Position numbers and translations under genes: made by a program. A model generated the notes under the pieces. It was given only the letters and a program-made list of their open reading frames with translations. It made no database searches and was not told where the DNA came from. Positions 1-64,000 of a stretch of DNA of 64,000 nt are shown piece after piece (the first letter of the stretch is position 1; the number at the start of each line of letters is the position of its first letter). Source of the stretch: Bacteroidales bacterium (GTDB lineage Bacteria > Bacteroidota > Bacteroidia > Bacteroidales > F082); assembly GCA_016285355.1 (NCBI GenBank), contig JAEEQP010000006.1:1-64000 (forward strand), read 5' to 3'.

Positions 1-618
1 AAGATGGGATTGGAAAACCCCAGCGTGGTGTATTACAGGGAACTGACGCCCGGTTTCACTTTCGTCAACTGCTACGGTAGTTGCACGCACACCGTCGACT
101 ATTCGACCATCTATGTGCCGAAGGTGGAATCCACGACGATGGACATGTACGAGACCGACAAGTACATCAAGGAGAACATCGGCCGCAAGATTGTCATCGT
201 TGGCGCCTCGACGGGTACCGACGCCCACACCGTGGGTATCGACGCCATCATGAACATGAAGGGCTATGCCGGCCACTACGGCTTGGAGCGCTATGAGATG
301 ATAGAGGCCTACAACCTCGGCTCGCAGGTGCCCAACGAGGAGTTCATCGCCAAGGGCATCGAACTCCATGCCGACGCCTTGCTGGTGTCGCAGACCGTGA
401 CCCAGAAGGATGTCCACATCCACAACATGATCAACTTCATCGAGTTGATGGAGGCCGAGGGCCTGCGCGACAAGATGATCTGCTGCTGTGGCGGCGCCCG
501 TATCACGCACGAACTGGCCAAGGAACTCGGTTTCGACGCCGGTTTTGGCATGAATACGTATGCCGACGATGTGGCTTCCTTCGTCGTACAAGAGATGGTA
601 AAACGAGGAATGAAATAG
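1..618 (+). CDS. kamE: Lysine 5,6-aminomutase beta subunit, cobalamin-binding part (5' end outside window)
   Basis: The reading frame is open from base 1 and the start codon lies before the window; about 206 C-terminal residues of a family normally near 260 aa are present. Counting from the Met at base 4, the B12-binding signature D-x-H-x-x-G is seen as DAHTVG (residues 73-78), followed by the Rossmann-like part with CCCGGARI. The family uses adenosylcobalamin and PLP to move the terminal amino group of D-lysine or L-beta-lysine to C5, a step in anaerobic lysine fermentation to butyrate and acetate. The genes that follow (CoA transferase, crotonase, Hbd, Bcd, Etf) fit this pathway. The alpha subunit and the other kam/kdd/kce/kal genes are presumably to the left. 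Identification is confident from motif and context; PLP-binding residues were not checked. Confidence 0.9.
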   Translation, partial: KMGLENPSVVYYRELTPGFTFVNCYGSCTHTVDYSTIYVPKVESTTMDMYETDKYIKENIGRKIVIVGASTGTDAHTVGIDAIMNMKGYAGHYGLERYEMIEAYNLGSQVPNEEFIAKGIELHADALLVSQTVTQKDVHIHNMINFIELMEAEGLRDKMICCCGGARITHELAKELGFDAGFGMNTYADDVASFVVQEMVKRGMK

Positions 619-628
619 ATATGAAAAG

Positions 629-775
629 AAACTACGAATTATACGAATTAAACGAATTTCGATTTGTGAATTTGGCAGCTAAAGCTGCGGATTGTACGAA
701 TTCGTACACATTCGCAACGAAGTTGCAAAATTCTATCGGAAACAATTCGTACCATTCGTGAAATTCGTAGTTAAA
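629..775. repeat. Structured intergenic element with inverted ACGAATT arrays
   Basis: The left arm (629-659) holds three ACGAATT-type units starting AACTACGAATT; the right arm (743-775) is its imperfect reverse complement ending AATTCGTAGTT. Between them lie smaller hairpins: GCAGCT-AA-AGCTGC (676-689), the perfect palindrome GTACGAATTCGTAC (694-707) and GCAAC-GAA-GTTGC (about 713-725). It fills most of the gap between kamE and the CoA-transferase gene. Function unknown; it could fold in RNA and affect processing within the operon. Confidence 0.6.
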
Positions 776-824
776 TAATAGGAATCATCAAATCATAAAT
801 CTTTAAATCTTTAAATTATAAGTT

Positions 825-1484
825 ATGGACAAAAATGAAATGAGAGAAGTGATCGCCAAACGCGCAGCCAAGGAACTGCACGACGGCGATGTTGTCAATC
901 TTGGCATTGGCATTCCGACTTTGATCCCCAACTACCTTCCTGAAGGTGTCACCGTGACCCTCCAAACCGAGAACGGCGCCATGGGCATGGGCCCGACCCC
1001 CGAAGAAGGCAAAGAAGACAAGAACCTCATCAACGCTGGCGGTGGTGCCATCACGCTGCTGCCTGGTGCCTGCACCTTCGACTCGGCCACTTCGTTCGCC
1101 ATTATCCGTGGCGGCCATGTGAACGTGTCGTTCCTCGGCGCCCTGCAAGTGGATGAGAAGGGCAACCTCGCCAACTGGATTATTCCTGGCAAGATGGCTC
1201 CCGGTATGGGCGGTGCCATGGACCTCGTGGTCGGTGCCAAGCGCGTGATTCTCACCATGGAACACACCCAGAAAGGTGCTCCCAAGATCCTGAAGGAGTG
1301 CACGCTGCCCCTGACCGCTGCCGGACAGGTGAACATGATCATCACTGAGATGGGTGTCATGGACATCACGCCCGAAGGCATCGTGGTGCGCGAAATCCAC
1401 CCCGAGTTCACCTTTGAGCAGATGCAAGCAGCCACCGAGGCCAAGCTCATCCTTGACCCCAACTGGAAACCCATGGACATCTAA
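825..1484 (+). CDS. atoA: 3-oxoacid/butyrate-acetoacetate CoA-transferase, subunit B
   Basis: A 219-aa protein of the size and sequence of the beta subunit of class I CoA transferases (AtoA/ScoB/CtfB). The GIGIPT loop is at residues 27-32 and the ENG motif with the glutamate that forms the covalent thioester intermediate is at E49. These heterodimers move CoA between acyl-CoA and short-chain acids; next to lysine-fermentation genes the likely job is butyryl-CoA:acetoacetate or acetate transfer, which releases butyrate. The alpha subunit is not adjacent and is not in the window, so it should lie further left. The ATG at 825 sits after an AT-rich leader with repeated AAATCTTT. Exact acid specificity cannot be read from the sequence. 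Confidence 0.92.
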   Translation: MDKNEMREVIAKRAAKELHDGDVVNLGIGIPTLIPNYLPEGVTVTLQTENGAMGMGPTPEEGKEDKNLINAGGGAITLLPGACTFDSATSFAIIRGGHVNVSFLGALQVDEKGNLANWIIPGKMAPGMGGAMDLVVGAKRVILTMEHTQKGAPKILKECTLPLTAAGQVNMIITEMGVMDITPEGIVVREIHPEFTFEQMQAATEAKLILDPNWKPMDI

Positions 1485-1495
1485 TCCCTGCGGAC

Positions 1496-2275
1496 ATGGA
1501 CTATAGTTTCTTGAAGATTGAGCAGCACGACCAGATCACCGTCATGAAAGTGTCGGCACCCAAGTCGTTGAACGCGCTCAACTCGACAGTCCTGAAGGAA
1601 ATCGACGACTTCGTGAGTCACCTCGATACTGCCCAGACGCGCGTCCTCATCATCACGGGCGACGGCGAGAAGGCCTTCGTGGCTGGTGCCGACATCTCCG
1701 AGATGGTGCACCTCTATGAGAAGGAAGGCTACGAGTTCAGCAAACTCGGCGCCATCGCGTTCCGCAAGATCGAGACCTTGCCGATACCCGTCATCGCTGC
1801 CGTCAATGGATTCTGCCTCGGCGGCGGCTGCGAGTTGGCCATGGCTTGCGACTTCCGTTACGCCTCCTCGAAGGCCAAGTTCGGTCAGCCCGAAGTGGGA
1901 CTGGGCATCACGCCCGGTTTCAGCGGCACCTACCGTCTGGCCAAGCTCGTCGGACAAGGCTACGCCAAGGAGATGATCTACACAGGCAAGGCCATCCGTG
2001 CCGACGAAGCCCTGCGCATCGGCTTGGTGAATGCTGTCTATGAGCCGGAGGAACTGATGGACAAGGTGATGGAGACCGCCCAAAAGATGGTCGCCAACGC
2101 GCCTCTGGCCATCCAATACGCCAAGCAGTGCATCAACGAGAGTTACGACCTCTGTGCCGCCGACGCCATCGAGTTGGAGAACACCGCCTTCGGCAAGTGC
2201 TTCGCCACCGAGGACCAGAAGGAGGGCATGACGGCGTTTCTCGAGAAGAGGCCTGCGAAGTTTGTAGGAAAATGA
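1496..2275 (+). CDS. crt: Crotonase / 3-hydroxybutyryl-CoA dehydratase
   Basis: A 259-aa enoyl-CoA hydratase/isomerase family protein of normal length. The oxyanion-hole loop AFVAGADI is near residues 60-67; the two catalytic glutamates of the family are at E113 (GGGCELA) and E133 (GQPEVGLG), with the usual 20-residue spacing. It hydrates crotonyl-CoA to 3-hydroxybutyryl-CoA and back. It begins 11 bp after the CoA-transferase stop, so the two are co-transcribed. Its natural partner hbd is separated from it by about 2.5 kb of restriction-modification DNA, which looks like an insertion. Confidence 0.93.
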   Translation: MDYSFLKIEQHDQITVMKVSAPKSLNALNSTVLKEIDDFVSHLDTAQTRVLIITGDGEKAFVAGADISEMVHLYEKEGYEFSKLGAIAFRKIETLPIPVIAAVNGFCLGGGCELAMACDFRYASSKAKFGQPEVGLGITPGFSGTYRLAKLVGQGYAKEMIYTGKAIRADEALRIGLVNAVYEPEELMDKVMETAQKMVANAPLAIQYAKQCINESYDLCAADAIELENTAFGKCFATEDQKEGMTAFLEKRPAKFVGK

Positions 2276-2281
2276 TGCTAT

Positions 2282-2328
2282 CAGCCATCAGCAGTCAGCT
2301 TCAGCCAATGCTGAAAGCTGGCTGCTGG
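2282..2328. repeat. Strong hairpin built of 7-bp CAGCnnT-like units
   Basis: Just after the crt stop, CAGCAGTCAGCTTCAGC (2289-2305) and its near-perfect reverse complement (2310-2327) form a stem of about 17 bp with the loop CAAT. The left side reads as 7-bp units (CAGCCAT, CAGCAGT, CAGCTTC). No T-run follows, so it is not a textbook terminator. It marks the left border of the restriction-modification block. Confidence 0.6.
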
Positions 2329-2381
2329 AGAGGCTGGAAAGTGACTTGTTTTGTAATCGGAATGGATAAATAATTGGCACT

Positions 2382-2723
2382 ATGAATGATGTTGCACCCA
2401 ATCAGCAGAATCTCATCATCTACAACACCTTGGATGGCAAGGTGAGTGTTACGATGATGGCTCGAGACGGCAATGTCTGGATGAACCAGAAGCAGATGGC
2501 AGAACTTTTTGCCACCTCGGTTCTTAATGTCAATATTCATATATCCAATATACTGAAAGAAAATGAGTTAGATAAAAATTCAGTTATTAAGGATTATTTA
2601 ATAACTGCCACCTTGAAGCAAGGTGTGGGTTATTATAGAACCAATACGCTGAAAAATAATGAGTTAGAGCTGTATCCAGTTGTAAAGAAAAACTTTATAA
2701 CTGTCGTAGACGGCCAAAAATAA
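2382..2723 (+). pseudogene. Truncated RhuM-family gene remnant
   Basis: Residues 1-75 match the N-terminus typical of RhuM-like virulence proteins common in Bacteroidetes (YNT-DGK-V motif, VWMNQKQMAELF, NVNIHISNILKENELDKNSV). Full-length members run to roughly 300 aa or more; this frame stops after 113. The last 40 residues are not the normal continuation but a diverged copy of the preceding segment: the bases encoding LKENELDKNSVIKDYLITA are repeated imperfectly as LKNNELELYPVVKKNFITV. So it is a decayed gene with an internal tandem duplication. RhuM genes are often found beside restriction-modification loci, as here. Any surviving function is doubtful. Confidence 0.65.
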
Positions 2724-2741
2724 AAGGAATAGCCCATTAAA

Positions 2742-4043
2742 ATGGCAACAAAAACGAAGAAAATATCATTGGTAGATTTCCCCGAAGAGGTGGACGAGGA
2801 GAATGGTGTCAAGTTGTATGGTGAAACCTCCTACGAGAATCAGATGGCGGTGTTGAGTCATTTCCTTCACAATCACAGAAATGAGATTGATAGGGAGGAA
2901 CAGGCTGAAATCATCGCTGCTATCCGCGAGTTTCTTTCAAGAAAAGAAGCCCGCCAACCGATTGATATTGACGAGATGTCCGATGAGCAGGTTTGGATGG
3001 TTGCCGAAGACCCTGCCCAATACGGCTTGTTCTCTGACTTCTTCGATGTGCCGTTCCCTGCACCCGAGAATCCAAAATTTACATTTATAGATTTGTTTGC
3101 TGGAATCGGTGGAATACGGATTCCTTTCGATGAAATGGGCTATCAATGTGTTTTCAGTAGTGAGTGGGATGCAAAAGCTTGTAAGACATACTTTGCCAAC
3201 TTCGGAACTCTTCCTTTCGGTGATATTGCCAAAATTCCCGCCGAACGCATACCCAAGCACGATGTACTGTTGGCAGGATTTCCTTGTCAGGCGTTCTCTA
3301 TTATGGGCAAGATGCAGGGGTTTGCTGATACGCGAGGCACGATGTTTTTTGAGATTGAACGTATTCTAAAACATCACCATACACCTTATATTCTGTTGGA
3401 AAATGTCAAACAGCTGGTTGGACATGATGGAGGGCGTACATTCAAAGTTATTCTTGAACGATTGAATCAATTGGGATATTACGTGAAATGGCAGATACTC
3501 AACGCCCTTGATTTCGGGTTGCCCCAAAAGCGAGAGCGTGTCATTATCGTTGGCTTTTTAGATAAAGACGATTGTGATGCTTTTTCGTTCGACATCCCGC
3601 ATACGCCATATAATCTAACTGACATTCTCGAACCCGATAAAGATGTTGATCCAACACTGTTCGCATCCGACCACATCATTGCTAAACGACGGGAAAAGAC
3701 CGCTGATAAGCAAGTGTTCTTCCCCTCAATATGGCATGAGAATAAGGCTGGCAACATTAGTGTGCTTGATTACTCTTGTGCTCTTCGTACAGGAGCCTCA
3801 TACAATTACCTTCTAGTCAACGGTGTGCGCCGTCCGACTTCTCGCGAATTGTTGCGCTTGCAGGGATTTCCCGAAAAGTTCAAGATAGCTGTTTCTCATC
3901 AAGACATCCGCCGACAAACAGGTAATTCGGTGGCAGTGCCTATGATAAGAATGGTGGCACAGAAAATAAATGAAATCATTAGTAATAAAAATGAATATGG
4001 AACACCCGAAATTAAGAGATTCGAAACGGTTGCTTACGCATGA
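2742..4043 (+). CDS. DNA cytosine-5 methyltransferase of a type II R-M system
   Basis: A 433-aa protein with an acidic helical N-terminal extension (about residues 1-110) followed by a full C5-methyltransferase: motif I FIDLFAGIGG (115-124), the catalytic GFPCQAFS with Cys182, motif VI ENV (220-222), motif VIII QKRER (262-266), motif IX RELLRLQGFP and motif X QTGNSVAVP near the C-terminus. It methylates cytosine at C5 in a short target that cannot be deduced here. The downstream gene overlaps its 3' end and is the likely matching endonuclease. Base composition is more AT-rich than in the fermentation genes on either side, as expected for an acquired cassette. Confidence 0.93.
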   Translation: MATKTKKISLVDFPEEVDEENGVKLYGETSYENQMAVLSHFLHNHRNEIDREEQAEIIAAIREFLSRKEARQPIDIDEMSDEQVWMVAEDPAQYGLFSDFFDVPFPAPENPKFTFIDLFAGIGGIRIPFDEMGYQCVFSSEWDAKACKTYFANFGTLPFGDIAKIPAERIPKHDVLLAGFPCQAFSIMGKMQGFADTRGTMFFEIERILKHHHTPYILLENVKQLVGHDGGRTFKVILERLNQLGYYVKWQILNALDFGLPQKRERVIIVGFLDKDDCDAFSFDIPHTPYNLTDILEPDKDVDPTLFASDHIIAKRREKTADKQVFFPSIWHENKAGNISVLDYSCALRTGASYNYLLVNGVRRPTSRELLRLQGFPEKFKIAVSHQDIRRQTGNSVAVPMIRMVAQKINEIISNKNEYGTPEIKRFETVAYA

Positions 4044-4731
4044 GCCATACCTTATAAACGAAATACCCGAGGAGATAATCAAACTTATCGGTAAGAAGTT
4101 CGTTTACATGCTCTGTGTTGGTTACAAAGATTTGACTGGTGACGATTGGGGCAATGTCTTTGCTGAAGCAATCGGCGGCGAGCATTTGCAATCGCCTGTT
4201 GGAATTGCCGATGTCGTTTTAGATAAAATGGCATGGTCAATGAAAACTGTTAAGACACCTAATCCTCACCGCAGCGAGGCATCTGTAAGACTTATCAGTG
4301 GACGTTGTTCTCCCGATTACTCATATGGCATCACCGACCCACACGAAGATATTGACAAGACAGGACGTGCGGTGCTAAACATCTGGAATGAGCGTGTAAA
4401 TATTGCACAGGACTATTACAATCCAATCCGCACATCAATATTGGTGAGAAGCAACGATTTGTTGACATATTCCCTTTTCGAAGAGGAGAATCACCGTTAT
4501 GTGGCCAACCAATATCGCTGGGAGGAGAACCGAAATGGTAACCTCATTGGTATCGACATTGAAACAGGAGAGACTCGGTTCACTTGGCAGCCTCATGGGT
4601 CGCAATTTACTATCCATACCCGTGTGCCCCAGAATGCCATAAAATTCAAAATCAAACAGCCGCCAACACTTGACATTGAGGAAACTTTACGTCAAATCAA
4701 GTACGATGATAGTTGGGTGGAGATACTGTAA
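3970..4731 (+). CDS. Probable type II restriction endonuclease
   Basis: A 253-aa protein overlapping the end of the methyltransferase gene in another frame; ATG codons at 3970, 3991 and 3997 are all possible starts and the later two are equally plausible. No named family was recognised with certainty. A PD-(D/E)xK-like core is suggested by GIADVVLDKMAWSMKTVK: D81, then WSMK ending in K92 (numbering from 3970), a pattern common in restriction enzymes that follow a C5 methyltransferase. Position and overlap with the methyltransferase are the main evidence. It would cut the unmethylated target of its partner. Confidence 0.7.
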   Translation: MKSLVIKMNMEHPKLRDSKRLLTHEPYLINEIPEEIIKLIGKKFVYMLCVGYKDLTGDDWGNVFAEAIGGEHLQSPVGIADVVLDKMAWSMKTVKTPNPHRSEASVRLISGRCSPDYSYGITDPHEDIDKTGRAVLNIWNERVNIAQDYYNPIRTSILVRSNDLLTYSLFEEENHRYVANQYRWEENRNGNLIGIDIETGETRFTWQPHGSQFTIHTRVPQNAIKFKIKQPPTLDIEETLRQIKYDDSWVEIL

Positions 4732-4820
4732 ATACGAACAAAACAAATATCATTATTGAAATCATTTATAAAATTCAAAACATCAACAATTAAACAAATC
4801 AACATTTAAACAATCAAATC

Positions 4821-5657
4821 ATGAAAATCTGTGTTATTGGTACCGGTACCATGGCCAAAGGCATTGTGAAGGCTTTCGCCGCCAAGATGCCCGTCGTCAT
4901 GAAGAGCCGCACCCAAGCCAGCCTTGATAAGGCTATGGCTTCCATCGCCAAAGGTTATGGCAAATTGGTGGAAAAAGGCAAGATGACCCAAGAGGCTGTT
5001 GACGCCCTTTTGAAGAACATCACCACTACTACCGACTACGCCACCTTTGCTGACGCCGACCTCGTCATCGAAGCCGCCGTCGAAGAGATGCAACTGAAGA
5101 AAGATGTGTTCATGGAGCTTGACAAGATCTGCAAGCCCGAGACCATCTTCGCCACCAACTCGTCCTCGCTGTCGATTACCGAAATCGCCGCCTGCACGAG
5201 TCGCCCCGCCCAATTCATCGGCATGCACTTCTTTAATCCCGCCGACCGTATGGCCCTTGTTGAAGTTATCAAGGGACAACTCACCAGCGACGAGGTGACC
5301 AAGTGCATCGTTGAATTGGCCACGTCCATCGGCAAACAGCCCGTGGAGGTGAAGGAAGCCCCTGGCTTCGTCGTCAATCGCATCCTCATCCCGATGATTA
5401 ACGAGGCAGTTGGCATTCTCGCTGACGGTATCGCATCCGCTGAGGATATCGACAAGTGCATGATGCTGGGCGCCAACCACCCGATGGGTCCCCTTGCTTT
5501 GGCCGACCTCATTGGCAACGATGTCAACCTCGCCATCATGGAAGTGCTTTATAAAGAATTTGGCGATCCCAAGTACCGTCCTCATCCCTTGCTTCGCAAG
5601 ATGGTGAGAGCCGGTTTGCTTGGCCGTAAAACTGGAGAAGGATTCTATAAATATTAA
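4821..5657 (+). CDS. hbd: 3-hydroxybutyryl-CoA dehydrogenase
   Basis: A 278-aa protein of normal length for the short NAD-dependent enzyme. The dinucleotide-binding GTGTMAKG loop is at the N-terminus; the catalytic His-Glu pair of the family fits H136 (GMHFFNP) and E148 (LVEVIKG), and N186 lies in PGFVVNRI. It interconverts acetoacetyl-CoA and 3-hydroxybutyryl-CoA. An AT-rich 89-bp leader separates it from the restriction endonuclease gene, so after the insertion it may have its own promoter. It fits functionally between the CoA transferase and crotonase upstream and Bcd/Etf downstream. Confidence 0.93.
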
Positions 5658-5660
5658 TCA

Positions 5661-5747
5661 GTTGAGAGTTGATAGTTTATAGTTGATAGTTATTTGCAAT
5701 TTGCGTGAAGCCTCAACTTTCAACTCTCAACTCTAAACTCTAAACTA
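5661..5747. repeat. Mirrored 7-bp repeat arrays (AGTTGAT / CTCAACT)
   Basis: The left array (about 5661-5692) consists of heptamers AGTTGAG, AGTTGAT, AGTTTAT, AGTTGAT; after about 18 bp the right array (about 5712-5746) is made of CTCAACT, TTCAACT, CTCAACT, CTAAACT, CTAAACT. The arrays are complementary and can pair into a long imperfect stem. The element fills the hbd-bcd gap. It belongs to the same structural class as the elements at 2282, 27333 and 30883. Confidence 0.7.
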
Positions 5748-5753
5748 ATAAAA

Positions 5754-6896
5754 ATGGATTTTAGCTATTCAAAGACAGAACAGCTGTTCTTGCAGATGAT
5801 TAGATCGTTTGCGGAGAATGAAGTAAAGCCTTTGGCCGCCGAAGTCGATGATCAGGAACGTTTCCCTGTCGAGACCGTCCAAAAGATGGGTAAACTCGGC
5901 ATCATGGGTATCCCGATCCCGAAACAATACGGTGGACAGGGCGGTACCGTCCAGATGTACATCATGGCGGTCGAAGAACTCTCGAGAGTGTGCGCCACTA
6001 CCGGCGTCATCGTCTCAGCCCACACCTCACTGTGCATGGCCCCTATCTTGGAGAACGGCACTGAGGAACAGAAAATGAAATACCTGCCCAAGTTGGCTTC
6101 AGGTGAATGGATTGGTGCTTTCGGTCTGACCGAGCCCAATGCTGGTACCGATGCCGCCATGCAACAGACCACGGCTGTGGACGCTGGCGACAAGTGGATT
6201 CTTAACGGAACCAAGATTTTCATCACCAACGCCTCTTATGCCAACGTGTTTATCGTCATGGCTATGACTGACAAGTCGAAGGGCACGAAGGGCATCTCTG
6301 CTTTCATCGTAGAGAAGGGTATGCCTGGCTTCAGCATCGGAAAGAAGGAACTCAAGATGGGTATCCGCGGCAGCGCTACCTGCGAGCTGATTTTCGAAAA
6401 CTGCGAAGTACCGAAAGAAAACCTCCTCGGACCTCTTGGTAAGGGCTTCACTATTGCCATGAAGACTTTGGACGGTGGCCGTATCGGTATCGCCTCCCAA
6501 GCCTTAGGTATCGCCCAAGGTGCTATGGATGAGACTGTGAAGTACACCAAGGAACGCAAGCAGTTCGGCAAGTCGATTGCCCAGTTCCAGAACACCCAGT
6601 TCCAGATGGCCGACCTTACGACCAAGGTCGAGGCTGCCCGTCTGTTGGTGCGCAGCGCCGCCTGGAAGAAGGATATGGGTCTCCCGTATTCACCCGATGC
6701 AGCAATGGCTAAGCTGTTTGCCGCTGAAACCGCTATGGAAGTGACCACCAAGGCCGTCCAGTTCCACGGTGGCTACGGTTACACTCGTGAGTATCCTGTT
6801 GAGCGCATGATGCGTGACGCCAAGATTACCGAGATCTACGAAGGTACTTCGGAAGTCCAGCGCATGGTCATCGCCGGTCAATTGTTCAAGAAATAA
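5754..6896 (+). CDS. bcd: Butyryl-CoA dehydrogenase (short-chain acyl-CoA dehydrogenase)
   Basis: A 380-aa acyl-CoA dehydrogenase of standard length with FAD/substrate signatures (FGLTEPNAGTDA, WILNGTKIFITNA) and the C-terminal catalytic base in IYEGTSEVQR, E363. It reduces crotonyl-CoA to butyryl-CoA. It lies 15 bp upstream of etfB and etfA; in anaerobes such Bcd-Etf sets can bifurcate electrons from NADH to crotonyl-CoA and ferredoxin. Whether this one bifurcates cannot be decided by eye. The call as the butyryl enzyme rather than another acyl-CoA dehydrogenase rests on length, similarity and operon context. Confidence 0.92.
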   Translation: MDFSYSKTEQLFLQMIRSFAENEVKPLAAEVDDQERFPVETVQKMGKLGIMGIPIPKQYGGQGGTVQMYIMAVEELSRVCATTGVIVSAHTSLCMAPILENGTEEQKMKYLPKLASGEWIGAFGLTEPNAGTDAAMQQTTAVDAGDKWILNGTKIFITNASYANVFIVMAMTDKSKGTKGISAFIVEKGMPGFSIGKKELKMGIRGSATCELIFENCEVPKENLLGPLGKGFTIAMKTLDGGRIGIASQALGIAQGAMDETVKYTKERKQFGKSIAQFQNTQFQMADLTTKVEAARLLVRSAAWKKDMGLPYSPDAAMAKLFAAETAMEVTTKAVQFHGGYGYTREYPVERMMRDAKITEIYEGTSEVQRMVIAGQLFKK

Positions 6897-6911
6897 TAGG
6901 AGGGAAGCAGT

Positions 6912-7694
6912 ATGAATATTATCGTTTGTATCAAACAAGTTCCGGATACCACTGAAATCAAGATTGATCCGGTAAAGGGCACCTTGATCCGCGACGGCGT
7001 GCCGAGCATCATGAACCCTGACGACAAGGGCGGTCTCGAACTCGCTCTTCGCCTGAAAGACCAGTTTGGCGCCAACGTCACCGTCGTCTCGATGGGACCT
7101 CCGCAGGCCGATGTCATCATGCGCGAAGCCTTCGCCATGGGTGCCGACCGCGCCATCCTGCTCTCCGACCGTAAGTTCGCAGGCTCCGACACGCTGGCTA
7201 CCTCTTATGCCATCGCCGGTCTCTGCCGCTCGTTGGACTATGATTTAATCATCGCCGGCCGTCAGGCTATCGATGGCGATACCGCACAAGTGGGTCCTGA
7301 AATGGCCGAGCACCTCGGTCTACCTCAGGTCACCTATGTCTGCGACGCCAAACTGTTGCCCAACGGCAACCTGCAAGTCCACAAAGAGAATGAGGACAGC
7401 GTCCAGGTTCTCGAAGTGGAAGGCAAGTGCTTGCTGACCGTGTTGGCTTCTGCATTTGAGCCCCGTTACATGACCGTCAGCGGTATCGTCGAGGCCTACA
7501 ACCGCGAGGTTGAGGTTTGGGGTGCCGATAAGATCGACTACGATGAGACCAAGCTCGGACTGAGCGGTTCTCCCACCAAGGTGTTCCAGAGCTTCCCGAA
7601 GGCCATGAAGGCCCCGGGCGAGGTGCATGAAGTGAGCGAGGAAGAAGCCGTTGAGCTGATTGTCAACAAACTGAAAGAAAAACACATCATCTAA
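6912..7694 (+). CDS. etfB: Electron transfer flavoprotein beta subunit
   Basis: A 260-aa EtfB: starts MNIIVCIKQVPDTTEIKID, contains the VTVVSMGPPQA and AGRQAIDGDTAQVGPEMAEHLG signatures of the nucleotide-binding subunit. A good Shine-Dalgarno-like AGGAGG (about 6899-6904) precedes the ATG, which is unusual among the genes here. It pairs with EtfA encoded 11 bp downstream and passes electrons to Bcd. The GPPQA and DGDTAQVGP stretches are typical of anaerobic Etf proteins linked to butyryl-CoA dehydrogenase. Confidence 0.94.
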   Translation: MNIIVCIKQVPDTTEIKIDPVKGTLIRDGVPSIMNPDDKGGLELALRLKDQFGANVTVVSMGPPQADVIMREAFAMGADRAILLSDRKFAGSDTLATSYAIAGLCRSLDYDLIIAGRQAIDGDTAQVGPEMAEHLGLPQVTYVCDAKLLPNGNLQVHKENEDSVQVLEVEGKCLLTVLASAFEPRYMTVSGIVEAYNREVEVWGADKIDYDETKLGLSGSPTKVFQSFPKAMKAPGEVHEVSEEEAVELIVNKLKEKHII

Positions 7695-7705
7695 AAGTTA
7701 CAGCC

Positions 7706-8728
7706 ATGGAATTGAAAGATTATAAGAACGTATTCGTTTTCGCAGAACAGCGTGAAGGTAACATCCAATCCGTTGCTTTCGAACTTTTAGGAAAGGCTCG
7801 CGACCTGGCCGATGCCCTCGGCGAGAAGGTTGTGGCCATGTTGCTGGGTTACAATGTGAAAGACCAAGCCCAGAAGCTGATTGAATTCGGTGCTGACGAG
7901 GTTATCGTCGCTGATGTGCCTGAGCTGAAAGACTACTTGAGCGAGCAGTATTCGCAAGTGGTTGACCAGATCATCAAGGAGCGCAAGCCTAACATTGTGC
8001 TGTATGGTGCCACCACCATCGGCCGTGATATGGCTCCGCGTATTGCTGCCCGTCTGAAGACCGGTCTGACGGCCGACTGCACCAAGCTCGAGGTGGTTAC
8101 TGACGAAAAGAGCAACAACGAGCTGCAGTTCCGCATGACCCGTCCCGCTTTCGGCGGCAACCTGATGGCCACCATCATCTGCCCGAACAACCGTCCTCAG
8201 ATGTCGACTGTGCGTCCCGGCGTGATGCAGAAGCGTCAGCGTCAGGAAGGCCGTCAAGGCATTGTCACCAGTTTCGTCCCGAAATTTGACACTAGCAAGT
8301 TCAAGGTGAAACTCGTTGAGACCATCAAGGAAGACAAGACCGTGGTCGACATTGCCGATGCCAAGATTTTGGTTTCCGGTGGCCGTGGTGTCCAGAACAA
8401 GGAAGGCTTCGACAAGCTTCAAGCCTTGGCCGACGTCATCGGCGGCGTGGTGTCATCCAGTCGTGCCATGGTCGACAATGGCGTGATGCCTCACGACCGT
8501 CAGGTGGGTCAGACCGGTAAGACCGTCCGCCCGAACCTCTACATGGCTTGCGGTATCAGCGGAGCCATCCAGCACTTGGCCGGTATGGAAGAGTCCGACT
8601 TCATCATCGCCATCAACAAGGACAAGTTCGCGCCCATCTTCAGTGTCGCCGACCTCGGCATCGTCGGAGATCTGCACAAGATTGTCCCCATGCTGACGGA
8701 GAGACTGAAGAAGGAAGTGGAGAAGTAA
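7706..8728 (+). CDS. etfA: Electron transfer flavoprotein alpha subunit
   Basis: A 340-aa EtfA: N-terminal alpha/beta domain, then the C-terminal FAD-binding domain with SGGRGVQNKEGF, SRAMVDNGVMPHDRQVGQTGKTV, ACGISGAIQHLAGM and AINKDKFAPIFSVADLGIVGD. It carries the flavin that exchanges electrons with Bcd. Last gene of the butyrate operon; the hairpin terminator at 8743 follows 14 bp after its stop. Confidence 0.95.
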   Translation: MELKDYKNVFVFAEQREGNIQSVAFELLGKARDLADALGEKVVAMLLGYNVKDQAQKLIEFGADEVIVADVPELKDYLSEQYSQVVDQIIKERKPNIVLYGATTIGRDMAPRIAARLKTGLTADCTKLEVVTDEKSNNELQFRMTRPAFGGNLMATIICPNNRPQMSTVRPGVMQKRQRQEGRQGIVTSFVPKFDTSKFKVKLVETIKEDKTVVDIADAKILVSGGRGVQNKEGFDKLQALADVIGGVVSSSRAMVDNGVMPHDRQVGQTGKTVRPNLYMACGISGAIQHLAGMEESDFIIAINKDKFAPIFSVADLGIVGDLHKIVPMLTERLKKEVEK

Positions 8729-8742
8729 TTCTCGGAATGATT

Positions 8743-8797
8743 TGCCGTTCTTTGTAGAGACTCAAAGTTTTGCGTCTCTACGAGAACGGCATTTTTT
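8743..8797 (+). terminator. Rho-independent terminator of the butyrate operon, containing a GTAGAGAC palindrome
   Basis: TGCCGTTCT (8743-8751) pairs with AGAACGGCA (8783-8791), and within it GTAGAGAC (8754-8761) pairs with GTCTCTAC (8774-8781); six T follow at 8792-8797. It starts 14 bp after the etfA stop. The inner 28-bp palindrome has the same arms and length as the coding palindrome at 54092-54119. Confidence 0.85.
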
Positions 8798-8808
8798 GAG
8801 ATAGGATT

Positions 8809-8832
8809 TCTAGATGTTCTAGAGCATCTAGA
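8809..8832. repeat. TCTAGATG...CATCTAGA palindrome
   Basis: TCTAGATG (8809-8816) and CATCTAGA (8825-8832) flank a central TTCTAGAG, followed by another AATCTAGATT. It lies between the etfA terminator and the next gene. Function not known; it could be an operator or part of a second hairpin. Confidence 0.5.
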
Positions 8833-8867
8833 AAATCTAGATTGGGAAGTTCGAAAATGTAACATCA

Positions 8868-9545
8868 ATGGCAAATCAACTAGAAGCTGCTGAAAGAATT
8901 GAGTCTGTGCTTAGAAAACAGACTAATTGGAAGAATCTATGGTTCTACCAAAAGACGGTAGTCTTATATCAGATGACTTATGTCTTTACAAGACGGTTCC
9001 TGCCTGCATATGGGGATAGAACAGTTGACCAAATGGTACAAGCGGCTCGTTCTGGAAAGCAGAACATTGTTGAAGGTTCAGCAGATGGTGTGACCTCCAT
9101 GGAGATGGAACTAAAACTGTTGAATGTTGCCAGAGCAAGCATACAAGAACTGCTTGAGGATTACCAAGATTATATCAAAAGCCATAAACTGACTCAATGG
9201 GTACAGGGGCATACTCGTTTTGATGCCATGCTGTCATATTGTAGAAAGCACAATCAACTTGAAGATTATGAAGTCTTCTTCGAACGCTGGGATGATGAGG
9301 AAATGTCCAATACAGCCATAACTCTATGTCGAATGGTGGACAAGATGATGGTGAGTTACCAAAAGAGAAAGGAAGACGAATTCATTAAGGAAGGTGGTCT
9401 TCGTGAGCGAATGACTGCCGCTCGCCTCGGTTTTCGAGGTAGTCAAAAAGAAGCATTGGAAACAGCTCTGAAGGAGATAGAAACTCTCCGTAGGGAAAAT
9501 GCGGAGCTCAAATCAAAACTCAATTTTTTATCTAGTAATAATTGA
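8868..9545 (+). CDS. Four-helix-bundle protein with suffix domain
   Basis: A 225-aa soluble, mostly helical protein. The segment QKTVVLYQMTYVFTRRFL...MVQAARSGKQNIVEGSADG (about residues 28-75) matches the four-helix-bundle family related to the 23S rRNA intervening-sequence protein, in its longer Bacteroidetes form. The C-terminal 35 residues (from about 185) form a Glu/Lys/Leu-rich coiled coil. The biochemical role of the family is not established. It appears monocistronic after the etfA terminator, and the ThrE gene begins 25 bp after its stop. Confidence 0.75.
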   Translation: MANQLEAAERIESVLRKQTNWKNLWFYQKTVVLYQMTYVFTRRFLPAYGDRTVDQMVQAARSGKQNIVEGSADGVTSMEMELKLLNVARASIQELLEDYQDYIKSHKLTQWVQGHTRFDAMLSYCRKHNQLEDYEVFFERWDDEEMSNTAITLCRMVDKMMVSYQKRKEDEFIKEGGLRERMTAARLGFRGSQKEALETALKEIETLRRENAELKSKLNFLSSNN

Positions 9546-9570
9546 TTTGAATGGAATTTACCCTAATCCC

Positions 9571-10815
9571 ATGGCAGCATCAAATTCCCCCAACCCCCTA
9601 GACCTAGCCTACGAAGCCGGTTCCATCCTCTTGGAAAACGGCGCCGAGATTTCGCGCGTGGAGGAGACTATACGGCGCATCGCCAGCCATTATGGCGTGG
9701 AGGACGAAGACCTCTTTGTGCTCAGTAATGGCATCATAGCCACGGACAAGAACTATGCCCGTTCCAAGTTCATTCCTATCAAGGGAGCGAGCCTTGATAA
9801 GGTGGTGGCCGTTAATCAGCTCTCGCGCAAGGTGGAACAAGGCGAGTACTCGTTGGAGCAGCTTGAGTATAGACTGAAGCAAATCCGCGCCATGAAAGCC
9901 AAGCCTGCTTGGGAACAGATCCTGGCTTCTGCTGTAGGTAGTGCGGCCTTCTGCATCATCTTCGGCGGTGGCTTCATGGATTGCATTGCCTCATTTGTTG
10001 CAGGGATGGTGCTATGGGTGTATATGCTTTTTGTTGCCTCCAAGCGACTCTCACGAATCGTTGGAACGGCCTCAGGCGGACTGATAGCCACTTTGATTTG
10101 CTTTGGCATGTACCGTCTCGGTCTCGGTAACCATCTGAGCAACATGATCATCGGTGCCATCATCCCCTTGATTCCTGGAGTGCCTTTCACAAACGGCATC
10201 CGCGATATGGCCAACGAGGACTATATCGCTGGAGTCACGCGCCTCTTGGATGCCATGCTGACCTTCTTCTGCATTGCCTTGGGTGTGGCTTTAGCATTTA
10301 TGTTCGATGAGAACATTTTCGGTGAAATGCATAGATTGGAAGGTCTCGTTGCCGACCCACAGACATCGAGTTTCGCAGTACAACTCATCGCGGCTTTCTT
10401 GGGCACGGTCTCTTTTGCCGCACTTTTTGGCGTGCCACGCAAGTATTATTTCGATGCTGGTTTCTGTGGAACGATAGGATGGCTGCTTTATCTTGTCCTT
10501 AGCCGTTACACCGCCATGTCGCCTGTCGAAGTCATCTTCTGTGCCACGGCCTTGGTGACACTGACAGCCTTATTGCAGTCGATAGGGCGGAAGTGCCCCA
10601 TCACGGTGTTTCTCATTTGCGGCATTTTCCCCTTGGTGCCAGGTGCGGGTATCTTTTGGACGAGTTACAACATCGTCTCTGACCAGCTTCCCGATGCCTT
10701 ACATACGGGTTTTGCCGCACTAAAGGCCACTGTTGCCATTGCTTTCGGCATCTTTGCCGTGATGGAACTTAATGGGAAGGGTAGGATAGGGAAGTGGATG
10801 AGAAAAAAGAAATAA
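9571..10815 (+). CDS. ThrE-family threonine/serine exporter (fused ThrE and ThrE_2 halves)
   Basis: Start chosen at the ATG at 9571 (MAASNSPNPLDLAYEAG), giving 414 aa; an upstream ATG at 9499 would overlap the previous gene and adds non-conserved residues. The N-terminal soluble part (AGSILLENGAEISRVEETIRRI, LSNGIIATD) and the following membrane segments match the DUF1212/ThrE domain; a second set of about five hydrophobic segments from about residue 285 on (AVQLIAAFLGTVSFAALFGVPRKYYF, PLVPGAGIFWTSY) matches the ThrE_2/DUF3815 half. The family exports threonine and serine across the inner membrane. The substrate here is inferred from the family only. Confidence 0.85.
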   Translation: MAASNSPNPLDLAYEAGSILLENGAEISRVEETIRRIASHYGVEDEDLFVLSNGIIATDKNYARSKFIPIKGASLDKVVAVNQLSRKVEQGEYSLEQLEYRLKQIRAMKAKPAWEQILASAVGSAAFCIIFGGGFMDCIASFVAGMVLWVYMLFVASKRLSRIVGTASGGLIATLICFGMYRLGLGNHLSNMIIGAIIPLIPGVPFTNGIRDMANEDYIAGVTRLLDAMLTFFCIALGVALAFMFDENIFGEMHRLEGLVADPQTSSFAVQLIAAFLGTVSFAALFGVPRKYYFDAGFCGTIGWLLYLVLSRYTAMSPVEVIFCATALVTLTALLQSIGRKCPITVFLICGIFPLVPGAGIFWTSYNIVSDQLPDALHTGFAALKATVAIAFGIFAVMELNGKGRIGKWMRKKK

Positions 10816-10836
10816 AGTTCATCAATGAAAAATCAT

Positions 10837-10844
10837 TATTTTTG
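10837..10844 (+). promoter_or_regulatory. Bacteroidetes -7 box TATTTTTG for the TraX-like gene
   Basis: TATTTTTG fits the TAnnTTTG consensus and lies 25 bp before the ATG at 10870. No clear -33 box was picked out. Confidence 0.5.
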
Positions 10845-10869
10845 CACTTGCATTTTGTATAATTAAACT

Positions 10870-11613
10870 ATGGACTCCAACAAATTAACAACATTTACAC
10901 TTGACAGGTTTAAAGTCCTCAGCAGCAGTGCATTAAAACTCATTGCTTGCACTGCGATGTTGTCAGGTCACATTACTAAGTTTTATTTTTATCACTTCAC
11001 AAGAACTGCGGCAACATGGCCGACTGCAACGCTGTTTACCATTGCAGGAAGAGCCATATCATTTCATCAACTGTTGTTGATGTTTGGGAAATTCGCCTTT
11101 CCTATTTTTGCGTTTTTGTTGGTTGTCGGTTTTGAGAAGACCAGAAATAGGAAAAAATATGGAATCAGTTTGTTTATTTTGGCTTTGCTTTCTGAGATTC
11201 CATTTGACTTGATGTTAAGGCATCAATGTTTTTCCTTTTTGCGGCAAAACGTGATTTTCACATTGTTTTTTGGCTATTTGGCCATGTGTGCTCTGGAATA
11301 TTTCAAAGGAAAACCCATATTGTGCCTTTTATCCGTAGTGGGGTTGTTTTTGGCTTGTCGAATCTTACGAGTTGATTTTGGTACTGTAGGTTATTGTTTT
11401 ATATTGATAATGTATGGCTTACGTAATCAAAAAGCTATACAATGCGTTGTGGGTTCATCTATAATGCCTATGAAATTCATGGTATTTCTTTCTTTTATGG
11501 TTATGTATATGTTTAATGGCGAAAAAGGGTTCATCAAGACCAAATTCTGGAAATATTTTTTCTATGCCTTTTATCCTGCACACATGCTGCTAATCTATCT
11601 TTTAGCAAGATGA
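10870..11613 (+). CDS. TraX-family membrane protein
   Basis: A 247-aa very hydrophobic protein with about eight predicted membrane segments. The order of motifs (SSSALKLIACTAMLSGHITKF, FGKFAFPIFAFLLVVGFEKTRNRKKYG, LLSEIPFDLML, QNVIFTLFFGYLA) matches the TraX family, named after the F-plasmid pilin acetylase and widespread on chromosomes as putative membrane acyltransferases. The family's usual Asp-His near the first membrane helix reads Gly-His here. The gene is clearly more AT-rich than its neighbours, which suggests horizontal transfer. Substrate unknown. Confidence 0.75.
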   Translation: MDSNKLTTFTLDRFKVLSSSALKLIACTAMLSGHITKFYFYHFTRTAATWPTATLFTIAGRAISFHQLLLMFGKFAFPIFAFLLVVGFEKTRNRKKYGISLFILALLSEIPFDLMLRHQCFSFLRQNVIFTLFFGYLAMCALEYFKGKPILCLLSVVGLFLACRILRVDFGTVGYCFILIMYGLRNQKAIQCVVGSSIMPMKFMVFLSFMVMYMFNGEKGFIKTKFWKYFFYAFYPAHMLLIYLLAR

Positions 11614-11664
11614 TTAAGCTGGCACATAAGGTTAAACATAAATATGAAATAAACGTTACTGATT

Positions 11665-13002
11665 ATGAAAGAGTTAAAATGCCCGAAATGTGGGAGCGTG
11701 TTCACTGTCGACGAAGCCGACTATGCTTCCATTGTCAGTCAGGTGAAAAATGCTGAATTTAACGATGAGTTGAACCGTCGGCTTCAGGAGTTGCACGAAC
11801 GCCACAAGACCGAGGAACGGCTTGCCATCGCCCAAGTGGAAAAGGACTACCAAGAGGCTTTGAGCAAGAAAGAACTGGAAATCAAGGAGAAAGAAGCGAA
11901 AATCGGTCAACTTAGCGGCAAGCTTAGCGAAGCTGAACAGGTAAAAAAGACTGAAATTTCCTTAGCCTTGGCCGAAAAGGACAAGGTGATTTTCGATTTG
12001 AAATCAAATGTCAGTGAGAGCGAGAACAAGCTGAAACTGGCAGTAATGGAGGAGCAGCGTAAGGCCCTTGAAAGTCTTCAAAACAAGGACAAAGAAATCG
12101 CCGAATTGAAGGCTTCGGCAGAGATTTCGCGGCAGAAGGCGGTCAATTACGTGAACACGCAAAAGGAGCAGTACGAGACCAAGCTGAAGATGATGCAGGA
12201 GCAGGTGGATTACTATAAAGACCTGAAAACCAAGATGTCGACCAAGATGATTGGGGAGACCTTGGAAATCCATTGCTCCACACAGTACAACCAGATGATG
12301 CGTCCTCTGTTGCCCAACGCCTATTTCGAGAAGGACAACGATGCCTCGGGCGGCTCGAAGGGCGATTTCATCTTCCGCGACTATGGTGCCGATGGTACGG
12401 AATACGTCTCCATCATGTTTGAGATGAAGAACGAAGCCGACGAGACGGCTACCAAGCATAAGAACGAGGACTTCTTCAAGAAACTCGATGCCGACCGTAA
12501 GGCGAAAAACTGCGAGTTTGCCGTGTTGGTATCACTTTTGGAACCTGACAATGAGCTGTATAACGGCGGCATCGTGGACGTATCGTATCGCTATGACAAG
12601 ATGTATGTCATCCGTCCGCAGTTCTTCCTGCCCATCATTTCGTTGTTGGTGCAAACCTCAAAGAAGAGCCTGGAATACAAGCAACAACTGGCCATCGCGA
12701 GAAACCAATCTATCGACGTTACGAATTTCGAAAACCAGCTGCTTGACTTCCGCGACAAGTTCGGCAGAAACTATCGCCTTGCGAGCGAGAAGTTCCAAAC
12801 TGCCATTGATGAGATTGACAAATCCATCACGCACTTGCAGAAAATCAAAGATGCGCTCATTGGCAGCGAGAACAATTTGCGCTTGGCCAACGACAAGGCA
12901 GAGGCGCTGACGATTCAGAAGCTGACACGAGGCAATCCCACCATGACAGAGTTGTTCGATAAGGCAAGGGAAGCGAATCGAGCGATGGATGAAACAGAAT
13001 GA
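11665..13002 (+). CDS. DUF2130 domain protein with zinc-ribbon start and long coiled coil
   Basis: A 445-aa protein. It opens with a CPKCGS two-cysteine knuckle (residues 5-9), continues with a charged coiled coil (about 30-200; many E/K/Q repeats), and then the conserved DUF2130 core (about 200-400: [74 protein letters not shown]). The D-x(n)-EMK spacing resembles a PD-(D/E)xK nuclease core, but the family's activity is not established. It converges with the MATE gene, 8 bp between stops. Confidence 0.85.
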
Positions 13003-13010
13003 AGTGATTA

Positions 13011-14369
13011 TCATTCTTTAGCTGGCAATTCAAATTTCAAATGCGCAGCTTTGTGAATAATGACAATGATGAGCAACTCAATAAGGTATGCTATAAGGTA
13101 GCTGTACCAGAGGAGAGAGGGTGCGAAATGTGCCACAATCCAGAGTACAGGGATGACCATCAAGGAAAGCATGAACGAGATTAACAGCGACATCTTATGA
13201 TAGTTGTAGAGCTTATAAACCACCATCAGTGTGTCGATGTAGCACCACAATGCCAAACTCAGGGCGAAGGCACGCAAGGCTGAGACAGTCTCGCTGATCG
13301 TGGCTTCGCTGTCTGCACCGAAACCACGGGCGATGGACTGAGGGAAAACAAACACAACGATACAGATAATGAGCATACTGACGGTGATGAAGCGGAACGA
13401 CTTGCGCAGAATCAGATGGAAAGCCTCGTTATCGCCGCGTCCCACCTCAATGGAGCCGAGGGATTGGATGGTACGTTCTACACCTGCCAGAAAGAGGTTA
13501 TAGATCTGCAATAGGTTCATACAGACTGCTAAGGCGAAGAGTCCTACTTTACCCTGAACTAATGCCACGGCATGATTGCATGCGACATAAAGCAGCGCCA
13601 ACGTACCGCAGGCCACGGCCAAAGGTGCACCCTGGTTAATGATCTTACCTAATGAGGAGCGAAGGGTAACGGATGAAAAATCATCTTGCATCGCCGGGCG
13701 AAGCGTAAGATGCAGGTGGTTGTCCTTGTAATAGAAGTGGCGACATATAATGGCGATGCCCACCAAGTGTCCTATAACGGTGGCCGTTGAGGAGCCTTCG
13801 ATGCCCCATCCAAGCACTTTGATAAAGACGAGGTCAAGACTGAGGTTAACTGCATTGTCTATCAGGATAGCGATGGAGGCTAAGCGCGGACTTCCATCGA
13901 CACTAGTCATCGTGGTGAGTGCCCACATCACCATATAGGCCGGAGCACCGATCATCATCACCCGCAGATAATCATGCGTGAATGGACGGAGCTCCTCTTG
14001 GGTGCAGAGCCATTTCGTGATGACATCGGGAATGGCGATTCCACAGGCTGTAAACAACAGTCCTACAGCCAGACATGCAGCCATGGCGAGGGTGTAGTAA
14101 TAAGCCACACCCCGATGGTTTTTCCTACCTAGCTCTATGCCGACCAACATACCGGCACCTGTGGCTAAGAGCATGTTCAGTGTGAACATCACTTGCACCA
14201 CAGGTTTCGTCAGGTTGATGGCACTCACACCTTCCTCACCAATCAGATTGCCCACAATGATGGCATCCACCACATTACCCAAGCAGCCTGACAGGGCGAT
14301 GAGGATGCTCGACCACAGAAATCGCCAATACGTGCGGTTAAACGTTGCCTTTTCTTCTTGATTCATCAT
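13011..14369 (-). CDS. MATE-family efflux transporter, likely NRPS product exporter
   Basis: A 452-aa protein with about 12 predicted membrane helices in the two-bundle MATE arrangement (N-half: GNVVDAIIVGNLIGEEGVSAINLTKPV, LLATGAGMLVGIELGRKN; second half from about residue 240 with GKIINQGAPLAVACGTLALLY). MATE proteins export cationic or amphipathic molecules using Na+ or H+ gradients. The gene starts 11 bp after the stop of the NRPS at 14381-21724 on the same strand, so it is very likely the third gene of the NRPS operon and a candidate exporter of, or self-protection against, the peptide product. That role is inference from position. Confidence 0.85.
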   Translation of the reverse strand: MMNQEEKATFNRTYWRFLWSSILIALSGCLGNVVDAIIVGNLIGEEGVSAINLTKPVVQVMFTLNMLLATGAGMLVGIELGRKNHRGVAYYYTLAMAACLAVGLLFTACGIAIPDVITKWLCTQEELRPFTHDYLRVMMIGAPAYMVMWALTTMTSVDGSPRLASIAILIDNAVNLSLDLVFIKVLGWGIEGSSTATVIGHLVGIAIICRHFYYKDNHLHLTLRPAMQDDFSSVTLRSSLGKIINQGAPLAVACGTLALLYVACNHAVALVQGKVGLFALAVCMNLLQIYNLFLAGVERTIQSLGSIEVGRGDNEAFHLILRKSFRFITVSMLIICIVVFVFPQSIARGFGADSEATISETVSALRAFALSLALWCYIDTLMVVYKLYNYHKMSLLISFMLSLMVIPVLWIVAHFAPSLLWYSYLIAYLIELLIIVIIHKAAHLKFELPAKE

Positions 14370-14380
14370 CCCATTTCTTA

Positions 14381-17300
14381 TTATACCGTAAAGTAGTCGA
14401 AACCTATGATGGTATCTACGAAACGATGGACATAGTCAGCGGCAGTAGGTGGCCACTGGAATCCCATCCGATAAAGCACCTGTGTGGTATAATCGTTAGT
14501 GGACTCTATCCAGCGCATGGTGTGTTTGCTGCTCACATTGTAGGCCATCAGCGGACGCAGCAACGTAACGAGGTCAGGATTCTCCATCATCCGCCCAAGA
14601 GCCTGCTGGAACTCTTCGGTCTCGACACGACGCAGCTCGAGGCCAGAGAGGGCGAAGCCCATGAGGATGTCTGAGAGGAACTGGCGATGGGTGTTGCAGG
14701 GATGGAACACGATGCATTCCTTGGGTGTCTGTGCCAATAGCATGATGGCACAGGCCACCTCGTCAATGGGTGAGAACTCAAAACGACGGTCAAGGTCTTC
14801 GTAAGGCACCATGCCAATCACGACGTAGGCACGCAGACGAGCCAAGAAGTTGTTGGTATTGAAGTTGATCTGGAACTCGCCGTCTTTTTGGCGTGCCGAG
14901 AGGTTACCCACACGCATAATCTTGGCATTGAGCCCGTGATGGGCAATAGCTTCGAGCACCAATTCCTCAGCCTTATACTTCGAATAGACGTACTTGTTGG
15001 CATTGATATCCTGCCCAATATTGAACGTGTGTTCCGTTAGCTTCACTTCAGGTCCTGGCTTGCCGTCAATGCTCATGCCGGCAATACTGTTGGTAGAGAT
15101 ATGGATGAGACGGGAGCCTGTACGCAGACAGAACGCAATCAGGTGACGCACGGACTCTATGTTGACCATCTCAATGTCATTGCCAGCGGAGAAGTGCTTC
15201 ACGTTGGCCACGCAATTGATGACAGTAAGCCCCTGCTGGGTTATTTTGTCAAGACCATCTGGGTTGGTGACCTCAGCTGTGAACGCCTTGACACGCTGCT
15301 CATTGAAATCATTGAAAGTCCCAAAGTAGTAGAAGTACAGCGATTTGAGACGATTGAGTGCTTTTTCATCGTTTTCCGCGCGGATGGGACAAAGTATCCG
15401 TCCATTGTAATGGGAAAGCAATTCTTTAAGGATATGAATTCCGAGATAGCCCGTCGCTCCCGTCAGCAAGACATCGCCAATAATCTGACGTTTGTTCTGA
15501 AGGAAAGCGTCTAACGTGTTGGCGGAAAGGATGGGCATATATGGATCGTTAACCTGGCTGACAGTTGCGCTCTCTACCTCAGGTACTGTTGTGGTTTCCT
15601 CTGCTTCGCTTCCATTCACGAAGGCTGCCAAGGCTCTTGGTGTCTTCTGGTTAAACAAATCGTTAAACACAATCTGAACACCATGTTTGCTAGCCTCTAC
15701 AATCACTTTGATGGCATTGATGCTGGTGCCGCCAATCTCAAAGAAGTTGTCGGTGGCACCCACCTCTTGAATCTTCAGCACTTCGGAGAAAATATTGCAG
15801 AAAAGCTCTTCCGTTTCACCCACTGGGGCCACATACTCGGTGGCACGCTTCAACTCGGGTGTGGGCAGTGCCTTGCGGTTGATCTTCAGGTTAGGCGTCA
15901 TCGGCATCACATCTAACTGCATATAGACATCGGGCACCATATAGTCGGCTAACGACGAGGCTGCCAATGCCTGATGAATCTCTTCTTCACTGTGTGCAGC
16001 TCCTTCGGCCAAGGTATAATAGAGTACCAAATGCTCGTTACCCATCACCTTGCGCACCTCGGCAGCTGCCTGACTGACACCTTCAATGTTCAGGGCCTTG
16101 TTCTCGATTTCGCCCAACTCGATACGGAAACCGCGCAACTTCACCTGCGTGTCGATGCGACCTAAATACTCGATTTGTCCGTCCTCATTCCAACGACAGA
16201 GGTCGCCAGTATGGTACATGCGGACAGGACGGCCCCAACGGTCTTCCTTGACAAACGGACAATCCACGAACGATTTGGCTGTGCGCTCGGGCAGCCGCCA
16301 ATAGCCTCGTCCCACTTGTATACCTGCAAAGCAGAGTTCGCCTGCCACGCCTTGCGGCACAAGGTTTCCAGCCGTATCGACAATGAAATTCCAGTTGTTG
16401 GCCACGCTCTCTCCAATGGGAATATTGTCGATGCGCTGTCTAGGCTTGATGGCGTAGTAAGAGGTATCATCGGTACACTCCGTAGGACCATACACGTTGA
16501 TAATCTCGATGTGGTCGCTATACACGCCGCTCATCTTCTCGCCGCCACCCGTGGTGAAGCGGATGGGCAGGTCGTCGAAGGCATTGAGGAGCAGACAGGT
16601 CATCGCCGTCGAATAGCCGCCACCGGTAATCTGATGGTCGATAAGGAACTGACGGATGAGAGCCAGATCCTTGCGTATCTCAGTCGGCATGATGTGGAAC
16701 GAGCCGCCCAAAGTTAGCACAGGGTACATATCTTCGATGTGGGCATCGAACGAGAAGGAACGGTGTCCGCTGATACGGTCGGCGGCGGTGAGTTGCTCCA
16801 TGTCAATGACAACAGCGATGAAGTTACGCAGTCCGGCCTGATGGAGCATCGCGCCTTTGGGCTTACCTGTCGAACCGGAAGTATAAATCATGTAAGCAAG
16901 ACCATCAGGATTGGACAAATCGATAGGTTCAGCATCGGGCACATCAGCCATAAAGTCATCGATGAAGAAGGTCTTGGCAGCGGCGGTACTGAAATCGCCC
17001 TCAGCCTGTTTAGCCTTCAGCACGTCGTGCGAGGTGATGAGCACCTTCGATTCGGAGTTTTCCAGCATATAACTCAGTCGCTCGTTCGGATATTCGAAAT
17101 CCAATGGGGTGTAGGCAGCACCAGCCTTGTGGATAGCCAACACGGAAAGTGGGAACTCCTTGAAGCGGTCAAGCATGACGCAAACGAAGTCGTTAGGCTT
17201 CACGCCAAAGTCAATCAGTTGATGGGCCAGTGCATTTGAGTAGCGGTCCATTTCGCCATAGGTCAGCTGGCTATCCCTGTCGACCACTGCCGGAGCATCG

Positions 17301-20300
17301 GGCGTGCGCTTGGCCTGCTCGGTAAAGAGGTTGGCGAAGGTCTTGCCCAAATCCACCTCTAAATCCTTGCCCGTACCAATCTTGATGATACGCTCGGCCT
17401 CCTCATCGTCTACAATGCTGATGCTGTTGAGTGCGTTGTCAGGAGCGGCAATCATACGATCTATCACGACACGGATGCCATCGGCCAAACTCTGCATCAA
17501 TCGGGCAGAATACTTGCCGTTGTCATACTCCACACAAATGGTAGGTTTTCCTTCATAGTTCTTGATGAAGAAAGTGATGGGGAATTTCGGCACATTCAGC
17601 TCCAGATTCTCCAGCTCTAACGGTGTACCCTGACATACGTACTGGCTCATCACGCCCAACTGATAGACAAACTGGATTTCAGCCGTCAATCCGTAGTCGG
17701 CGGCTATCTGGGCAAACGGATAGTTTTCGTGTCGCAGCGTCTCGTCGAAGTTGTTGCTCACTTCCTGCAGGAACTCCTTCACTTTCTGTTGACCAATGTG
17801 GGCACTCAGCGCCAACGTGTTGACAAACATACCCACCGTATTGCGAATCTTCAGATTGCTGCGTCCACCCGAGACGGTAGTGATGCACAATTGGTCGTTG
17901 TTGGCAAAGCGCGATAATACATAGTAAATAGCGCATAGCGTCAGGTGCGCTGGCGTGATGTTGTTGGTACGACAGAAGTTGTCAATAACCTCCATGTCAA
18001 ACTGGGCACGAGCTGTACTAATGGTTCCCTTGGTGGGGTTTTCCAAATCAGGCTGCACCTCGGTAGCTGCTTCCACTTCTGCCAACCGGTTCTTAAAGAA
18101 CTCCTTGGCGGCATTATATTCTTCTCCGTGCTCGTTGTTCTTCTCGGCTATCACGTATGCAGCATAGTTCTGGTCTTCTTCCTCGATGGCATCTCCATTC
18201 ATCAGACTACACAACTGGGAATAGAAGAGGTCGAACGAGCCACCATCGAAGACCAGGTGATGGACATCTGCCAACAGACAAACCTGCTTCTCGGTTGTCA
18301 CAATCTCAAAACGATAGAGTGGACCCGTACTGAGGTCGAACGGACGCACAAAGTCGTGCTTGTATTGCGAAAGCTCTTCCTCGCTCATCTGCTTCTGTGG
18401 AATCTCCACCACCTGCTCCAAATCCACGGTCTGCACGATATCAGATCCGTCGTTCCCGAAATGAGCAGTCAATTGCGGATGGTGTTTGATGAGTTCTTTC
18501 AGCACATCAGCCAGAGCTTGTGCGTCTGTGCCTTGCGGGAAGCCAATACGATATGGAATATTATAGAGGGTGGTAGAAGGATTCTTCAGGCAGTCGAAGT
18601 AAACGCCTGTTTGGGCGTAACTTAGAGGTACTGATGTCAGATGGTCGGAGACTGATGGTTGAGGTTGGACATCTACCGTCTTACTTCTGTCATTATTTAT
18701 CAGACTTCTCCATATCTCGTTCTCAATGCTCTGTAATGTGCCAGTCTTGACTAGTGCCTTTGCATCGAGGGCAACATTATAGCGTTTCTGCACCTGCACA
18801 GCCAACTTGATGGCAGAGATGGAGGTCAGTCCGGCATATCCCAAGACCGTTGTTACACCAAAGTCCTTGTTGTTCAAGATATTGGAAATCATTTCGTGCA
18901 ATTCCTGTTCCAACAAATTCATCGGCACGTTGCTTTCCTCTATTGCCACAGCCTTCTTCTCGGGTACTGGCAGTGCCTTCTTATTCACTTTCTGATTCTG
19001 GTTCAAGGGGATAGCCTCAATCTGCATCGTCACGGCAGGCACCATGTATGGTGGTTTCTGGTCGAGGATGAAGCTGTTCAATGCCTCGATATCCACCTGT
19101 TCATCGCTGACGATGTAGGCAGCAATAAACTTTCCTCCGCCTTCCTCGTCGAAAGCCTGCACGGTAGCGTCCTTGATGCCGGGGTATTCGCGAATCACTG
19201 CTTCCACCTCTTTCAGTTCGATGCGGAAACCACGGATCTTCACTTGACCATCGCGACGACCGATGAACTGGATGTTGCCGTCGGGCAGGTAACGAACTAT
19301 GTCGCCCGTACGATAGACAGGAGACCATTTCTTTTCATCCGTAAACGGATTCGTAATAAACACTTCCGCCTGTTTTTCTGGACGGTTCAGATAGCCACGA
19401 GCTACCTGTGGACCGCTGAGCCACAACTCGCCAAGGGCGCCCACGGGAAGACGGCGTCCGTACGTATCAGTGACGTATGTACGTACATTCTCCAACGGTT
19501 TGCCGATGGGAATATCGGTGTATTTTTGATCCACCTCAAAAGCTGTCACAATGATGGTGGACTCAGTCGGGCCATAGCCGTTGTGTAGCTTGTATCCCTT
19601 CGGGGGCGTGAGCGGTGCCAGTTTCTCGCCAGCCACAGAGAGGTGCAGTAACGAGTGGTTTTCGATGTTCGTCGCAAACTGGTAGCCCACCTGAGTAGTG
19701 ATGAATGTGTGGGTGATGTGCTCGCGCTCGAAATATTCATTGAGTGCCATCAGGTCGAGGCGCAGTTCTTCGGGGATAATATGCACGGTGGCTCCGCCAG
19801 TCAGCGGCGGATAGATGCCCTCCTGATGCACGTCGAAGCCATAGCTGGCGTATTCGGCCACGTTATGCTCTGGCTTTATGTCGTAGTATTTCCAATACCA
19901 ATGGCAGTAGCACACCAAATTGGCATGGGTAAGCTGGCAGCCCTTGGGAACGCCCGTAGAGCCTGAGGTGTATAGTAGAATGAAAAGGCTCTCTGGTTTC
20001 GGGCCTTCGGGCAGTTGGTCAATAACCAATGGTAACTGGGCAATGTCTTTCGTCAGCAACACGTCGCCATCGTATTCGTCGAGCAGATCACGCAGCTCCT
20101 CATCGGCAATGAGCAAGCGCGCTCCAGCATCCTTTACCATGAAGTTCAACCGCTCCTTCGGATAGGTCGGGTCAAGGGGCTGGTAGGCACAGCCTGCTTT
20201 CAGGATGCCTATTGATGCAATGGCCATCCATTCTGAACGGTTGATGAGCACCGAAACGGCATCCTCACGTCCCAGACCTTTGCTGGCAATATAGCATGCA

Positions 20301-21724
20301 ATGCGGTCGGAGATTTCATCTACTTGCGCATAGGTATAGCGGTGGTCCTTGAAGACCACGGCCATCGCATCGGGATTTGCTTTTGCCTGTTTACGGAAGA
20401 GGGAAACGACGGTCTCGGTCGTGTCGTAGTCAGTACCCTGCGGATTGAAGCTGTCTAGTCGGGCCGTCTGTTCTGCGGTAGTAATCTCTACATCGCGCAA
20501 CAGTGACTGTGTCAACATGCCACCGACCACGGCTTCATAGCTTTCAAGGAACTGTGCCACCAGCGTATCGGAATACTTGCCAGGATTATACTCCGCCTCG
20601 ACAACATACTTCCCGTCTTGGATATATGCCTTGACGTAAAGAGCCACTTCAAGCGTATTGTTGTTGAGGCGTTTCACCTGCATCGGCAGTCCGGCGAAGG
20701 TCTGTTTGTTGAACAGCGTACCGTGCCAAGCAAACATCGTGGCCATTTGCAGTCCCAAATCATTCACCACATCGCTATAGGAGTATGCCTCGTGCTGCCT
20801 GCAACCACTCATTTGCTCTTGACCAGCTTTCAGGAAGTCGAGCACCGTTGTCTCGTCATCCCATTTGACATACACAGGCAGCGTCCTGACCAGCATGGCC
20901 ACCGATTGTGCCAACTGCTTGTCAGCACGACCGTTATGAATCGTGCTGAACAGCGCTTGTTGCTCGTTGTTGTATTTCGCTAACAGATAACCGTAAGCAG
21001 CCGTGAAGAAAGTGCTCTTGTAGATGCCGTGGTTTTTGCAGTAGGCTTCCACCTCAGCTACCTCTATCCTCGTCTGCCGCGTCAGTTTGGCCTCACCGCT
21101 TGTCTTTTTTTCTTCAGCAAGTATGTCGCCCAACAGCGGACTATATACGTCACCACAGTCAAAGTTCTCCGCATACCATTTTTTGTCTGCCTCGAAATCG
21201 ACCGATTTGCTCTTGACATCCTCCGCCATCGCTACCTCCGCCATCGTTTTTTCCTCAGGCTGAAGCGGTTCTCCTTTGTATGCCTTCTCAATGCAGGCCA
21301 GCATCACTTTTCGCGATTCACCGTCACTGATAATGTGGTGAATGTCCTGCAAGAGGTAATAATGCTCTACGTCTTTCAGCATTTGGAGGCGGAACAGCCG
21401 GTCACCCACAATATTGAACGGCTGAACGAACTTCGACTTTTCACTCTCAATGTCGGCACAAGTTGAAATCTGAATCTTGAACCCTGAAACCTCTGAATCA
21501 TCGATGATTTGCATAGGCTCGCCATCATCGCCCAGTTCTATCCGTGTGAACAGCGTAGGATGTGCCATCACTGCAGCCTCGATAGCTTGGCAAAGCCGTT
21601 GCTCATCCAGATTGCCGTCGAATGTATAGAGATAAGGTATATTATAGCAAGCCTCTCCCTTGTGTGCCATACACTCCACATAGAGGCCGTATTGTGTTTT
21701 TGTCAAAGGTGCGATAGTTTTCAT
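14381..21724 (-). CDS. Dimodular NRPS, C-A-T-C-A-T-reductase (second gene of operon)
   Basis: About 2447 aa from the ATG at 21724; a TTG 30 bp further upstream keeps the frame, but the ATG gives the same N-terminus (MKTIAPLTKTQYG) as the paralogues. Order: C1 with HHIISDG (129-135), A1 with YTSGSTG (about 585) and K at NQNQKVNKK, T1 with unusual GLTSI, C2 with HHLVFDG, A2 with YTSGSTGKPKG, T2 with canonical IGGTSI, terminal reductase with TGATGYLG and Y-x3-K in YVYSK. No thioesterase, epimerase or methylase. Hand-aligned specificity codes: A1 D-V-E-F-S-A-G-I-I-K, A2 D-A-E-G-T-G-V-D-D-K; neither matches a code I know, though the acidic positions in A2 could suit a basic side chain. The reductase should release the T2-bound dipeptide as an aldehyde or alcohol. 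The initial C domain suggests N-acylation or acceptance of an upstream donor. Confidence 0.9.
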   Translation of the reverse strand: MKTIAPLTKTQYGLYVECMAHKGEACYNIPYLYTFDGNLDEQRLCQAIEAAVMAHPTLFTRIELGDDGEPMQIIDDSEVSGFKIQISTCADIESEKSKFVQPFNIVGDRLFRLQMLKDVEHYYLLQDIHHIISDGESRKVMLACIEKAYKGEPLQPEEKTMAEVAMAEDVKSKSVDFEADKKWYAENFDCGDVYSPLLGDILAEEKKTSGEAKLTRQTRIEVAEVEAYCKNHGIYKSTFFTAAYGYLLAKYNNEQQALFSTIHNGRADKQLAQSVAMLVRTLPVYVKWDDETTVLDFLKAGQEQMSGCRQHEAYSYSDVVNDLGLQMATMFAWHGTLFNKQTFAGLPMQVKRLNNNTLEVALYVKAYIQDGKYVVEAEYNPGKYSDTLVAQFLESYEAVVGGMLTQSLLRDVEITTAEQTARLDSFNPQGTDYDTTETVVSLFRKQAKANPDAMAVVFKDHRYTYAQVDEISDRIACYIASKGLGREDAVSVLINRSEWMAIASIGILKAGCAYQPLDPTYPKERLNFMVKDAGARLLIADEELRDLLDEYDGDVLLTKDIAQLPLVIDQLPEGPKPESLFILLYTSGSTGVPKGCQLTHANLVCYCHWYWKYYDIKPEHNVAEYASYGFDVHQEGIYPPLTGGATVHIIPEELRLDLMALNEYFEREHITHTFITTQVGYQFATNIENHSLLHLSVAGEKLAPLTPPKGYKLHNGYGPTESTIIVTAFEVDQKYTDIPIGKPLENVRTYVTDTYGRRLPVGALGELWLSGPQVARGYLNRPEKQAEVFITNPFTDEKKWSPVYRTGDIVRYLPDGNIQFIGRRDGQVKIRGFRIELKEVEAVIREYPGIKDATVQAFDEEGGGKFIAAYIVSDEQVDIEALNSFILDQKPPYMVPAVTMQIEAIPLNQNQKVNKKALPVPEKKAVAIEESNVPMNLLEQELHEMISNILNNKDFGVTTVLGYAGLTSISAIKLAVQVQKRYNVALDAKALVKTGTLQSIENEIWRSLINNDRSKTVDVQPQPSVSDHLTSVPLSYAQTGVYFDCLKNPSTTLYNIPYRIGFPQGTDAQALADVLKELIKHHPQLTAHFGNDGSDIVQTVDLEQVVEIPQKQMSEEELSQYKHDFVRPFDLSTGPLYRFEIVTTEKQVCLLADVHHLVFDGGSFDLFYSQLCSLMNGDAIEEEDQNYAAYVIAEKNNEHGEEYNAAKEFFKNRLAEVEAATEVQPDLENPTKGTISTARAQFDMEVIDNFCRTNNITPAHLTLCAIYYVLSRFANNDQLCITTVSGGRSNLKIRNTVGMFVNTLALSAHIGQQKVKEFLQEVSNNFDETLRHENYPFAQIAADYGLTAEIQFVYQLGVMSQYVCQGTPLELENLELNVPKFPITFFIKNYEGKPTICVEYDNGKYSARLMQSLADGIRVVIDRMIAAPDNALNSISIVDDEEAERIIKIGTGKDLEVDLGKTFANLFTEQAKRTPDAPAVVDRDSQLTYGEMDRYSNALAHQLIDFGVKPNDFVCVMLDRFKEFPLSVLAIHKAGAAYTPLDFEYPNERLSYMLENSESKVLITSHDVLKAKQAEGDFSTAAAKTFFIDDFMADVPDAEPIDLSNPDGLAYMIYTSGSTGKPKGAMLHQAGLRNFIAVVIDMEQLTAADRISGHRSFSFDAHIEDMYPVLTLGGSFHIMPTEIRKDLALIRQFLIDHQITGGGYSTAMTCLLLNAFDDLPIRFTTGGGEKMSGVYSDHIEIINVYGPTECTDDTSYYAIKPRQRIDNIPIGESVANNWNFIVDTAGNLVPQGVAGELCFAGIQVGRGYWRLPERTAKSFVDCPFVKEDRWGRPVRMYHTGDLCRWNEDGQIEYLGRIDTQVKLRGFRIELGEIENKALNIEGVSQAAAEVRKVMGNEHLVLYYTLAEGAAHSEEEIHQALAASSLADYMVPDVYMQLDVMPMTPNLKINRKALPTPELKRATEYVAPVGETEELFCNIFSEVLKIQEVGATDNFFEIGGTSINAIKVIVEASKHGVQIVFNDLFNQKTPRALAAFVNGSEAEETTTVPEVESATVSQVNDPYMPILSANTLDAFLQNKRQIIGDVLLTGATGYLGIHILKELLSHYNGRILCPIRAENDEKALNRLKSLYFYYFGTFNDFNEQRVKAFTAEVTNPDGLDKITQQGLTVINCVANVKHFSAGNDIEMVNIESVRHLIAFCLRTGSRLIHISTNSIAGMSIDGKPGPEVKLTEHTFNIGQDINANKYVYSKYKAEELVLEAIAHHGLNAKIMRVGNLSARQKDGEFQINFNTNNFLARLRAYVVIGMVPYEDLDRRFEFSPIDEVACAIMLLAQTPKECIVFHPCNTHRQFLSDILMGFALSGLELRRVETEEFQQALGRMMENPDLVTLLRPLMAYNVSSKHTMRWIESTNDYTTQVLYRMGFQWPPTAADYVHRFVDTIIGFDYFTV

Positions 21725-21765
21725 ATCTATATCTAGATTGTGATAAAACAGCAATAATAATAACC

Positions 21766-24700
21766 CTATTCTATATCATCGAAATACCCGAATCCGGCAA
21801 TGGCCTTCAGCATCTGATCCACGTAATCCCACGAAGTGCTCGACCAGCGGAATCCGAGACGATACAACACTTGTGTCGTGTATTGGTTGTCAGAAGGAAT
21901 CATCACAGCTTTTTGTCCATGTGCCATGTCTTGGTAGGCAATGAGACTGGAAAGGCGCTTGGCCTTTTCGGGGTCTTGCTTGGCGACTTCCATAGCCTCG
22001 TTGAAGGCTTCAGCCTCCACCTGACGTGGACCCCGCGCGACTTTAGAAAGTTCCTCCAAAACATCACCGAAGTGTACATAGTGGTTGTTGTAAGGATGGA
22101 ATAGACAGCACTGTTGCGGCGTCTCCGAAAGCGTCACGATGGCCTTGGCCACCTCGTTGATGGGGGAGAACTCCATCGGCGTATCGGTCAACTCGTAAGG
22201 ATAGCAGCCCAGCATTTGATAAACACGGATGCGGCCCATCGCGCTGTTGGTTTGGAAGTTGATCTGGAACTCGCCATCGGTGGAACGCGGTGCAAGGTTG
22301 CCCACACGCATCACCTTCGCATTCAGCTTGTGTAATGCTACGGCATCGAGCACAACGCGTTCGGATATGAACTTCGAGTGGACATATTGGTTGCCAAGGT
22401 TCTGGCCGAAATAAAGTTTTTGCTCGGTGTATACCGTATCCTCAGGCGGCATCTCATTGATGGACATACCAGCAGTGCTGTAAGTCGAAATATGTATCAG
22501 CCTTGCGTTGTTGAGCAGACAGAAACGCACACAATGCGCTGCGCCGCCCACGTTGACATCCTCAATCTCGGTGCCTTTGGAGAAGTGCTTCACCACGGCA
22601 GCACAATTGAAAACGGTGTCGACTTTGCCATCCACCTTGATATCTTGGGTCACATCGCCGTTGATGATACGCAAACGACTGCCAAACAACTCCTTATAGT
22701 TGTTACTGAAGTAGTAATACAGCATTCCTTTCAGTCGGCGTTCAGCCTTTTCTTCGTTCTCGGCTCTCACCATGCACCAAATGGTCGGCACATCTTCGCG
22801 GTCAATGAGCTCCTTGAGAACATGGATGCCCAAGAAGCCTGTGGCTCCTGTAAGCAACACATTTCCAATAGTTTGATGCTCGCCATTACGGAAAGCATCG
22901 AGGGTGTTGCCTTCAAGAATATGGTTGATGGGGCCGTAGTTGTACTTGCGGGCCTCTTCGTCCTCATCGACGGTGTCGCCCGTGAGGAAGTTGGCCAACA
23001 TTCGCGGTGTCGGGTTGGCGAACACATCACCATAAGCGATATGATGACCAGCCTTGTCGGCCTCGATGATGACGCGGGTCACCATGAGCGAGGTGCCGCC
23101 TAACTCGAAGAAGTTGTCCGTCGCACCAATCTTGTCCATAGACAGAATGTCGCTGTAAATCTTGCAGAACAGTTTCTCGACTTCATTGGTAGGTTCCACA
23201 TATTCGTGGTCTGCCGCCTGGATGACGGGAGCCGGAAGTGCCTTACGGTTCACTTTCTGGTTCTGGTTCAGCGGGATGCTGTCGATTTGCATGGTGGCCG
23301 CTGGAATCATGTAAGGCGGTTTCTGCTGTCCGATGAAGGCGTTCAGTTCCTTGATGTCCACCTTCTGGTCGCTGACGATGTAGGCAGCAATGTACTTACC
23401 ACCGTTCTCATACTCAAAGGCTTGCACGGTGACGTCCTTGATGCCCGGGAACTGGCGAATCACGGCCTCTACCTCCTTCAATTCGATGCGGAAACCGCGA
23501 ATCTTCACCTGACCGTCCTTACGGCCCGCAAACTGGATGTTGCCGTCGGGCAGATAGCGCACAATGTCTCCAGTGCGATAGATGCGAGAGAAATTCGGGT
23601 CGTCGCTGAACGGGTTGTCGATATAGACCTCGGCGGTCTTTTCGGGGCGGTTGAGGTAGCTTCTCGTGACGTGTGCACCGCTAATCCACAGTTCACCCAT
23701 TGCCCCTGGAGGCAAGCGATTGAATTGCTTGTCCACAACATAGAGGCGCGAGTTGTCGAGCGGCTTACCCACGGGAATATCCTTCAGCTCCTTGTCAACT
23801 TCGTACTCCGTGATGAGGATGGTACCCTCCGTTGGGCCATAGCCGTTGTGAAGTTTGAAGTTCGTCGGAGGCGCCAACGAAGCCAACTTTTCGCCCGCGG
23901 CAATCAAGTGCAGCAGCGAGTGGTTGTCCATGTTGGTGGCAAACTGATAGGCCACCTGCGTGGTCATGAACGAGTGGGTGATGTGGTTCTCGTTGAAGTA
24001 ATCGTTCACCTCTGGCAAGGTCAGACGGATGTCGTCACCAATAATATATACGCAAGCGCCGCAAGTCAGCGCGGGATACATATCCATCATGCAGCAGTCG
24101 AAGCCATAGCTGGCGTAGCACGACACATGATGCTCGGCCTTCAGTTCGAAACGACGTTGGTACCAATGGCAGAAAGCGGCCAAGTTGCGATGCTCCAACT
24201 GACAGCCCTTAGGCGTGCCGGTCGAACCAGAAGTGTAGAGCAAGATGAAGAGGTCAGCTGGATTGACGGTGACATTGACAGGCTCGCTAACTTTCGGCAA
24301 TTGCTTGATGTCTTTCGTCAGCAGTACGTCACCTTCGTATTCATTCACGATATCGCGTAACGACTCATCAGCGATGAGGAGTTTGGCAGAGGCATCTTTG
24401 ATCATGAAATTCAGACGCTCGGCGGGATAACTCGGGTCGAGCGGCTGATAGGCGCAACCGGCCTTCAGCACACCGAGGGCGGCAATGGGCATCCATTCGC
24501 AGCGCGGAATGAGAATCGACACAACATCCTCTCTTCCAAGACCTTTCGCAACGAGATAGGCTGCCATGCGCTCCGTGATGTCATCCACTTCGCGGTAGGT
24601 GTATTTGTTTTCATGATACACCACCGCCATATTGTCGGGTGTCAATTCCACCTGACGGCGGAACAGCGAAACGATGGTCTGCGTGTCGTCGTAAGGCACA

Positions 24701-27700
24701 TCGGTCTGGTTGAAACTATCGAGGATGGTGATTTGTTCGGCATCCAACAGCGACACTTGCTGCAACTTCATCTCTGGCTGACGAATGAATACCTTCGCAG
24801 CGTTGCAAATCGACTGAGCCAAACTTTGCATAAGGTCATGACTGTAACGGCCATTGTCGTATTCAACACACACACTCGGCTTACCCTTCTTGTCGTTCAT
24901 GATATAGAAAGCGATGCGGAACTTGGGTGTGTCTGACTCTAAATTGTCAATGGCAAGCGTCTGACCTTTGAACTTATGCTCGTCAATAACACCCATTTGA
25001 TAGGCAAACAAGATTTCGGCGGAAAGGTCATAGTCGGCAGCGATTTGTGCGAAAGGATATTTCTCATGCCGCAACGTCTCATCGAACTGTTTGCTGGTCT
25101 CTTTAAGGAACTCAAGCACAGTCTGTTCGCCGATGGTGGCGCTCAATGCCAGCGTGTTGACGAACATACCGGTAGTATTGCTGATGCGCAAGTCGGAACG
25201 TCCGTTGCTGATGGTGGTGATGCAGAGCTGCTCGTTGTTGGTGAAACGCGAAAGTGCATAGAAGGTGGCGGCGAGAGTGAGATGTGCCGGAGTGATGTTG
25301 TGCTGACGGCAGAAACTCTCTATGGCTTCAAAGTCCAACTGGCTCGACAAGGTCTCTATGACGCCTTGCTCTTTGGGGTTGGTCAGGTCTGACGGTACCT
25401 CGGTCACGCCTTCCACGTTGCCCAAACGTTCTTGGAAGAAGTCTTTTGCAGCCGCATATTCTGCGCCGCTTTCAGCGGCTTTCTCTGCTGCCACGAAATC
25501 GGCGTAGGTGAATGATTCAGGTTCAATCTCATGACCGTTGAGCAAGTCGAATAGTTGGGTCAAAAACAGGTCGAAAGAGCCGCCGTCCATGACGAGGTGA
25601 TGGAAATCGAGCATAAGATAGACCCATTGCTCGGTAGTGACAATCTCTATACGGTAGAGCGGGCCTTGCCTCAAATTGAACGGCTTGACGAATTCCCGTT
25701 TGTATTGGTCCATCTCTGCCTCGTTATGCTGGCTGTGCAGAATCTCAATGGGTTGATCGAAATCAATAATTTGAATAATATCGGAACCCGAACTTCCAAA
25801 ATGCGCCCGCATTTGAGGATGCGCCTTGACGAGGGTTTCCAATGCAGTGGTAAGCAGGGTGATGTCCACATCCTTGGGGAAACGGACTGCCATCGGGATA
25901 TTATATACGGTGGCCTCAGGCTGCTTTACGCAATCCACATAGACACCCATCTGCGCGTATGACAACGGAACATTGTTCGTGTCGGCATGTGTCTCTGTCT
26001 TCACCGCCTCTTCTCCAGTGTCCTCGCTCATCATCTTGGCCAGAATCTCGTTCTCGATGCTTTGCAAAGTACCTGTCTTGGCCAAGGATTTTGAATCAAG
26101 GGTGACACCGAAACGCTTGTTGATTTGAATGGCTAACTTGATGGCCATGATGGAGGTCAGGCCGACATAGCCCAACACCGTCGTCACGCCAAAGTCTTCG
26201 GTGTTGATGATCTTCGCGATGATGCCATGGATTTCCTGCTCCAACAGGTTCATCGGGACGTTGCTCTCCACCACCGCCTCAGATTTCTTTTCGGGTTTCG
26301 GAAGGGCTTTCTTGTTCACCTTCTGGTTCTGGTTGAGCGGGATGCGGTCGATTTGCATCGTCACTGCAGGTACCATATACGGTGGCTTTTGCTCAAGGAT
26401 AAAGTCGTTCAATGCCTTGATGTCAATGGTTTCATCAGAAACGATGTAGGCAGCGATGAACTTTCCGCCACCTTCTTCGTCGAAGGCCTGCACGGTGGCA
26501 TCCTTGATGCCCGGGAATTGAAGGATAACGCCTTCGACTTCCTTGAGCTCGATGCGGAAACCACGAATCTTGACCTGTCCGTCCTTGCGACCTACGAACT
26601 GGATGTTGCCATCAGGGAGATAGCGAACGATGTCGCCGGTGCGATAGATGTGGGCATATTTCTCTTTGGTTTCGAAGGGATTGGCGATATAGACCTCAGC
26701 GGTCTTTTCGGGACGGTTGAGGTAGCCACGGCTCACTTGCGGTCCGGCAACCCACAACTCTCCAGCTGCGCCCACAGGCAGACGACGCCCCACTTTATCT
26801 ACTATATAAAGTTTGGTGTTGTCCAATGCCGCACCAATCGGAATGTCTTTCATGGGCTTCGTCACATCGAAGGAAGTAATGCAGACGGTGCTTTCAGTCG
26901 GGCCGTAAAGGTTGGCCAAAATGTAGTTCGTAGGTGGAGTCAGCGGCGCCAACTTCTCGCCGCCTGTCAACAGATAGCGTAGGCTGTGGTTCTCCACGGA
27001 TGTGGCAAACTGATAGGCCACCTGCGTGGTCATGAATCCGTGAGTGATTTGTTCTTGTTCGAAGTATTCGTTCAATGCCAGCAAATCCAAGCGCAGTTCT
27101 TCAGGGATAATATAGAGTGTGGCGCCACTGGTGAGACATGGATACGTTTCCATCATATTGGCATCGAAACCAAAACTGGCGTAGGCCGTAACTTTGCAGC
27201 CGGGAGCGAGGCTAAATCTGCGGTGATACCACTTACAGAACGCGACGAGGTTACGATGCACCAACTGACAGCCTTTGGGCGTGCCTGTAGTACCGGAAGT
27301 GTAAAGCATGATGAATAAATCCTCTGGTTTTACAGTTGGCAGTTGGCAGTTGACAGTGGGCAGTTGGTTGATGTCTTTCGTCAGCAGAACGTCGCCTTGG
27401 TATTCGTTCACGATGTCGCGCAACGATTCATCGGCGATGAGCAACTTGACGGAAGCATCTTGCATCATGAAGTTGAGGCGCTCCGAGGGATAAGTCGGGT
27501 CGAGGGGCTGATAGGCGCAGCCGGCCTTCAACACGCCCATAGAGACAATAGGCATCCACTCGCAACGGGGAATCAATATGGAGACGACATCCTCTTCATG
27601 TAAGCCTTTGCCATGGATATAGGCAGCGATGCGGTCGGAAATCTCATCCAACTCGCGGTAGGTGAAATATTTGTCCTTATACACCACGGCGATGTTGTCA

Positions 27701-29052
27701 GGGGTTTTCGTCACCTGCTCACGGAACATGGAAACGATAGTTGCGGTCGTATCCAAGTCAGTATCGGTTTGGTTGAAACTGTCAAGCAAAGCGCATTGGC
27801 TCTTCGTGGTGATGTCGATGTCGCGCAGATAGGTTTGACTCAGGAAGCCTTCCAAGGTAGCCTCGTAACTCTCCATGAATTGGGCAATCAGCGTCTCGGA
27901 GTATTCGTTGGCATTGTATTCCGCCCTGATATGATATTGTTTGCCGACATAGAAGGCCATCAGATAGAACGATACATCTTCATTGTGTTTGCGGAGTTGT
28001 ATGGCCTGCATGGGTTTACCCATCAGTTCGGTGTAATCAAGCAAGAGTCCGTGCCACACAAAGATGGAGTTGCTTTGCAGGTTGAGGTCGGCCATCAGGT
28101 CGGTATAGGAATAGAGGTCATGCTTGCGGCTGCCGTCCATCTGTTCTTGATTGGCTTTCATGAAGTCAAGCACGGTGGTCTCGTCAGTAAACTTGGAGTA
28201 AACGGGCAGCGTCTTCACCGTCATGCCAACGGAATGTTGGAACTTCGGTTCGGTACGGCCGTTGTAAACCGTGTTGAACAACGATTCCTGCTCGTTGTTG
28301 TATTTGGCCAACAGGTAGGCATACGCCGCTGTGAAAAGGGTGCTCTTTTTGATGTCGTTGTCCTTGCAGAAGGCATTCACCCGATCCATGTCGATATTGA
28401 GGATGCGAACCAGATGGGCATCCGATTGTCCAGGAATTTCGCGGTCGGGGAGGAGTTGGGTGAACGTGTCGCCGCAGTCGAAGTTTTGGGCGTACCATTG
28501 TTTGCCTTCCTCGAAGGCAGGCGTTTTGCGCATTTCAGCTTCAGCAAGGGCCAGTTCCCGCATCGACATATCCTCGGGAGCAAGCGTGCCGCCGTTATAG
28601 GCCGTCTCCACATCGCTAATGATAATGTTGTAAGAGGTGCCGTCGCTGATAATATGGTGCATGTCGAAGAGCCAATAGATATGATTCGCGTCGCGCATCA
28701 CTTTGGTGTGAAACAGCCTACCGCCATAGAGTTTGAACGGCTCGATGAATTTCTGTTTCTCGGCTTCAAGGTCCAAGACCTGTTCGACGGAAAGGCTGAA
28801 ATTCTCCTTTTCCATATCGACGGACTGGAAGGGTTCGCCTTCGTCGGTCACTCCAATCCGCGTGAAGAAAGTGGGGTGCGCCTTTATCGTCGTCTCGATG
28901 GCGCGGCACAAACGGTCGGCATCAAGGCTGCCGTCAAAGACAAAGAGAAATGGCAGGTTGTAAAAAACCTCGTTTTCATGGCTTACGCATTCCGCATAGA
29001 TACCATATTGGGATCTTGTTAAAGGAGCAATAGAATTATTAGTTGTGCTCAT
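21766..29052 (-). CDS. Dimodular NRPS, C-A-T-C-A-T-reductase (first gene of operon)
   Basis: 2428 aa. C1 with HHIISDG (132-138); A1 with YTSGTTGTPKG (584-594), A4 FGFDANMME (627-635) and the A10 lysine in NQNQKVNKK (908-915); T1 with S967 in GLTSI; C2 with HHLVMDG (1151-1157); A2 with YTSGSTGTPKG (about 1606) and FDCCMMD (1651-1657); T2 with S1988 in LGGTSL; reductase with TGATGFLG (2068-2075) and Y2223/K2227. Hand-aligned codes: A1 D-A-M-F-L-G-L-V-C-K (hydrophobic pocket), A2 D-C-M-F-I-A-G-I-L-K. The predicted product is a small peptide aldehyde, possibly N-acylated. The gene is followed after 41 bp by a second NRPS and then a MATE exporter. A1 carries an in-frame 7-bp repeat insertion (27333-27367). 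No phosphopantetheinyl transferase is in the window. Confidence 0.93.
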   Translation of the reverse strand: MSTTNNSIAPLTRSQYGIYAECVSHENEVFYNLPFLFVFDGSLDADRLCRAIETTIKAHPTFFTRIGVTDEGEPFQSVDMEKENFSLSVEQVLDLEAEKQKFIEPFKLYGGRLFHTKVMRDANHIYWLFDMHHIISDGTSYNIIISDVETAYNGGTLAPEDMSMRELALAEAEMRKTPAFEEGKQWYAQNFDCGDTFTQLLPDREIPGQSDAHLVRILNIDMDRVNAFCKDNDIKKSTLFTAAYAYLLAKYNNEQESLFNTVYNGRTEPKFQHSVGMTVKTLPVYSKFTDETTVLDFMKANQEQMDGSRKHDLYSYTDLMADLNLQSNSIFVWHGLLLDYTELMGKPMQAIQLRKHNEDVSFYLMAFYVGKQYHIRAEYNANEYSETLIAQFMESYEATLEGFLSQTYLRDIDITTKSQCALLDSFNQTDTDLDTTATIVSMFREQVTKTPDNIAVVYKDKYFTYRELDEISDRIAAYIHGKGLHEEDVVSILIPRCEWMPIVSMGVLKAGCAYQPLDPTYPSERLNFMMQDASVKLLIADESLRDIVNEYQGDVLLTKDINQLPTVNCQLPTVKPEDLFIMLYTSGTTGTPKGCQLVHRNLVAFCKWYHRRFSLAPGCKVTAYASFGFDANMMETYPCLTSGATLYIIPEELRLDLLALNEYFEQEQITHGFMTTQVAYQFATSVENHSLRYLLTGGEKLAPLTPPTNYILANLYGPTESTVCITSFDVTKPMKDIPIGAALDNTKLYIVDKVGRRLPVGAAGELWVAGPQVSRGYLNRPEKTAEVYIANPFETKEKYAHIYRTGDIVRYLPDGNIQFVGRKDGQVKIRGFRIELKEVEGVILQFPGIKDATVQAFDEEGGGKFIAAYIVSDETIDIKALNDFILEQKPPYMVPAVTMQIDRIPLNQNQKVNKKALPKPEKKSEAVVESNVPMNLLEQEIHGIIAKIINTEDFGVTTVLGYVGLTSIMAIKLAIQINKRFGVTLDSKSLAKTGTLQSIENEILAKMMSEDTGEEAVKTETHADTNNVPLSYAQMGVYVDCVKQPEATVYNIPMAVRFPKDVDITLLTTALETLVKAHPQMRAHFGSSGSDIIQIIDFDQPIEILHSQHNEAEMDQYKREFVKPFNLRQGPLYRIEIVTTEQWVYLMLDFHHLVMDGGSFDLFLTQLFDLLNGHEIEPESFTYADFVAAEKAAESGAEYAAAKDFFQERLGNVEGVTEVPSDLTNPKEQGVIETLSSQLDFEAIESFCRQHNITPAHLTLAATFYALSRFTNNEQLCITTISNGRSDLRISNTTGMFVNTLALSATIGEQTVLEFLKETSKQFDETLRHEKYPFAQIAADYDLSAEILFAYQMGVIDEHKFKGQTLAIDNLESDTPKFRIAFYIMNDKKGKPSVCVEYDNGRYSHDLMQSLAQSICNAAKVFIRQPEMKLQQVSLLDAEQITILDSFNQTDVPYDDTQTIVSLFRRQVELTPDNMAVVYHENKYTYREVDDITERMAAYLVAKGLGREDVVSILIPRCEWMPIAALGVLKAGCAYQPLDPSYPAERLNFMIKDASAKLLIADESLRDIVNEYEGDVLLTKDIKQLPKVSEPVNVTVNPADLFILLYTSGSTGTPKGCQLEHRNLAAFCHWYQRRFELKAEHHVSCYASYGFDCCMMDMYPALTCGACVYIIGDDIRLTLPEVNDYFNENHITHSFMTTQVAYQFATNMDNHSLLHLIAAGEKLASLAPPTNFKLHNGYGPTEGTILITEYEVDKELKDIPVGKPLDNSRLYVVDKQFNRLPPGAMGELWISGAHVTRSYLNRPEKTAEVYIDNPFSDDPNFSRIYRTGDIVRYLPDGNIQFAGRKDGQVKIRGFRIELKEVEAVIRQFPGIKDVTVQAFEYENGGKYIAAYIVSDQKVDIKELNAFIGQQKPPYMIPAATMQIDSIPLNQNQKVNRKALPAPVIQAADHEYVEPTNEVEKLFCKIYSDILSMDKIGATDNFFELGGTSLMVTRVIIEADKAGHHIAYGDVFANPTPRMLANFLTGDTVDEDEEARKYNYGPINHILEGNTLDAFRNGEHQTIGNVLLTGATGFLGIHVLKELIDREDVPTIWCMVRAENEEKAERRLKGMLYYYFSNNYKELFGSRLRIINGDVTQDIKVDGKVDTVFNCAAVVKHFSKGTEIEDVNVGGAAHCVRFCLLNNARLIHISTYSTAGMSINEMPPEDTVYTEQKLYFGQNLGNQYVHSKFISERVVLDAVALHKLNAKVMRVGNLAPRSTDGEFQINFQTNSAMGRIRVYQMLGCYPYELTDTPMEFSPINEVAKAIVTLSETPQQCCLFHPYNNHYVHFGDVLEELSKVARGPRQVEAEAFNEAMEVAKQDPEKAKRLSSLIAYQDMAHGQKAVMIPSDNQYTTQVLYRLGFRWSSTSWDYVDQMLKAIAGFGYFDDIE
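27333..27367. repeat. Five tandem 7-bp units (CAGTTGG-like) inside NRPS A1
   Basis: Units read CAGTTGG, CAGTTGG, CAGTTGA, CAGTGGG, CAGTTGG on the plus strand. On the coding strand they give QLPTVNCQLPTV in the loop just before the A3 ATP-binding motif; the paralogous A domains have unrelated residues there. The unit resembles the intergenic heptamers at 5661. Confidence 0.75.
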
Positions 29053-29100
29053 ATTGTGTGTGTTTTGTTATGATGAAATCGTTGGAATATTATTAAGGTG

Positions 29101-29128
29101 CAAAAATAATAAAAAATGGGAAAAGCAA
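29101..29128 (-). promoter_or_regulatory. Promoter of the NRPS-NRPS-MATE operon
   Basis: On the minus strand TATTTTTG (29108-29101) fits the -7 consensus TAnnTTTG, and CTTG (29128-29125) about 16-19 bp upstream serves as a -33-like box. The predicted start leaves a leader of about 40-45 nt before the ATG at 29052. Confidence 0.6.
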
Positions 29129-29599
29129 GGGAACAGTGAGAGAAATTACATTTTGTTTGTTGAGGCCGATTAATCCTTTATCTGTCAAAAGCCCTTATTC
29201 CTTCGGATTTGTTGTCTGAACGTTTAGAATAAGTAACTATTCAATAATAAACTGCATAAATACAATTTTTGGAATTATTTAGTTTGAATCAGAATATTTT
29301 CAATTAAAACGGAAAATAATTGGATAAAATAATTTTTATTTCAAATAAGTGCAAATTATTTCATTTTGACACACAATGGCTTAGACCGTATGATGAACAA
29401 TAGTTGGAAAAATATCTTGACAAAATTTTTTCAGATTGTATATTTGCATTGTGAAACATTAAAAACGTAAAATAAAGCGGAATATTATCAATTAAAGAAA
29501 AGAATTAAATCGAGGTTTAGACCTATAAAATGACAACATGAAACATTATTGACAATAAATGAATTCAGAGTTAAAAAATAACTATTAAAACCAGGAATA
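29129..29599. other. AT-rich intergenic region between divergent transcription units
   Basis: About 470 bp, strongly AT-rich, with no coding frame that looks real on either strand. It holds a plus-strand promoter (29417-29446) and otherwise only A/T-rich runs. It may contain regulatory sites for the NRPS operon or for the small gene at 29600. Confidence 0.6.
29417..29446 (+). promoter_or_regulatory. Plus-strand promoter before the 49-aa gene
   Basis: TTG (29417-29419) and TATATTTG (29439-29446) are separated by 19 bp, matching the Bacteroidetes -33/-7 layout. The nearest downstream frame is the 49-aa gene at 29600, leaving a leader of about 145 nt. Confidence 0.6.
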
Positions 29600-29749
29600 A
29601 TGATGACAAAGATAAAAGAAACAATAAAAGACAAGAAAGATTTCATCCTTTTGTGTGTAACTCTTATACTTTTTGCTGGATGGTTGTGTATATCGAAAAT
29701 ACATGATTTTTTGATTCACCAACGGAAGGAAAGTGAAAATGAAGTCTAA
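29600..29749 (+). CDS. Small single-pass membrane protein, 49 aa
   Basis: A short frame starting ATG ATG, preceded by CCAGGAAT (a possible ribosome site). It encodes a charged N-terminus rich in Lys (MMTKIKETIKDKKD), one hydrophobic segment (residues 15-31, FILLCVTLILFAGWLCI) and a charged tail ending RKESENEV. This is a textbook small membrane protein layout. A promoter of the Bacteroidetes type lies upstream, and the gene sits divergently from the NRPS operon. No family was recognised. It could be a regulator or accessory peptide, or a spurious frame in AT-rich DNA. Confidence 0.5.
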   Translation: MMTKIKETIKDKKDFILLCVTLILFAGWLCISKIHDFLIHQRKESENEV

Positions 29750-29820
29750 TGTAACTATATTACAGTCACAAGACAATTTGACTTTTCGGCAGTTTTATGT
29801 GTCTGTATTTGAGTTTTTTG

Positions 29821-29828
29821 TATTTTTG
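29821..29828 (+). promoter_or_regulatory. -7 box TATTTTTG before the DUF362 gene
   Basis: TATTTTTG lies 29 bp before the ATG at 29858 and fits TAnnTTTG; a good -33 box is not obvious. Confidence 0.55.
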
Positions 29829-29857
29829 CGACATAATACCATCAAAACAACAACACA

Positions 29858-30847
29858 ATGACTAAAAGCACTATCGTTATGGCACTCATTTGCATGGTCG
29901 GAATGACCTCATGTAACGCACAAAACTATCAACCTGCTCCGCCAACGACCGAAGGCGAGGCGGCAACGGTCTATATGACCACCGACATCAGTCCCGAGGG
30001 GCTGGTGCACATCTATGAAGCCTTGGGCGTGGAGGCGCATGGTCGCGTGGCGGTGAAAATCTCCACAGGTGAGTCGGAGAAGAGCAATCACCTGCGCCCT
30101 GCACTGATCAAAAACTTGGTGCAAAAGGTGAATGGCACCCTTGTGGAGAGCAACACGGCCTACGGCGGCAACCGAGGCAACACCGAGAAACATCGCAAGG
30201 CTATTGCTGAGCGCGGTTACAACGACATCGCCACCGTTGACATCATGGACGAGGAAGGTGAGATTCAAATCCCTGTCACCGACACCAAGCACCTGCAATA
30301 CGACATCGTCGGCTCGCACTTGCAAAACTACGATTTTATGATCAATCTGGCTCACTTCAAGGGTCACGCCATGGGCGGTTTTGGCGGCGTGCTGAAGAAC
30401 CAGTCGATAGGTGTGGCGTCGAGTGCCGGAAAGCTTTACATCCACTCCGCCGGCAAGAGCCAAAAGCATTGGACGATTGCCGACCAAGACGATTTCCTTG
30501 AGTCGATGGCTGCTGCCGCACAAGCCGTACACGACTACTTCAAGCAGGAAGGCAAGAACATCATCTATATCAATGTGATGAACAACATGTCGGTGGACTG
30601 CGACTGCGACGGACATCCTGCCGCACCGCGCATCAAGGACATCGGCATCTTGGCCTCCACCGACCCCGTAGCCCTCGACCAAGCTTGCCTCGACCTTGTG
30701 TTCAACCACGTCAGCAGCCAAGGCGATGACGCCAAACCTTTGCAGGAACGCATCAACAAGAAACACGGCACCCATACCGTGGAATATGCCGAACAGATTG
30801 GCCTTGGAACGAGAAAGTATACTATCGTCAACATAGATGATAAGTAA
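29858..30847 (+). CDS. DUF362-domain lipoprotein
   Basis: A 329-aa protein with a lipoprotein signal peptide: MTKSTIVMALICMVGMTSC, with the lipobox cysteine at residue 19. The remainder matches DUF362: GRVAVKISTGES, YGGNRGNTEKH, INLAHFKGHAMGGFGGVLKNQSIG, and DPVALDQACLDLV near the C-terminus. Many DUF362 proteins carry a ferredoxin-type 4Fe-4S domain; no CxxCxxC pattern is seen here, so this is the domain alone, membrane-anchored. Function of the family is unknown. It lies upstream of a Tat-exported flavodoxin-like protein on the same strand, which hints at a periplasmic redox pair. Confidence 0.85.
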   Translation: MTKSTIVMALICMVGMTSCNAQNYQPAPPTTEGEAATVYMTTDISPEGLVHIYEALGVEAHGRVAVKISTGESEKSNHLRPALIKNLVQKVNGTLVESNTAYGGNRGNTEKHRKAIAERGYNDIATVDIMDEEGEIQIPVTDTKHLQYDIVGSHLQNYDFMINLAHFKGHAMGGFGGVLKNQSIGVASSAGKLYIHSAGKSQKHWTIADQDDFLESMAAAAQAVHDYFKQEGKNIIYINVMNNMSVDCDCDGHPAAPRIKDIGILASTDPVALDQACLDLVFNHVSSQGDDAKPLQERINKKHGTHTVEYAEQIGLGTRKYTIVNIDDK

Positions 30848-30960
30848 ATGAGCAAATTGAGTTTACATAAAAGACGCGAGACGGAGGACGGAAGACAGAG
30901 GACAGAGGACAGTCCCAAGTCCCAAGTCACAAGTCCTAAGTCTTAAGTCCTAAGTCCTAA
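30840..30960. repeat. 3'-end repeat plus mirrored 7-bp arrays (GACAGAG / CTAAGTC)
   Basis: Bases 30840-30882 (beginning AAGTAAATGAGCA at the DUF362 stop and running to GACGCGAGAC) closely match the minus-strand copy at 58081-58125, which also begins at a gene's stop codon. It is followed by a left heptamer array (GACGGAG, GACGGAA, GACAGAG, GACAGAG) and a right array (CCAAGTC twice, ACAAGTC, then CTAAGTC/TTAAGTC) that is its imperfect reverse complement. Confidence 0.7.
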
Positions 30961-31007
30961 GTCAAAAGATATTGCAGTTTAATTTTGAACATTTACTTAC
31001 TTGAAAG

Positions 31008-31742
31008 ATGGACAGACGAAATTTTTTGAAGACAACGGCAGTTGCAGCTGCCGCCACAGCCATAGCCGCCACACCTTTGGCCGCTTGCGACAACATCTTT
31101 TCTAACTTAACTGGCAAAAAAATGAAAGTATTGATGATTAACGGAAGCCCGAGAGCCGACGGCAACACCTTCACCGCTCTCGGCGAGATAGCGAAACAAC
31201 TGAACAAGCATGGTGTGGAGACCGAACTGGTGCAGCTCGGCACCAAGCCGCTGCATTGCTGCATCGCTTGTGGTCATTGCCGCAACGGTAAGCATTGTGT
31301 GTTTGACGATGACCCGTGCAACGAAATCATCGACAAAATAGCCACCTCTGATGCCCTTATCGTTGGCACTCCGACCTATTACGGTCAGCCTAACGGCGGT
31401 GTGTTGTCGGTGATGCAGCGTGTCTTCTATGCCGGCAACGACTTCACCCAAAACAAGCCCGCCGCAGGCGTGGCCGTGTGCCGTCGCGGTGGTGCCACAG
31501 CGGCACTCAACAGCCTGAACATGATGTTCCAACTGAGCAACATGCCGATGGTGACCTCGCAATATTGGAACATTGTCTATGGTCGTGCTAAAGGCGAGGC
31601 GGCACTCGACACCGAGGGCATGCAGACCATGCGTACCTTGGCCGACAACATGGCCTGGATGCTTGCCAAGATTCACGCCGGCGACAACCCCGACTATCCA
31701 CAGCGTGAAAGCGAGTGGCAGGTGATGAATTTTATTAGGTAG
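31008..31742 (+). CDS. Flavodoxin-like NAD(P)H-dependent oxidoreductase with Tat lipoprotein signal
   Basis: A 244-aa protein. The N-terminus MDRRNFLKTTAV is a twin-arginine signal followed by an Ala-rich core and the lipobox LAAC with Cys27, so it should be folded in the cytoplasm, exported by Tat and lipid-anchored. From residue 39 (MKVLMINGSPRADGNT) it is an FMN-dependent reductase of the NADPH-dependent FMN reductase type, with the FMN loop GSPRADGNT, a cysteine-rich CCIACGHCRNGKHC region and the GTPTYYGQPNG motif. The CxxCxxC-like stretch suggests an iron-sulfur-flavoprotein relative. Export of a flavin reductase is common in Bacteroidales. Substrate unknown. Confidence 0.85.
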   Translation: MDRRNFLKTTAVAAAATAIAATPLAACDNIFSNLTGKKMKVLMINGSPRADGNTFTALGEIAKQLNKHGVETELVQLGTKPLHCCIACGHCRNGKHCVFDDDPCNEIIDKIATSDALIVGTPTYYGQPNGGVLSVMQRVFYAGNDFTQNKPAAGVAVCRRGGATAALNSLNMMFQLSNMPMVTSQYWNIVYGRAKGEAALDTEGMQTMRTLADNMAWMLAKIHAGDNPDYPQRESEWQVMNFIR

Positions 31743-31909
31743 CAAACGTAGAAAGCTTACTGGATTATCGTATTATGAAAACCCGAAACTGCGTATCGGG
31801 GTGAGTTGGGGGCATCGTCTTTGTACTGCATGAGCTGCGCTCAAATAGATATTTTTCTAACATTTATATTTATTATAGGTATTATGATGGGTGATTAGAA
31901 AACATTCAC

Positions 31910-31917
31910 TATCTTTG
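31910..31917 (+). promoter_or_regulatory. -7 box TATCTTTG before the WYL gene
   Basis: TATCTTTG lies 24 bp before the ATG at 31942 and fits TAnnTTTG. The operator motif of the downstream promoters is not clearly present here. Confidence 0.55.
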
Positions 31918-31941
31918 CACCAATCAAAATGATGGTGTTTT

Positions 31942-32949
31942 ATGCCCAAAACGAAGAGCGCAGAACTAAGGATTAAGGTCATCGACGAATGCTTGAGCGA
32001 CCGTAAGCGGAAGTATTCAACTGCCAAGATATTTGAGCGTTGCAATGAGGAGTTGCTAAAACGAGATTTCATTCCTATCACGGCAATGAACTCTGTGCGC
32101 GATGATATCGAGCAGATCCAACGGATTTATCCAGGGGCTGATGTGGAATCGTACCGAGAGGGAAGGAATATCTACTACAGGTATGCCGACCCCAACTTTT
32201 CGATTTTCAAGACCCCGATGAAGCCGGATGAAATCATCCAGCTGACACAAACACTGCGATTGCTGCGTCGCTTCAAGGGGATGCCTCAATTTGATTGGGT
32301 AGATGAGATAGCGGAACGCTTGGGCGCATCACTTAAGCTGGACGAATCGACTGACGAGATAGTTGGCTTCGACGAGAATCTTGACTTGCAGGGAATGGAC
32401 AACTTCACGCCTTTGTTTAACGCCATCGTTGACAAACAGCCCCTGAAGCTGACTTACCAAAGTTTCAAGCAAGACAGCAAGGAAACCATCATCGTGCATC
32501 CGTACTACCTGAAACAGTACAACAAGCGTTGGTTCCTGATTGCGTGGAACGACGAATTTAACTTCATGGCCAACTATGCGTTTGACCGCATCAAGGGCAT
32601 AGAGAACGCGGATGTGGCCTATAAGCCTACGGATGTGAACTGGCTTGATTACTTCGATGAAATGATAGGTGTGTCGAAGGACACGAGGACTGAGCCGCAG
32701 AAGGTGCTTCTGTGGGTGTCGAATGCCTCATGGCCATACGTGAAGACCAAGCCGCTGCATGGCGCGACTCAACGGCTGGTGAATATGGACGAGACTGGTG
32801 CCTATATCACCATCGAAGTGTATCTGAACTATGAACTGGAACAACAAATTTTGAGCTTTGGCGAAAACATGAAAGTGATAGAGCCGGAGACCTTGAGGGA
32901 AAGGATGAAACAACGAATAAGTGATGCTTTGAAACTGTATGAAAAATAG
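31942..32949 (+). CDS. WYL-domain transcriptional regulator
   Basis: A 335-aa protein: N-terminal winged-helix part (residues 1-75), then the WYL domain with LFNAIVDKQPLKLTYQSF and HPYYLKQYNKRWFLIAWN (about 150-215), then the WCX-type C-terminus with LLWVSNASWPYVKTKPLH. WYL regulators of the BrxR/CapW kind bind inverted repeats and repress phage-defence genes until infection. It is the first gene of the island, and the operator-like sites GTTCAG-N5-CTGAAC begin right after its stop, so it is the obvious candidate to control the two downstream operons. The assignment as their repressor is inference. Confidence 0.85.
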   Translation: MPKTKSAELRIKVIDECLSDRKRKYSTAKIFERCNEELLKRDFIPITAMNSVRDDIEQIQRIYPGADVESYREGRNIYYRYADPNFSIFKTPMKPDEIIQLTQTLRLLRRFKGMPQFDWVDEIAERLGASLKLDESTDEIVGFDENLDLQGMDNFTPLFNAIVDKQPLKLTYQSFKQDSKETIIVHPYYLKQYNKRWFLIAWNDEFNFMANYAFDRIKGIENADVAYKPTDVNWLDYFDEMIGVSKDTRTEPQKVLLWVSNASWPYVKTKPLHGATQRLVNMDETGAYITIEVYLNYELEQQILSFGENMKVIEPETLRERMKQRISDALKLYEK

Positions 32950-32985
32950 GTGCAATATAACTGAACATAAATTGCCTATCTTTGC
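32950..32985 (+). promoter_or_regulatory. Promoter with imperfect GTTCAG-N5-CTGAAC operator (copy 1)
   Basis: The half-site CTGAAC (32961-32966) is followed after 10 bp by the -7 box TATCTTTG (32977-32984); the left half reads GTGCAA (32950-32955), matching 4 of 6. Spacing to the -7 box is identical in the other two copies. Confidence 0.6.
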
Positions 32986-33059
32986 GGCGGAAAACTAAAT
33001 GGTATGACTTTTAAAAATATGCATGAGTAAATAATATGGATAAAGAAAAGAATAAACTA

Positions 33060-33094
33060 GTTCAGAATGACTGAACCAATAGTGTGTACTTTTG
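33060..33094 (+). promoter_or_regulatory. Promoter with perfect GTTCAG-N5-CTGAAC operator (copy 2)
   Basis: GTTCAG (33060-33065), AATGA, CTGAAC (33071-33076) form a perfect dyad; 10 bp later is the -7 box TACTTTTG (33087-33094). It precedes the methyltransferase-ATPase gene by 37 bp. A 12-codon frame (MDKEKNKLVQND, from about 33036) ends inside the operator and is probably meaningless. Confidence 0.7.
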
Positions 33095-33131
33095 CAAACG
33101 AAAAAGAATGAGTAACTAATGCTTTTGAGAT

Positions 33132-35540
33132 ATGGATATGTATGATCATAATAAAGAACTTGCGCAGAATTTAGTTGACAGAATATGGGACTTGTTTAGG
33201 CAATCCCCTTGTAACATTTTTGATTTGTATTTTTGCGTTCTATATGTTCTTTACGGGATTCACAAGAACTATCCGATGGAAGTGCGCAGTGATAATTATG
33301 ATGAGATTGTTATCCATGGAGAAAATGATGCGCTTCTAAACGACCTTCACAGGTATGTTTCGGAGAAAAATAGCTTTTATGAATCACGTGAGTTTTCAAA
33401 GTTTTCTCATGACGTTTTAAAAGTTCTATTAGACGGCAACCGCGAGAGCTTTGAGGCTTGCTATTTTGATGTTTTGTACCAGCTGAATTATAAGTTGGTG
33501 ATGAATGGCCCTAGCATGGGCGAGTTTCTAACGCCTGATGCGATTAATAGACTTATTGCCTATATCGTGAATAAAGAGGGGTGCAGCTCTGTGTATGATC
33601 CATTTTGTGGTTCGGCTTCTATCGTTCATTTTCTCCATAAAGAAAACAGGCATTTGTCTTTCGTGGGGCAAGATGGTTCAGAAATGGCATCTTTGGTAGC
33701 GAGATTAAATGCAGAAGTGTATTTGAATACCAGTATTAGCCGTAAGGATTCTATAGTGAAATGGGATGAGTCTCATTTTGATGCTGTCATTTCGTGCCCG
33801 CCATTTGGAATACGTTTTTCTGAGCCCCAGCGACAGATGCTTGCTTATGAATACGGCGGTTTGAACAATAATGTGGAAGAAGTTTTTTTCTCCAGGGCAT
33901 TCCAAAGAAATGCTGCAAATCTTGTTGTAGCCTTATTGCCTTTGAGCTTTTGCCAATCACAACAGTATAAAAACTTGCGTACCTATCTTGTCAAAGATAA
34001 CTATCTCGATACAATCATATTTTTACCAGACAGGTTACTGTTTAATACAAGTATGCCTTGTGTTCTGGTTGTTTGTAAAAGACATAGAAAAGTTACGGCG
34101 CCTATTAAACTAATTGATGCTCAGTCCTTTTTTACTGGAGATAGTTCGAGAACACGAGAATTTGACTTGGACACATTCATTGGGGATTACGAAATGGATG
34201 TCGAAAAGATATGTTCGTTGGCTAGCTTCCAAGATGTGGTTGAGTGTGAATTCAATCTCAATCTTTATCTTTACAGCCAAAGAAAGATAGAATTGTTGGA
34301 AGGACAAAAAATGGTGACTTTTGGGTCGTTGATGACTGAGGCTCAAAGGGAACGTGTTCCTGCTTCTGATACCCACAAGGTTTTTCCATCCAAGAACTTT
34401 TCTCAGGACTTTATTGAGGTTCTGTTGAAAAAAAACAGTTTGGTTCCCTTTTCTGAAGAAAGGAGCACGAGCCCAAGGAAGCTCGTAAAAGTTGAAAAGG
34501 GTAAGAAGTATTTGCTATCAACTGGTGTAGTGCGTTCATCAAAGCCTAAATATGCTATATATACAGATAATGAAGATTTTTCTTGCACGTCTGATATTGT
34601 AGTGTTTGAGGTAAATGAGGAGTTGGTTAGTGTGGAGTATTTGGCATATCTCCTCATTAATAGCCCTGTGTTGAAAACGGGCAATTTTCCATTAACAAAT
34701 GTAGCAAAGCTGCATACTGCTATTGATAGCCCGGACAATCAGAGAGAGATTGTAGGGAAGCTTAAGCAAGAACACGCGGCAAGGGAAAAAGCCGAACAGG
34801 AAGCGGATGCTAAACGGTTAGGTGTGAAAACTAACATTTCCGACCTTGAACACATGCTGGGTACAACCTATGCCAACATGGACGATGTTATATATAGGCT
34901 TGGAAAGATTAGTTCTGAAGATGATGTACTTAAGTCACTTGTGAAAGAATTGAAGGATAATGTTGACTACTTGAAACGAGTGATTAGATACGATAATGCC
35001 AGTATTTCTGCAGAGGAATTCAGTTTTAAGGAGCAGGACATGGAAGCCTTTATACAAAGCTATTGTGAAAGCTGGAAAAACTATAGTGGCAAGTATTTTA
35101 AGCTGTCGCTTCAGGTCAATCTTGGCGAGCATAAAATGGTGGTTTTTGACAAGACGCTTATGAAAGTCATGCTTGACTCCATTCTTTCTAATGCTGAACG
35201 TCATGGATTTGACAAGCGCAGAAATGAGGCTAATCAAGTGGAGATAACTCTATCTCTCGAAAAGTACGAGGAAAAGCCTTTCGTCGTAATTAGAGTAGCC
35301 AATAATGGAGCACCCTTTAAAGACTTCAAAATCAATGATTACATAACACGAGGCCGATATTCATCCAAATCTGGACGTTCAGGGCTGGGTGGCTACCATG
35401 TTTATCAAATAGTAAAAGGGCACAGGGGCTTTTTGTATTTGGATTCCAATAAGATTTGGAATGTCATCGTAGAAGTCTTGTTGCCTATTAATAATGTTGA
35501 ATCAGATAATTTAGTTGAGTATGAACACGAATGTATATAA
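33132..35540 (+). CDS. HsdM-like / half-HsdS / histidine-kinase-like ATPase fusion protein
   Basis: An 802-aa protein with an unusual composition. Residues about 1-125: helical N-terminus as in HsdM. Residues 127-385: N6-adenine methyltransferase fold with motif I DPFCGSAS (156-163) but motif IV CPPF (222-225) instead of NPPF/NPPY. Residues about 395-550: a segment like one HsdS target-recognition half, ending in a helix start (DNQREIVGKLKQE) that mirrors the HsdS conserved region. Residues 550-620: coiled coil with a possible H-box DLEHMLGTT (H574). Residues 640-785: GHKL ATPase with N-box SILSNAERHGF (N687), G1-like NNGAPF (724-729) and G2 GRSGLGGYH (748-755). The next gene, overlapping by 20 bp, is a response-regulator-like protein. 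AT-rich compared with neighbours. Interpretation as a DNA-sensing histidine kinase is inference. Confidence 0.8.
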   Translation: MDMYDHNKELAQNLVDRIWDLFRQSPCNIFDLYFCVLYVLYGIHKNYPMEVRSDNYDEIVIHGENDALLNDLHRYVSEKNSFYESREFSKFSHDVLKVLLDGNRESFEACYFDVLYQLNYKLVMNGPSMGEFLTPDAINRLIAYIVNKEGCSSVYDPFCGSASIVHFLHKENRHLSFVGQDGSEMASLVARLNAEVYLNTSISRKDSIVKWDESHFDAVISCPPFGIRFSEPQRQMLAYEYGGLNNNVEEVFFSRAFQRNAANLVVALLPLSFCQSQQYKNLRTYLVKDNYLDTIIFLPDRLLFNTSMPCVLVVCKRHRKVTAPIKLIDAQSFFTGDSSRTREFDLDTFIGDYEMDVEKICSLASFQDVVECEFNLNLYLYSQRKIELLEGQKMVTFGSLMTEAQRERVPASDTHKVFPSKNFSQDFIEVLLKKNSLVPFSEERSTSPRKLVKVEKGKKYLLSTGVVRSSKPKYAIYTDNEDFSCTSDIVVFEVNEELVSVEYLAYLLINSPVLKTGNFPLTNVAKLHTAIDSPDNQREIVGKLKQEHAAREKAEQEADAKRLGVKTNISDLEHMLGTTYANMDDVIYRLGKISSEDDVLKSLVKELKDNVDYLKRVIRYDNASISAEEFSFKEQDMEAFIQSYCESWKNYSGKYFKLSLQVNLGEHKMVVFDKTLMKVMLDSILSNAERHGFDKRRNEANQVEITLSLEKYEEKPFVVIRVANNGAPFKDFKINDYITRGRYSSKSGRSGLGGYHVYQIVKGHRGFLYLDSNKIWNVIVEVLLPINNVESDNLVEYEHECI

Positions 35541-36690
35541 CATCGTTTGGGCAGACGACGAAATTGATGCCCTTGTTGATCGTTACGAAGAGAGATTTTT
35601 GGATAACGGTTTTCAGATTATTGGCAAAGCGCATGATGGCAAAGAATTAAAAGCAGTGCTATCGGAAATGACGCATAAAACTGATGCTGTCATTATTGAT
35701 GCCAATTTTCAGGCAGCTTCTTCAGACGGAGAATTAAGTGAGCGAGATATTCCTGGTCTTGATTATGCATATTCTTTGTATGCATTCGCATATGACCGTG
35801 AGATTCCTTTCTTTTTGTTCACACAACGTTCGGATGAGATGTTGCGAGAGCAATTGGTCAACAAGCCCGATTTTTTCGAGGATTTCAAAAGACATGAACA
35901 CTGGTTTAAGAAAAACGACGAGGATGAGCTTTATGAAATGTTTCAATCCATCAAAAAGGATGTAGACTATAAGAGGACCGATGCGTTTCTTGTTCGCAAT
36001 AAGTATAGGAAGGAATTTGAGGCGGCGAAGATGATTGATGATGCGGAAACAAATCTTGAAAAGGGGCTGCTGTTTCTGTATGACGATAATACTTGGAAAG
36101 ATACTCAGGATTATTTTAATCCGGCAAGAAAGATTGTTGAACGCATTGTGACAAAATGTGTGGCGATGAACATACTTCCACCTAAAATCACCCTCAACAA
36201 TGCTTCAAAACTCTTCTCGGGTTTTGAGACTGATAATCACGAGGCTTTAAAGGTAGAGGTGATGCCAAGGGCGTTGGCTGAATCACTTCATCATTTCTTG
36301 AAAATAACGCAAGATGGTTCGCATGATGCTAATGATATGGGGTTGGGTGTTGACAAGTATGTGAGAGATACGAAGAATATAAACCTGTATCGCTCCATTC
36401 TGTATATTGCGATGGATTTGCTGTTGTGGTATAAAGGTGTAGCAGAGAAATATAAAGGAAACATAAATCCCGTATGGGGGGAGAAGTTTATTCACGAAGG
36501 TAAGGTAAGCAGGGGCTTGGATAGTTATAATAGGGAGTACTTTTATGTTGGTAATTATGAGTTGGCCCAATCTAATGACCCAAAGATAAGGTCAGGCGTT
36601 ACCGTTAGGATTTATGGTTCTGAAACAAATAGGCATCCTAAAGGGAATCAAACGGAGTTTGTGAAAAAGGATATGTTTAGGATTTTATAA
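35521..36690 (+). CDS. Response-regulator-like protein with large uncharacterised C-terminal domain
   Basis: 389 aa from the ATG at 35521 (an in-frame TTG at 35515 is less likely). Residues 1-120 look like a receiver domain: NIVWADDEID with the acidic pair D12/D13, phospho-acceptor candidate D60 in AVIIDANFQ, and FFLFTQRSD with T101 at the place of the conserved Thr/Ser. The remaining about 265 residues have no recognised domain and lack an obvious helix-turn-helix; they are helical and include a late beta-rich stretch (VTVRIYGSETNRHPKGNQTEF). Its start lies inside the preceding gene, so the two are translationally coupled partners. The output could be an effector rather than transcriptional control. 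Confidence 0.7.
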   Translation: MNTNVYNIVWADDEIDALVDRYEERFLDNGFQIIGKAHDGKELKAVLSEMTHKTDAVIIDANFQAASSDGELSERDIPGLDYAYSLYAFAYDREIPFFLFTQRSDEMLREQLVNKPDFFEDFKRHEHWFKKNDEDELYEMFQSIKKDVDYKRTDAFLVRNKYRKEFEAAKMIDDAETNLEKGLLFLYDDNTWKDTQDYFNPARKIVERIVTKCVAMNILPPKITLNNASKLFSGFETDNHEALKVEVMPRALAESLHHFLKITQDGSHDANDMGLGVDKYVRDTKNINLYRSILYIAMDLLLWYKGVAEKYKGNINPVWGEKFIHEGKVSRGLDSYNREYFYVGNYELAQSNDPKIRSGVTVRIYGSETNRHPKGNQTEFVKKDMFRIL

Positions 36691-36694
36691 ATTG

Positions 36695-36729
36695 CTTCAA
36701 AATGACTGAACCTATAATATATACCTTTG
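36695..36729 (+). promoter_or_regulatory. Promoter with GTTCAG-N5-CTGAAC-like operator (copy 3), before hsdM
   Basis: Left half CTTCAA (36695-36700), AATGA, CTGAAC (36706-36711), then after 10 bp the -7 box TACCTTTG (36722-36729). Over about 44 bp this region matches copy 2 at roughly 36 positions by eye. It drives the type I R-M operon. Confidence 0.7.
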
Positions 36730-36753
36730 CACCCGAAAATATACAATAGCGTT

Positions 36754-38640
36754 ATGACAGACACTCAAAACCTACACCCCCAGCCTCGTGACATCATGCA
36801 CTACGAGAGCGATATTTGGGCAATCGCCGATTTGCTGCTGGCGGCCAGCGTGAAACAGAGCGACTTCCCGGCTTATATGATGCCGTTCTTCGCATTGATG
36901 ATGCTCGAAGGACGTATGCTGAACGCCATGAAACGTGTGGAGGAAGAAGAGGGACTGACCGTAAAGGATGACCCTGAGGACTTCAAGGAAGCCTTCATTG
37001 ATATGGACTGCGGCTACAACGAATATATCGTGATGCAAGGCAAGACGCTAAAGAACATCTGCAATAACGACAAGACGTTTGAACAGGATTTTGTCAGCTA
37101 TCTCAGCGAATTTGACCCTACACTGAAGAAGTTGCTGGGCATTGAGCGCGGTAAAGACGAGAAAAAGTATCTCAATATGGACTACTATGTGGCAGAGCTT
37201 CGTAGCAAGAAAATCCTTCTGTCTGTCATTACGGCTTGGTCGAAGATAGACCTTTCGCCCTACGATAACTCTGCCATCACAACGTTGGAGGAACATATCA
37301 AGCGCAAGTGGGCTGACATCAGCGCATCTACTGCTGGAGAGCAATATACCCCCGACGATATTATCTCGCTGATTGCCGACATCGTGGCTACGAAAGTAAC
37401 GAAGCCTAAGAATCAAAATATCCATGTCTATGACCCTACATGTGGCGGTGCCAACCTTCTGTTCGGTGTGGCTGACCGTCTGCACTCTCAGGCTGGGTAC
37501 CAGAACATCCACACTTGGGGTAGCGAATACAACGATGCGCTCTATGCTTTGGCGGCCATTGAGAGCCGCTTCCGCGGCCATTCGCATATCCACTATGGCA
37601 ACACTTTGACAACCGCCCCATTCATCGATAAGGATTTCGATGTGATTGTGGCCAACCCGCCATACGGCACCAAATGGAGCGGCTATGAGAAGGAAATCAA
37701 GAACGACCAGAAGGGGCAGTTCCCAGGCGGCCTGCCTGCCGTGAGTGACGGTCAGTTGCTCTTTATGCAGCACATTCTTTGGAAACTAGCCGAAGGTGGT
37801 ATTGCCGTTGAGGTGCATAATGGCTCTACGCTGTTCAGCGGTGATGCAGGCAGTGGCGAAAGCAATATTCGCAAATATATCTTTGACCACGACTGGGTTG
37901 AAGCCATCATTCAGATGCCGCAGAACGAATTTTTCAACACGGGCATCTACACCTATCTGTGGATTATGAACAAGCAGAAGCCCTTCGAGCGCAAGAACAA
38001 GGTGGCTCTTATTGATGGCAGTCGTTTGTGGCGACTATTGAAAAAGGCCAAAGGAGACAAGCGCCGTGAGATGACAGCGGAGCATCGCCAACAGATTGTG
38101 GATGCCTTGACGAACTTCGTCCCCAGCGACATTTGCAAAATCTTCGACCGAGAGCATTTCTATTACAACAAACAGTCGCTCACATTAACTGACCTCGATA
38201 GTGAAGGACGAAGCGTTTTGGATACCATCTGTCCGGAAGGAAAGCTGAAAGTGAAAGACGACGAGTATCGCTTCGATGAAGACCGCAACACCATGATTCG
38301 CGTGGCAGATGACGAAGCTGTGGGGTGTGGCAAGTTCACTTACAAGAACAAGAAAGACAGAAAGACTGGTACAACAATTGTTGAGACTTACATTGAGCCA
38401 TCTTACATCAACGACTACGAGATTATTCCCCACCATTTCGATGCTTATGAAAACAAAAGGGAAATAGATGCTTTCATGGAGCGATATATTTTCAAGCCCT
38501 ACGAGTTAGGGAAGAATGTTATTGGTGTTGAGCTGAACTTCAACAAGGAGTTCTATGTGCCAGAAAAGTTGGACAGCGTAGAGGATGTACTTTTGGAGTT
38601 GAAAGAACTGAACGACAAGCTGAAAGACATTGAATTATGA
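36754..38640 (+). CDS. hsdM: Type I restriction-modification methyltransferase subunit
   Basis: 628 aa from the ATG at 36754; a TTG at 36727 that extends the frame lies within the -7 box, so it cannot be used. N-terminal helical domain (1-190), then the methyltransferase with motif I DPTCGGA (227-233) and intact motif IV NPPY (301-304), followed by LLFMQHILWKLAEGG and FFNTGIYTYLWIMNK typical of HsdM. Forms M2S1 with HsdS to methylate adenine and, with HsdR, to restrict. The stop overlaps the start of the DUF1016 gene by 4 bp (ATGA). Confidence 0.93.
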   Translation: MTDTQNLHPQPRDIMHYESDIWAIADLLLAASVKQSDFPAYMMPFFALMMLEGRMLNAMKRVEEEEGLTVKDDPEDFKEAFIDMDCGYNEYIVMQGKTLKNICNNDKTFEQDFVSYLSEFDPTLKKLLGIERGKDEKKYLNMDYYVAELRSKKILLSVITAWSKIDLSPYDNSAITTLEEHIKRKWADISASTAGEQYTPDDIISLIADIVATKVTKPKNQNIHVYDPTCGGANLLFGVADRLHSQAGYQNIHTWGSEYNDALYALAAIESRFRGHSHIHYGNTLTTAPFIDKDFDVIVANPPYGTKWSGYEKEIKNDQKGQFPGGLPAVSDGQLLFMQHILWKLAEGGIAVEVHNGSTLFSGDAGSGESNIRKYIFDHDWVEAIIQMPQNEFFNTGIYTYLWIMNKQKPFERKNKVALIDGSRLWRLLKKAKGDKRREMTAEHRQQIVDALTNFVPSDICKIFDREHFYYNKQSLTLTDLDSEGRSVLDTICPEGKLKVKDDEYRFDEDRNTMIRVADDEAVGCGKFTYKNKKDRKTGTTIVETYIEPSYINDYEIIPHHFDAYENKREIDAFMERYIFKPYELGKNVIGVELNFNKEFYVPEKLDSVEDVLLELKELNDKLKDIEL

Positions 38641-39767
38641 AAGAGATACAAGAAACGAAAAAAGTAGAGGCTTTGTTTGAGCAAATCTCCGCCCTCATTG
38701 AACAAGGCAGACAGCATGTGGCTACAGCAGTAAACATTGCCGAGGTCTATACGAAATATGCTATTGGCCGATATATCGTGGAATACGAGCAGCAAGGAAA
38801 TGTTCGTGCTGAATACGGCAAGCAGGTATTGAAAGACTTGTCTGTCAAGCTGACTGAACGTTTTGGCGATGGCTGGTCATACCCGTCCATGAAGAATATC
38901 AGACAGTTTTACATGATATATTCCAAAAGGCTAAACACTGTTTACCCAATTGATCCAGAAAAGGCTAAACACTGTTTAGCCAATTCGGACCCCAGGAACT
39001 ATACTGCTGAAATTGACAAACAGGGTCTGTCAGAACCAACTTTTACACTTTCTTGGTCACACTATCTTGTGTTGATGCGTATTGAGAATCCAGATGCCCG
39101 CAACTTCTATGAGATAGAATGTTCTCAGCAGCAATGGAGTGTTCGCCAACTGAGTCGCCAGGTTGGTAGTAGTCTATACGAACGGTTGGCACTAAGCCGC
39201 GATAAGGACGAGGTGATGCGCCTGGCTCGTGAGGGACAGACCGTAGAGAAACCGTCCGACATCATCAAGAATCCGCTCACCTTGGAATTTCTGGGACTGA
39301 AACCAGAAGCGGTTTACACTGAAAGTAAATTGGAGAATGCCATTATCAACAAACTACAAATGTTCCTACTGGAATTAGGAAAGGGCTTCCTGTTTGAAAA
39401 ACGACAGAAGCGGTTCACCTTCGACGAGGAAAACTATTATGTTGACCTGGTGTTCTACAATCGTTTGCTACAGTGCTATGTGTTGATTGATTTGAAGACA
39501 GACAAACTGACACATCAGGACATCGGACAGATGCAGATGTACGTTAACTACTACGACCGCTATGTGCGGCAAGAGTTTGAGAAGCCCACCATCGGCATAC
39601 TCCTTTGTGAGAGCAAAAAAGACTCGCTGGTGGAGTTGACCCTGCCGAAAGATGCCAACATCTATGCAACAGCTTATCAGCTCTATCTGCCCGACAAGGC
39701 TTTGCTGCAAAGCAAGTTGAAGGAATGGATTGATGAGTTCAACGAAATGAAAGGTGGTGAGGAATGA
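38637..39767 (+). CDS. DUF1016/YhcG-family PD-(D/E)xK nuclease within the hsd operon
   Basis: A 376-aa protein. N-terminal part (about 1-200: YTKYAIGRYIVEYEQQG, FGDGWSYPSMKNIRQFY, SWSHYLVLMRI) matches the DUF1016 N-terminal domain; the C-terminal half (from about 215: NPLTLEFLGL, ESKLENAIINKLQMFLLELGKGFLFEKRQKRF) holds the nuclease core YYVDLVFYN...YVLIDLKT with D and the D-L-K pair. These proteins are common passengers of type I R-M operons; their exact role is not settled. It overlaps hsdM and hsdS by 4 bp on both sides, so it is translated as part of the set. Confidence 0.88.
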   Translation: MKEIQETKKVEALFEQISALIEQGRQHVATAVNIAEVYTKYAIGRYIVEYEQQGNVRAEYGKQVLKDLSVKLTERFGDGWSYPSMKNIRQFYMIYSKRLNTVYPIDPEKAKHCLANSDPRNYTAEIDKQGLSEPTFTLSWSHYLVLMRIENPDARNFYEIECSQQQWSVRQLSRQVGSSLYERLALSRDKDEVMRLAREGQTVEKPSDIIKNPLTLEFLGLKPEAVYTESKLENAIINKLQMFLLELGKGFLFEKRQKRFTFDEENYYVDLVFYNRLLQCYVLIDLKTDKLTHQDIGQMQMYVNYYDRYVRQEFEKPTIGILLCESKKDSLVELTLPKDANIYATAYQLYLPDKALLQSKLKEWIDEFNEMKGGEE

Positions 39768-41014
39768 CTGAGTGGAAAGAAACCAGATTGAAGAATCTGT
39801 TGGCAATACCTTTGTCATACGGACTGAATGTGTCTTCTGAAGATGACAGAGAGGATTGGCCTCGTTATATAAGAATTACCGACTTTGACGATTTCGACCT
39901 TTTAAGCGATGAGACATTTAAGTCTCTGCCAATGTCCATCGCCGAACCAGCGTTACTAAAAGACGGAGATTTATTATTTGCTAGAAGTGGTGCAACGGCA
40001 GGCAAAACTTTTTTGTATTCATCCTTGCCAAATGGGGCTTGCTATGCAGGTTATCTGATAAGAGCTCGTTTTAAGAAGAACCTAGTTAATCCAAAGTTCG
40101 TCAGCTACTTTACGAAAGGTACGGAATATTGTAATTGGAAAAATCGATATTGCATACAAACCACAATACAAAATATCAGTGCCGACAAATACAATCAACT
40201 GCCTATTAGTATTCCTTCTCTTTCAGTGCAGCAGCGTATAGTGGATTATCTGGATGAGAAACTAGCCAAGATAGACGAGCGGATTGCAGTTTTGGAAAAG
40301 CAACAGGATGCGTATGTGCGACTGAAAAAGAGCGTCATTCATCAAGCAGTTACCCGAGGTCTTAATCCTAATGTTCCCCTCAAAGACTCAGGCGTCGATT
40401 GGATTGGAATGATTCCTGAACATTGGGAAGTTAAGCGGATAAAAGATGTCATGTCAATTAATACACAAGTTCTTCCTGAGAATACTCCATATGATTACAT
40501 GTTCAAATATATAGACATAGGTAACGTATCAAGCGATGGAAAAATAACTATTGGGGAAGATGTTTCTTTTTATGAGGCTCCTTCACGAGCAAGAAGAATT
40601 ATAAAAAGAGGAGATGTATTAGTTTCTACTGTACGAACATATTTACGGGCAATAGCCCGAGTTGACTTTGAAGCAAACGATATAATTGCATCTACTGGTT
40701 TTGCGGTTTTAAGCCCCAAAACAAGAGTTGATTCTGCATTTGTTGTAAATGCTATTAGGGATATTTATATAGTGGATGCAATATGCAGCTTATCTACTGG
40801 TGTAAGCTATCCAGCTATATCCGCATTGCGTCTGTCTTCGATATCCTTTGCAATTCCTCCCCTTACAGAGCAGCAAGCCATTGCTAACTATCTCGATGAT
40901 AAATGTACTAAGATAGACGCTGTTATTGAGAACATCGGAAAGCAGATTGATGCCTCAAAGCGTCTGAAGAGAGCGTTGATAAACGAAGTAATTACAGGCC
41001 AACGCGCCGTTTAA
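39764..41014 (+). CDS. hsdS: Type I restriction-modification specificity subunit
   Basis: A 416-aa protein with the usual two target-recognition domains and two conserved helices: TRD1 about 1-150, first spacer helix from ISIPSLSVQQRIVDYLDEKLAKID (about 145-195), TRD2 introduced by SGVDWIGMIPEHWEVKRI (about 210), and the second helix from IPPLTEQQAIANYLDDKCTKID to the end. The two helices are near repeats of each other, as in functional HsdS. It selects the bipartite DNA target, which cannot be read from sequence. The ATG overlaps the previous stop. Confidence 0.93.
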   Translation: MTEWKETRLKNLLAIPLSYGLNVSSEDDREDWPRYIRITDFDDFDLLSDETFKSLPMSIAEPALLKDGDLLFARSGATAGKTFLYSSLPNGACYAGYLIRARFKKNLVNPKFVSYFTKGTEYCNWKNRYCIQTTIQNISADKYNQLPISIPSLSVQQRIVDYLDEKLAKIDERIAVLEKQQDAYVRLKKSVIHQAVTRGLNPNVPLKDSGVDWIGMIPEHWEVKRIKDVMSINTQVLPENTPYDYMFKYIDIGNVSSDGKITIGEDVSFYEAPSRARRIIKRGDVLVSTVRTYLRAIARVDFEANDIIASTGFAVLSPKTRVDSAFVVNAIRDIYIVDAICSLSTGVSYPAISALRLSSISFAIPPLTEQQAIANYLDDKCTKIDAVIENIGKQIDASKRLKRALINEVITGQRAV

Positions 41015-41026
41015 AAATACCAGCGT

Positions 41027-44000
41027 ATGAACGAACTGAAGATACAGCATGACTATGTGATGGAGTTCCTCTGCCGCCAGGAAGAAAAAGGTGGTCTGGG
41101 TTATCGCAGCGAGAGCAATATCGTGGTGAGCAACGATTTGTTTATCCCCTTTGTAATGGGCGAGTTTGTCAAGAATAGTCAGCCAGAAACATGGAACAGG
41201 CTGTTAAGAAAGTTCGATAATGACGAACAGACCCTCCAAACAGCCTTGAAGGACAAAGTGAAAGAGACACTTCTGGATGCCCAGAATGTGGCTATCTATA
41301 TCAATGGTCACAAGTCCATCACCTTTGAGGGTGAAAAGGTATGGCTTTTCTACGTCTCTGGAACGGAACTGAAAGGAGACGAAGAGTTCAAACAAAACAT
41401 CTTCTGTGTCGTGGAAGAGTCCAGTCATACGCTTAAAGCAGGCGACACAAAGCTTTATACCATCCGCCCGGATATTATGTTCTTTGTCAATGGCATCTAC
41501 ATTGGCTACATGGAACTGAAATCGTCCACTAAAGGACAGACGGCGCGTGTAAATGGACGTCAGAAGGTGGCGAAAGACTATCTGGCAACGGTGAAGGCAT
41601 TGACGAAATTGGAGAAACGTGACGCAAAGGCCATGAAACAACGCAAAGAGGTGATGGCCATCTACGAGAAAGCCATACACCTGACGGCCAGTGATTGCAA
41701 CGAGACCTACGTGATGCGAGGCATCAGCCAGTTCTTCGACATTGCTCACCAAGGTTTTTACAGCGAACCAGCAAAGACAGTGGACCAATTGACCCCTACC
41801 GTATTGGAACCATTCAAAGTATATCCTGTTACTGTTTCTGCACAGACCGAGACGGAGCGGTTCGAGGAGGTGATGCGTGCATTGTATAGTAAGAAAATGA
41901 TAGAGAAAGAGATACTCTATTACAACTTCATCGAATACAAGTATGTAAAAAAAGAGGGTGTAAAAGAACGCACATCAAATACTGGCCGATTGATTGCACC
42001 ACGTCCAAAACAGAAATTTGGATGTGACAAGATTATGGGGCGCATTACGGAAATGCTGGACCACGAGAATGAGCCCGGCTACTATATCAACAAACTCCGC
42101 AATTATCTCGAGACACAGGGGATTACGCCTCAAAAGATTGAGGAAATAATTCTCTTGCGAGAGCGCTATTTCAACAACAAATACGTCTATTCTCTCTTGC
42201 TGCAGTATGCCGCAGGATTTGGAAAGAGTAATATTATTGGATGGACTGCTTTGCAACTGAAAGACTATCGCTATGAAGGCGTGTATGCCTATGACAAAAT
42301 AATGATAGTGGTTGACCGCTTGCAGTTGCGCGACCAGTTGGATACCATGATGATGAACATGAACATTGACAAGTCGATGTTCGTGGAGGCAACAGACCGA
42401 GACACCTTCATCAATGCTTTAGATAGCAAATTGCGCATTATTGTCGTGAACATCCAGAAGTTCCTCGACCTGCAAGATGCACTTTCTGCAGCAGGGAAGA
42501 AACTGAAGAAAATGCGTGTGGCTTTCCTTATTGATGAGATTCATCGTAGCAATTCGGGCGAGAACAATCAGGAAATGATTGACCTCTTCGCTCGTCTGCA
42601 AGAAACATTCAATGTGGGTGGTCAGACTGTGGTGAAGAAAAACCTCCTGATTGGTTTCACCGCCACTCCAAGCGAAGAAACGCTGGCAAGGTTTGGTGAG
42701 TTCCGTAGCGCATTGACCAAGCCGATGTGGATTCCTTTTGACTGCTACACCATGCGCGAAGCCATTGAGGATGGTTATATCCTTGACCCCACAAAGGCCA
42801 TTATACCATACGCAGTACCTGTTGATTTCCAACTGCCTGAAGAGCTGGAAAATAGTGATGAAGATGATATAGACATCGTTCTCCGCAAGGATAGGGTCTA
42901 TTCTTTCGAGCCTCGTATGCGCAAGATTGCAGAATTCATTGTGCATCGTCTCGTTAGTCTGGTCTATAAGAAGATTCGCGGAGAAGGAAAGGCCATGTTG
43001 GCTGTGAGAAGCATTCCCAATGCCATCAAGTATTTCAACATCATTAGGTCGCTCTATGCCGAGAAATGTCAAGAACCTGCATACGAGAAATACAAGGATG
43101 CTCCTATCGTCATCATCTATAGTGATGATCAAAAGAATGAATCATGTGCTACGCTTAATGGTGGTGTGAGCGAAGAGAAGGTTATACAGAACTTCCGCCA
43201 AGCCAAAAACGGTTTGATTATCGTAGTGGATAAACTACAGACAGGATTTGATGAGCCTAAATTGCATACGCTTTTCCTTGACAAGGAAATCAGCGACATT
43301 AATGCCATACAGACCATCAGCCGTGTGAATCGCATCTGCAAGTACAAGGAAGATTGCCATATCGTTGATTGCTCCTGGCATAACGTGAATGTAGAGAACA
43401 TCAGGTGGGCTTTCGAAAAGTTCTGCGATATGGCCATCTCTGATTTCAATCCGGAATTTGAAGCCAAAAGTGTGGCTCGCACTTACAAGCTGCTTCAGGC
43501 CAGTGAACCTTATCTGCAATGGTACTCTCGTTATCAGCATGAGTGCGAAGACACACATTTCGTATTGGAAATGGAGGATGGAATCCGGAAGTGGATAGAA
43601 CAATGCTTTTATCAAGAGTCTCTTGCCAAGAAATATAATGAAGACAACGGATTGAAGCCATCGGATGCAGACTACCATGCAGTTATTAATCCTGCTCGCG
43701 ACTTGCGGAATTTGGTAGGTCATTACTTTTCCGGCATTCGGCTGTTGGATGGCGTTTTCGTTATCGACAGAAAGTACTATGACGAAGTGTTTCTAATGTT
43801 CTGGCAGATATATTGCCATATCTATCGCGAGGTGACTTATCAAATAGAGGAGGAACCATACGAGTATGAGGTGATTGACAGTGATGAAGAACCAGGCATA
43901 ACCCTCGTAGATGGCGAAGGCAATGGCGATGGTGGTGGTGGACAAAGAGGCCCACAAGGAGGTTCTGGTCCACAGCCTCCAAAGGGCAAAAGTATGGACG

Positions 44001-45517
44001 AAGTGCTGGCCATCTTGCAAAGGTTACACGAAACAGAACAGTTGACAGCCGAACAAGCGCAAGTCTGGTTGAGGGAAATCGGCTTGATGTTTGAGTATAT
44101 CAAGGGAGATAGCGAGTTTTGTGCCTTTGCGCAAGATGACAACTACACAGAAGAGGAAAAGCTGGCAGAATACAAGAAAGTCCAAGGAAGGTATCGTCGT
44201 AGCTTGAAAAACCGTCCCGATTTCGCACAGGTGGAGCGCTTCAAGCAAATGATAATTGAAAATGTTGAGCAATTGTTTTCCATCTTCATGGCAGATTTGC
44301 GCAATGTTGAAAACGGAGATTCGGACTTTGACTATGATACCACAAATCAAGAACAACCCAAGGAAGGATTCTCCATGGAAGATTTGATGGAGATGGCACG
44401 TCGCAAGATTCGTCCGGATTATAATGAGACAGCCCTGAAAGAACGGATAGTTGCTTCTTATGCAACTCATTTCAATGGGTTGTCAAAATACATGCCTTCA
44501 TTCGATGAAACCGTTGACAGCATGTTTAAGGTCTTGAATACGCCATCGTTGCCAGGTTTGGATGGTGTGGACAGCGTAGTGAAAGAGTCGCTTAATATGG
44601 TATGTATGGCCGAGGGCCTTTCTTTGTCTGACAAGCGAATGCATCTTGATATGCTGTTGTTGCGTTACGAGGTATATTTGAAGAAACTCTATTACCTCAT
44701 TCATGGTGAGGAGCTGCCTGCGAGAGAAGAAGGACAAGGCGCTACGCTATCAAACGCCATTTTTGCTTTCCCTGCACTCAGAGGTTTAAAGAACAATCCG
44801 AAGCCTGAATATCAGGAGTTCTCACAGAGGTTGTCAATGCTGCGTCAACTGCGAAACCATGAGTCGCACGGAAGCCTTGAAATATCAGAGCAGGAAGTAG
44901 ATGCAGCAATACGTATCGTCATCGACATGTATCTATTTGTGACGGGTATGAATGTGGATAATTTGAGCGATGAAAATGAAGCGACCAAAACTCCTTTGCA
45001 TTCTGTCAACTATGAAGTGCGTGAAGATAGTGATTTGCCTATGGCTGCTGAAAATATCTTTGTTTACGGTAGCATACCCGTTGATTTGCCGAAAATCAAC
45101 AGGAATGATTTGGTAGAGAACAAACTTGATTTGGTTCTTATGTATGCCATTGGAAATCCAGTAGCACGAAAGAAAACGGAAGCAGTAGGAAAAATCGCTT
45201 TGGGTATTAAAGAAAAGGTCTTGAACGAGATACAAAAGACTTCTTACAAAAGTGTGAAGTATTTGATGTTCCATTATTGGAAAGACCCTAAAACTTTCCA
45301 GCTCACAAAAGTCCCTCTTCTTGTTGAAGTAGAAGACGTTCCCGCCGACTTTTTGGTTAGGCAGCCCAATGATGCTGTTAAATACCTGCTACTTGAGTAT
45401 AATCCTAATGAGCCTATAAACATGGATGACATCAACATTTTAAGGACCCAGCGTAGAGGTGAAATCAGATACATGCCATTCGTAACTACAATCGAGAGTG
45501 TCACGGAAGAAAAATGA
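41027..45517 (+). CDS. hsdR: Type I restriction endonuclease subunit with extended C-terminus
   Basis: A 1496-aa protein, longer than the usual 1000-1150. N-terminal nuclease core with D149 and E163-L-K165 (RPDIMFF...YMELKSS); helicase with Walker A AAGFGKS (395-401), DEIH in FLIDEIHRS, FTATPSEE, and motif VI-like QTISRVNRICKYK. After the helicase a glycine/proline-rich linker (from about 970) leads to a helical domain and a further region with RQLRNHESHGSLEI; the last about 150 residues (AENIFVYGSIPVDLPKINRND...) form an unrecognised extension. It translocates DNA and cuts non-modified targets together with HsdM/HsdS. It begins 12 bp after hsdS. Confidence 0.92.
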   Translation: MNELKIQHDYVMEFLCRQEEKGGLGYRSESNIVVSNDLFIPFVMGEFVKNSQPETWNRLLRKFDNDEQTLQTALKDKVKETLLDAQNVAIYINGHKSITFEGEKVWLFYVSGTELKGDEEFKQNIFCVVEESSHTLKAGDTKLYTIRPDIMFFVNGIYIGYMELKSSTKGQTARVNGRQKVAKDYLATVKALTKLEKRDAKAMKQRKEVMAIYEKAIHLTASDCNETYVMRGISQFFDIAHQGFYSEPAKTVDQLTPTVLEPFKVYPVTVSAQTETERFEEVMRALYSKKMIEKEILYYNFIEYKYVKKEGVKERTSNTGRLIAPRPKQKFGCDKIMGRITEMLDHENEPGYYINKLRNYLETQGITPQKIEEIILLRERYFNNKYVYSLLLQYAAGFGKSNIIGWTALQLKDYRYEGVYAYDKIMIVVDRLQLRDQLDTMMMNMNIDKSMFVEATDRDTFINALDSKLRIIVVNIQKFLDLQDALSAAGKKLKKMRVAFLIDEIHRSNSGENNQEMIDLFARLQETFNVGGQTVVKKNLLIGFTATPSEETLARFGEFRSALTKPMWIPFDCYTMREAIEDGYILDPTKAIIPYAVPVDFQLPEELENSDEDDIDIVLRKDRVYSFEPRMRKIAEFIVHRLVSLVYKKIRGEGKAMLAVRSIPNAIKYFNIIRSLYAEKCQEPAYEKYKDAPIVIIYSDDQKNESCATLNGGVSEEKVIQNFRQAKNGLIIVVDKLQTGFDEPKLHTLFLDKEISDINAIQTISRVNRICKYKEDCHIVDCSWHNVNVENIRWAFEKFCDMAISDFNPEFEAKSVARTYKLLQASEPYLQWYSRYQHECEDTHFVLEMEDGIRKWIEQCFYQESLAKKYNEDNGLKPSDADYHAVINPARDLRNLVGHYFSGIRLLDGVFVIDRKYYDEVFLMFWQIYCHIYREVTYQIEEEPYEYEVIDSDEEPGITLVDGEGNGDGGGGQRGPQGGSGPQPPKGKSMDEVLAILQRLHETEQLTAEQAQVWLREIGLMFEYIKGDSEFCAFAQDDNYTEEEKLAEYKKVQGRYRRSLKNRPDFAQVERFKQMIIENVEQLFSIFMADLRNVENGDSDFDYDTTNQEQPKEGFSMEDLMEMARRKIRPDYNETALKERIVASYATHFNGLSKYMPSFDETVDSMFKVLNTPSLPGLDGVDSVVKESLNMVCMAEGLSLSDKRMHLDMLLLRYEVYLKKLYYLIHGEELPAREEGQGATLSNAIFAFPALRGLKNNPKPEYQEFSQRLSMLRQLRNHESHGSLEISEQEVDAAIRIVIDMYLFVTGMNVDNLSDENEATKTPLHSVNYEVREDSDLPMAAENIFVYGSIPVDLPKINRNDLVENKLDLVLMYAIGNPVARKKTEAVGKIALGIKEKVLNEIQKTSYKSVKYLMFHYWKDPKTFQLTKVPLLVEVEDVPADFLVRQPNDAVKYLLLEYNPNEPINMDDINILRTQRRGEIRYMPFVTTIESVTEEK

Positions 45518-45852
45518 ATGATATGGGGGTGATTAACTCCGTGAAGCTTTACGCTTTGCCTATCGACAAAATGGCATCAAGGTTGTAAATTTTGATGGAA
45601 TAAGCTTGTTTTCCATCGTTACCCATAAGTTCCAAATCGGAACATGTGCTACTTTCGTCGAGTTTTCCGCTGGAATAGAATTTCTATTCGTTCTGTTGGA
45701 ACGTGATTGACACGACGACATAAGAAAACCCTAACCATAAGTCAGTTAGGGTTTCCTTTTCCATAATATCCCGAACAAAAGCGAACCTGCACACCTCTCG
45801 ATAGACGCACCTGAAATGTACGCGTTATAATGTGTGGCGTGGTATGTTCGGA
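45518..45852. other. Intergenic region after hsdR
   Basis: About 335 bp without a convincing gene. A 24-codon frame begins ATGA-overlapped with the hsdR stop (MNDMGVINSVKLYALPIDKM...), perhaps the remnant of a lost following gene. Small hairpins occur at GTTCC-AAATC-GGAAC (about 45629-45643) and GAATAGAA-T-TTCTATTC (45673-45689); the terminator-like repeat at 45726 follows. Confidence 0.5.
45726..45792. repeat. Terminator-like repeat, copy 1 (AAACCCTAAC / GTTAGGGTTT)
   Basis: AAACCCTAAC (45726-45735) and GTTAGGGTTT (45744-45753) form a 10-bp stem; about 40 bp of further sequence (CCATAATATCCCGAACAAA...) is shared with copy 2 at 46245. It can end transcription of hsdR from one side and of the small minus-strand genes from the other. 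Confidence 0.75.
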
Positions 45853-45966
45853 TTACTGGTTGATTTGCCTGATTTGGCTCGGCTTCAACACATTAAGCAG
45901 GAAATAGCCTGAGTAATCTTTGATGTTGTTGGTGGTATTGACAAAAATGCGGTTGCTGTCCATCAT
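45853..45966 (-). pseudogene. Remnant of a PIN-domain toxin
   Basis: A 37-codon frame (ATG at 45966, overlapping the stop of the upstream small gene as ATGATG). It begins like a PIN toxin (MMDSNRIFV) and then jumps to what resembles the usual PIN C-terminal strand (TTNNIKDYSG...LNVLKPSQI), as if the catalytic middle had been deleted. The complete PIN pair at 60265-60914 shows what such an operon looks like. Identification is tentative because so little is left. Confidence 0.4.
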
Positions 45967-46157
45967 GCGATGATTTCGTGGTATTTCTTCATCTCAGCAG
46001 GTGTGAGCAAATCCAGGTTCTTTGAGGCCCAGGACTTCATGGCCGTGTTGTAAATATCCTCTTCCTTCAGCCCTGCTCTCTTTAGCAAAAGGGCTATAAG
46101 CTCAAGATACAAAGCCTTCATTTCCTTGGCCTTTTGGGTTTCTTCCTTTTTTGTCAT
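45963..46157 (-). CDS. Small helical protein, probable orphan antitoxin
   Basis: A 64-aa protein from the ATG at 46157 (a GTG at 46184 extends the frame but lies at or before the predicted transcription start). It is highly charged and helical (MTKKEETQKAKEMKALYLELIALLLKRAG...) and ends in PAEMKKYHEIIA. Its stop overlaps the start of a decayed PIN-like frame, the arrangement of a VapBC-like pair. No DNA-binding fold was recognised. The -7 box TATCTTTG (46194-46187) precedes it. Confidence 0.6.
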   Translation of the reverse strand: MTKKEETQKAKEMKALYLELIALLLKRAGLKEEDIYNTAMKSWASKNLDLLTPAEMKKYHEIIA

Positions 46158-46186
46158 TATTATGTTATTTGTATTGTTTCGCACCG

Positions 46187-46194
46187 CAAAGATA
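46187..46194 (-). promoter_or_regulatory. -7 box TATCTTTG for the small orphan gene
   Basis: Minus-strand TATCTTTG fits TAnnTTTG and lies about 30 bp before the ATG at 46157, which supports that start over the upstream GTG. Confidence 0.55.
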
Positions 46195-46244
46195 ACTTAT
46201 TTTTGAGTCATTTAGGCAAAAAGTTGGCAAAACCAAAAAAGAAA

Positions 46245-46307
46245 AACCCTAACAGACTGATAATCAGTTAGGGTTCCTTCTCCATAATATCCCGAACAAA
46301 GCCGAGC
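46245..46307. repeat. Terminator-like repeat, copy 2, at the end of the third NRPS
   Basis: AACCCTAAC (46245-46253) and GTTAGGGTT (46267-46275) form the stem; on the minus strand a T-rich stretch follows, so it should terminate the NRPS that stops at 46317. The flank CCATAATATCCCGAACAAA matches copy 1 at 45726. Confidence 0.75.
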
Positions 46308-46316
46308 CTACATCTT

Positions 46317-49300
46317 TTACAGTTCAAAATAACCGAAGCCCGCGATGGCGGCCAGCATCTGGTCCACATAGTCCCATGAGGTGCTCGACCAACGGAACCC
46401 AAGGCGGTACAGCACTTGTGAAGTATATTGGTTGTCGGCGGGAATCATCACGGCTTTTTGTCCATGCGCCATGTCTTGGTAGGCAATCAGGCTGGAGAGG
46501 CGCTTGGCCTTTTCGGGGTCTTGCTTGGCGGCTTCCAAAGCCTCGCCGAAAGCCTCGGCCTCCACCTGGCGCGGCGCATCGCCGATTTTCGACAACTCTG
46601 CCAACACATCGCCGAAATGCACATAGTGGTCGTTGAAGGGATGGAACAGACAGCACTGTTGTGGCGTTTCCGAAAGCAGCACGATGGCCTTCGCCACCTC
46701 GTTGATGGGGGAGAACTCCATCGGGGTACTGGTCAATTCGTAAGGATAGCAGCCTAACATTTGATATACACGGATGCGACCCATTGAGCTGTTGGTCTGG
46801 AAGTTGATTTGGAACTCACCGTCGGTGGAACGCGGCGCAAGGTTGCCCACACGCATCACCTTGGCGTTCAACTTGTGTAAGGCCACGGCATCGAGCACGA
46901 CGCGCTCAGAGAGGAACTTGGAATGGACATATTGGTTGTTGAGGCTCTGTCCGAAATAAAGTTTCTGCTCCGTGTAAACCGTATTCTCCGGCGGCATCCC
47001 ATTGATGGACATTCCAGCAGTGCTGTAGGTGGAAACATGAATGAGGCGAGCATTGTTCAGCAGGCAGAAACGCACACAATGTGCCGCGCCGCCCACGTTG
47101 ACATCCTCAATCTCGGTGCCCTTGGAGAAGTGCTTCACCACAGCGGCACAGTTGAACACAGTGTCAACCTTGCCGTCTACCTTGATGTCTTGGGTCACGT
47201 CGCCGTTGATGACACGCAAACGACTGCCAAACAGCTCGTTATAGTTGTTGCTGAAGTAGTAATACAACATCCCTTTCAGGCGGCGTTCGGCTTTCTCTTC
47301 GCTTTCTGCTCTCACCATGCACCAAATGGTAGGCACATCGTCACGGTCAATGAGTTCCTTGATGATATGGATGCCCAAGAAGCCTGTGGCTCCCGTAACA
47401 AGCACGTTGCCAATAGGTTGCTTCTCGCCATTGCGGAAGGCGTCAAGGGTGTTGCCTTGCAGGACTTTTTCGATGGGGCCGTAATTATAATTACGTGCCT
47501 CTTCATCCTCCTCGGCAACTCCTCCCTTGAGGAAGTTGGCCAGCTGACGCGGTGTCGGGTTGGCAAACACGTCACCGTAGGCGATATGATGGCCTGCCTT
47601 GTCGGCCTCAATGATGACACGCGTCACCATGAGCGAGGTGCCGCCCAACTCGAAGAAGTTGTCCGTCGCACCAATCTTGTCCATGGTCAAGATGTCACCA
47701 AAGATCTTGCAGAAGAGGCACTCAACTTCGTTGGCGGGCTCCACATATTCGTGGTCGGCAGCTTGAATGACAGGTGCGGGCAGAGCCTTACGGTTCACCT
47801 TCTGGTTCTGGTTCAGCGGAATGCTGTCAATCTGCATCGTAGCCGCCGGAATCATGTAGGGCGGCTTCTGCTTTCCGATGAAGGCATTCAGTTCCTTGAT
47901 GTCTACCTTCTCATCGCTGACGATGTAGGCCGCGATGAACTTGCCACCATTCTCATATTCAAAAGCTTGTACAGTAACATCCTTGATACCCGGATATTGG
48001 CGAATCACAGCCTCCACCTCCTTCAATTCGATGCGGAAACCGCGAATCTTCACCTGACCGTCCTTACGGCCCGCAAACTGGATGTTGCCATCGGGAAGGT
48101 AGCGCACAATATCGCCGGTGCGATAGATGCGGGCGAATTTCGGGTCGTCAGTAAATGGGTTATCGAGATATACCTCAGCGGTCTTTTCGGGACGGTTGAG
48201 GTAACTTCTCGTGACGTGTGCACCGCTAATCCACAGTTCACCCATTGCCCCTGGAGGCAAGCGATTGAATTGCTTGTCCACAACATAGAGGCGTGAATTG
48301 TCAAGTGGCTTACCCACGGGAATATCCTTCAGCTCCTTGTCCACTTCATACTCCGTGATGAGGATGGTACCCTCCGTGGGGCCATAGCCGTTGTGAAGTT
48401 TGAAGTTTGTCGGAGGCACCAACGAAGCCAACTTTTCACCTGCCGCAATCAAGTGTAGCAGCGAGTGGTTGTCCATGTTGGTGGCAAACTGGTAGGCCAC
48501 CTGCGTGGTCATGAACGAGTGAGTAATGTGGTTTTCGTTGAAGTAATCGTTTACTTCCGGCAGGGTCAGGCGAATGTCGTCGCCGATGATATACACACAA
48601 GCGCCGCAGGTCAGGGCAGGGTAGAGGTCCATCATGCAGCAGTCGAAGCCATAGCTGGCGTAGCACGACACATGATGCTCGGCCTTGAGTTCGAAACGGC
48701 GTTGGTACCAATGGCAGAATGCAGCCAAATTGCGATGTTCCAACTGGCAGCCTTTGGGCAGACCTGTTGATCCAGAGGTGTAAAGCAATATGAACAAATC
48801 AGCCGGATTGACGGTAACATCCACAGGTTGGCTGACCGCCGGCAACTGCTTGATGTCTTTCGTCAGCAACACCTCGCCTTTGTATTCGTTCACAATGTTG
48901 CGCAACGACTCATCGGCGATGAGCAGTTTGGCGGAGGCATCCTTGATCATGAAGTTCAGACGCTCAGCGGGATAACTTGGGTCTAAGGGCTGATAGGCGC
49001 AACCGGCTTTCAGTACTCCAAGTGCCGCAATGGGCATCCACTCGCAACGCGGAATGAGAATCGATACAACGTCTTCTTTTCCAAGACCTTTCGCAACGAG
49101 ATAGGCTGCCATGCGCTCCGTGATGTCATCCACCTCGCGATAGGTGTATTTGTTGTCGTGATACACCACCGCCATGTTGTCGGGTGTTTCTGCCACTTGC
49201 TTACGGAACAGCGAGACGATGGTCTGTGTGTCGTCGTAAGGCACCTCAGTTTGGTTGAAACTGTCGAGGATGGCGGTTTGTTCGGCATCCAGCAGCGACA

Positions 49301-52300
49301 CCTGCTGTAACTTCATCTCCGGCTGACGGATGAAAATCTCCACTGCATTGCTGACCGATTGGGCCAAATGCTGCATCAGGTCGCGGCTGTAGCGACCGTT
49401 GTCGTATTGTATGCAGACACAAGGCGTTCCTGTCTCATCATTGATGATGTAAAAGGCGATGCGGAACTTCGGCACATCCAATTCAAGGTTCTCAACCTCA
49501 AGCGTTTGGCCTTTGCAAACATACTTGCTGACCACACCCACTTGGTAGGCGAACATGATTTCAGCCGAGAGGTCGTAGTCGTTGGCGATTTGCGCGAAGG
49601 GATAGTATTCGTGCCGTAAGGTCTCATCGAAGTTCTTGCTGGTCTCGTTCAGGAACTCCATCACGCTTTGTTCGCCAATCTCGGCACTCAATGCCAACGT
49701 GTTGACAAACATGCCAACGGTGTTGCTGATGCGGAGGTCGGAACGGCCGTTGCTGAGGGTAGTGATGCACAATTGCTCGTTATTGGTGAAGCGCGAAAGT
49801 GCATAGAATGTTGCGGCCAAGGTAAGGTGTGCCGGCGAGAGGTTGTGCTGACGGCAGAAATGCTCAGCCACATCGAAATCCAATTTACCAATGACCGTTT
49901 CAATGATGCCCTGTTCCTTAGGATTGGTCAAGTCTGACGGGATTTCCGTCACGCCCTCCACGTTGCCCAGACGTTCTTGGAAGAAGTCTTTGGCGGCAGC
50001 GTGTTCTGCACTGCTTTCAGCGGCTTTCTCGGCGGCGACGAAATCGGCGTAACTATAGGCTTCGGCTTCTATCTCCTTGCCGTCCATCAAGTCGCACAAC
50101 TGGTTCATGAACAGGTCAAAGGAGCCTCCGTCGAAGACGAGGTGATGCACATCGTGCAAAAGGTAAACCCACTGCTCGGTGGTCACGATTTCCATGCGGT
50201 ACAACGGTCCTTGCCTCAAATTGTACGGCTTGACGAACTCACGCTTGTACTGCTCCATCTCCACCTCGCTTCGCTGACTTTGTACAACTTCAATAGGCTG
50301 CTCAAAATCAACGATTTGAATAATTTCTGAGCCTGCACTCCCGAAATGTGCCCTCATCTGCGGATGCGCCTTGATGACGGTTTCCACAGCCTGCGCGAGC
50401 TGGGTAGTGTCGGTGTCCTTGGGGAAACGAATCAACGAGGGGATATTATACAAGGTGGATTCGGGCTGCTTCATGCACTCCACATAAACGCCCATCTGCG
50501 CGTAGGACAGCGGAATGTTGCTCATGTCGGCATGTACCTCCTCGGCAGCCTCTTGTTTTACCACCTCTCCGCTCAGTATCTTGGTCAAAATCTCGTTTTC
50601 GATGCTTTGGATGGTGCCCGTCTTGGCCAATGACTTGGAATTCAAGGTCACGCCAAAACGTTTGTTGATTTGGACCGCCAACTTGATGGCCATGATGGAG
50701 GTGAGGCCAGCATAGCCTAGTACGGTGGTCAAGCCAAAGTCTTCGTTTCCTATAATTTCCGCGATGATGTCATGGAGTTCCTGCTCCAACACATTCATTG
50801 GCACATGGACATCGTCTTGTGCGGAAGTACCAGATGGCTTTTCGGGTTTTGGCAAGGCCTTCTTGTCCACTTTCTGGTTCTGATTCAGCGGGATACGCTC
50901 AATCTGCATCGTCACGGCAGGCACCATGTAAGGCGGCTTTTCGTCCATGATGAAGTTGTTCAGCGCCTTGATGTCAACGGTATCATCGGAAACGATGTAG
51001 GCGGCGATGAACTTGCCACCATTAGTATCGTCGAAAGCTTGCACCGTCACGTCCTTGATGCCAGGGAATTGGCGGATCACGCTTTCCACTTCCTTAAGCT
51101 CGACGCGGAAGCCACGGATTTTCACCTGACCGTCCTTGCGGCCCACAAACTCGATGTCGCCCGAAGGCAGGTAACGCACGATGTCCCCAGAACGATAAAT
51201 GCGGTCGTATTTCTCGCCCTGGTCGAATGGATTGGGCAGATACACTTCGGCGGTCTTTTCGGGACGGTTGAGGTATCCGCGAGTCACCTGAGGACTGGCC
51301 ACCCACAACTCACCGGCAGCACCCACAGGAAGCCTATGGCCGAATTTGTCCACGATATAGCACTTCACATTGCGTTGCGCCTTGCCAATCGGGATGTTCT
51401 TGCGTTCTTCGGTCACGTCAAAGTTGGTCACATAACAGATGGCCTCTGACGGGCCATAGCCGTTGGCGACGACAAAATTCTTCGGTGGAATGAATGATGC
51501 TAACTTTTCACCGCCAGTCAGCAGGCGCTGCAGCGACTTACATTCAAAATTGGTGGCAAACTGATAGGCCACCTGTGTCGTCATGAAGGAGTGAGTGATA
51601 CCGTTTTTCTCGAAGTAGTCGTTCAATGCCATCAGGTCGAGGCGCATTTCCTCTGGAATGATGTGCAACTCGGCACCGATGGTGAGCGCGCCAAACAGTT
51701 CCTCAATGGAAGCATCAAAGCCAAAACTGGCGTAAGCGGCTATGCAACTCTGCTCCGTAATGTTGTGGCAATGCTGGTGCATGTGGCAGAAAGCCACCAC
51801 GTTACGATGCTCAATCTGGCATCCTTTCGGTACTCCCGTTGTGCCCGAAGTATAAATCATAGTCATCAGACTGTGCGGCTCGGGGCCGACAAGTTCCACA
51901 GGATTGGCCAGGCTCGGGGTGATGTCTTTGGTCAGCAACACCTCACCTTGATAGAACTCCACAAGGGGAAGCAAGGCTTCGTCAGCGATAAGTAGTTTGG
52001 TGCCTGAGTCTTGCAGCATGAATTCAAGACGCTCCTTGGGATAGGACGGGTCAAGGGGCTGATAGGCACAACCGGCTTTCATCACACCGAGGGAAGCGAT
52101 GGCCATCCACTCGCAGCGCGGAATCAAGATGGCAATGACATCTTCGCGACCCAAGCCTTTGGAAGTCAAATAGTAGGCGAGGTCGTCGCTTATCGTGTCA
52201 ACTTCGCGATAGGTGTATTTTTTGTCTTGATATACTACTGCCACCTTGTCAGGGCGCAATTCCACTTGTTTCTTGAACAATGAAATGATGGTCTGACTTT

Positions 52301-53597
52301 CATCGTACTCGGAATCAGTATCGTTGAAACTATCCAAAAGGTGTTGCTGCTCCTCCGAAACGACTTGGATTTCCTTCAAAGGCTTGTCCAAATCCAACAT
52401 CTGGCCGATAACAGTTTCATAACTCTGCATCAGCTGCTCGACGAAAGCCTCTGAATAAAGGTGTGCGTAGTGCGAAAGTATGGCTATGTATTGTTCTTCC
52501 GTTTGGAAAACCTGAACTTCAAGTGGATTACTGGTGCTGTTGTCGGTTAATTGCTCAATAATTACAGGCTTATTATCCAACTTTAAGTCACTAAATAGTT
52601 TTCCTTGATACACAAACATTTGGTGTGTTTCAATACCTTGCTCGCTGCAGAAGTCGGCGTAGGAGTAGAGGCTATGCTTGCGTGCTTCTGTATCGAGGTC
52701 GCCTTGCTTGAACAAATCGCCCGCAGTCATGTCGTCTTTGACGCTGAAGAAGGCTGGCACTGTGCTCACAAACATTCCGAAGCTTCGGGTCAAATGGAAG
52801 TCACTGCGACCGTGCCAAATGGTGGAGAACAGCACCTGTTCGTCGCCCGTGTAACGTGACATCAGTAAGGCGTAGGCCGAGGTGAAGAAACTGCTCAAAT
52901 TGACTTTGTTTTCCTTGCAGAAACGGTTGATGGCGGCTGTATCCACCTTCAACGGCCTGAAGATGGTATGGCTGCGAAACACTTTCTCGTCAAGGTCGGG
53001 CTGCAAGAGGGTGTCCACATCGTCGCAAACGTAGTGCTCCCGATACCATTGTTGGTCGTTTTTCCATAGTTCACCTTGGCGTTGCTCAAACTCCTTAAGG
53101 GCGTAATCAATGGACGAAATCGGCTCGATATCCACTTTCTTTCCTTGATAGGCGCTATCGATGTCGCGCAACAAGACTCTCAGCGAAGCCCCATCGAAGA
53201 TGATGTGGTGGAACTGGAAATAGAGATAGTTGGCTTCAGGTCCACTCATTAGCTTGAAATAGAGCAGTTGGCTGCCATCCAGGGCCATCTTCTTGAAAAG
53301 ATGCGGTTTCTCGGCTTCGATGTCCGTGATTTCCTCTATTTGGATGTCAAAAGGTGCTTCTTCGATGTATTGTTCGGCGACACCTTCCTCGTTTACTTTC
53401 ACGCGACAGTTGGCGTAGAGATGTGCCTCCAAAGCCTTGAGAATAGCCAATTTAAGCCGTTCTAAATCAATATCTTTCCCAAAGGTAAGAAGATTCAAAG
53501 GTTGGTATATGTTACTTCCGGGGTTTTGCATACACTCTGCAAAAACGCCGACTTGTGATTGGGTTAATGGAGCTGTCTTGTTCATATTCTTTGGCAT
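46317..53597 (-). CDS. Dimodular NRPS, C-A-T-C-A-T-reductase (third, separate locus)
   Basis: 2426 aa from 53597; the ATG at 53585 (MNKTAPLTQSQVG) fits the paralogues better and leaves a workable leader after the promoter at 53608-53637. C1 with HHIIFDG (130-136), A1 with YTSGTTGVPKG, T1 with GLTSI, C2 with HHLVFDG, A2 with YTSGSTGLPKG, T2 with LGGTSL, reductase with TGATGFLG and YVHSK. Hand-aligned codes: A1 D-A-E-F-L-G-G-C-Y-K, A2 D-C-M-F-I-A-G-I-L-K. The A2 code and most of module 2 and the reductase are nearly the same as in the NRPS at 21766-29052, while A1 differs, so the two should make related products with a different first residue. It is a single-gene unit without its own exporter. 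Confidence 0.93.
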   Translation of the reverse strand: MPKNMNKTAPLTQSQVGVFAECMQNPGSNIYQPLNLLTFGKDIDLERLKLAILKALEAHLYANCRVKVNEEGVAEQYIEEAPFDIQIEEITDIEAEKPHLFKKMALDGSQLLYFKLMSGPEANYLYFQFHHIIFDGASLRVLLRDIDSAYQGKKVDIEPISSIDYALKEFEQRQGELWKNDQQWYREHYVCDDVDTLLQPDLDEKVFRSHTIFRPLKVDTAAINRFCKENKVNLSSFFTSAYALLMSRYTGDEQVLFSTIWHGRSDFHLTRSFGMFVSTVPAFFSVKDDMTAGDLFKQGDLDTEARKHSLYSYADFCSEQGIETHQMFVYQGKLFSDLKLDNKPVIIEQLTDNSTSNPLEVQVFQTEEQYIAILSHYAHLYSEAFVEQLMQSYETVIGQMLDLDKPLKEIQVVSEEQQHLLDSFNDTDSEYDESQTIISLFKKQVELRPDKVAVVYQDKKYTYREVDTISDDLAYYLTSKGLGREDVIAILIPRCEWMAIASLGVMKAGCAYQPLDPSYPKERLEFMLQDSGTKLLIADEALLPLVEFYQGEVLLTKDITPSLANPVELVGPEPHSLMTMIYTSGTTGVPKGCQIEHRNVVAFCHMHQHCHNITEQSCIAAYASFGFDASIEELFGALTIGAELHIIPEEMRLDLMALNDYFEKNGITHSFMTTQVAYQFATNFECKSLQRLLTGGEKLASFIPPKNFVVANGYGPSEAICYVTNFDVTEERKNIPIGKAQRNVKCYIVDKFGHRLPVGAAGELWVASPQVTRGYLNRPEKTAEVYLPNPFDQGEKYDRIYRSGDIVRYLPSGDIEFVGRKDGQVKIRGFRVELKEVESVIRQFPGIKDVTVQAFDDTNGGKFIAAYIVSDDTVDIKALNNFIMDEKPPYMVPAVTMQIERIPLNQNQKVDKKALPKPEKPSGTSAQDDVHVPMNVLEQELHDIIAEIIGNEDFGLTTVLGYAGLTSIMAIKLAVQINKRFGVTLNSKSLAKTGTIQSIENEILTKILSGEVVKQEAAEEVHADMSNIPLSYAQMGVYVECMKQPESTLYNIPSLIRFPKDTDTTQLAQAVETVIKAHPQMRAHFGSAGSEIIQIVDFEQPIEVVQSQRSEVEMEQYKREFVKPYNLRQGPLYRMEIVTTEQWVYLLHDVHHLVFDGGSFDLFMNQLCDLMDGKEIEAEAYSYADFVAAEKAAESSAEHAAAKDFFQERLGNVEGVTEIPSDLTNPKEQGIIETVIGKLDFDVAEHFCRQHNLSPAHLTLAATFYALSRFTNNEQLCITTLSNGRSDLRISNTVGMFVNTLALSAEIGEQSVMEFLNETSKNFDETLRHEYYPFAQIANDYDLSAEIMFAYQVGVVSKYVCKGQTLEVENLELDVPKFRIAFYIINDETGTPCVCIQYDNGRYSRDLMQHLAQSVSNAVEIFIRQPEMKLQQVSLLDAEQTAILDSFNQTEVPYDDTQTIVSLFRKQVAETPDNMAVVYHDNKYTYREVDDITERMAAYLVAKGLGKEDVVSILIPRCEWMPIAALGVLKAGCAYQPLDPSYPAERLNFMIKDASAKLLIADESLRNIVNEYKGEVLLTKDIKQLPAVSQPVDVTVNPADLFILLYTSGSTGLPKGCQLEHRNLAAFCHWYQRRFELKAEHHVSCYASYGFDCCMMDLYPALTCGACVYIIGDDIRLTLPEVNDYFNENHITHSFMTTQVAYQFATNMDNHSLLHLIAAGEKLASLVPPTNFKLHNGYGPTEGTILITEYEVDKELKDIPVGKPLDNSRLYVVDKQFNRLPPGAMGELWISGAHVTRSYLNRPEKTAEVYLDNPFTDDPKFARIYRTGDIVRYLPDGNIQFAGRKDGQVKIRGFRIELKEVEAVIRQYPGIKDVTVQAFEYENGGKFIAAYIVSDEKVDIKELNAFIGKQKPPYMIPAATMQIDSIPLNQNQKVNRKALPAPVIQAADHEYVEPANEVECLFCKIFGDILTMDKIGATDNFFELGGTSLMVTRVIIEADKAGHHIAYGDVFANPTPRQLANFLKGGVAEEDEEARNYNYGPIEKVLQGNTLDAFRNGEKQPIGNVLVTGATGFLGIHIIKELIDRDDVPTIWCMVRAESEEKAERRLKGMLYYYFSNNYNELFGSRLRVINGDVTQDIKVDGKVDTVFNCAAVVKHFSKGTEIEDVNVGGAAHCVRFCLLNNARLIHVSTYSTAGMSINGMPPENTVYTEQKLYFGQSLNNQYVHSKFLSERVVLDAVALHKLNAKVMRVGNLAPRSTDGEFQINFQTNSSMGRIRVYQMLGCYPYELTSTPMEFSPINEVAKAIVLLSETPQQCCLFHPFNDHYVHFGDVLAELSKIGDAPRQVEAEAFGEALEAAKQDPEKAKRLSSLIAYQDMAHGQKAVMIPADNQYTSQVLYRLGFRWSSTSWDYVDQMLAAIAGFGYFEL

Positions 53598-53607
53598 ATT
53601 TATGGCA

Positions 53608-53637
53608 CAAAAATAAAATAATTGGCAGTGATGGCAA
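53608..53637 (-). promoter_or_regulatory. Promoter of the third NRPS
   Basis: On the minus strand TATTTTTG (53615-53608) and TTG (53637-53635) are 19 bp apart. The predicted start would fall about 5 nt before the ATG at 53597, which favours translation from the ATG at 53585 or near-leaderless initiation. Confidence 0.6.
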
Positions 53638-53646
53638 TAAGTTTTG

Positions 53647-56600
53647 TTATCTGACGACTATTTTTTGCACTTTGTCGTTCAATTTGAGGATATAGACCCC
53701 GGGGGCTACGTCAATGGCCTTGCTGACGCTGCCGCTGATGGTCTCGCTGCTGAGGATGCGTCCGTTGATGTCAATCACCTGCAAGGTGGCTTCGCCTTCG
53801 TTGCTGATGATCCAGTTACCATTGCTATTGAAGGCAAAGGTCTCATTGTCGCCGTCTGCGTCCTCGCAGACGGAAGCAAACACCAGTTTGAAACGGCTCT
53901 CATAATCGGTGGTCTTTGCGGTGAAGGTGTAGGAGGCTGGCCCTTCGACAGGCTCAGAGACCAGTAAGTCCACATCCGCACCCGTCATATTATCAATAAG
54001 GTGGAGGTAGGCCATATCCACGCCTTCGGGATTGACTGTAATCGTGTAGGTGCCGTTCTCGTTAGCCTTGAAATTGACTGGCACCTCTGTCGTAGAGACG
54101 GTGTGCACACCGTCTCTACCAGCGGATACGCTGGCGATGGCGTAGTCCTTGCCGCCTTGCGGGATGTAGATCTTGGCATGGTTGCCGAAATAGAATTTCT
54201 CCAAAGCATTGCCTTCGTTGAAGCTCACGATGGCATTGTCAATCTTGGCGTTGCTGCGCGTGTTGGCTTGGGTCAATGTGATTTGCAGGCTACCGTTATT
54301 AGGCTGCGAAGCTTGTGCTGGAGTGACTTTGGTGAAAGTGACCGTTCCAGCTGCATCGGCATTGACGATGATGCCAGTGATAGGTGCGATAGGTGTTGAG
54401 CTGTAGTTTTCGACGGCCTCCACGCCCGTGCCGCCATCGTTCATCCTATAAAACACCCTGTCGGCATTAACGTTGCATGCAAATGGGTTGCCTATCAAGT
54501 TCCATCCTTGGTTGACATCCACCTGATTGGCGCCTTCCAACTCACTGTAAGGCTTGAGTTCGCCGTTGAGTTTAAGCATAACACTATCGCTGTTGGCGTA
54601 GAGATAGCCTGCGCCGTTGTTGAGCGTGATGAAATCGGGATGATCTTCGGTGTTTTTGAAGTTCTCCCAAGTGGTGTTGTTCAGACGATAGAGGTCGTAA
54701 GTATTGCTACGCATGATTGTATCTGGCGTATATTCTTCGCTCAATGGCGATGCGATGAAATACCAGCCGTCGGTCAGGATGTCGTCGTGGTTTTGCTGCA
54801 CAGTCCAAGGCATGACGACTTTCTCCGCCTGGGCATTCACACCTGAGTTGCTATGGATGAGCTGTCCGCCGTCTTTGATGAAGATGGTGTCGTAATAGGG
54901 GACGCTGATGGTGTCTGCTTTCGCGACATAGTCGGCGGGAACCTCGCAGTGAGCGCAAATGACAACATCGTTGCCGTCGATCGGCACATGGCCGCTGCTC
55001 CATTTGTCGGCATCGTTCCAGGCGCCATCCTCGGAGAAGGTATGGGGCAGTGTTTGCACCCCCCCTATGCTGCAATAATGACAACTTTCTGTTGGGTTGA
55101 AAGTGGTGTAAGTGCCGTCTCCGTTGTCTTGGTAGAGAGCTGCACCCTTGTGGCCACAAGGCTTAATAACGGCGAAAAGGTTGTCTCGACAGGCGGATTC
55201 ACGGTTGGCAGCGAGCACAGCCGTATGGTGCTTCTCGTCACTGCCTGCCGACACCATGGCACCATCGTAGATACTCAAGGTTCCTTCGTTTTCGCTCATA
55301 TTGCCATGCCCAATGGCTTGGCTTCCCGAAATTCCACCATGGGCCACCACATATCCTCCTAGGATGCGGATCGTCCAATCATATTGATTACGGTAACCAC
55401 CACCGATACCTGCACCGCCAGCTTCAACCTCTGACAGTTCATAATTCAGGAATTGGCCCAAGGCGTTGGCGCCAGTCGCCAATATACCCATTACCATGGG
55501 ACTTGACAAACTGCTTGCCTTAAATCTGAGCAAGTGGGTCACGATATGTTTTATGAGAAATCCGGCATCAAAGGGATGATTATCCAGGTGTGTGGGAGGT
55601 TTTACAAACTTATGGGCCCCACCAATTGCCATGACCTCACCGCCCGTGATTTCGATGACGCCGTCGTAACCATATGCTCCACCACCGATGCCCGCACCGG
55701 ATATCATGGACACGGCCAACACACTACCACCATTGATATAGATGACGCTACCATTGTGTTCATCTCTTCCGCCACCAATGGCAGCAGCCTCATCACTGGT
55801 AGCAATAACGATACCATCGTTGATGGTGATGACGCCTCCAGCGCCTTCCATTCCTCCGCCGATACCGGCAGCTTTTGAAGGATAATCTTTGTCATGTGAG
55901 AAAGCCATCACAATTCCACCGTTGATGGTGATAATGCCTCCGGTGCCGCCCACTAGGGGAGAAAAAGTCCACTCTTGGTCGGCAGCCCCGCCGCCGATAG
56001 CAGCGCCATACGAGCTTCCGTAGGCCAACACGACACCGCCGTCGATAGTAATATAACCACCTGAAGCACCGTGTCCACCGCCAATGCCAGCTGACAAATA
56101 TCCACCCGTAGCAGTGATAACACCTCCATGGATGATAATAGGTGATTCCTCTTTCTGATAGCCATGATCACCAGTGCCGATGCCCGCTCCGCCACCATGG
56201 CCATCTGTTCCAGTGCCTGAGGCTACTATCGTGCCGCCAAAGATTTCGATACGGCCGCCTTCGCCACCACCACCTCCAGTGTATTCTCCACCTCCAATGC
56301 CTGCGCCGTAATCACCTCCAGTGGCTTCGATCTCGCCACCATAAATGTAAGTACATGTGCCGCTGCCGCCTTCGCCTCCACCGATACCTGCTGCATCAGT
56401 GCCTCCCGTGGCTTCAATCTTGCCATCCCAAATGGTGATGGTGCCCGACGAACGGTCTTCACATCCGCCGATACCTGCCGCATAAGAGCCTCCAGTAGCT
56501 CTGATGTTGCCACCATGGATGTCGATATTACCAGCGAAGCTGTCATCATGTTTTGGACCTATACCAGGCTGGCTGTTATCACCGATGCAGATGAGCTTGC

Positions 56601-58002
56601 CCATCCTGTCGCCATACGACTGGGAATAGACATGGAGCGTGGTGTGTTCGTTTACGAAGAATCCCCCATAGATTCTGTACTCGGCATCATCGCATAAGAT
56701 GAGGTGAACATTACTGCCACTGCAAGTAAGCCCACATAAAGGGGTTGCGTCTGTACCTTCTGCAATGAACCAGTAGTCATTACCAGACAACACATAATCT
56801 TCAGTACTACCTTCAATATCACAGACATTTGCAATCTGTACATTGTCGGGAATGGTTTTCGCCGTGTGCACCACCTGTTTGTTTTCGCTGTCCCAAGAAC
56901 ATTCATAGTAGCCATAGCGCATCTTCGCCTCGCCGTTCACCAAGACGATGTCATTGGGGATGATATCGGAGAAAAAGTGATCGGTTTCGCTGTTATGGGC
57001 CGCATAGCCTTGAGTAAACACCCCGATGCTATTCATTCTGACACCGATGCTGCCAGGACCTCCCGTGAGGGTGTCGGTGACGGTAATCTTACTACCAGTA
57101 GGCAAATAGATGTCGTCGTCGGCATTGTCTTTAATCTGCACATTACCCTGAATGTTGAGCGTGGTATCATTCCAAATGCCGCTGCCGTTTGCCATGCAGG
57201 TATTGCCGGTGATGTTGCAGCCGTTGATGTTGAGCGTGCCGTGGTTATAGATGCCTCCGCCGTCGTATACTGGAAGTATTGATTCGTTAGAGCACTCGTT
57301 ATCAGCGACGGTGCAGTCTGTCATGGTAAGGGTACCTTCGTTGCGGATGCCGCCTCCAAATAGGTAAGCCAAGTTGTTGCTGATGGTACAACCCTCCATG
57401 TTCAACGTACCTCTATTACAGAGACCACCGCCATATAAGGCATTGTTACCGTCAATGGTGACATTGGTGAGCGTTGCCGTGCAATTCGCGTAATTGATGA
57501 GGCCGCCACCACCTATATTTTCCAAATTGTCGCGGCTGGTGTTGCCACTGAGGGTACAGTCCGTCATGGTCAGCGTGCCGCTGTTCGCGATGCCGCCGCC
57601 ACGGTCATCAGCATAGTTGCCGGTGACAATAACATCCGTCAGGTTCACGGTAGTACCAGTTTCAATGTCTAAGGCTCCGCCGTTGCCGCCCCAGCCGCCG
57701 GTCAGGGTGCCGTTACTCAGATTCAGCGTGGAACCGGTGCGAACCACAATGACCTGACTGCCACGGGAGGTACATCCGCGGTCCAGCGTGAAGCCATTCA
57801 TATCAATGGTTACCGTCCTGTTTCCTGTGATTTCCAATAGATTGGCAATATCAATATCTTTGCCAAACTGGATTTGTGCATTGTTAGTTTGCACCGCAGT
57901 CCGCAGTTCATTTTCGTTCGTGACGGTGGTAGGGGTTTGTGCCCAACTTGTTGTGGTGCAAATCAGCACCGCAAGCAGAGTGAATAGTTTAATTGTTTTC
58001 AT
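53647..58002 (-). CDS. Secreted beta-helix adhesin-like protein with T9SS type A sorting domain
   Basis: A 1451-aa protein. Signal peptide MKTIKLFTLLAVLICTTTSWAQ; residues about 40-330 are parallel beta-helix repeats of the form GTLTMTDCTxSGN; residues about 490-940 are about 15 glycine-rich repeats (GGxIxATGGxxxAGIGGG), interrupted at about 835-900 by a non-repetitive insert (GGAHKFVKPPTHLDNHPF...). A cysteine/histidine stretch and a beta-sandwich-rich region follow, and the last about 75 residues (ATLQVIDINGRILSSE...GVYILKLNDKVQKIVVR) are a T9SS type A C-terminal sorting signal. It should be secreted through the outer membrane and attached to the surface. A 28-bp palindrome is embedded in the frame. 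Ligand unknown. Confidence 0.85.
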   Translation of the reverse strand: MKTIKLFTLLAVLICTTTSWAQTPTTVTNENELRTAVQTNNAQIQFGKDIDIANLLEITGNRTVTIDMNGFTLDRGCTSRGSQVIVVRTGSTLNLSNGTLTGGWGGNGGALDIETGTTVNLTDVIVTGNYADDRGGGIANSGTLTMTDCTLSGNTSRDNLENIGGGGLINYANCTATLTNVTIDGNNALYGGGLCNRGTLNMEGCTISNNLAYLFGGGIRNEGTLTMTDCTVADNECSNESILPVYDGGGIYNHGTLNINGCNITGNTCMANGSGIWNDTTLNIQGNVQIKDNADDDIYLPTGSKITVTDTLTGGPGSIGVRMNSIGVFTQGYAAHNSETDHFFSDIIPNDIVLVNGEAKMRYGYYECSWDSENKQVVHTAKTIPDNVQIANVCDIEGSTEDYVLSGNDYWFIAEGTDATPLCGLTCSGSNVHLILCDDAEYRIYGGFFVNEHTTLHVYSQSYGDRMGKLICIGDNSQPGIGPKHDDSFAGNIDIHGGNIRATGGSYAAGIGGCEDRSSGTITIWDGKIEATGGTDAAGIGGGEGGSGTCTYIYGGEIEATGGDYGAGIGGGEYTGGGGGEGGRIEIFGGTIVASGTGTDGHGGGAGIGTGDHGYQKEESPIIIHGGVITATGGYLSAGIGGGHGASGGYITIDGGVVLAYGSSYGAAIGGGAADQEWTFSPLVGGTGGIITINGGIVMAFSHDKDYPSKAAGIGGGMEGAGGVITINDGIVIATSDEAAAIGGGRDEHNGSVIYINGGSVLAVSMISGAGIGGGAYGYDGVIEITGGEVMAIGGAHKFVKPPTHLDNHPFDAGFLIKHIVTHLLRFKASSLSSPMVMGILATGANALGQFLNYELSEVEAGGAGIGGGYRNQYDWTIRILGGYVVAHGGISGSQAIGHGNMSENEGTLSIYDGAMVSAGSDEKHHTAVLAANRESACRDNLFAVIKPCGHKGAALYQDNGDGTYTTFNPTESCHYCSIGGVQTLPHTFSEDGAWNDADKWSSGHVPIDGNDVVICAHCEVPADYVAKADTISVPYYDTIFIKDGGQLIHSNSGVNAQAEKVVMPWTVQQNHDDILTDGWYFIASPLSEEYTPDTIMRSNTYDLYRLNNTTWENFKNTEDHPDFITLNNGAGYLYANSDSVMLKLNGELKPYSELEGANQVDVNQGWNLIGNPFACNVNADRVFYRMNDGGTGVEAVENYSSTPIAPITGIIVNADAAGTVTFTKVTPAQASQPNNGSLQITLTQANTRSNAKIDNAIVSFNEGNALEKFYFGNHAKIYIPQGGKDYAIASVSAGRDGVHTVSTTEVPVNFKANENGTYTITVNPEGVDMAYLHLIDNMTGADVDLLVSEPVEGPASYTFTAKTTDYESRFKLVFASVCEDADGDNETFAFNSNGNWIISNEGEATLQVIDINGRILSSETISGSVSKAIDVAPGVYILKLNDKVQKIVVR
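54092..54119. repeat. 28-bp perfect palindrome inside a coding sequence
   Basis: GTAGAGACGGTGTG is followed directly by its exact reverse complement. In the minus-strand frame it encodes GRDGVHTVST. The same outer arms (GTAGAGAC...GTCTCTAC, 28 bp overall) form the inner stem of the terminator at 8743-8797. Confidence 0.85.
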
Positions 58003-58021
58003 AGTGCTTGTTTATAAGTAT

Positions 58022-58125
58022 TGTTTTGACGCGGGACACGGGACTTTGGGACACGGGACTTTCATTCCGCGAAAACGGAAGTCTCGCGTCTATTATGTAA
58101 ACTAATTATGCTCATCTACTTATTC
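58022..58125. repeat. GGGACAC/GGGACTT repeat plus copy of the 30840 element
   Basis: Bases 58022-58058 contain repeated GGGACAC and GGGACTT; GACGCGGGAC at the left and GTCTCGCGTC (58081-58090) at the right are inverted. The minus-strand stretch from 58125 to 58081, starting at the stop of the porin gene, matches 30840-30882 closely (shared AGTTTACATAA and AGACGCGAGAC). Confidence 0.7.
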
Positions 58126-59456
58126 TTGTCTTGCCAGATAGTGTGGAACAGGGTAGGCTTCACGGAAAGCATCAGCCAGCCCCAATGCAAATTGCGTTGT
58201 TCGGTCACTTCTTGGATTTGCTGGAGTATGACCATAGTCTCTGTGCCATGCATGTAAGTATAACCTGCCGAAACCGAAACGGCATTGCTGAAGGCGTATG
58301 ATGCTGAAAAATCAACTTCATGCCCTAAGGTCTTGCTGTCCAAATAATCGAGGTCGGTCGCGATGGCATAGTAATGGTATGCGGCATTGAGACTCAGGGC
58401 ATCCACAGGATTTACATTGCCACCAATATAGAGGTTTTGGAGACCGGGGGTGAAGCCGCGGTAATAGTTTTTCATATAGAAGAAGTCCATCGCGCCGTAA
58501 AACTCGTGGTGCGAGCCGAAAACAGCATTGAAACCTCTAATTTTGTCGTGTTGAACCATGCCCAAGTTTCCATCAGTCGGCACGGCAAAATACTTGTCGC
58601 CGCTCAAATAGTCGTATCCGGCAAAGATATTGTATTTCTCGCTGGGTTTCACGGTGGCTTTCACGCTGGCCATGAAAGCATCTAAGGGCAAGCTACTTTC
58701 ATGTTTACCCATTTGGTAGTAGAACTCGCCTTCCAACGACCAATATTTGGGACGGAAGGCCATATAGGTGCCCACCAACTGTTGGTAGTAGGTGACATCG
58801 GTTTCCCCTTCCCTGGTACTTTGCATCCCGATGTTCATGCCCAACAACGAAACGCCAAACATTTTCTTGGGCGTGTCATAGTGATACCAAAGGGTTTGCA
58901 TCGTCTTGTAAGGTTGCAGGCCGCCTGAATAGTATTGGGTTCCGTTATCTATGTTGGCTGCGTCCTGGTTGTAGGCCGCCATCAGATGTACCTTGTGGCT
59001 TTCGCCATCATAGCCCAATTTCACCACATCATGGGTGGGTGCGGTCATCGTCCAGTCGTCGTTGCCGATGATACGTCCGTTGTCATAGTTCAGTTCCTGA
59101 CGGCCGATCTGGGTAAAGAAGCCCTTTTTGGACTGCAACTTGGCCCAACCTTCATAAAGGTTCAAACCAGCGCTACCCTGACCCCAAATGCCAGAAAACT
59201 GCGGCGACAGTTTCACTTCCATCCACGAACGTTTGTAGTCTGCGGTGACACGGTATTTGCCCAGAATAAAATGGGACCTGCGATACTTGTCGAGGCTGTC
59301 GGCCTTGAAACCGCCTGCACGCAACTCGCCACGGGTCACTATTTGGGCATTCAGAGTAAACTCATTATCGGCTTCCTGAGCTTTCAATCCGAAGGAAAAC
59401 AATAATACGAAAAACATGCAAATCCACTTTGCATGTCGGTTGTGATAGTTTTTCAT
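58116..59456 (-). CDS. Alginate-export-family outer-membrane porin
   Basis: A 446-aa protein with a signal peptide (ending SFGLKAQ) and a long series of amphipathic beta strands, typical of the alginate export porin family (ITRGELRAGG..., QIGRQELNYDNGRIIGNDDWTM, FAGYDYLSGDKY, AAYHYYAIATDLDYLDSKTLGHEVDFSASY). In Bacteroidetes these 18-stranded barrels are usually annotated without a known substrate. It begins 25 bp after the STAS gene on the same strand, so the two share a transcript. No Sus-like or polysaccharide genes accompany it. Confidence 0.85.
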   Translation of the reverse strand: MKNYHNRHAKWICMFFVLLFSFGLKAQEADNEFTLNAQIVTRGELRAGGFKADSLDKYRRSHFILGKYRVTADYKRSWMEVKLSPQFSGIWGQGSAGLNLYEGWAKLQSKKGFFTQIGRQELNYDNGRIIGNDDWTMTAPTHDVVKLGYDGESHKVHLMAAYNQDAANIDNGTQYYSGGLQPYKTMQTLWYHYDTPKKMFGVSLLGMNIGMQSTREGETDVTYYQQLVGTYMAFRPKYWSLEGEFYYQMGKHESSLPLDAFMASVKATVKPSEKYNIFAGYDYLSGDKYFAVPTDGNLGMVQHDKIRGFNAVFGSHHEFYGAMDFFYMKNYYRGFTPGLQNLYIGGNVNPVDALSLNAAYHYYAIATDLDYLDSKTLGHEVDFSASYAFSNAVSVSAGYTYMHGTETMVILQQIQEVTEQRNLHWGWLMLSVKPTLFHTIWQDKNK

Positions 59457-59481
59457 AAGTTATTGATTTTATTGATTTTAT

Positions 59482-59784
59482 TTATTTTATTTCGAAAAGA
59501 TCGATAAAGCCCGTCATTTTGAAAACATCCTTGATTTCGTCGTTCAGGTTGCTTAAAACGACCTTGTTGCCATTGGCTTTGGCACTTTTCAGCAAGGCCA
59601 AGAGGATGCGCAAGCCGCTGGAGGCGATGTATTCCAGTTGGGTGCAGTCGATGGTGATTTCTTTCCCGCTCAGATCATGGAGGGGCTGCATGGCTTGTTC
59701 GACTTCAAGGGCGTGGGCGGTATCAAGTTCGCCTTCGAGGGCAACGATGTATTTGCCGTCTTTTTCTGTGATGTTGGTATTCAT
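59482..59784 (-). CDS. STAS-domain anti-sigma factor antagonist
   Basis: A 100-aa single STAS domain (SpoIIAA/RsbV type). The phospho-acceptor motif is seen in YIASSGLRILLALL (about residues 52-65); the family is phosphorylated by an RsbW-like kinase and dephosphorylated by a PP2C, both of which are fused in the protein encoded at 61020-63218. It is therefore the likely partner of that sensor. The two genes are separated by a PIN toxin-antitoxin module. The downstream porin is in the same transcript. Confidence 0.9.
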   Translation of the reverse strand: MNTNITEKDGKYIVALEGELDTAHALEVEQAMQPLHDLSGKEITIDCTQLEYIASSGLRILLALLKSAKANGNKVVLSNLNDEIKDVFKMTGFIDLFEIK

Positions 59785-59811
59785 TGCTAATGATTTTTAT
59801 TGTTAAGGTTG

Positions 59812-59819
59812 CAAAGGTA
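59812..59819 (-). promoter_or_regulatory. -7 box TACCTTTG for the STAS gene
   Basis: Minus-strand TACCTTTG (59819-59812) fits TAnnTTTG and lies 27 bp before the ATG at 59784. Confidence 0.55.
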
Positions 59820-59879
59820 AAAAAAAACTTTTGTTCCGTGCCTAAATTGGAAAAATCCGCCAAAATTTGACGGATTCTA

Positions 59880-60120
59880 TTTTTGAGGGATAGATGTTGG
59901 TTCGGGTCTTCGGAATCCCTACTGCCCTTCAGGGCTGATGGCAGCCATGTCATCCCTGCGCTGGCCTGAGCGATGGCTGGGATCTATGGCTGCGGCGTGT
60001 GTCGCAAGGGTTCCGCTGCGCTTCACCGCCTGCTTAATGTCCTGCGCCCCTATGAGGCTTTGCTCTCACTGTCGCTTCGCGTCATTGCGAGGAGGAACGA
60101 CGAAGCAATCCAGAAACTTC
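59880..60120. repeat. Intergenic repeat region with CGTCATTGCGAGG...CGAAGCAATC element
   Basis: About 240 bp without a believable gene, higher in GC than the flanks. At 60080-60113 is the short sequence CGTCATTGCGAGG...CGACGAAGCAATCCAG, which I recognise as a type of dispersed repeat seen in many unrelated bacterial genomes. The preceding GTTCCGCTGCGCTTCACCGC and CTTCAGGGCT stretches also look like common Bacteroidales intergenic repeats. Small frames across it are products of the repeat. Confidence 0.5.
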
Positions 60121-60229
60121 ATAAGTTGAGGTTTTTATACAGGCGCAAAAGTATGGAAAAAGAGGATTGTCAAGGATAAAAACAATTTTTTTGCCTTAAG
60201 AAAAGAGTTGCGGTATGTGGAAAAGTTTG

Positions 60230-60237
60230 TAATTTTG
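60230..60237 (+). promoter_or_regulatory. -7 box TAATTTTG for the toxin-antitoxin pair
   Basis: TAATTTTG fits TAnnTTTG and lies 27 bp before the ATG at 60265. Confidence 0.55.
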
Positions 60238-60264
60238 CAGTCTAGTAAATAAACCAGTTACGAT

Positions 60265-60501
60265 ATGACCGTATTAGCACAAAAAGTCATGGAAACACCG
60301 TTAGCACCTTACTTTGGTCTGTTGCAGGCCATGAGCCGTGAGGACAAACGGATTGTGGTCTTGTTCCTGATGGAAGCCTTGGAAGAGCCTAAAACCGTTA
60401 GGCAGGTTCCGGCCTCGTTCAAGAAACTGAGAGGCATGGTATCGATTACCGATGAAGAGATTGCCCAAGATGAACACTTAGCCCATATCATGGAACGATG
60501 A
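60265..60501 (+). CDS. Antitoxin of a PIN-domain toxin-antitoxin pair
   Basis: A 78-aa protein (MTVLAQKVMETPLAPYFGLLQAMSREDKRIVVLFLMEAL...) whose 3' end overlaps the PIN toxin start by 4 bp (ATGA). Size, position and acidic C-terminal tail (DEEIAQDEHLAHIMER) fit a VapB-like antitoxin; the N-terminal half may form the DNA-binding dimer, but no specific fold was recognised. It should neutralise the toxin and repress the operon. Confidence 0.75.
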   Translation: MTVLAQKVMETPLAPYFGLLQAMSREDKRIVVLFLMEALEEPKTVRQVPASFKKLRGMVSITDEEIAQDEHLAHIMER

Positions 60502-60914
60502 AACGGATTTTTCTTGACACCAATGTTCTGATAGACTACATCGACAACCGTCAGGGTGCCGATGAGGCTGAACTGATTTTTGCCTGTGGTTTTTCGGGCG
60601 AGGCTCTCCTGTTTGCTTCTTCGCTCACCTTTGCTAATATGGCATACATCATTAAAGGCCGCACACAAGAGGAAAAGTATGACGCACTGAAGCAGATGGC
60701 TGCCGTTGTGGAGATTCTGCCTTTAAGCAAAGAGGAGGTATTGGCGGCTATTGCATTGCCCGCTCCCGACTTTGAGGACATGCTACAATACCAGTGTGCC
60801 AAGACTGCTGGTTGCGACTACATTGTGACCAACGACCGCCGCCACTATGACTTCTCCGACATTCCTCATTTCACTTCGGCGGCTTTTGTCGAGCAGTTAG
60901 ACCTTTTGCTTTGA
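60498..60914 (+). CDS. PIN-domain ribonuclease toxin
   Basis: A 138-aa PIN protein: RIFLDTNVLIDY with D7 and D13, a central acidic residue in PDFEDMLQ (about 90-97), and CDYIVTNDRRHYDFSDI carrying the last catalytic acid. These form the metal-binding site of VapC-like endoribonucleases. It is co-translated with the antitoxin upstream. The pair lies between the STAS gene and its presumed regulator, so it may be an insertion. Confidence 0.9.
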   Translation: MKRIFLDTNVLIDYIDNRQGADEAELIFACGFSGEALLFASSLTFANMAYIIKGRTQEEKYDALKQMAAVVEILPLSKEEVLAAIALPAPDFEDMLQYQCAKTAGCDYIVTNDRRHYDFSDIPHFTSAAFVEQLDLLL

Positions 60915-61019
60915 TATATTTATAATAAGATGATTTTCAGGGCGGGAAAACATTTTTTCGCCGAAAAGCTTGCGGAATGGGAAAAAGGTTGTATTTGGAC
61001 GTGATGGAATGAAGCCCAT

Positions 61020-63218
61020 TCACGCAAACCGTTTTTCCAAGCGCAGAACATTCTTCCCATCGGTGCGCTCGTAGTTGATGCTGTCCATCAGGTTGCGGAC
61101 GAGGAAAACACCCAAGCCGCCTATGGGACGATCGTCCACCGAGAGGGTGGTGTCGGCCTTGCTCACACCAGTTGGGTCAAACTCGGCACCTGAATCGGTG
61201 ATAATGAAGCGTATTCGGTTCTCGTCAGCCTCAATGGTGATGTCTATACTGCCCTCAGTACCATTCGGATAGGCATAATCAATTATATTGGTGACAGCTT
61301 CCTCAACAGCCAACTTGATTCGGTTGGCAAGCCCTTTTTCCATGTTCAGGGCAGCCGTGGCCGACTGCACAAAGGCATTGAGTTTCGATATTTCGCTCAC
61401 CTTATTATTCAGGGTCAAGTTCTCACGAAAAACGAGGGGTTTCTCCTGTGGCGTGTATTGGATGGCCAGCAAGGTGAGGTCGTCGCTCTGCTCGGCACCG
61501 TCAACAAAAGCATTCACCCTGTTGGTCATGGTTTGAATGAGTTTTTCGGGTGCAATGGACTCGTTTTTGATGCAATCCTGCAAACCTTTTTCAATTCGCT
61601 TCACCCCGAAAAGTTCGTGGCTTTCGTTCATGGCTTCAGTCAGACCGTCGGTGTAAAGAAACAGGCTCTCACCTGGCTGCAACAGCGTTTCCTGCGCGGT
61701 GTAAATCAAGTCGTCCATCACGCCCAAGGGCAAATGCGGCTTGGCAGGCAATGGCCTGACTTCCTTGCCGATAACGAAAGGCTTTTCGTGGCCGGCGTTG
61801 CAATAGCGCAACTTACCTGTGGGCAAGTCGAGCACACCGATAATGGAGGTGACGAACATATTCTGTTCGTTGCGTTGGCAACCAATCTCGTTCAAGGCTT
61901 GCATGATACGCGCCGGATTGCTCTCGTGTGCTGATACGGAACGGAATAGAGCGTTTGCCACCGCCATCACCAAGGCAGCGGGGACGCCTTTGCCGCTCAC
62001 GTCGCCGATGCAGAAAAATAGTTTCTCGTCGCGGATGAGGTAGGAATAAAGGTCGCCGCCCACCAGCTTGGCGGGTTCAAGCAAACCTACAATGTTGCAG
62101 TCATCGCGCAGGGCTGTCTCGTCACTCTTGGGCAACATGGACATTTGTAAGTTTCGCGCGATATTCAACTCACTGTCAATGTGTTCCCGCTCCAAATTGG
62201 CTTGTTGCAGTTTGGCGAGGTTCTTGGCGGAACGCTGGATAATGAAGGCGAGAATCAGCAGACCGACCAAGGTCAGCAGCAAGTTTCTCCATTGCATTTT
62301 TATCAAAGACCCAAACACTTCATCATCGTAATTGACGACGGCAATACGCCAAGGGTGGATGGAATTTGGAGTAGAATAATACACCGATCCTTTGGTATGG
62401 TCTTCCCAGTCGACGAATGAAAATATGGTGACACGCCCTGAAGCACCTACTGTGTGTTTAGCGGTGCTGTCATTAATCAAGTCCATGATTTGATCTACAT
62501 CCTTATACTTTGTCATGCCTTTAAGAGTATAGATCAACCTGCCCTCACCTGACAACAAAAGGTTGTAAGAGGAAGGAAACATGTGTCTCGAATTCAGTAA
62601 TTTGCCAATCCATTCCGTGTTTAAGTCAATACCGACAACAGCAGCCATGTCCCCGTATGAATCGTATATGGGGAAAGTATAAGTGATGAGCGTCACATTC
62701 GGGTCGTCTTCGTCATGATAGGGTTCGCTCCAAAAAGAACTATCGTTTTCAGCCGCTAAAATGAAATTCGGGTTTTTGCTATAGTCATGTTCCTCTTCTG
62801 AAGCAAGTTGAAAGGTTTCGATCACCTCGCCGCGACGCAGGGTGTAAGGCTCGAAAAGTCGGCCTTTTTCAGGATAGTAGTTGGGTACCATAGCGATGCA
62901 GCAACCGGCAAAATTGGGGTTCTCTTCCACGATGCGGCGCGTGACGGCAAACAGGGAATCAGGATAGGGGAGGAACTGCTCGAATTCCCAACTGCGGTTT
63001 CGCAGCGCAAGGGCCACATCCTCAAGTGAATGTTTGACATTTATAGACTTGATAATCAATTCCATTTCGGCATTGTGCTCCAAGTTTTTGCGGATTTCCT
63101 TACGTGCATAATTCTGCTGGATGCCTGAAATCAGGAGCATGAGCACCGCCGCCGTGATGAGGATGGCGAGGTTGGACTTATTGCGAACGCTTTTGGAGGT
63201 GTTATTGGGCTTATCCAT
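61020..63218 (-). CDS. Membrane sensor / SpoIIE-type PP2C phosphatase / RsbW-like kinase fusion
   Basis: About 732 aa from the ATG at 63218 (an in-frame TTG lies 6 bp upstream). Membrane helix at about 17-33, periplasmic Cache-like sensor (about 40-300: SSFWSEPYHDEDDPNVTLITYTFPIYD, AVVGIDL), second membrane helix at about 312-328, a short linker helix, PP2C domain with GGD (387-389) and GDVSGKG (405-411), and C-terminal ATPase of the RsbW type (about 600-732: AVEEAVTNIIDYAYPNG, FIITDSGAEFDP, GGLGVFLVRNLMD). One chain thus has both the phosphatase and the kinase for a STAS antagonist, probably the one at 59482. It starts 6 bp after the mnmE stop. Confidence 0.9.
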   Translation of the reverse strand: MDKPNNTSKSVRNKSNLAILITAAVLMLLISGIQQNYARKEIRKNLEHNAEMELIIKSINVKHSLEDVALALRNRSWEFEQFLPYPDSLFAVTRRIVEENPNFAGCCIAMVPNYYPEKGRLFEPYTLRRGEVIETFQLASEEEHDYSKNPNFILAAENDSSFWSEPYHDEDDPNVTLITYTFPIYDSYGDMAAVVGIDLNTEWIGKLLNSRHMFPSSYNLLLSGEGRLIYTLKGMTKYKDVDQIMDLINDSTAKHTVGASGRVTIFSFVDWEDHTKGSVYYSTPNSIHPWRIAVVNYDDEVFGSLIKMQWRNLLLTLVGLLILAFIIQRSAKNLAKLQQANLEREHIDSELNIARNLQMSMLPKSDETALRDDCNIVGLLEPAKLVGGDLYSYLIRDEKLFFCIGDVSGKGVPAALVMAVANALFRSVSAHESNPARIMQALNEIGCQRNEQNMFVTSIIGVLDLPTGKLRYCNAGHEKPFVIGKEVRPLPAKPHLPLGVMDDLIYTAQETLLQPGESLFLYTDGLTEAMNESHELFGVKRIEKGLQDCIKNESIAPEKLIQTMTNRVNAFVDGAEQSDDLTLLAIQYTPQEKPLVFRENLTLNNKVSEISKLNAFVQSATAALNMEKGLANRIKLAVEEAVTNIIDYAYPNGTEGSIDITIEADENRIRFIITDSGAEFDPTGVSKADTTLSVDDRPIGGLGVFLVRNLMDSINYERTDGKNVLRLEKRFA

Positions 63219-63224
63219 AATCAA

Positions 63225-64000
63225 TTATTTACCGATGCAAAAACGAGAAAAGATGGTGCCAAGTACCTCGTTCGTGGTAATCTCGCCTGTAATCGTGCCA
63301 AGGTAATGAATTGCCTCACGTAAGTCTTGCGAAACCAGATCGGTAGGAATATTCGTTTCAAGTCCTTCTTTAACATGAAGAAGTGCCTCGTTAGCGTGAA
63401 GCAAAGCCTCGTAATGTCGCACATTGGTAACCAAAATAGTGTCCGCATTCACCGTAGGGTCGCTGCTGTAAAAAGCAATGTCGTTTTTCAATTCCTCGAC
63501 GTCTTCAGCGTCTTTTGCCGAAATGTAGTCGAATTTAATCAAGTTGCGAATATCATGCAGGTCTTGTCCGGTGATGCTGTATTGGTATTCGTCGGTCATG
63601 TAGCCGCCATGCGCCTCGATGTTCTTTTCATAGCTGCTTTGCATCGCATCCACAAAGTCATCATTCAAGCAACACATCTTAGTATAATCCATCAAATCGC
63701 TTTTGTTGATTAACAGTAAGAGTTTCTGTTTCAACACATTGACGCGATTGACAATGGCTTTTGCAGCTTTTTTGATTTCAGGGTAGGGTAGGGTACCGTC
63801 AATCATGCCTAAGACGATGTCGGCTTCAGAAATTTTCCTGAAAGTGCGCTCGATGCCGATTTTCTCGATGGTTTCGTCGGTTTCGCGGATGCCTGCCGTG
63901 TCGATGAAGCGGAACAGTGTGCCGTCGATATTCAATGTTTCCTCGATAGTATCGCGGGTGGTGCCGGCAATGTCGCTCACAATGGCGCGGTCTTCACCCA
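63225..64000 (-). CDS. mnmE: tRNA modification GTPase MnmE, C-terminal part (5' end outside window)
   Basis: The frame is open to the right edge; about 258 C-terminal residues of a family near 460 aa are present. G domain motifs: GTTRDT (switch I), DTAGIRET (G3), NKSD (G4), and ISAKDAED (G5-like). The C-terminus is IFSRFCIGK, carrying the catalytic cysteine of the conserved FCIGK end. With MnmG it installs the 5-carboxymethylaminomethyl group on U34 of certain tRNAs. The sensor-phosphatase gene follows after 6 bp. Confidence 0.95.
   Translation of the reverse strand, partial: GEDRAIVSDIAGTTRDTIEETLNIDGTLFRFIDTAGIRETDETIEKIGIERTFRKISEADIVLGMIDGTLPYPEIKKAAKAIVNRVNVLKQKLLLLINKSDLMDYTKMCCLNDDFVDAMQSSYEKNIEAHGGYMTDEYQYSITGQDLHDIRNLIKFDYISAKDAEDVEELKNDIAFYSSDPTVNADTILVTNVRHYEALLHANEALLHVKEGLETNIPTDLVSQDLREAIHYLGTITGEITTNEVLGTIFSRFCIGK

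Follow-up and report, generated by a model that had tools for sequence, protein, structure and literature searches.

A histidine kinase fused to restriction methyltransferase-like parts, with its receiver-effector partner: a candidate immune two-component system in Bacteroidales

Two described kinase-receiver systems stand closest to the pair of genes reported here, namely MK, an 802-aa HsdM-like/TRD/histidine-kinase protein, and RR, its overlapping receiver-effector partner, and as far as their descriptions go both are precedents in kind. The first is Detocs (DtcA/DtcB/DtcC), an anti-phage defence which like MK-RR combines a histidine kinase with a response-regulator effector, but which has three genes including one for a phosphate-buffer protein, and whose best-described effector is a PNP cleaving ATP (PMC11728103, PMC11249213). 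As Detocs is described there, MK-RR is set apart by its two genes (plus a WYL regulator), its HsdM/TRD input and its other effector; the three-gene arrangement, with buffer receiver DtcB and effector DtcC, was not found for MK-RR, where the RR profile matches one gene per locus in the loci examined and a divergent DtcB could escape it. The second is Response_reg_2 (PF19192) with HEF_HK (PF19191), a predicted soluble kinase-receiver pair linked to restriction-modification (R-M) genes, which resembles MK-RR in its canonical receiver residues, H-box His, R-M linkage and predicted solubility; it differs in that its input is mostly HATPase_c_3, that it is biased to type II R-M and C5 methylases, and that a methyltransferase fusion like that of MK does not figure in the account seen (PMC8011034). 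These two profiles gave no match at E<1 in 10 further RRs, 10 further kinases, or the MK and RR of the window (the whole stretch of 64,000 nucleotides analysed), and were not among the best 25 of 54 families for the 120-member RR alignment.

Other systems share single features with the pair. CapK is a GHKL kinase found beside immune operons, sometimes with R-M, which is activated by ssDNA and phosphorylates its partner; however, that partner, CapS, is described as a STAS-wHTH repressor phosphorylated on Ser, and neither a DHp-receiver pair nor HsdM forms part of the system as described (PMC13373217). Cam2 is a receiver-domain protein in type III CRISPR loci, but it is presented as a membrane protein that has no kinase associated with it and as a proposed cyclic oligoadenylate binder (PMC11229360), whereas the RR of our locus L046 adjoins a kinase. 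Type I R-M HsdM and HsdS share the fold of MK residues 1-533; MK differs from HsdM in being fused to a kinase, in having CPPF and not NPPY as motif IV, and in lying in an island with a separate true HsdM. Among the papers listed in the literature searches, none describes the MK-RR composition. Burroughs and Aravind (J. Bacteriol., 2020) reportedly dealt with immune systems that include histidine-kinase signalling, and may mention relatives. The first-pass annotation of this DNA had called the composition unlike any described system, which has to be narrowed: Detocs and Response_reg_2/HEF_HK also pair a kinase with a receiver in a defence or R-M setting, albeit in another composition.

In the window, where all features below lie on the forward strand and coordinates are window positions, a WYL/WCX-domain regulator (31942..32949; Pfam WYL 3.7e-14, WCX 7.5e-11) is the first gene of a recurrent WYL-MK-RR cassette, followed by MK (33132..35540) and RR (35521..36690; 389 aa from ATG, 391 from the TTG at 35515). 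Downstream lie a true HsdM with canonical NPPY (36727..38640; N6_Mtase 4.8e-51), a member of the YhcG/PDC-S02 PD-(D/E)XK nuclease family (38637..39767), HsdS (39764..41014) and HsdR (41027..45517), so that MK-RR is flanked by WYL on one side and HsdM on the other. The order of MK is HsdM-N/methyltransferase, TRD, coiled-coil/DHp and HATPase, which bears out the fusion with a receiver-like partner first noticed here.

The kinase half of MK opens with a coiled-coil stalk and DHp region (residues 534-620; 34731..34991), modelled as one helix over 534-592 and a second over 599-620, with the predicted phospho-donor H574 at 34851-34853, and continues into an HATPase/CA domain (residues 633-785; 35028..35486) with N687 at 35190-35192 and the G2 box at 35373-35393. 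Among 14 diverse MKs, window included, the invariant columns are M1, G160, P299, H574, N687, A688, N724, G726, G751 and G753; seven of these ten are kinase residues, including H574, N687 and the G boxes, and the N, G1 and G2 boxes of the CA domain (N687, N724/G726, G751/G753) are thus fully kept. H574 is retained in 61/61 close sequences as well as in all 14 diverse MKs, and its equivalent is also present in the CRISPR-linked kinase. The HATPase_c profile scores 24.5 bits on the window MK, below the Pfam cut-off, exceeds the cut-off in 3 of the 10 relatives scanned, and gives no match at E<1 in the MK of L044; the kinase models VanS, AtoS and EnvZ match within residues 594-791. By its predicted DHp His and its CA boxes, MK fits a two-component histidine kinase.

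RR is built of a receiver, a helical domain and a small beta-barrel. The receiver (35530..35979) carries the predicted acceptor D60 (35698-35700) together with D12, D13, T101 and K131; in 15 diverse RRs the residues D12, D13, D60, K131, R203, E207 and H268 are invariant, and position 101 is T or S. A receiver fold with an Asp pair, an acceptor Asp, a Thr/Ser and a Lys, as expected of a response regulator, is present, although PF00072 appears at E<1 in just 1 of 120 RR members, which counts against it. The points on which the first-pass annotation had staked its reading, a receiver fold in RR and conservation of H574, N687 and D60 among homologues, did not go against it, kinase boxes included. 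Its reading is supported in part, namely for a transmitter of DHp and CA that is fused to HsdM/TRD-derived parts and has as its partner a receiver whose site is complete.

The same residues bear on the idea that MK is a GHKL ATPase machine, in which a MORC-like clamp would shut on DNA once ATP is bound, and RR would be held as a partner and receive no phosphoryl group. R-M-linked GHKL proteins have been described, for which the account seen gives a relationship to paraMORC ATPases (PMC8011034). L083 has N in place of the donor H and E in place of the acceptor D, both within one locus, and keeps the ATP-site residues, which makes it probable that at least one branch works without phosphorylation. 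For the family as a whole, however, the occurrence of H574 in every diverse MK and in the CRISPR-linked kinase, and of D60 and K131 in 15/15 RRs, is hard to explain without phosphotransfer, and the VanS, AtoS and EnvZ matches also speak against it; we regard this explanation as quite improbable.

The sensor half of MK comprises an HsdM N-domain with methyltransferase fold (residues 1-385; 33132..34286), in which the HsdM fold was indeed found, and an HsdS-like target-recognition segment (TRD; residues ~393-533; 34308..34730). Methyltransferases with TRDs align to MK as far as residue ~553. The PADLOC Specificity_I match to the TRD is weak (E 0.0024), Methylase_S is above cut-off in the relatives L041 and L043, and PADLOC otherwise gives MK nothing beyond generic methyltransferase and specificity profiles and mad2, itself a model for a methyltransferase. 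An active N6-adenine DNA methyltransferase has a motif IV of the form [D/N/S]PP[F/Y/W]. The window MK has CPPF (33795-33806), which departs from this form, and the catalytic Asn position is C in 60/61 close sequences; among the 14 diverse MKs motif IV begins with N in six, and the full NPPF occurs in two (L003, L005), in both of which motif I reads NPFAG. MK might still be thought a working adenine methyltransferase whose main job is modification and whose kinase is a regulator, since the SAM motif I DPFCG (33597-33611) is retained in the window subfamily (G160 in 61/61, D156 in 60/61). Yet besides the lost Asn, a motif I with D156 and a motif IV reading NPPF occur together in 0/14 diverse MKs, a separate HsdM with NPPY is encoded in the island, and the mean pairwise identity of the pre-stalk parts is 0.36-0.49 versus 0.53 for DHp and 0.59 for CA. 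This possibility is very improbable indeed, and methyltransferase catalysis, as judged by these motifs, is not the conserved property of MK.

Of the 84 pairs of MKs whose transmitters are at least 0.80 identical, 25 fall below 0.50 in their methyltransferase/TRD half, with an identity step between sensor and transmitter near residue 535-545; P0122 and P0124 are examples of natural relatives that have nearly identical transmitters below unlike sensor halves. In nine linked pairs, the identity of the receivers follows that of CA (rho 0.91) and of DHp (0.80), without correlation to the methyltransferase (-0.08) or TRD (0.07). Across 14 diverse loci the receiver tracks the transmitter no better than the sensor (0.48 for DHp and 0.29 for CA versus 0.48 for the methyltransferase part and 0.54 for the TRD), and over all 22 pairs, which include 8 extra pairs taken as linked because their longest contigs are equal in length, the contrast is modest (0.69 and 0.67 for DHp and CA versus 0.45 and 0.59). 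The sensor half thus appears swappable, sensors being replaced above a conserved transmitter. Most of the TRD is missing from the MK of L039, where 21 of its residues align, and site-specific reading is therefore not a feature of every member. As for what the TRD may read, we rejected the candidate that it reads the same site as the HsdS of its island: when compared with the HsdS of 10 islands, it ranked its own HsdS top in 2/10, and this want of preferential likeness counts against same-site reading.

For the effector part of RR, the helical domain (35980..36462; invariant R203, E207 and H268, the last in the motif ITQDGSHD) found no family in Pfam, PADLOC, NCBIfam or PDB sequence searches; no PADLOC model matched RR at all, so far as membership of a characterised defence family goes, and the Foldseek and VIA matches listed for RR owe their scores to its receiver, barely covering the rest of the fold. 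PRD and OKR_DC_1_N matches are scattered (29/120 RR members with best E 6.3e-4, and 22/120 with best 6.8e-5). A profile of DUF4145 was made from 31 loci out of 33 fetched (two being too short; a trimmed version from 27); its register fits the helical domain without significance, and the best hhalign score against HEPN/DUF4145 was 18.2 (probability 2.7%), versus reversed controls of up to 15.0 (one profile) and 15.9 (both), so the resemblance to DUF4145/HEPN is suggestive only. The C-terminal beta-rich part (36466..36687), with strands in the model, may be S1/cold-shock (OB)-like: the C-terminus of one of 10 relatives scanned, L043, gave S1CSD-TOTE-2 at 1.6e-4 and OB_RNB at 3.2e-4, both below cut-off.

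The neighbourhoods were compared over 15 further loci, for which RR and its relative P0185 were the only queries. An MK-type gene lies upstream of RR in the window and in 13 of these, and another HATPase protein in the remaining two (L046, L083); WYL is upstream of MK in 11 of the 12 MK-type loci having upstream sequence. Type I R-M genes (HsdM-like plus HsdS) follow WYL-MK-RR in 10/13 MK-type loci, whereas a search with the window proteins at E 1e-3 gave none around the cassettes of L001, L039 and L045 (3/13). The placement in a type I R-M island given by the first-pass annotation therefore describes a frequent company to which the cassette is not tied. RR family members also occur in a type III-A CRISPR locus, adjoining another kinase (L046), and beside a CARF protein, where phospho-donor His and acceptor Asp are both replaced. 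The cassette is present on a mobilizable plasmid (three records, one Myroides plasmid type), P0185, the L045 RR and P0184 having no plasmid match; no match came up in two scans of viral contigs or in phage records, so the link to phages comes from the neighbours only. The RR counts omit weak matches (E 1.2e-4 to 9.3e-4, receiver positions 2-120 only, frames of 217-539 aa), which concerned 5/9, 4/9, 1/2 and 1/4 matching genomes per scan; G1240, at E 1.4e-4 within that range, was retained because its match fell in the effector part and the whole ORF scored 2e-14. The MK set omits 3/63 proteins (P0181-P0183, distant methyltransferases), and L008, a match with an internal stop in G003, was also omitted.

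Such company raises the possibility that MK-RR controls the adjacent type I R-M, MK sensing host DNA methylation or occupancy and RR tuning HsdR activity or R-M expression as a restriction-alleviation or induction switch. Apart from the frequent R-M genes downstream, MK retains HsdM and HsdS-like folds able to join R-M complexes, and DUF4145, the non-significant match of RR, occurs in frames of 1,011-1,173 aa at 12/31 places and of 1,091-1,168 aa at 3/3, judged HsdR-like by size alone. Against this stand the three loci with no R-M genes found, the RR family members in the CRISPR and CARF loci, the TRD that does not favour its island HsdS, and the domain searches with RR, which recognised no DNA-binding transcription domain. 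We hold such a switch to be unlikely.

We think it reasonably likely instead that MK and RR form a two-component system of immunity, which is probably soluble, takes its input from an exchangeable DNA-reading part and acts through an effector directed at nucleic acid. The HsdM-like and TRD arms of an MK dimer would form a DNA-reading clamp in which methylation is no longer needed; once cognate DNA, presumably invading or aberrant, is engaged, a signal would pass down the coiled-coil stalk to the DHp, where the CA domain would phosphorylate H574, and the phosphoryl group would then go to D60 of RR. This may release the effector, the helical domain with R203/E207/H268 and the OB-like barrel, which would act on nucleic acid, most likely RNA, and arrest the infection; WYL would control expression of the cassette, with the R-M genes as frequent, optional companions. 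More tentatively, with somewhat less than an even chance in our judgement, the RR family (receiver and R/E/H helical domain, with or without the OB barrel) may be a general immune output module under interchangeable nucleic-acid alarms, namely a retired restriction methyltransferase reading DNA, a type III-A CRISPR kinase or a CARF sensor, and the HsdM/TRD half would be replaced wholesale in the manner of immune receptors, by which the recognition of a site would become a phosphorelay.

Since the kinase and the receiver stay conserved and the methyltransferase/TRD half either diverges or is exchanged, transmitters of the same output and different input lend themselves to direct comparison, and what the sensor recognises becomes a testable question. 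If the proposal is true, the DNA-recognition parts of restriction systems serve a second time, as inputs to phosphotransfer signalling, with foreign DNA being reported and not only cut, and the RR family in CRISPR and CARF loci would be a single output common to three branches of prokaryotic immunity; if confirmed, it would be a new bacterial way to sense invading DNA.

Conservation was followed in MK, the 802-aa fusion of an HsdM-like methyltransferase/TRD sensor half with a histidine-kinase (DHp/CA) transmitter (33132..35540, + strand), and in its overlapping receiver-effector partner RR (35521..36690, + strand). The MK search returned at least 63 proteins from a set of scored candidates capped at 7,988, 60 of them full-length relatives; the RR search gave 377 proteins at E <= 1e-3, and the 120 listed matches were used in the counts. 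With the window proteins added, the donor H574 and N687 are kept in all 61 MKs of this close set, while the acceptor D60 as well as K131, R203 and H268 are kept in all 121 RRs, and E207 in 120. A stricter set consists of divergent members that share 17-37% identity with the window protein. Here 14 MKs (window included) all have M1, G160, P299, H574, N687, A688, N724, G726, G751 and G753, and 15 RRs all have D12, D13, D60, K131, R203, E207 and H268, position 101 being T or S. Apart from three effector residues, most of these invariant columns are standard kinase or receiver positions. MK-RR is very probably a phosphotransfer pair. The C-terminal end of MK, YEHECI (window 35500-35537), is nearly invariant in close relatives (C801 in 98%) and is a possible docking tail for RR.

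The methyltransferase motifs show another picture. Motif IV is C-P-P, not N-P-P, in 59 of 61 MKs of the window subfamily, and among the 14 divergent MKs it begins with C, T, N, Q, E, H or A; of these, NPPF occurs only in L003 and L005, both with N for D in motif I. Since the kinase and receiver residues are invariant, and motif IV is not conserved while the adjoining true HsdM of the window island retains NPPY, the selected function of MK appears, on sequence grounds, to be kinase signalling rather than methylation.

Pairwise identities indicate that the two halves of MK differ in history among close relatives. Among the 84 MK pairs whose transmitters are at least 0.80 identical, the sensor falls below 0.50 identity in 25, and the relatives P0122 and P0124 have a 92% identical transmitter with a 34% identical sensor. 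Such a pattern could be given either by replacement of the sensor or by its very fast divergence; the sharpness of the identity step, from 48-65% in the 40-residue window starting at 501 to 88-92% in that starting at 541 (five relatives compared with the window MK), favours replacement. RR is also mosaic, the relative P0003 being 68% identical in the receiver, while its helical part and barrel reach 99%. Co-variation was analyzed in the window and eight further MK-RR pairs, whose linkage was inferred from equally sized longest contigs (0-1 equal-size matches arose by chance after shifting sizes). In these 9 pairs receiver identity follows that of CA (rho 0.91, 0/500 permutations) and DHp (rho 0.80, 2/500 permutations), but does not track the methyltransferase part (rho -0.08) or the TRD (0.07). 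The 14 divergent loci show no such contrast (CA 0.29, DHp 0.48, methyltransferase 0.48, TRD 0.54), and all 22 pairs a modest one (0.67, 0.69, 0.45 and 0.59, respectively). The 9-pair result fits a cognate transmitter-receiver unit under exchangeable inputs, to which the divergent loci add nothing.

Besides the window, 15 loci found by searching with RR or its relative P0185 were examined. In 13 of them RR directly follows an MK-type gene; in the other two, L046 and L083, it follows a gene for another HATPase protein. A Pfam scan of 10 upstream proteins gave HATPase_c in nine and listed none for L044, which was assigned by its profile match together with its conserved boxes; the assignment of L005, L039, L040 and L047 likewise relies on profile or alignment. 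This makes 14 MK-type loci including the window. A WYL gene lies upstream of MK in 11 of the 12 with upstream sequence (in L002 and L041 the contig ends before this region) and is missing in L042; in L045 a 248-aa ORF lies between WYL and MK. HsdM-like and HsdS genes follow downstream in 10 of 13 MK-type loci with downstream sequence. A search with the window proteins (E 1e-3) detected no R-M genes within ~9-10 kb in L001, L039 and L045, the last having a NERD-UvrD helicase in their place. One gene set (L047) is carried by a mobilizable Myroides plasmid. Retained RR matches, counted with seed genomes and without weak rows, occur in 4/393 and 5/395 genomes of two orders, 1/391 of a class and 3/395 of a phylum, and with P0185 as query in 2/164 of a further order. 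A role of MK-RR in defence is predicted with good confidence, and DNA as the input of MK with moderate confidence.

Several further features were observed in these loci. A NERD-UvrD helicase stands directly or soon after RR at L044:10643-12793 and L045:12144-14348 (two frames in L045), and is a candidate alternative nuclease companion of MK-RR. The 671-aa MK variant at L039:7513-9528 contains only a small part of the TRD; L039 is one of the three loci in which the search for R-M genes came up empty. A reverse-transcriptase gene (RVT_1 2.9e-17) lies at L003:15645-17210 in the R-M island downstream of MK-RR, and an ORF at 15962 of L004 looks similar. A YhcG/PDC-S02 nuclease-family gene is located between HsdM and HsdS in the window (38637-39767), and L040 has one too. 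The window island is flanked by two giant genes on the - strand (21766-29052 and 46317-53597; 2428 and 2426 aa), which by eye resemble each other and look NRPS-like, as if the island lay between paralogous biosynthetic genes.

The two loci with another HATPase protein lead to CRISPR and CARF genes. L046, according to its protein record from a Melioribacteraceae MAG, is a type III-A CRISPR locus (L046:604-12187) in which Csm1, Csm2 and RAMP genes are followed by a 763-aa protein with no methyltransferase recognised (H-box LRHQ, HATPase_c 0.0026), a 307-aa RR with the helical domain as its last part (RR-profile E 2e-14), a Csx1-like CARF protein (match below cut-off) and Cas6; the kinase-like/receiver-effector pair is possibly the phosphotransfer arm of a type III system. 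In L083:7276-10518, genes for a CARF-like protein (RtcR 9.2e-8), a HATPase protein of 435 aa and a relative of RR stand in a row, and in the alignment the donor His is replaced by N and the acceptor Asp by E, while R203, E207, H268 and the ATP-site residues are kept. Both losses fall in this single locus of 16, as a phosphotransfer pair would predict. The joint loss also suggests that a mode without phosphorylation is feasible, and L083 is possibly a phosphorylation-independent offshoot. The CRISPR and CARF associations of the RR family are two single cases, which may not be recurrent; searching for relatives of P0185 gave three more proteins, context-free.

As to the effector, R203, E207 and H268 are invariant in the helical domain and position 299 is D or E. 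The domain fits the register of DUF4145, a HEPN-like family, with an hhalign probability of at most 2.7% and a score of 18.2, against up to 15.0 in controls with one profile reversed; this likeness is no more than a lead. S1/cold-shock and RNase B OB models matched below cut-off at the RR C-terminus of L043, one of 10 scanned. On account of the helical-domain residues with the DUF4145 lead and these OB-type matches, the putative effector may tentatively be regarded as nucleic-acid-directed, most likely RNA-acting.

Related systems are described in the excerpts of the literature consulted. Detocs combines a kinase and a receiver in a defensive system that has a buffer gene as third component; in the best-described form its effector cleaves ATP (PMC11728103, PMC11249213). 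Response_reg_2/HEF_HK is a predicted soluble kinase-receiver pair linked to R-M, with mostly HATPase_c_3 as input (PMC8011034); its models gave no match to MK and RR proteins scanned singly. CapK/CapS is a GHKL kinase at immune operons activated by ssDNA (PMC13373217), and Cam2, which occurs in type III loci, is a receiver protein with no associated kinase (PMC11229360). As described in these excerpts, none of the four has the HsdM/TRD input or the RR-type effector. A DefensePredictor figure of predicted systems, also seen in excerpt, names HATPase and REC domains (PMC13092281). Among the readings of MK-RR, an immune two-component scheme is the best and fairly likely. Immune two-component signalling as a kind is already known; what is new in MK-RR, within the literature searched, is its input, its family of effectors and the swapping of sensors.
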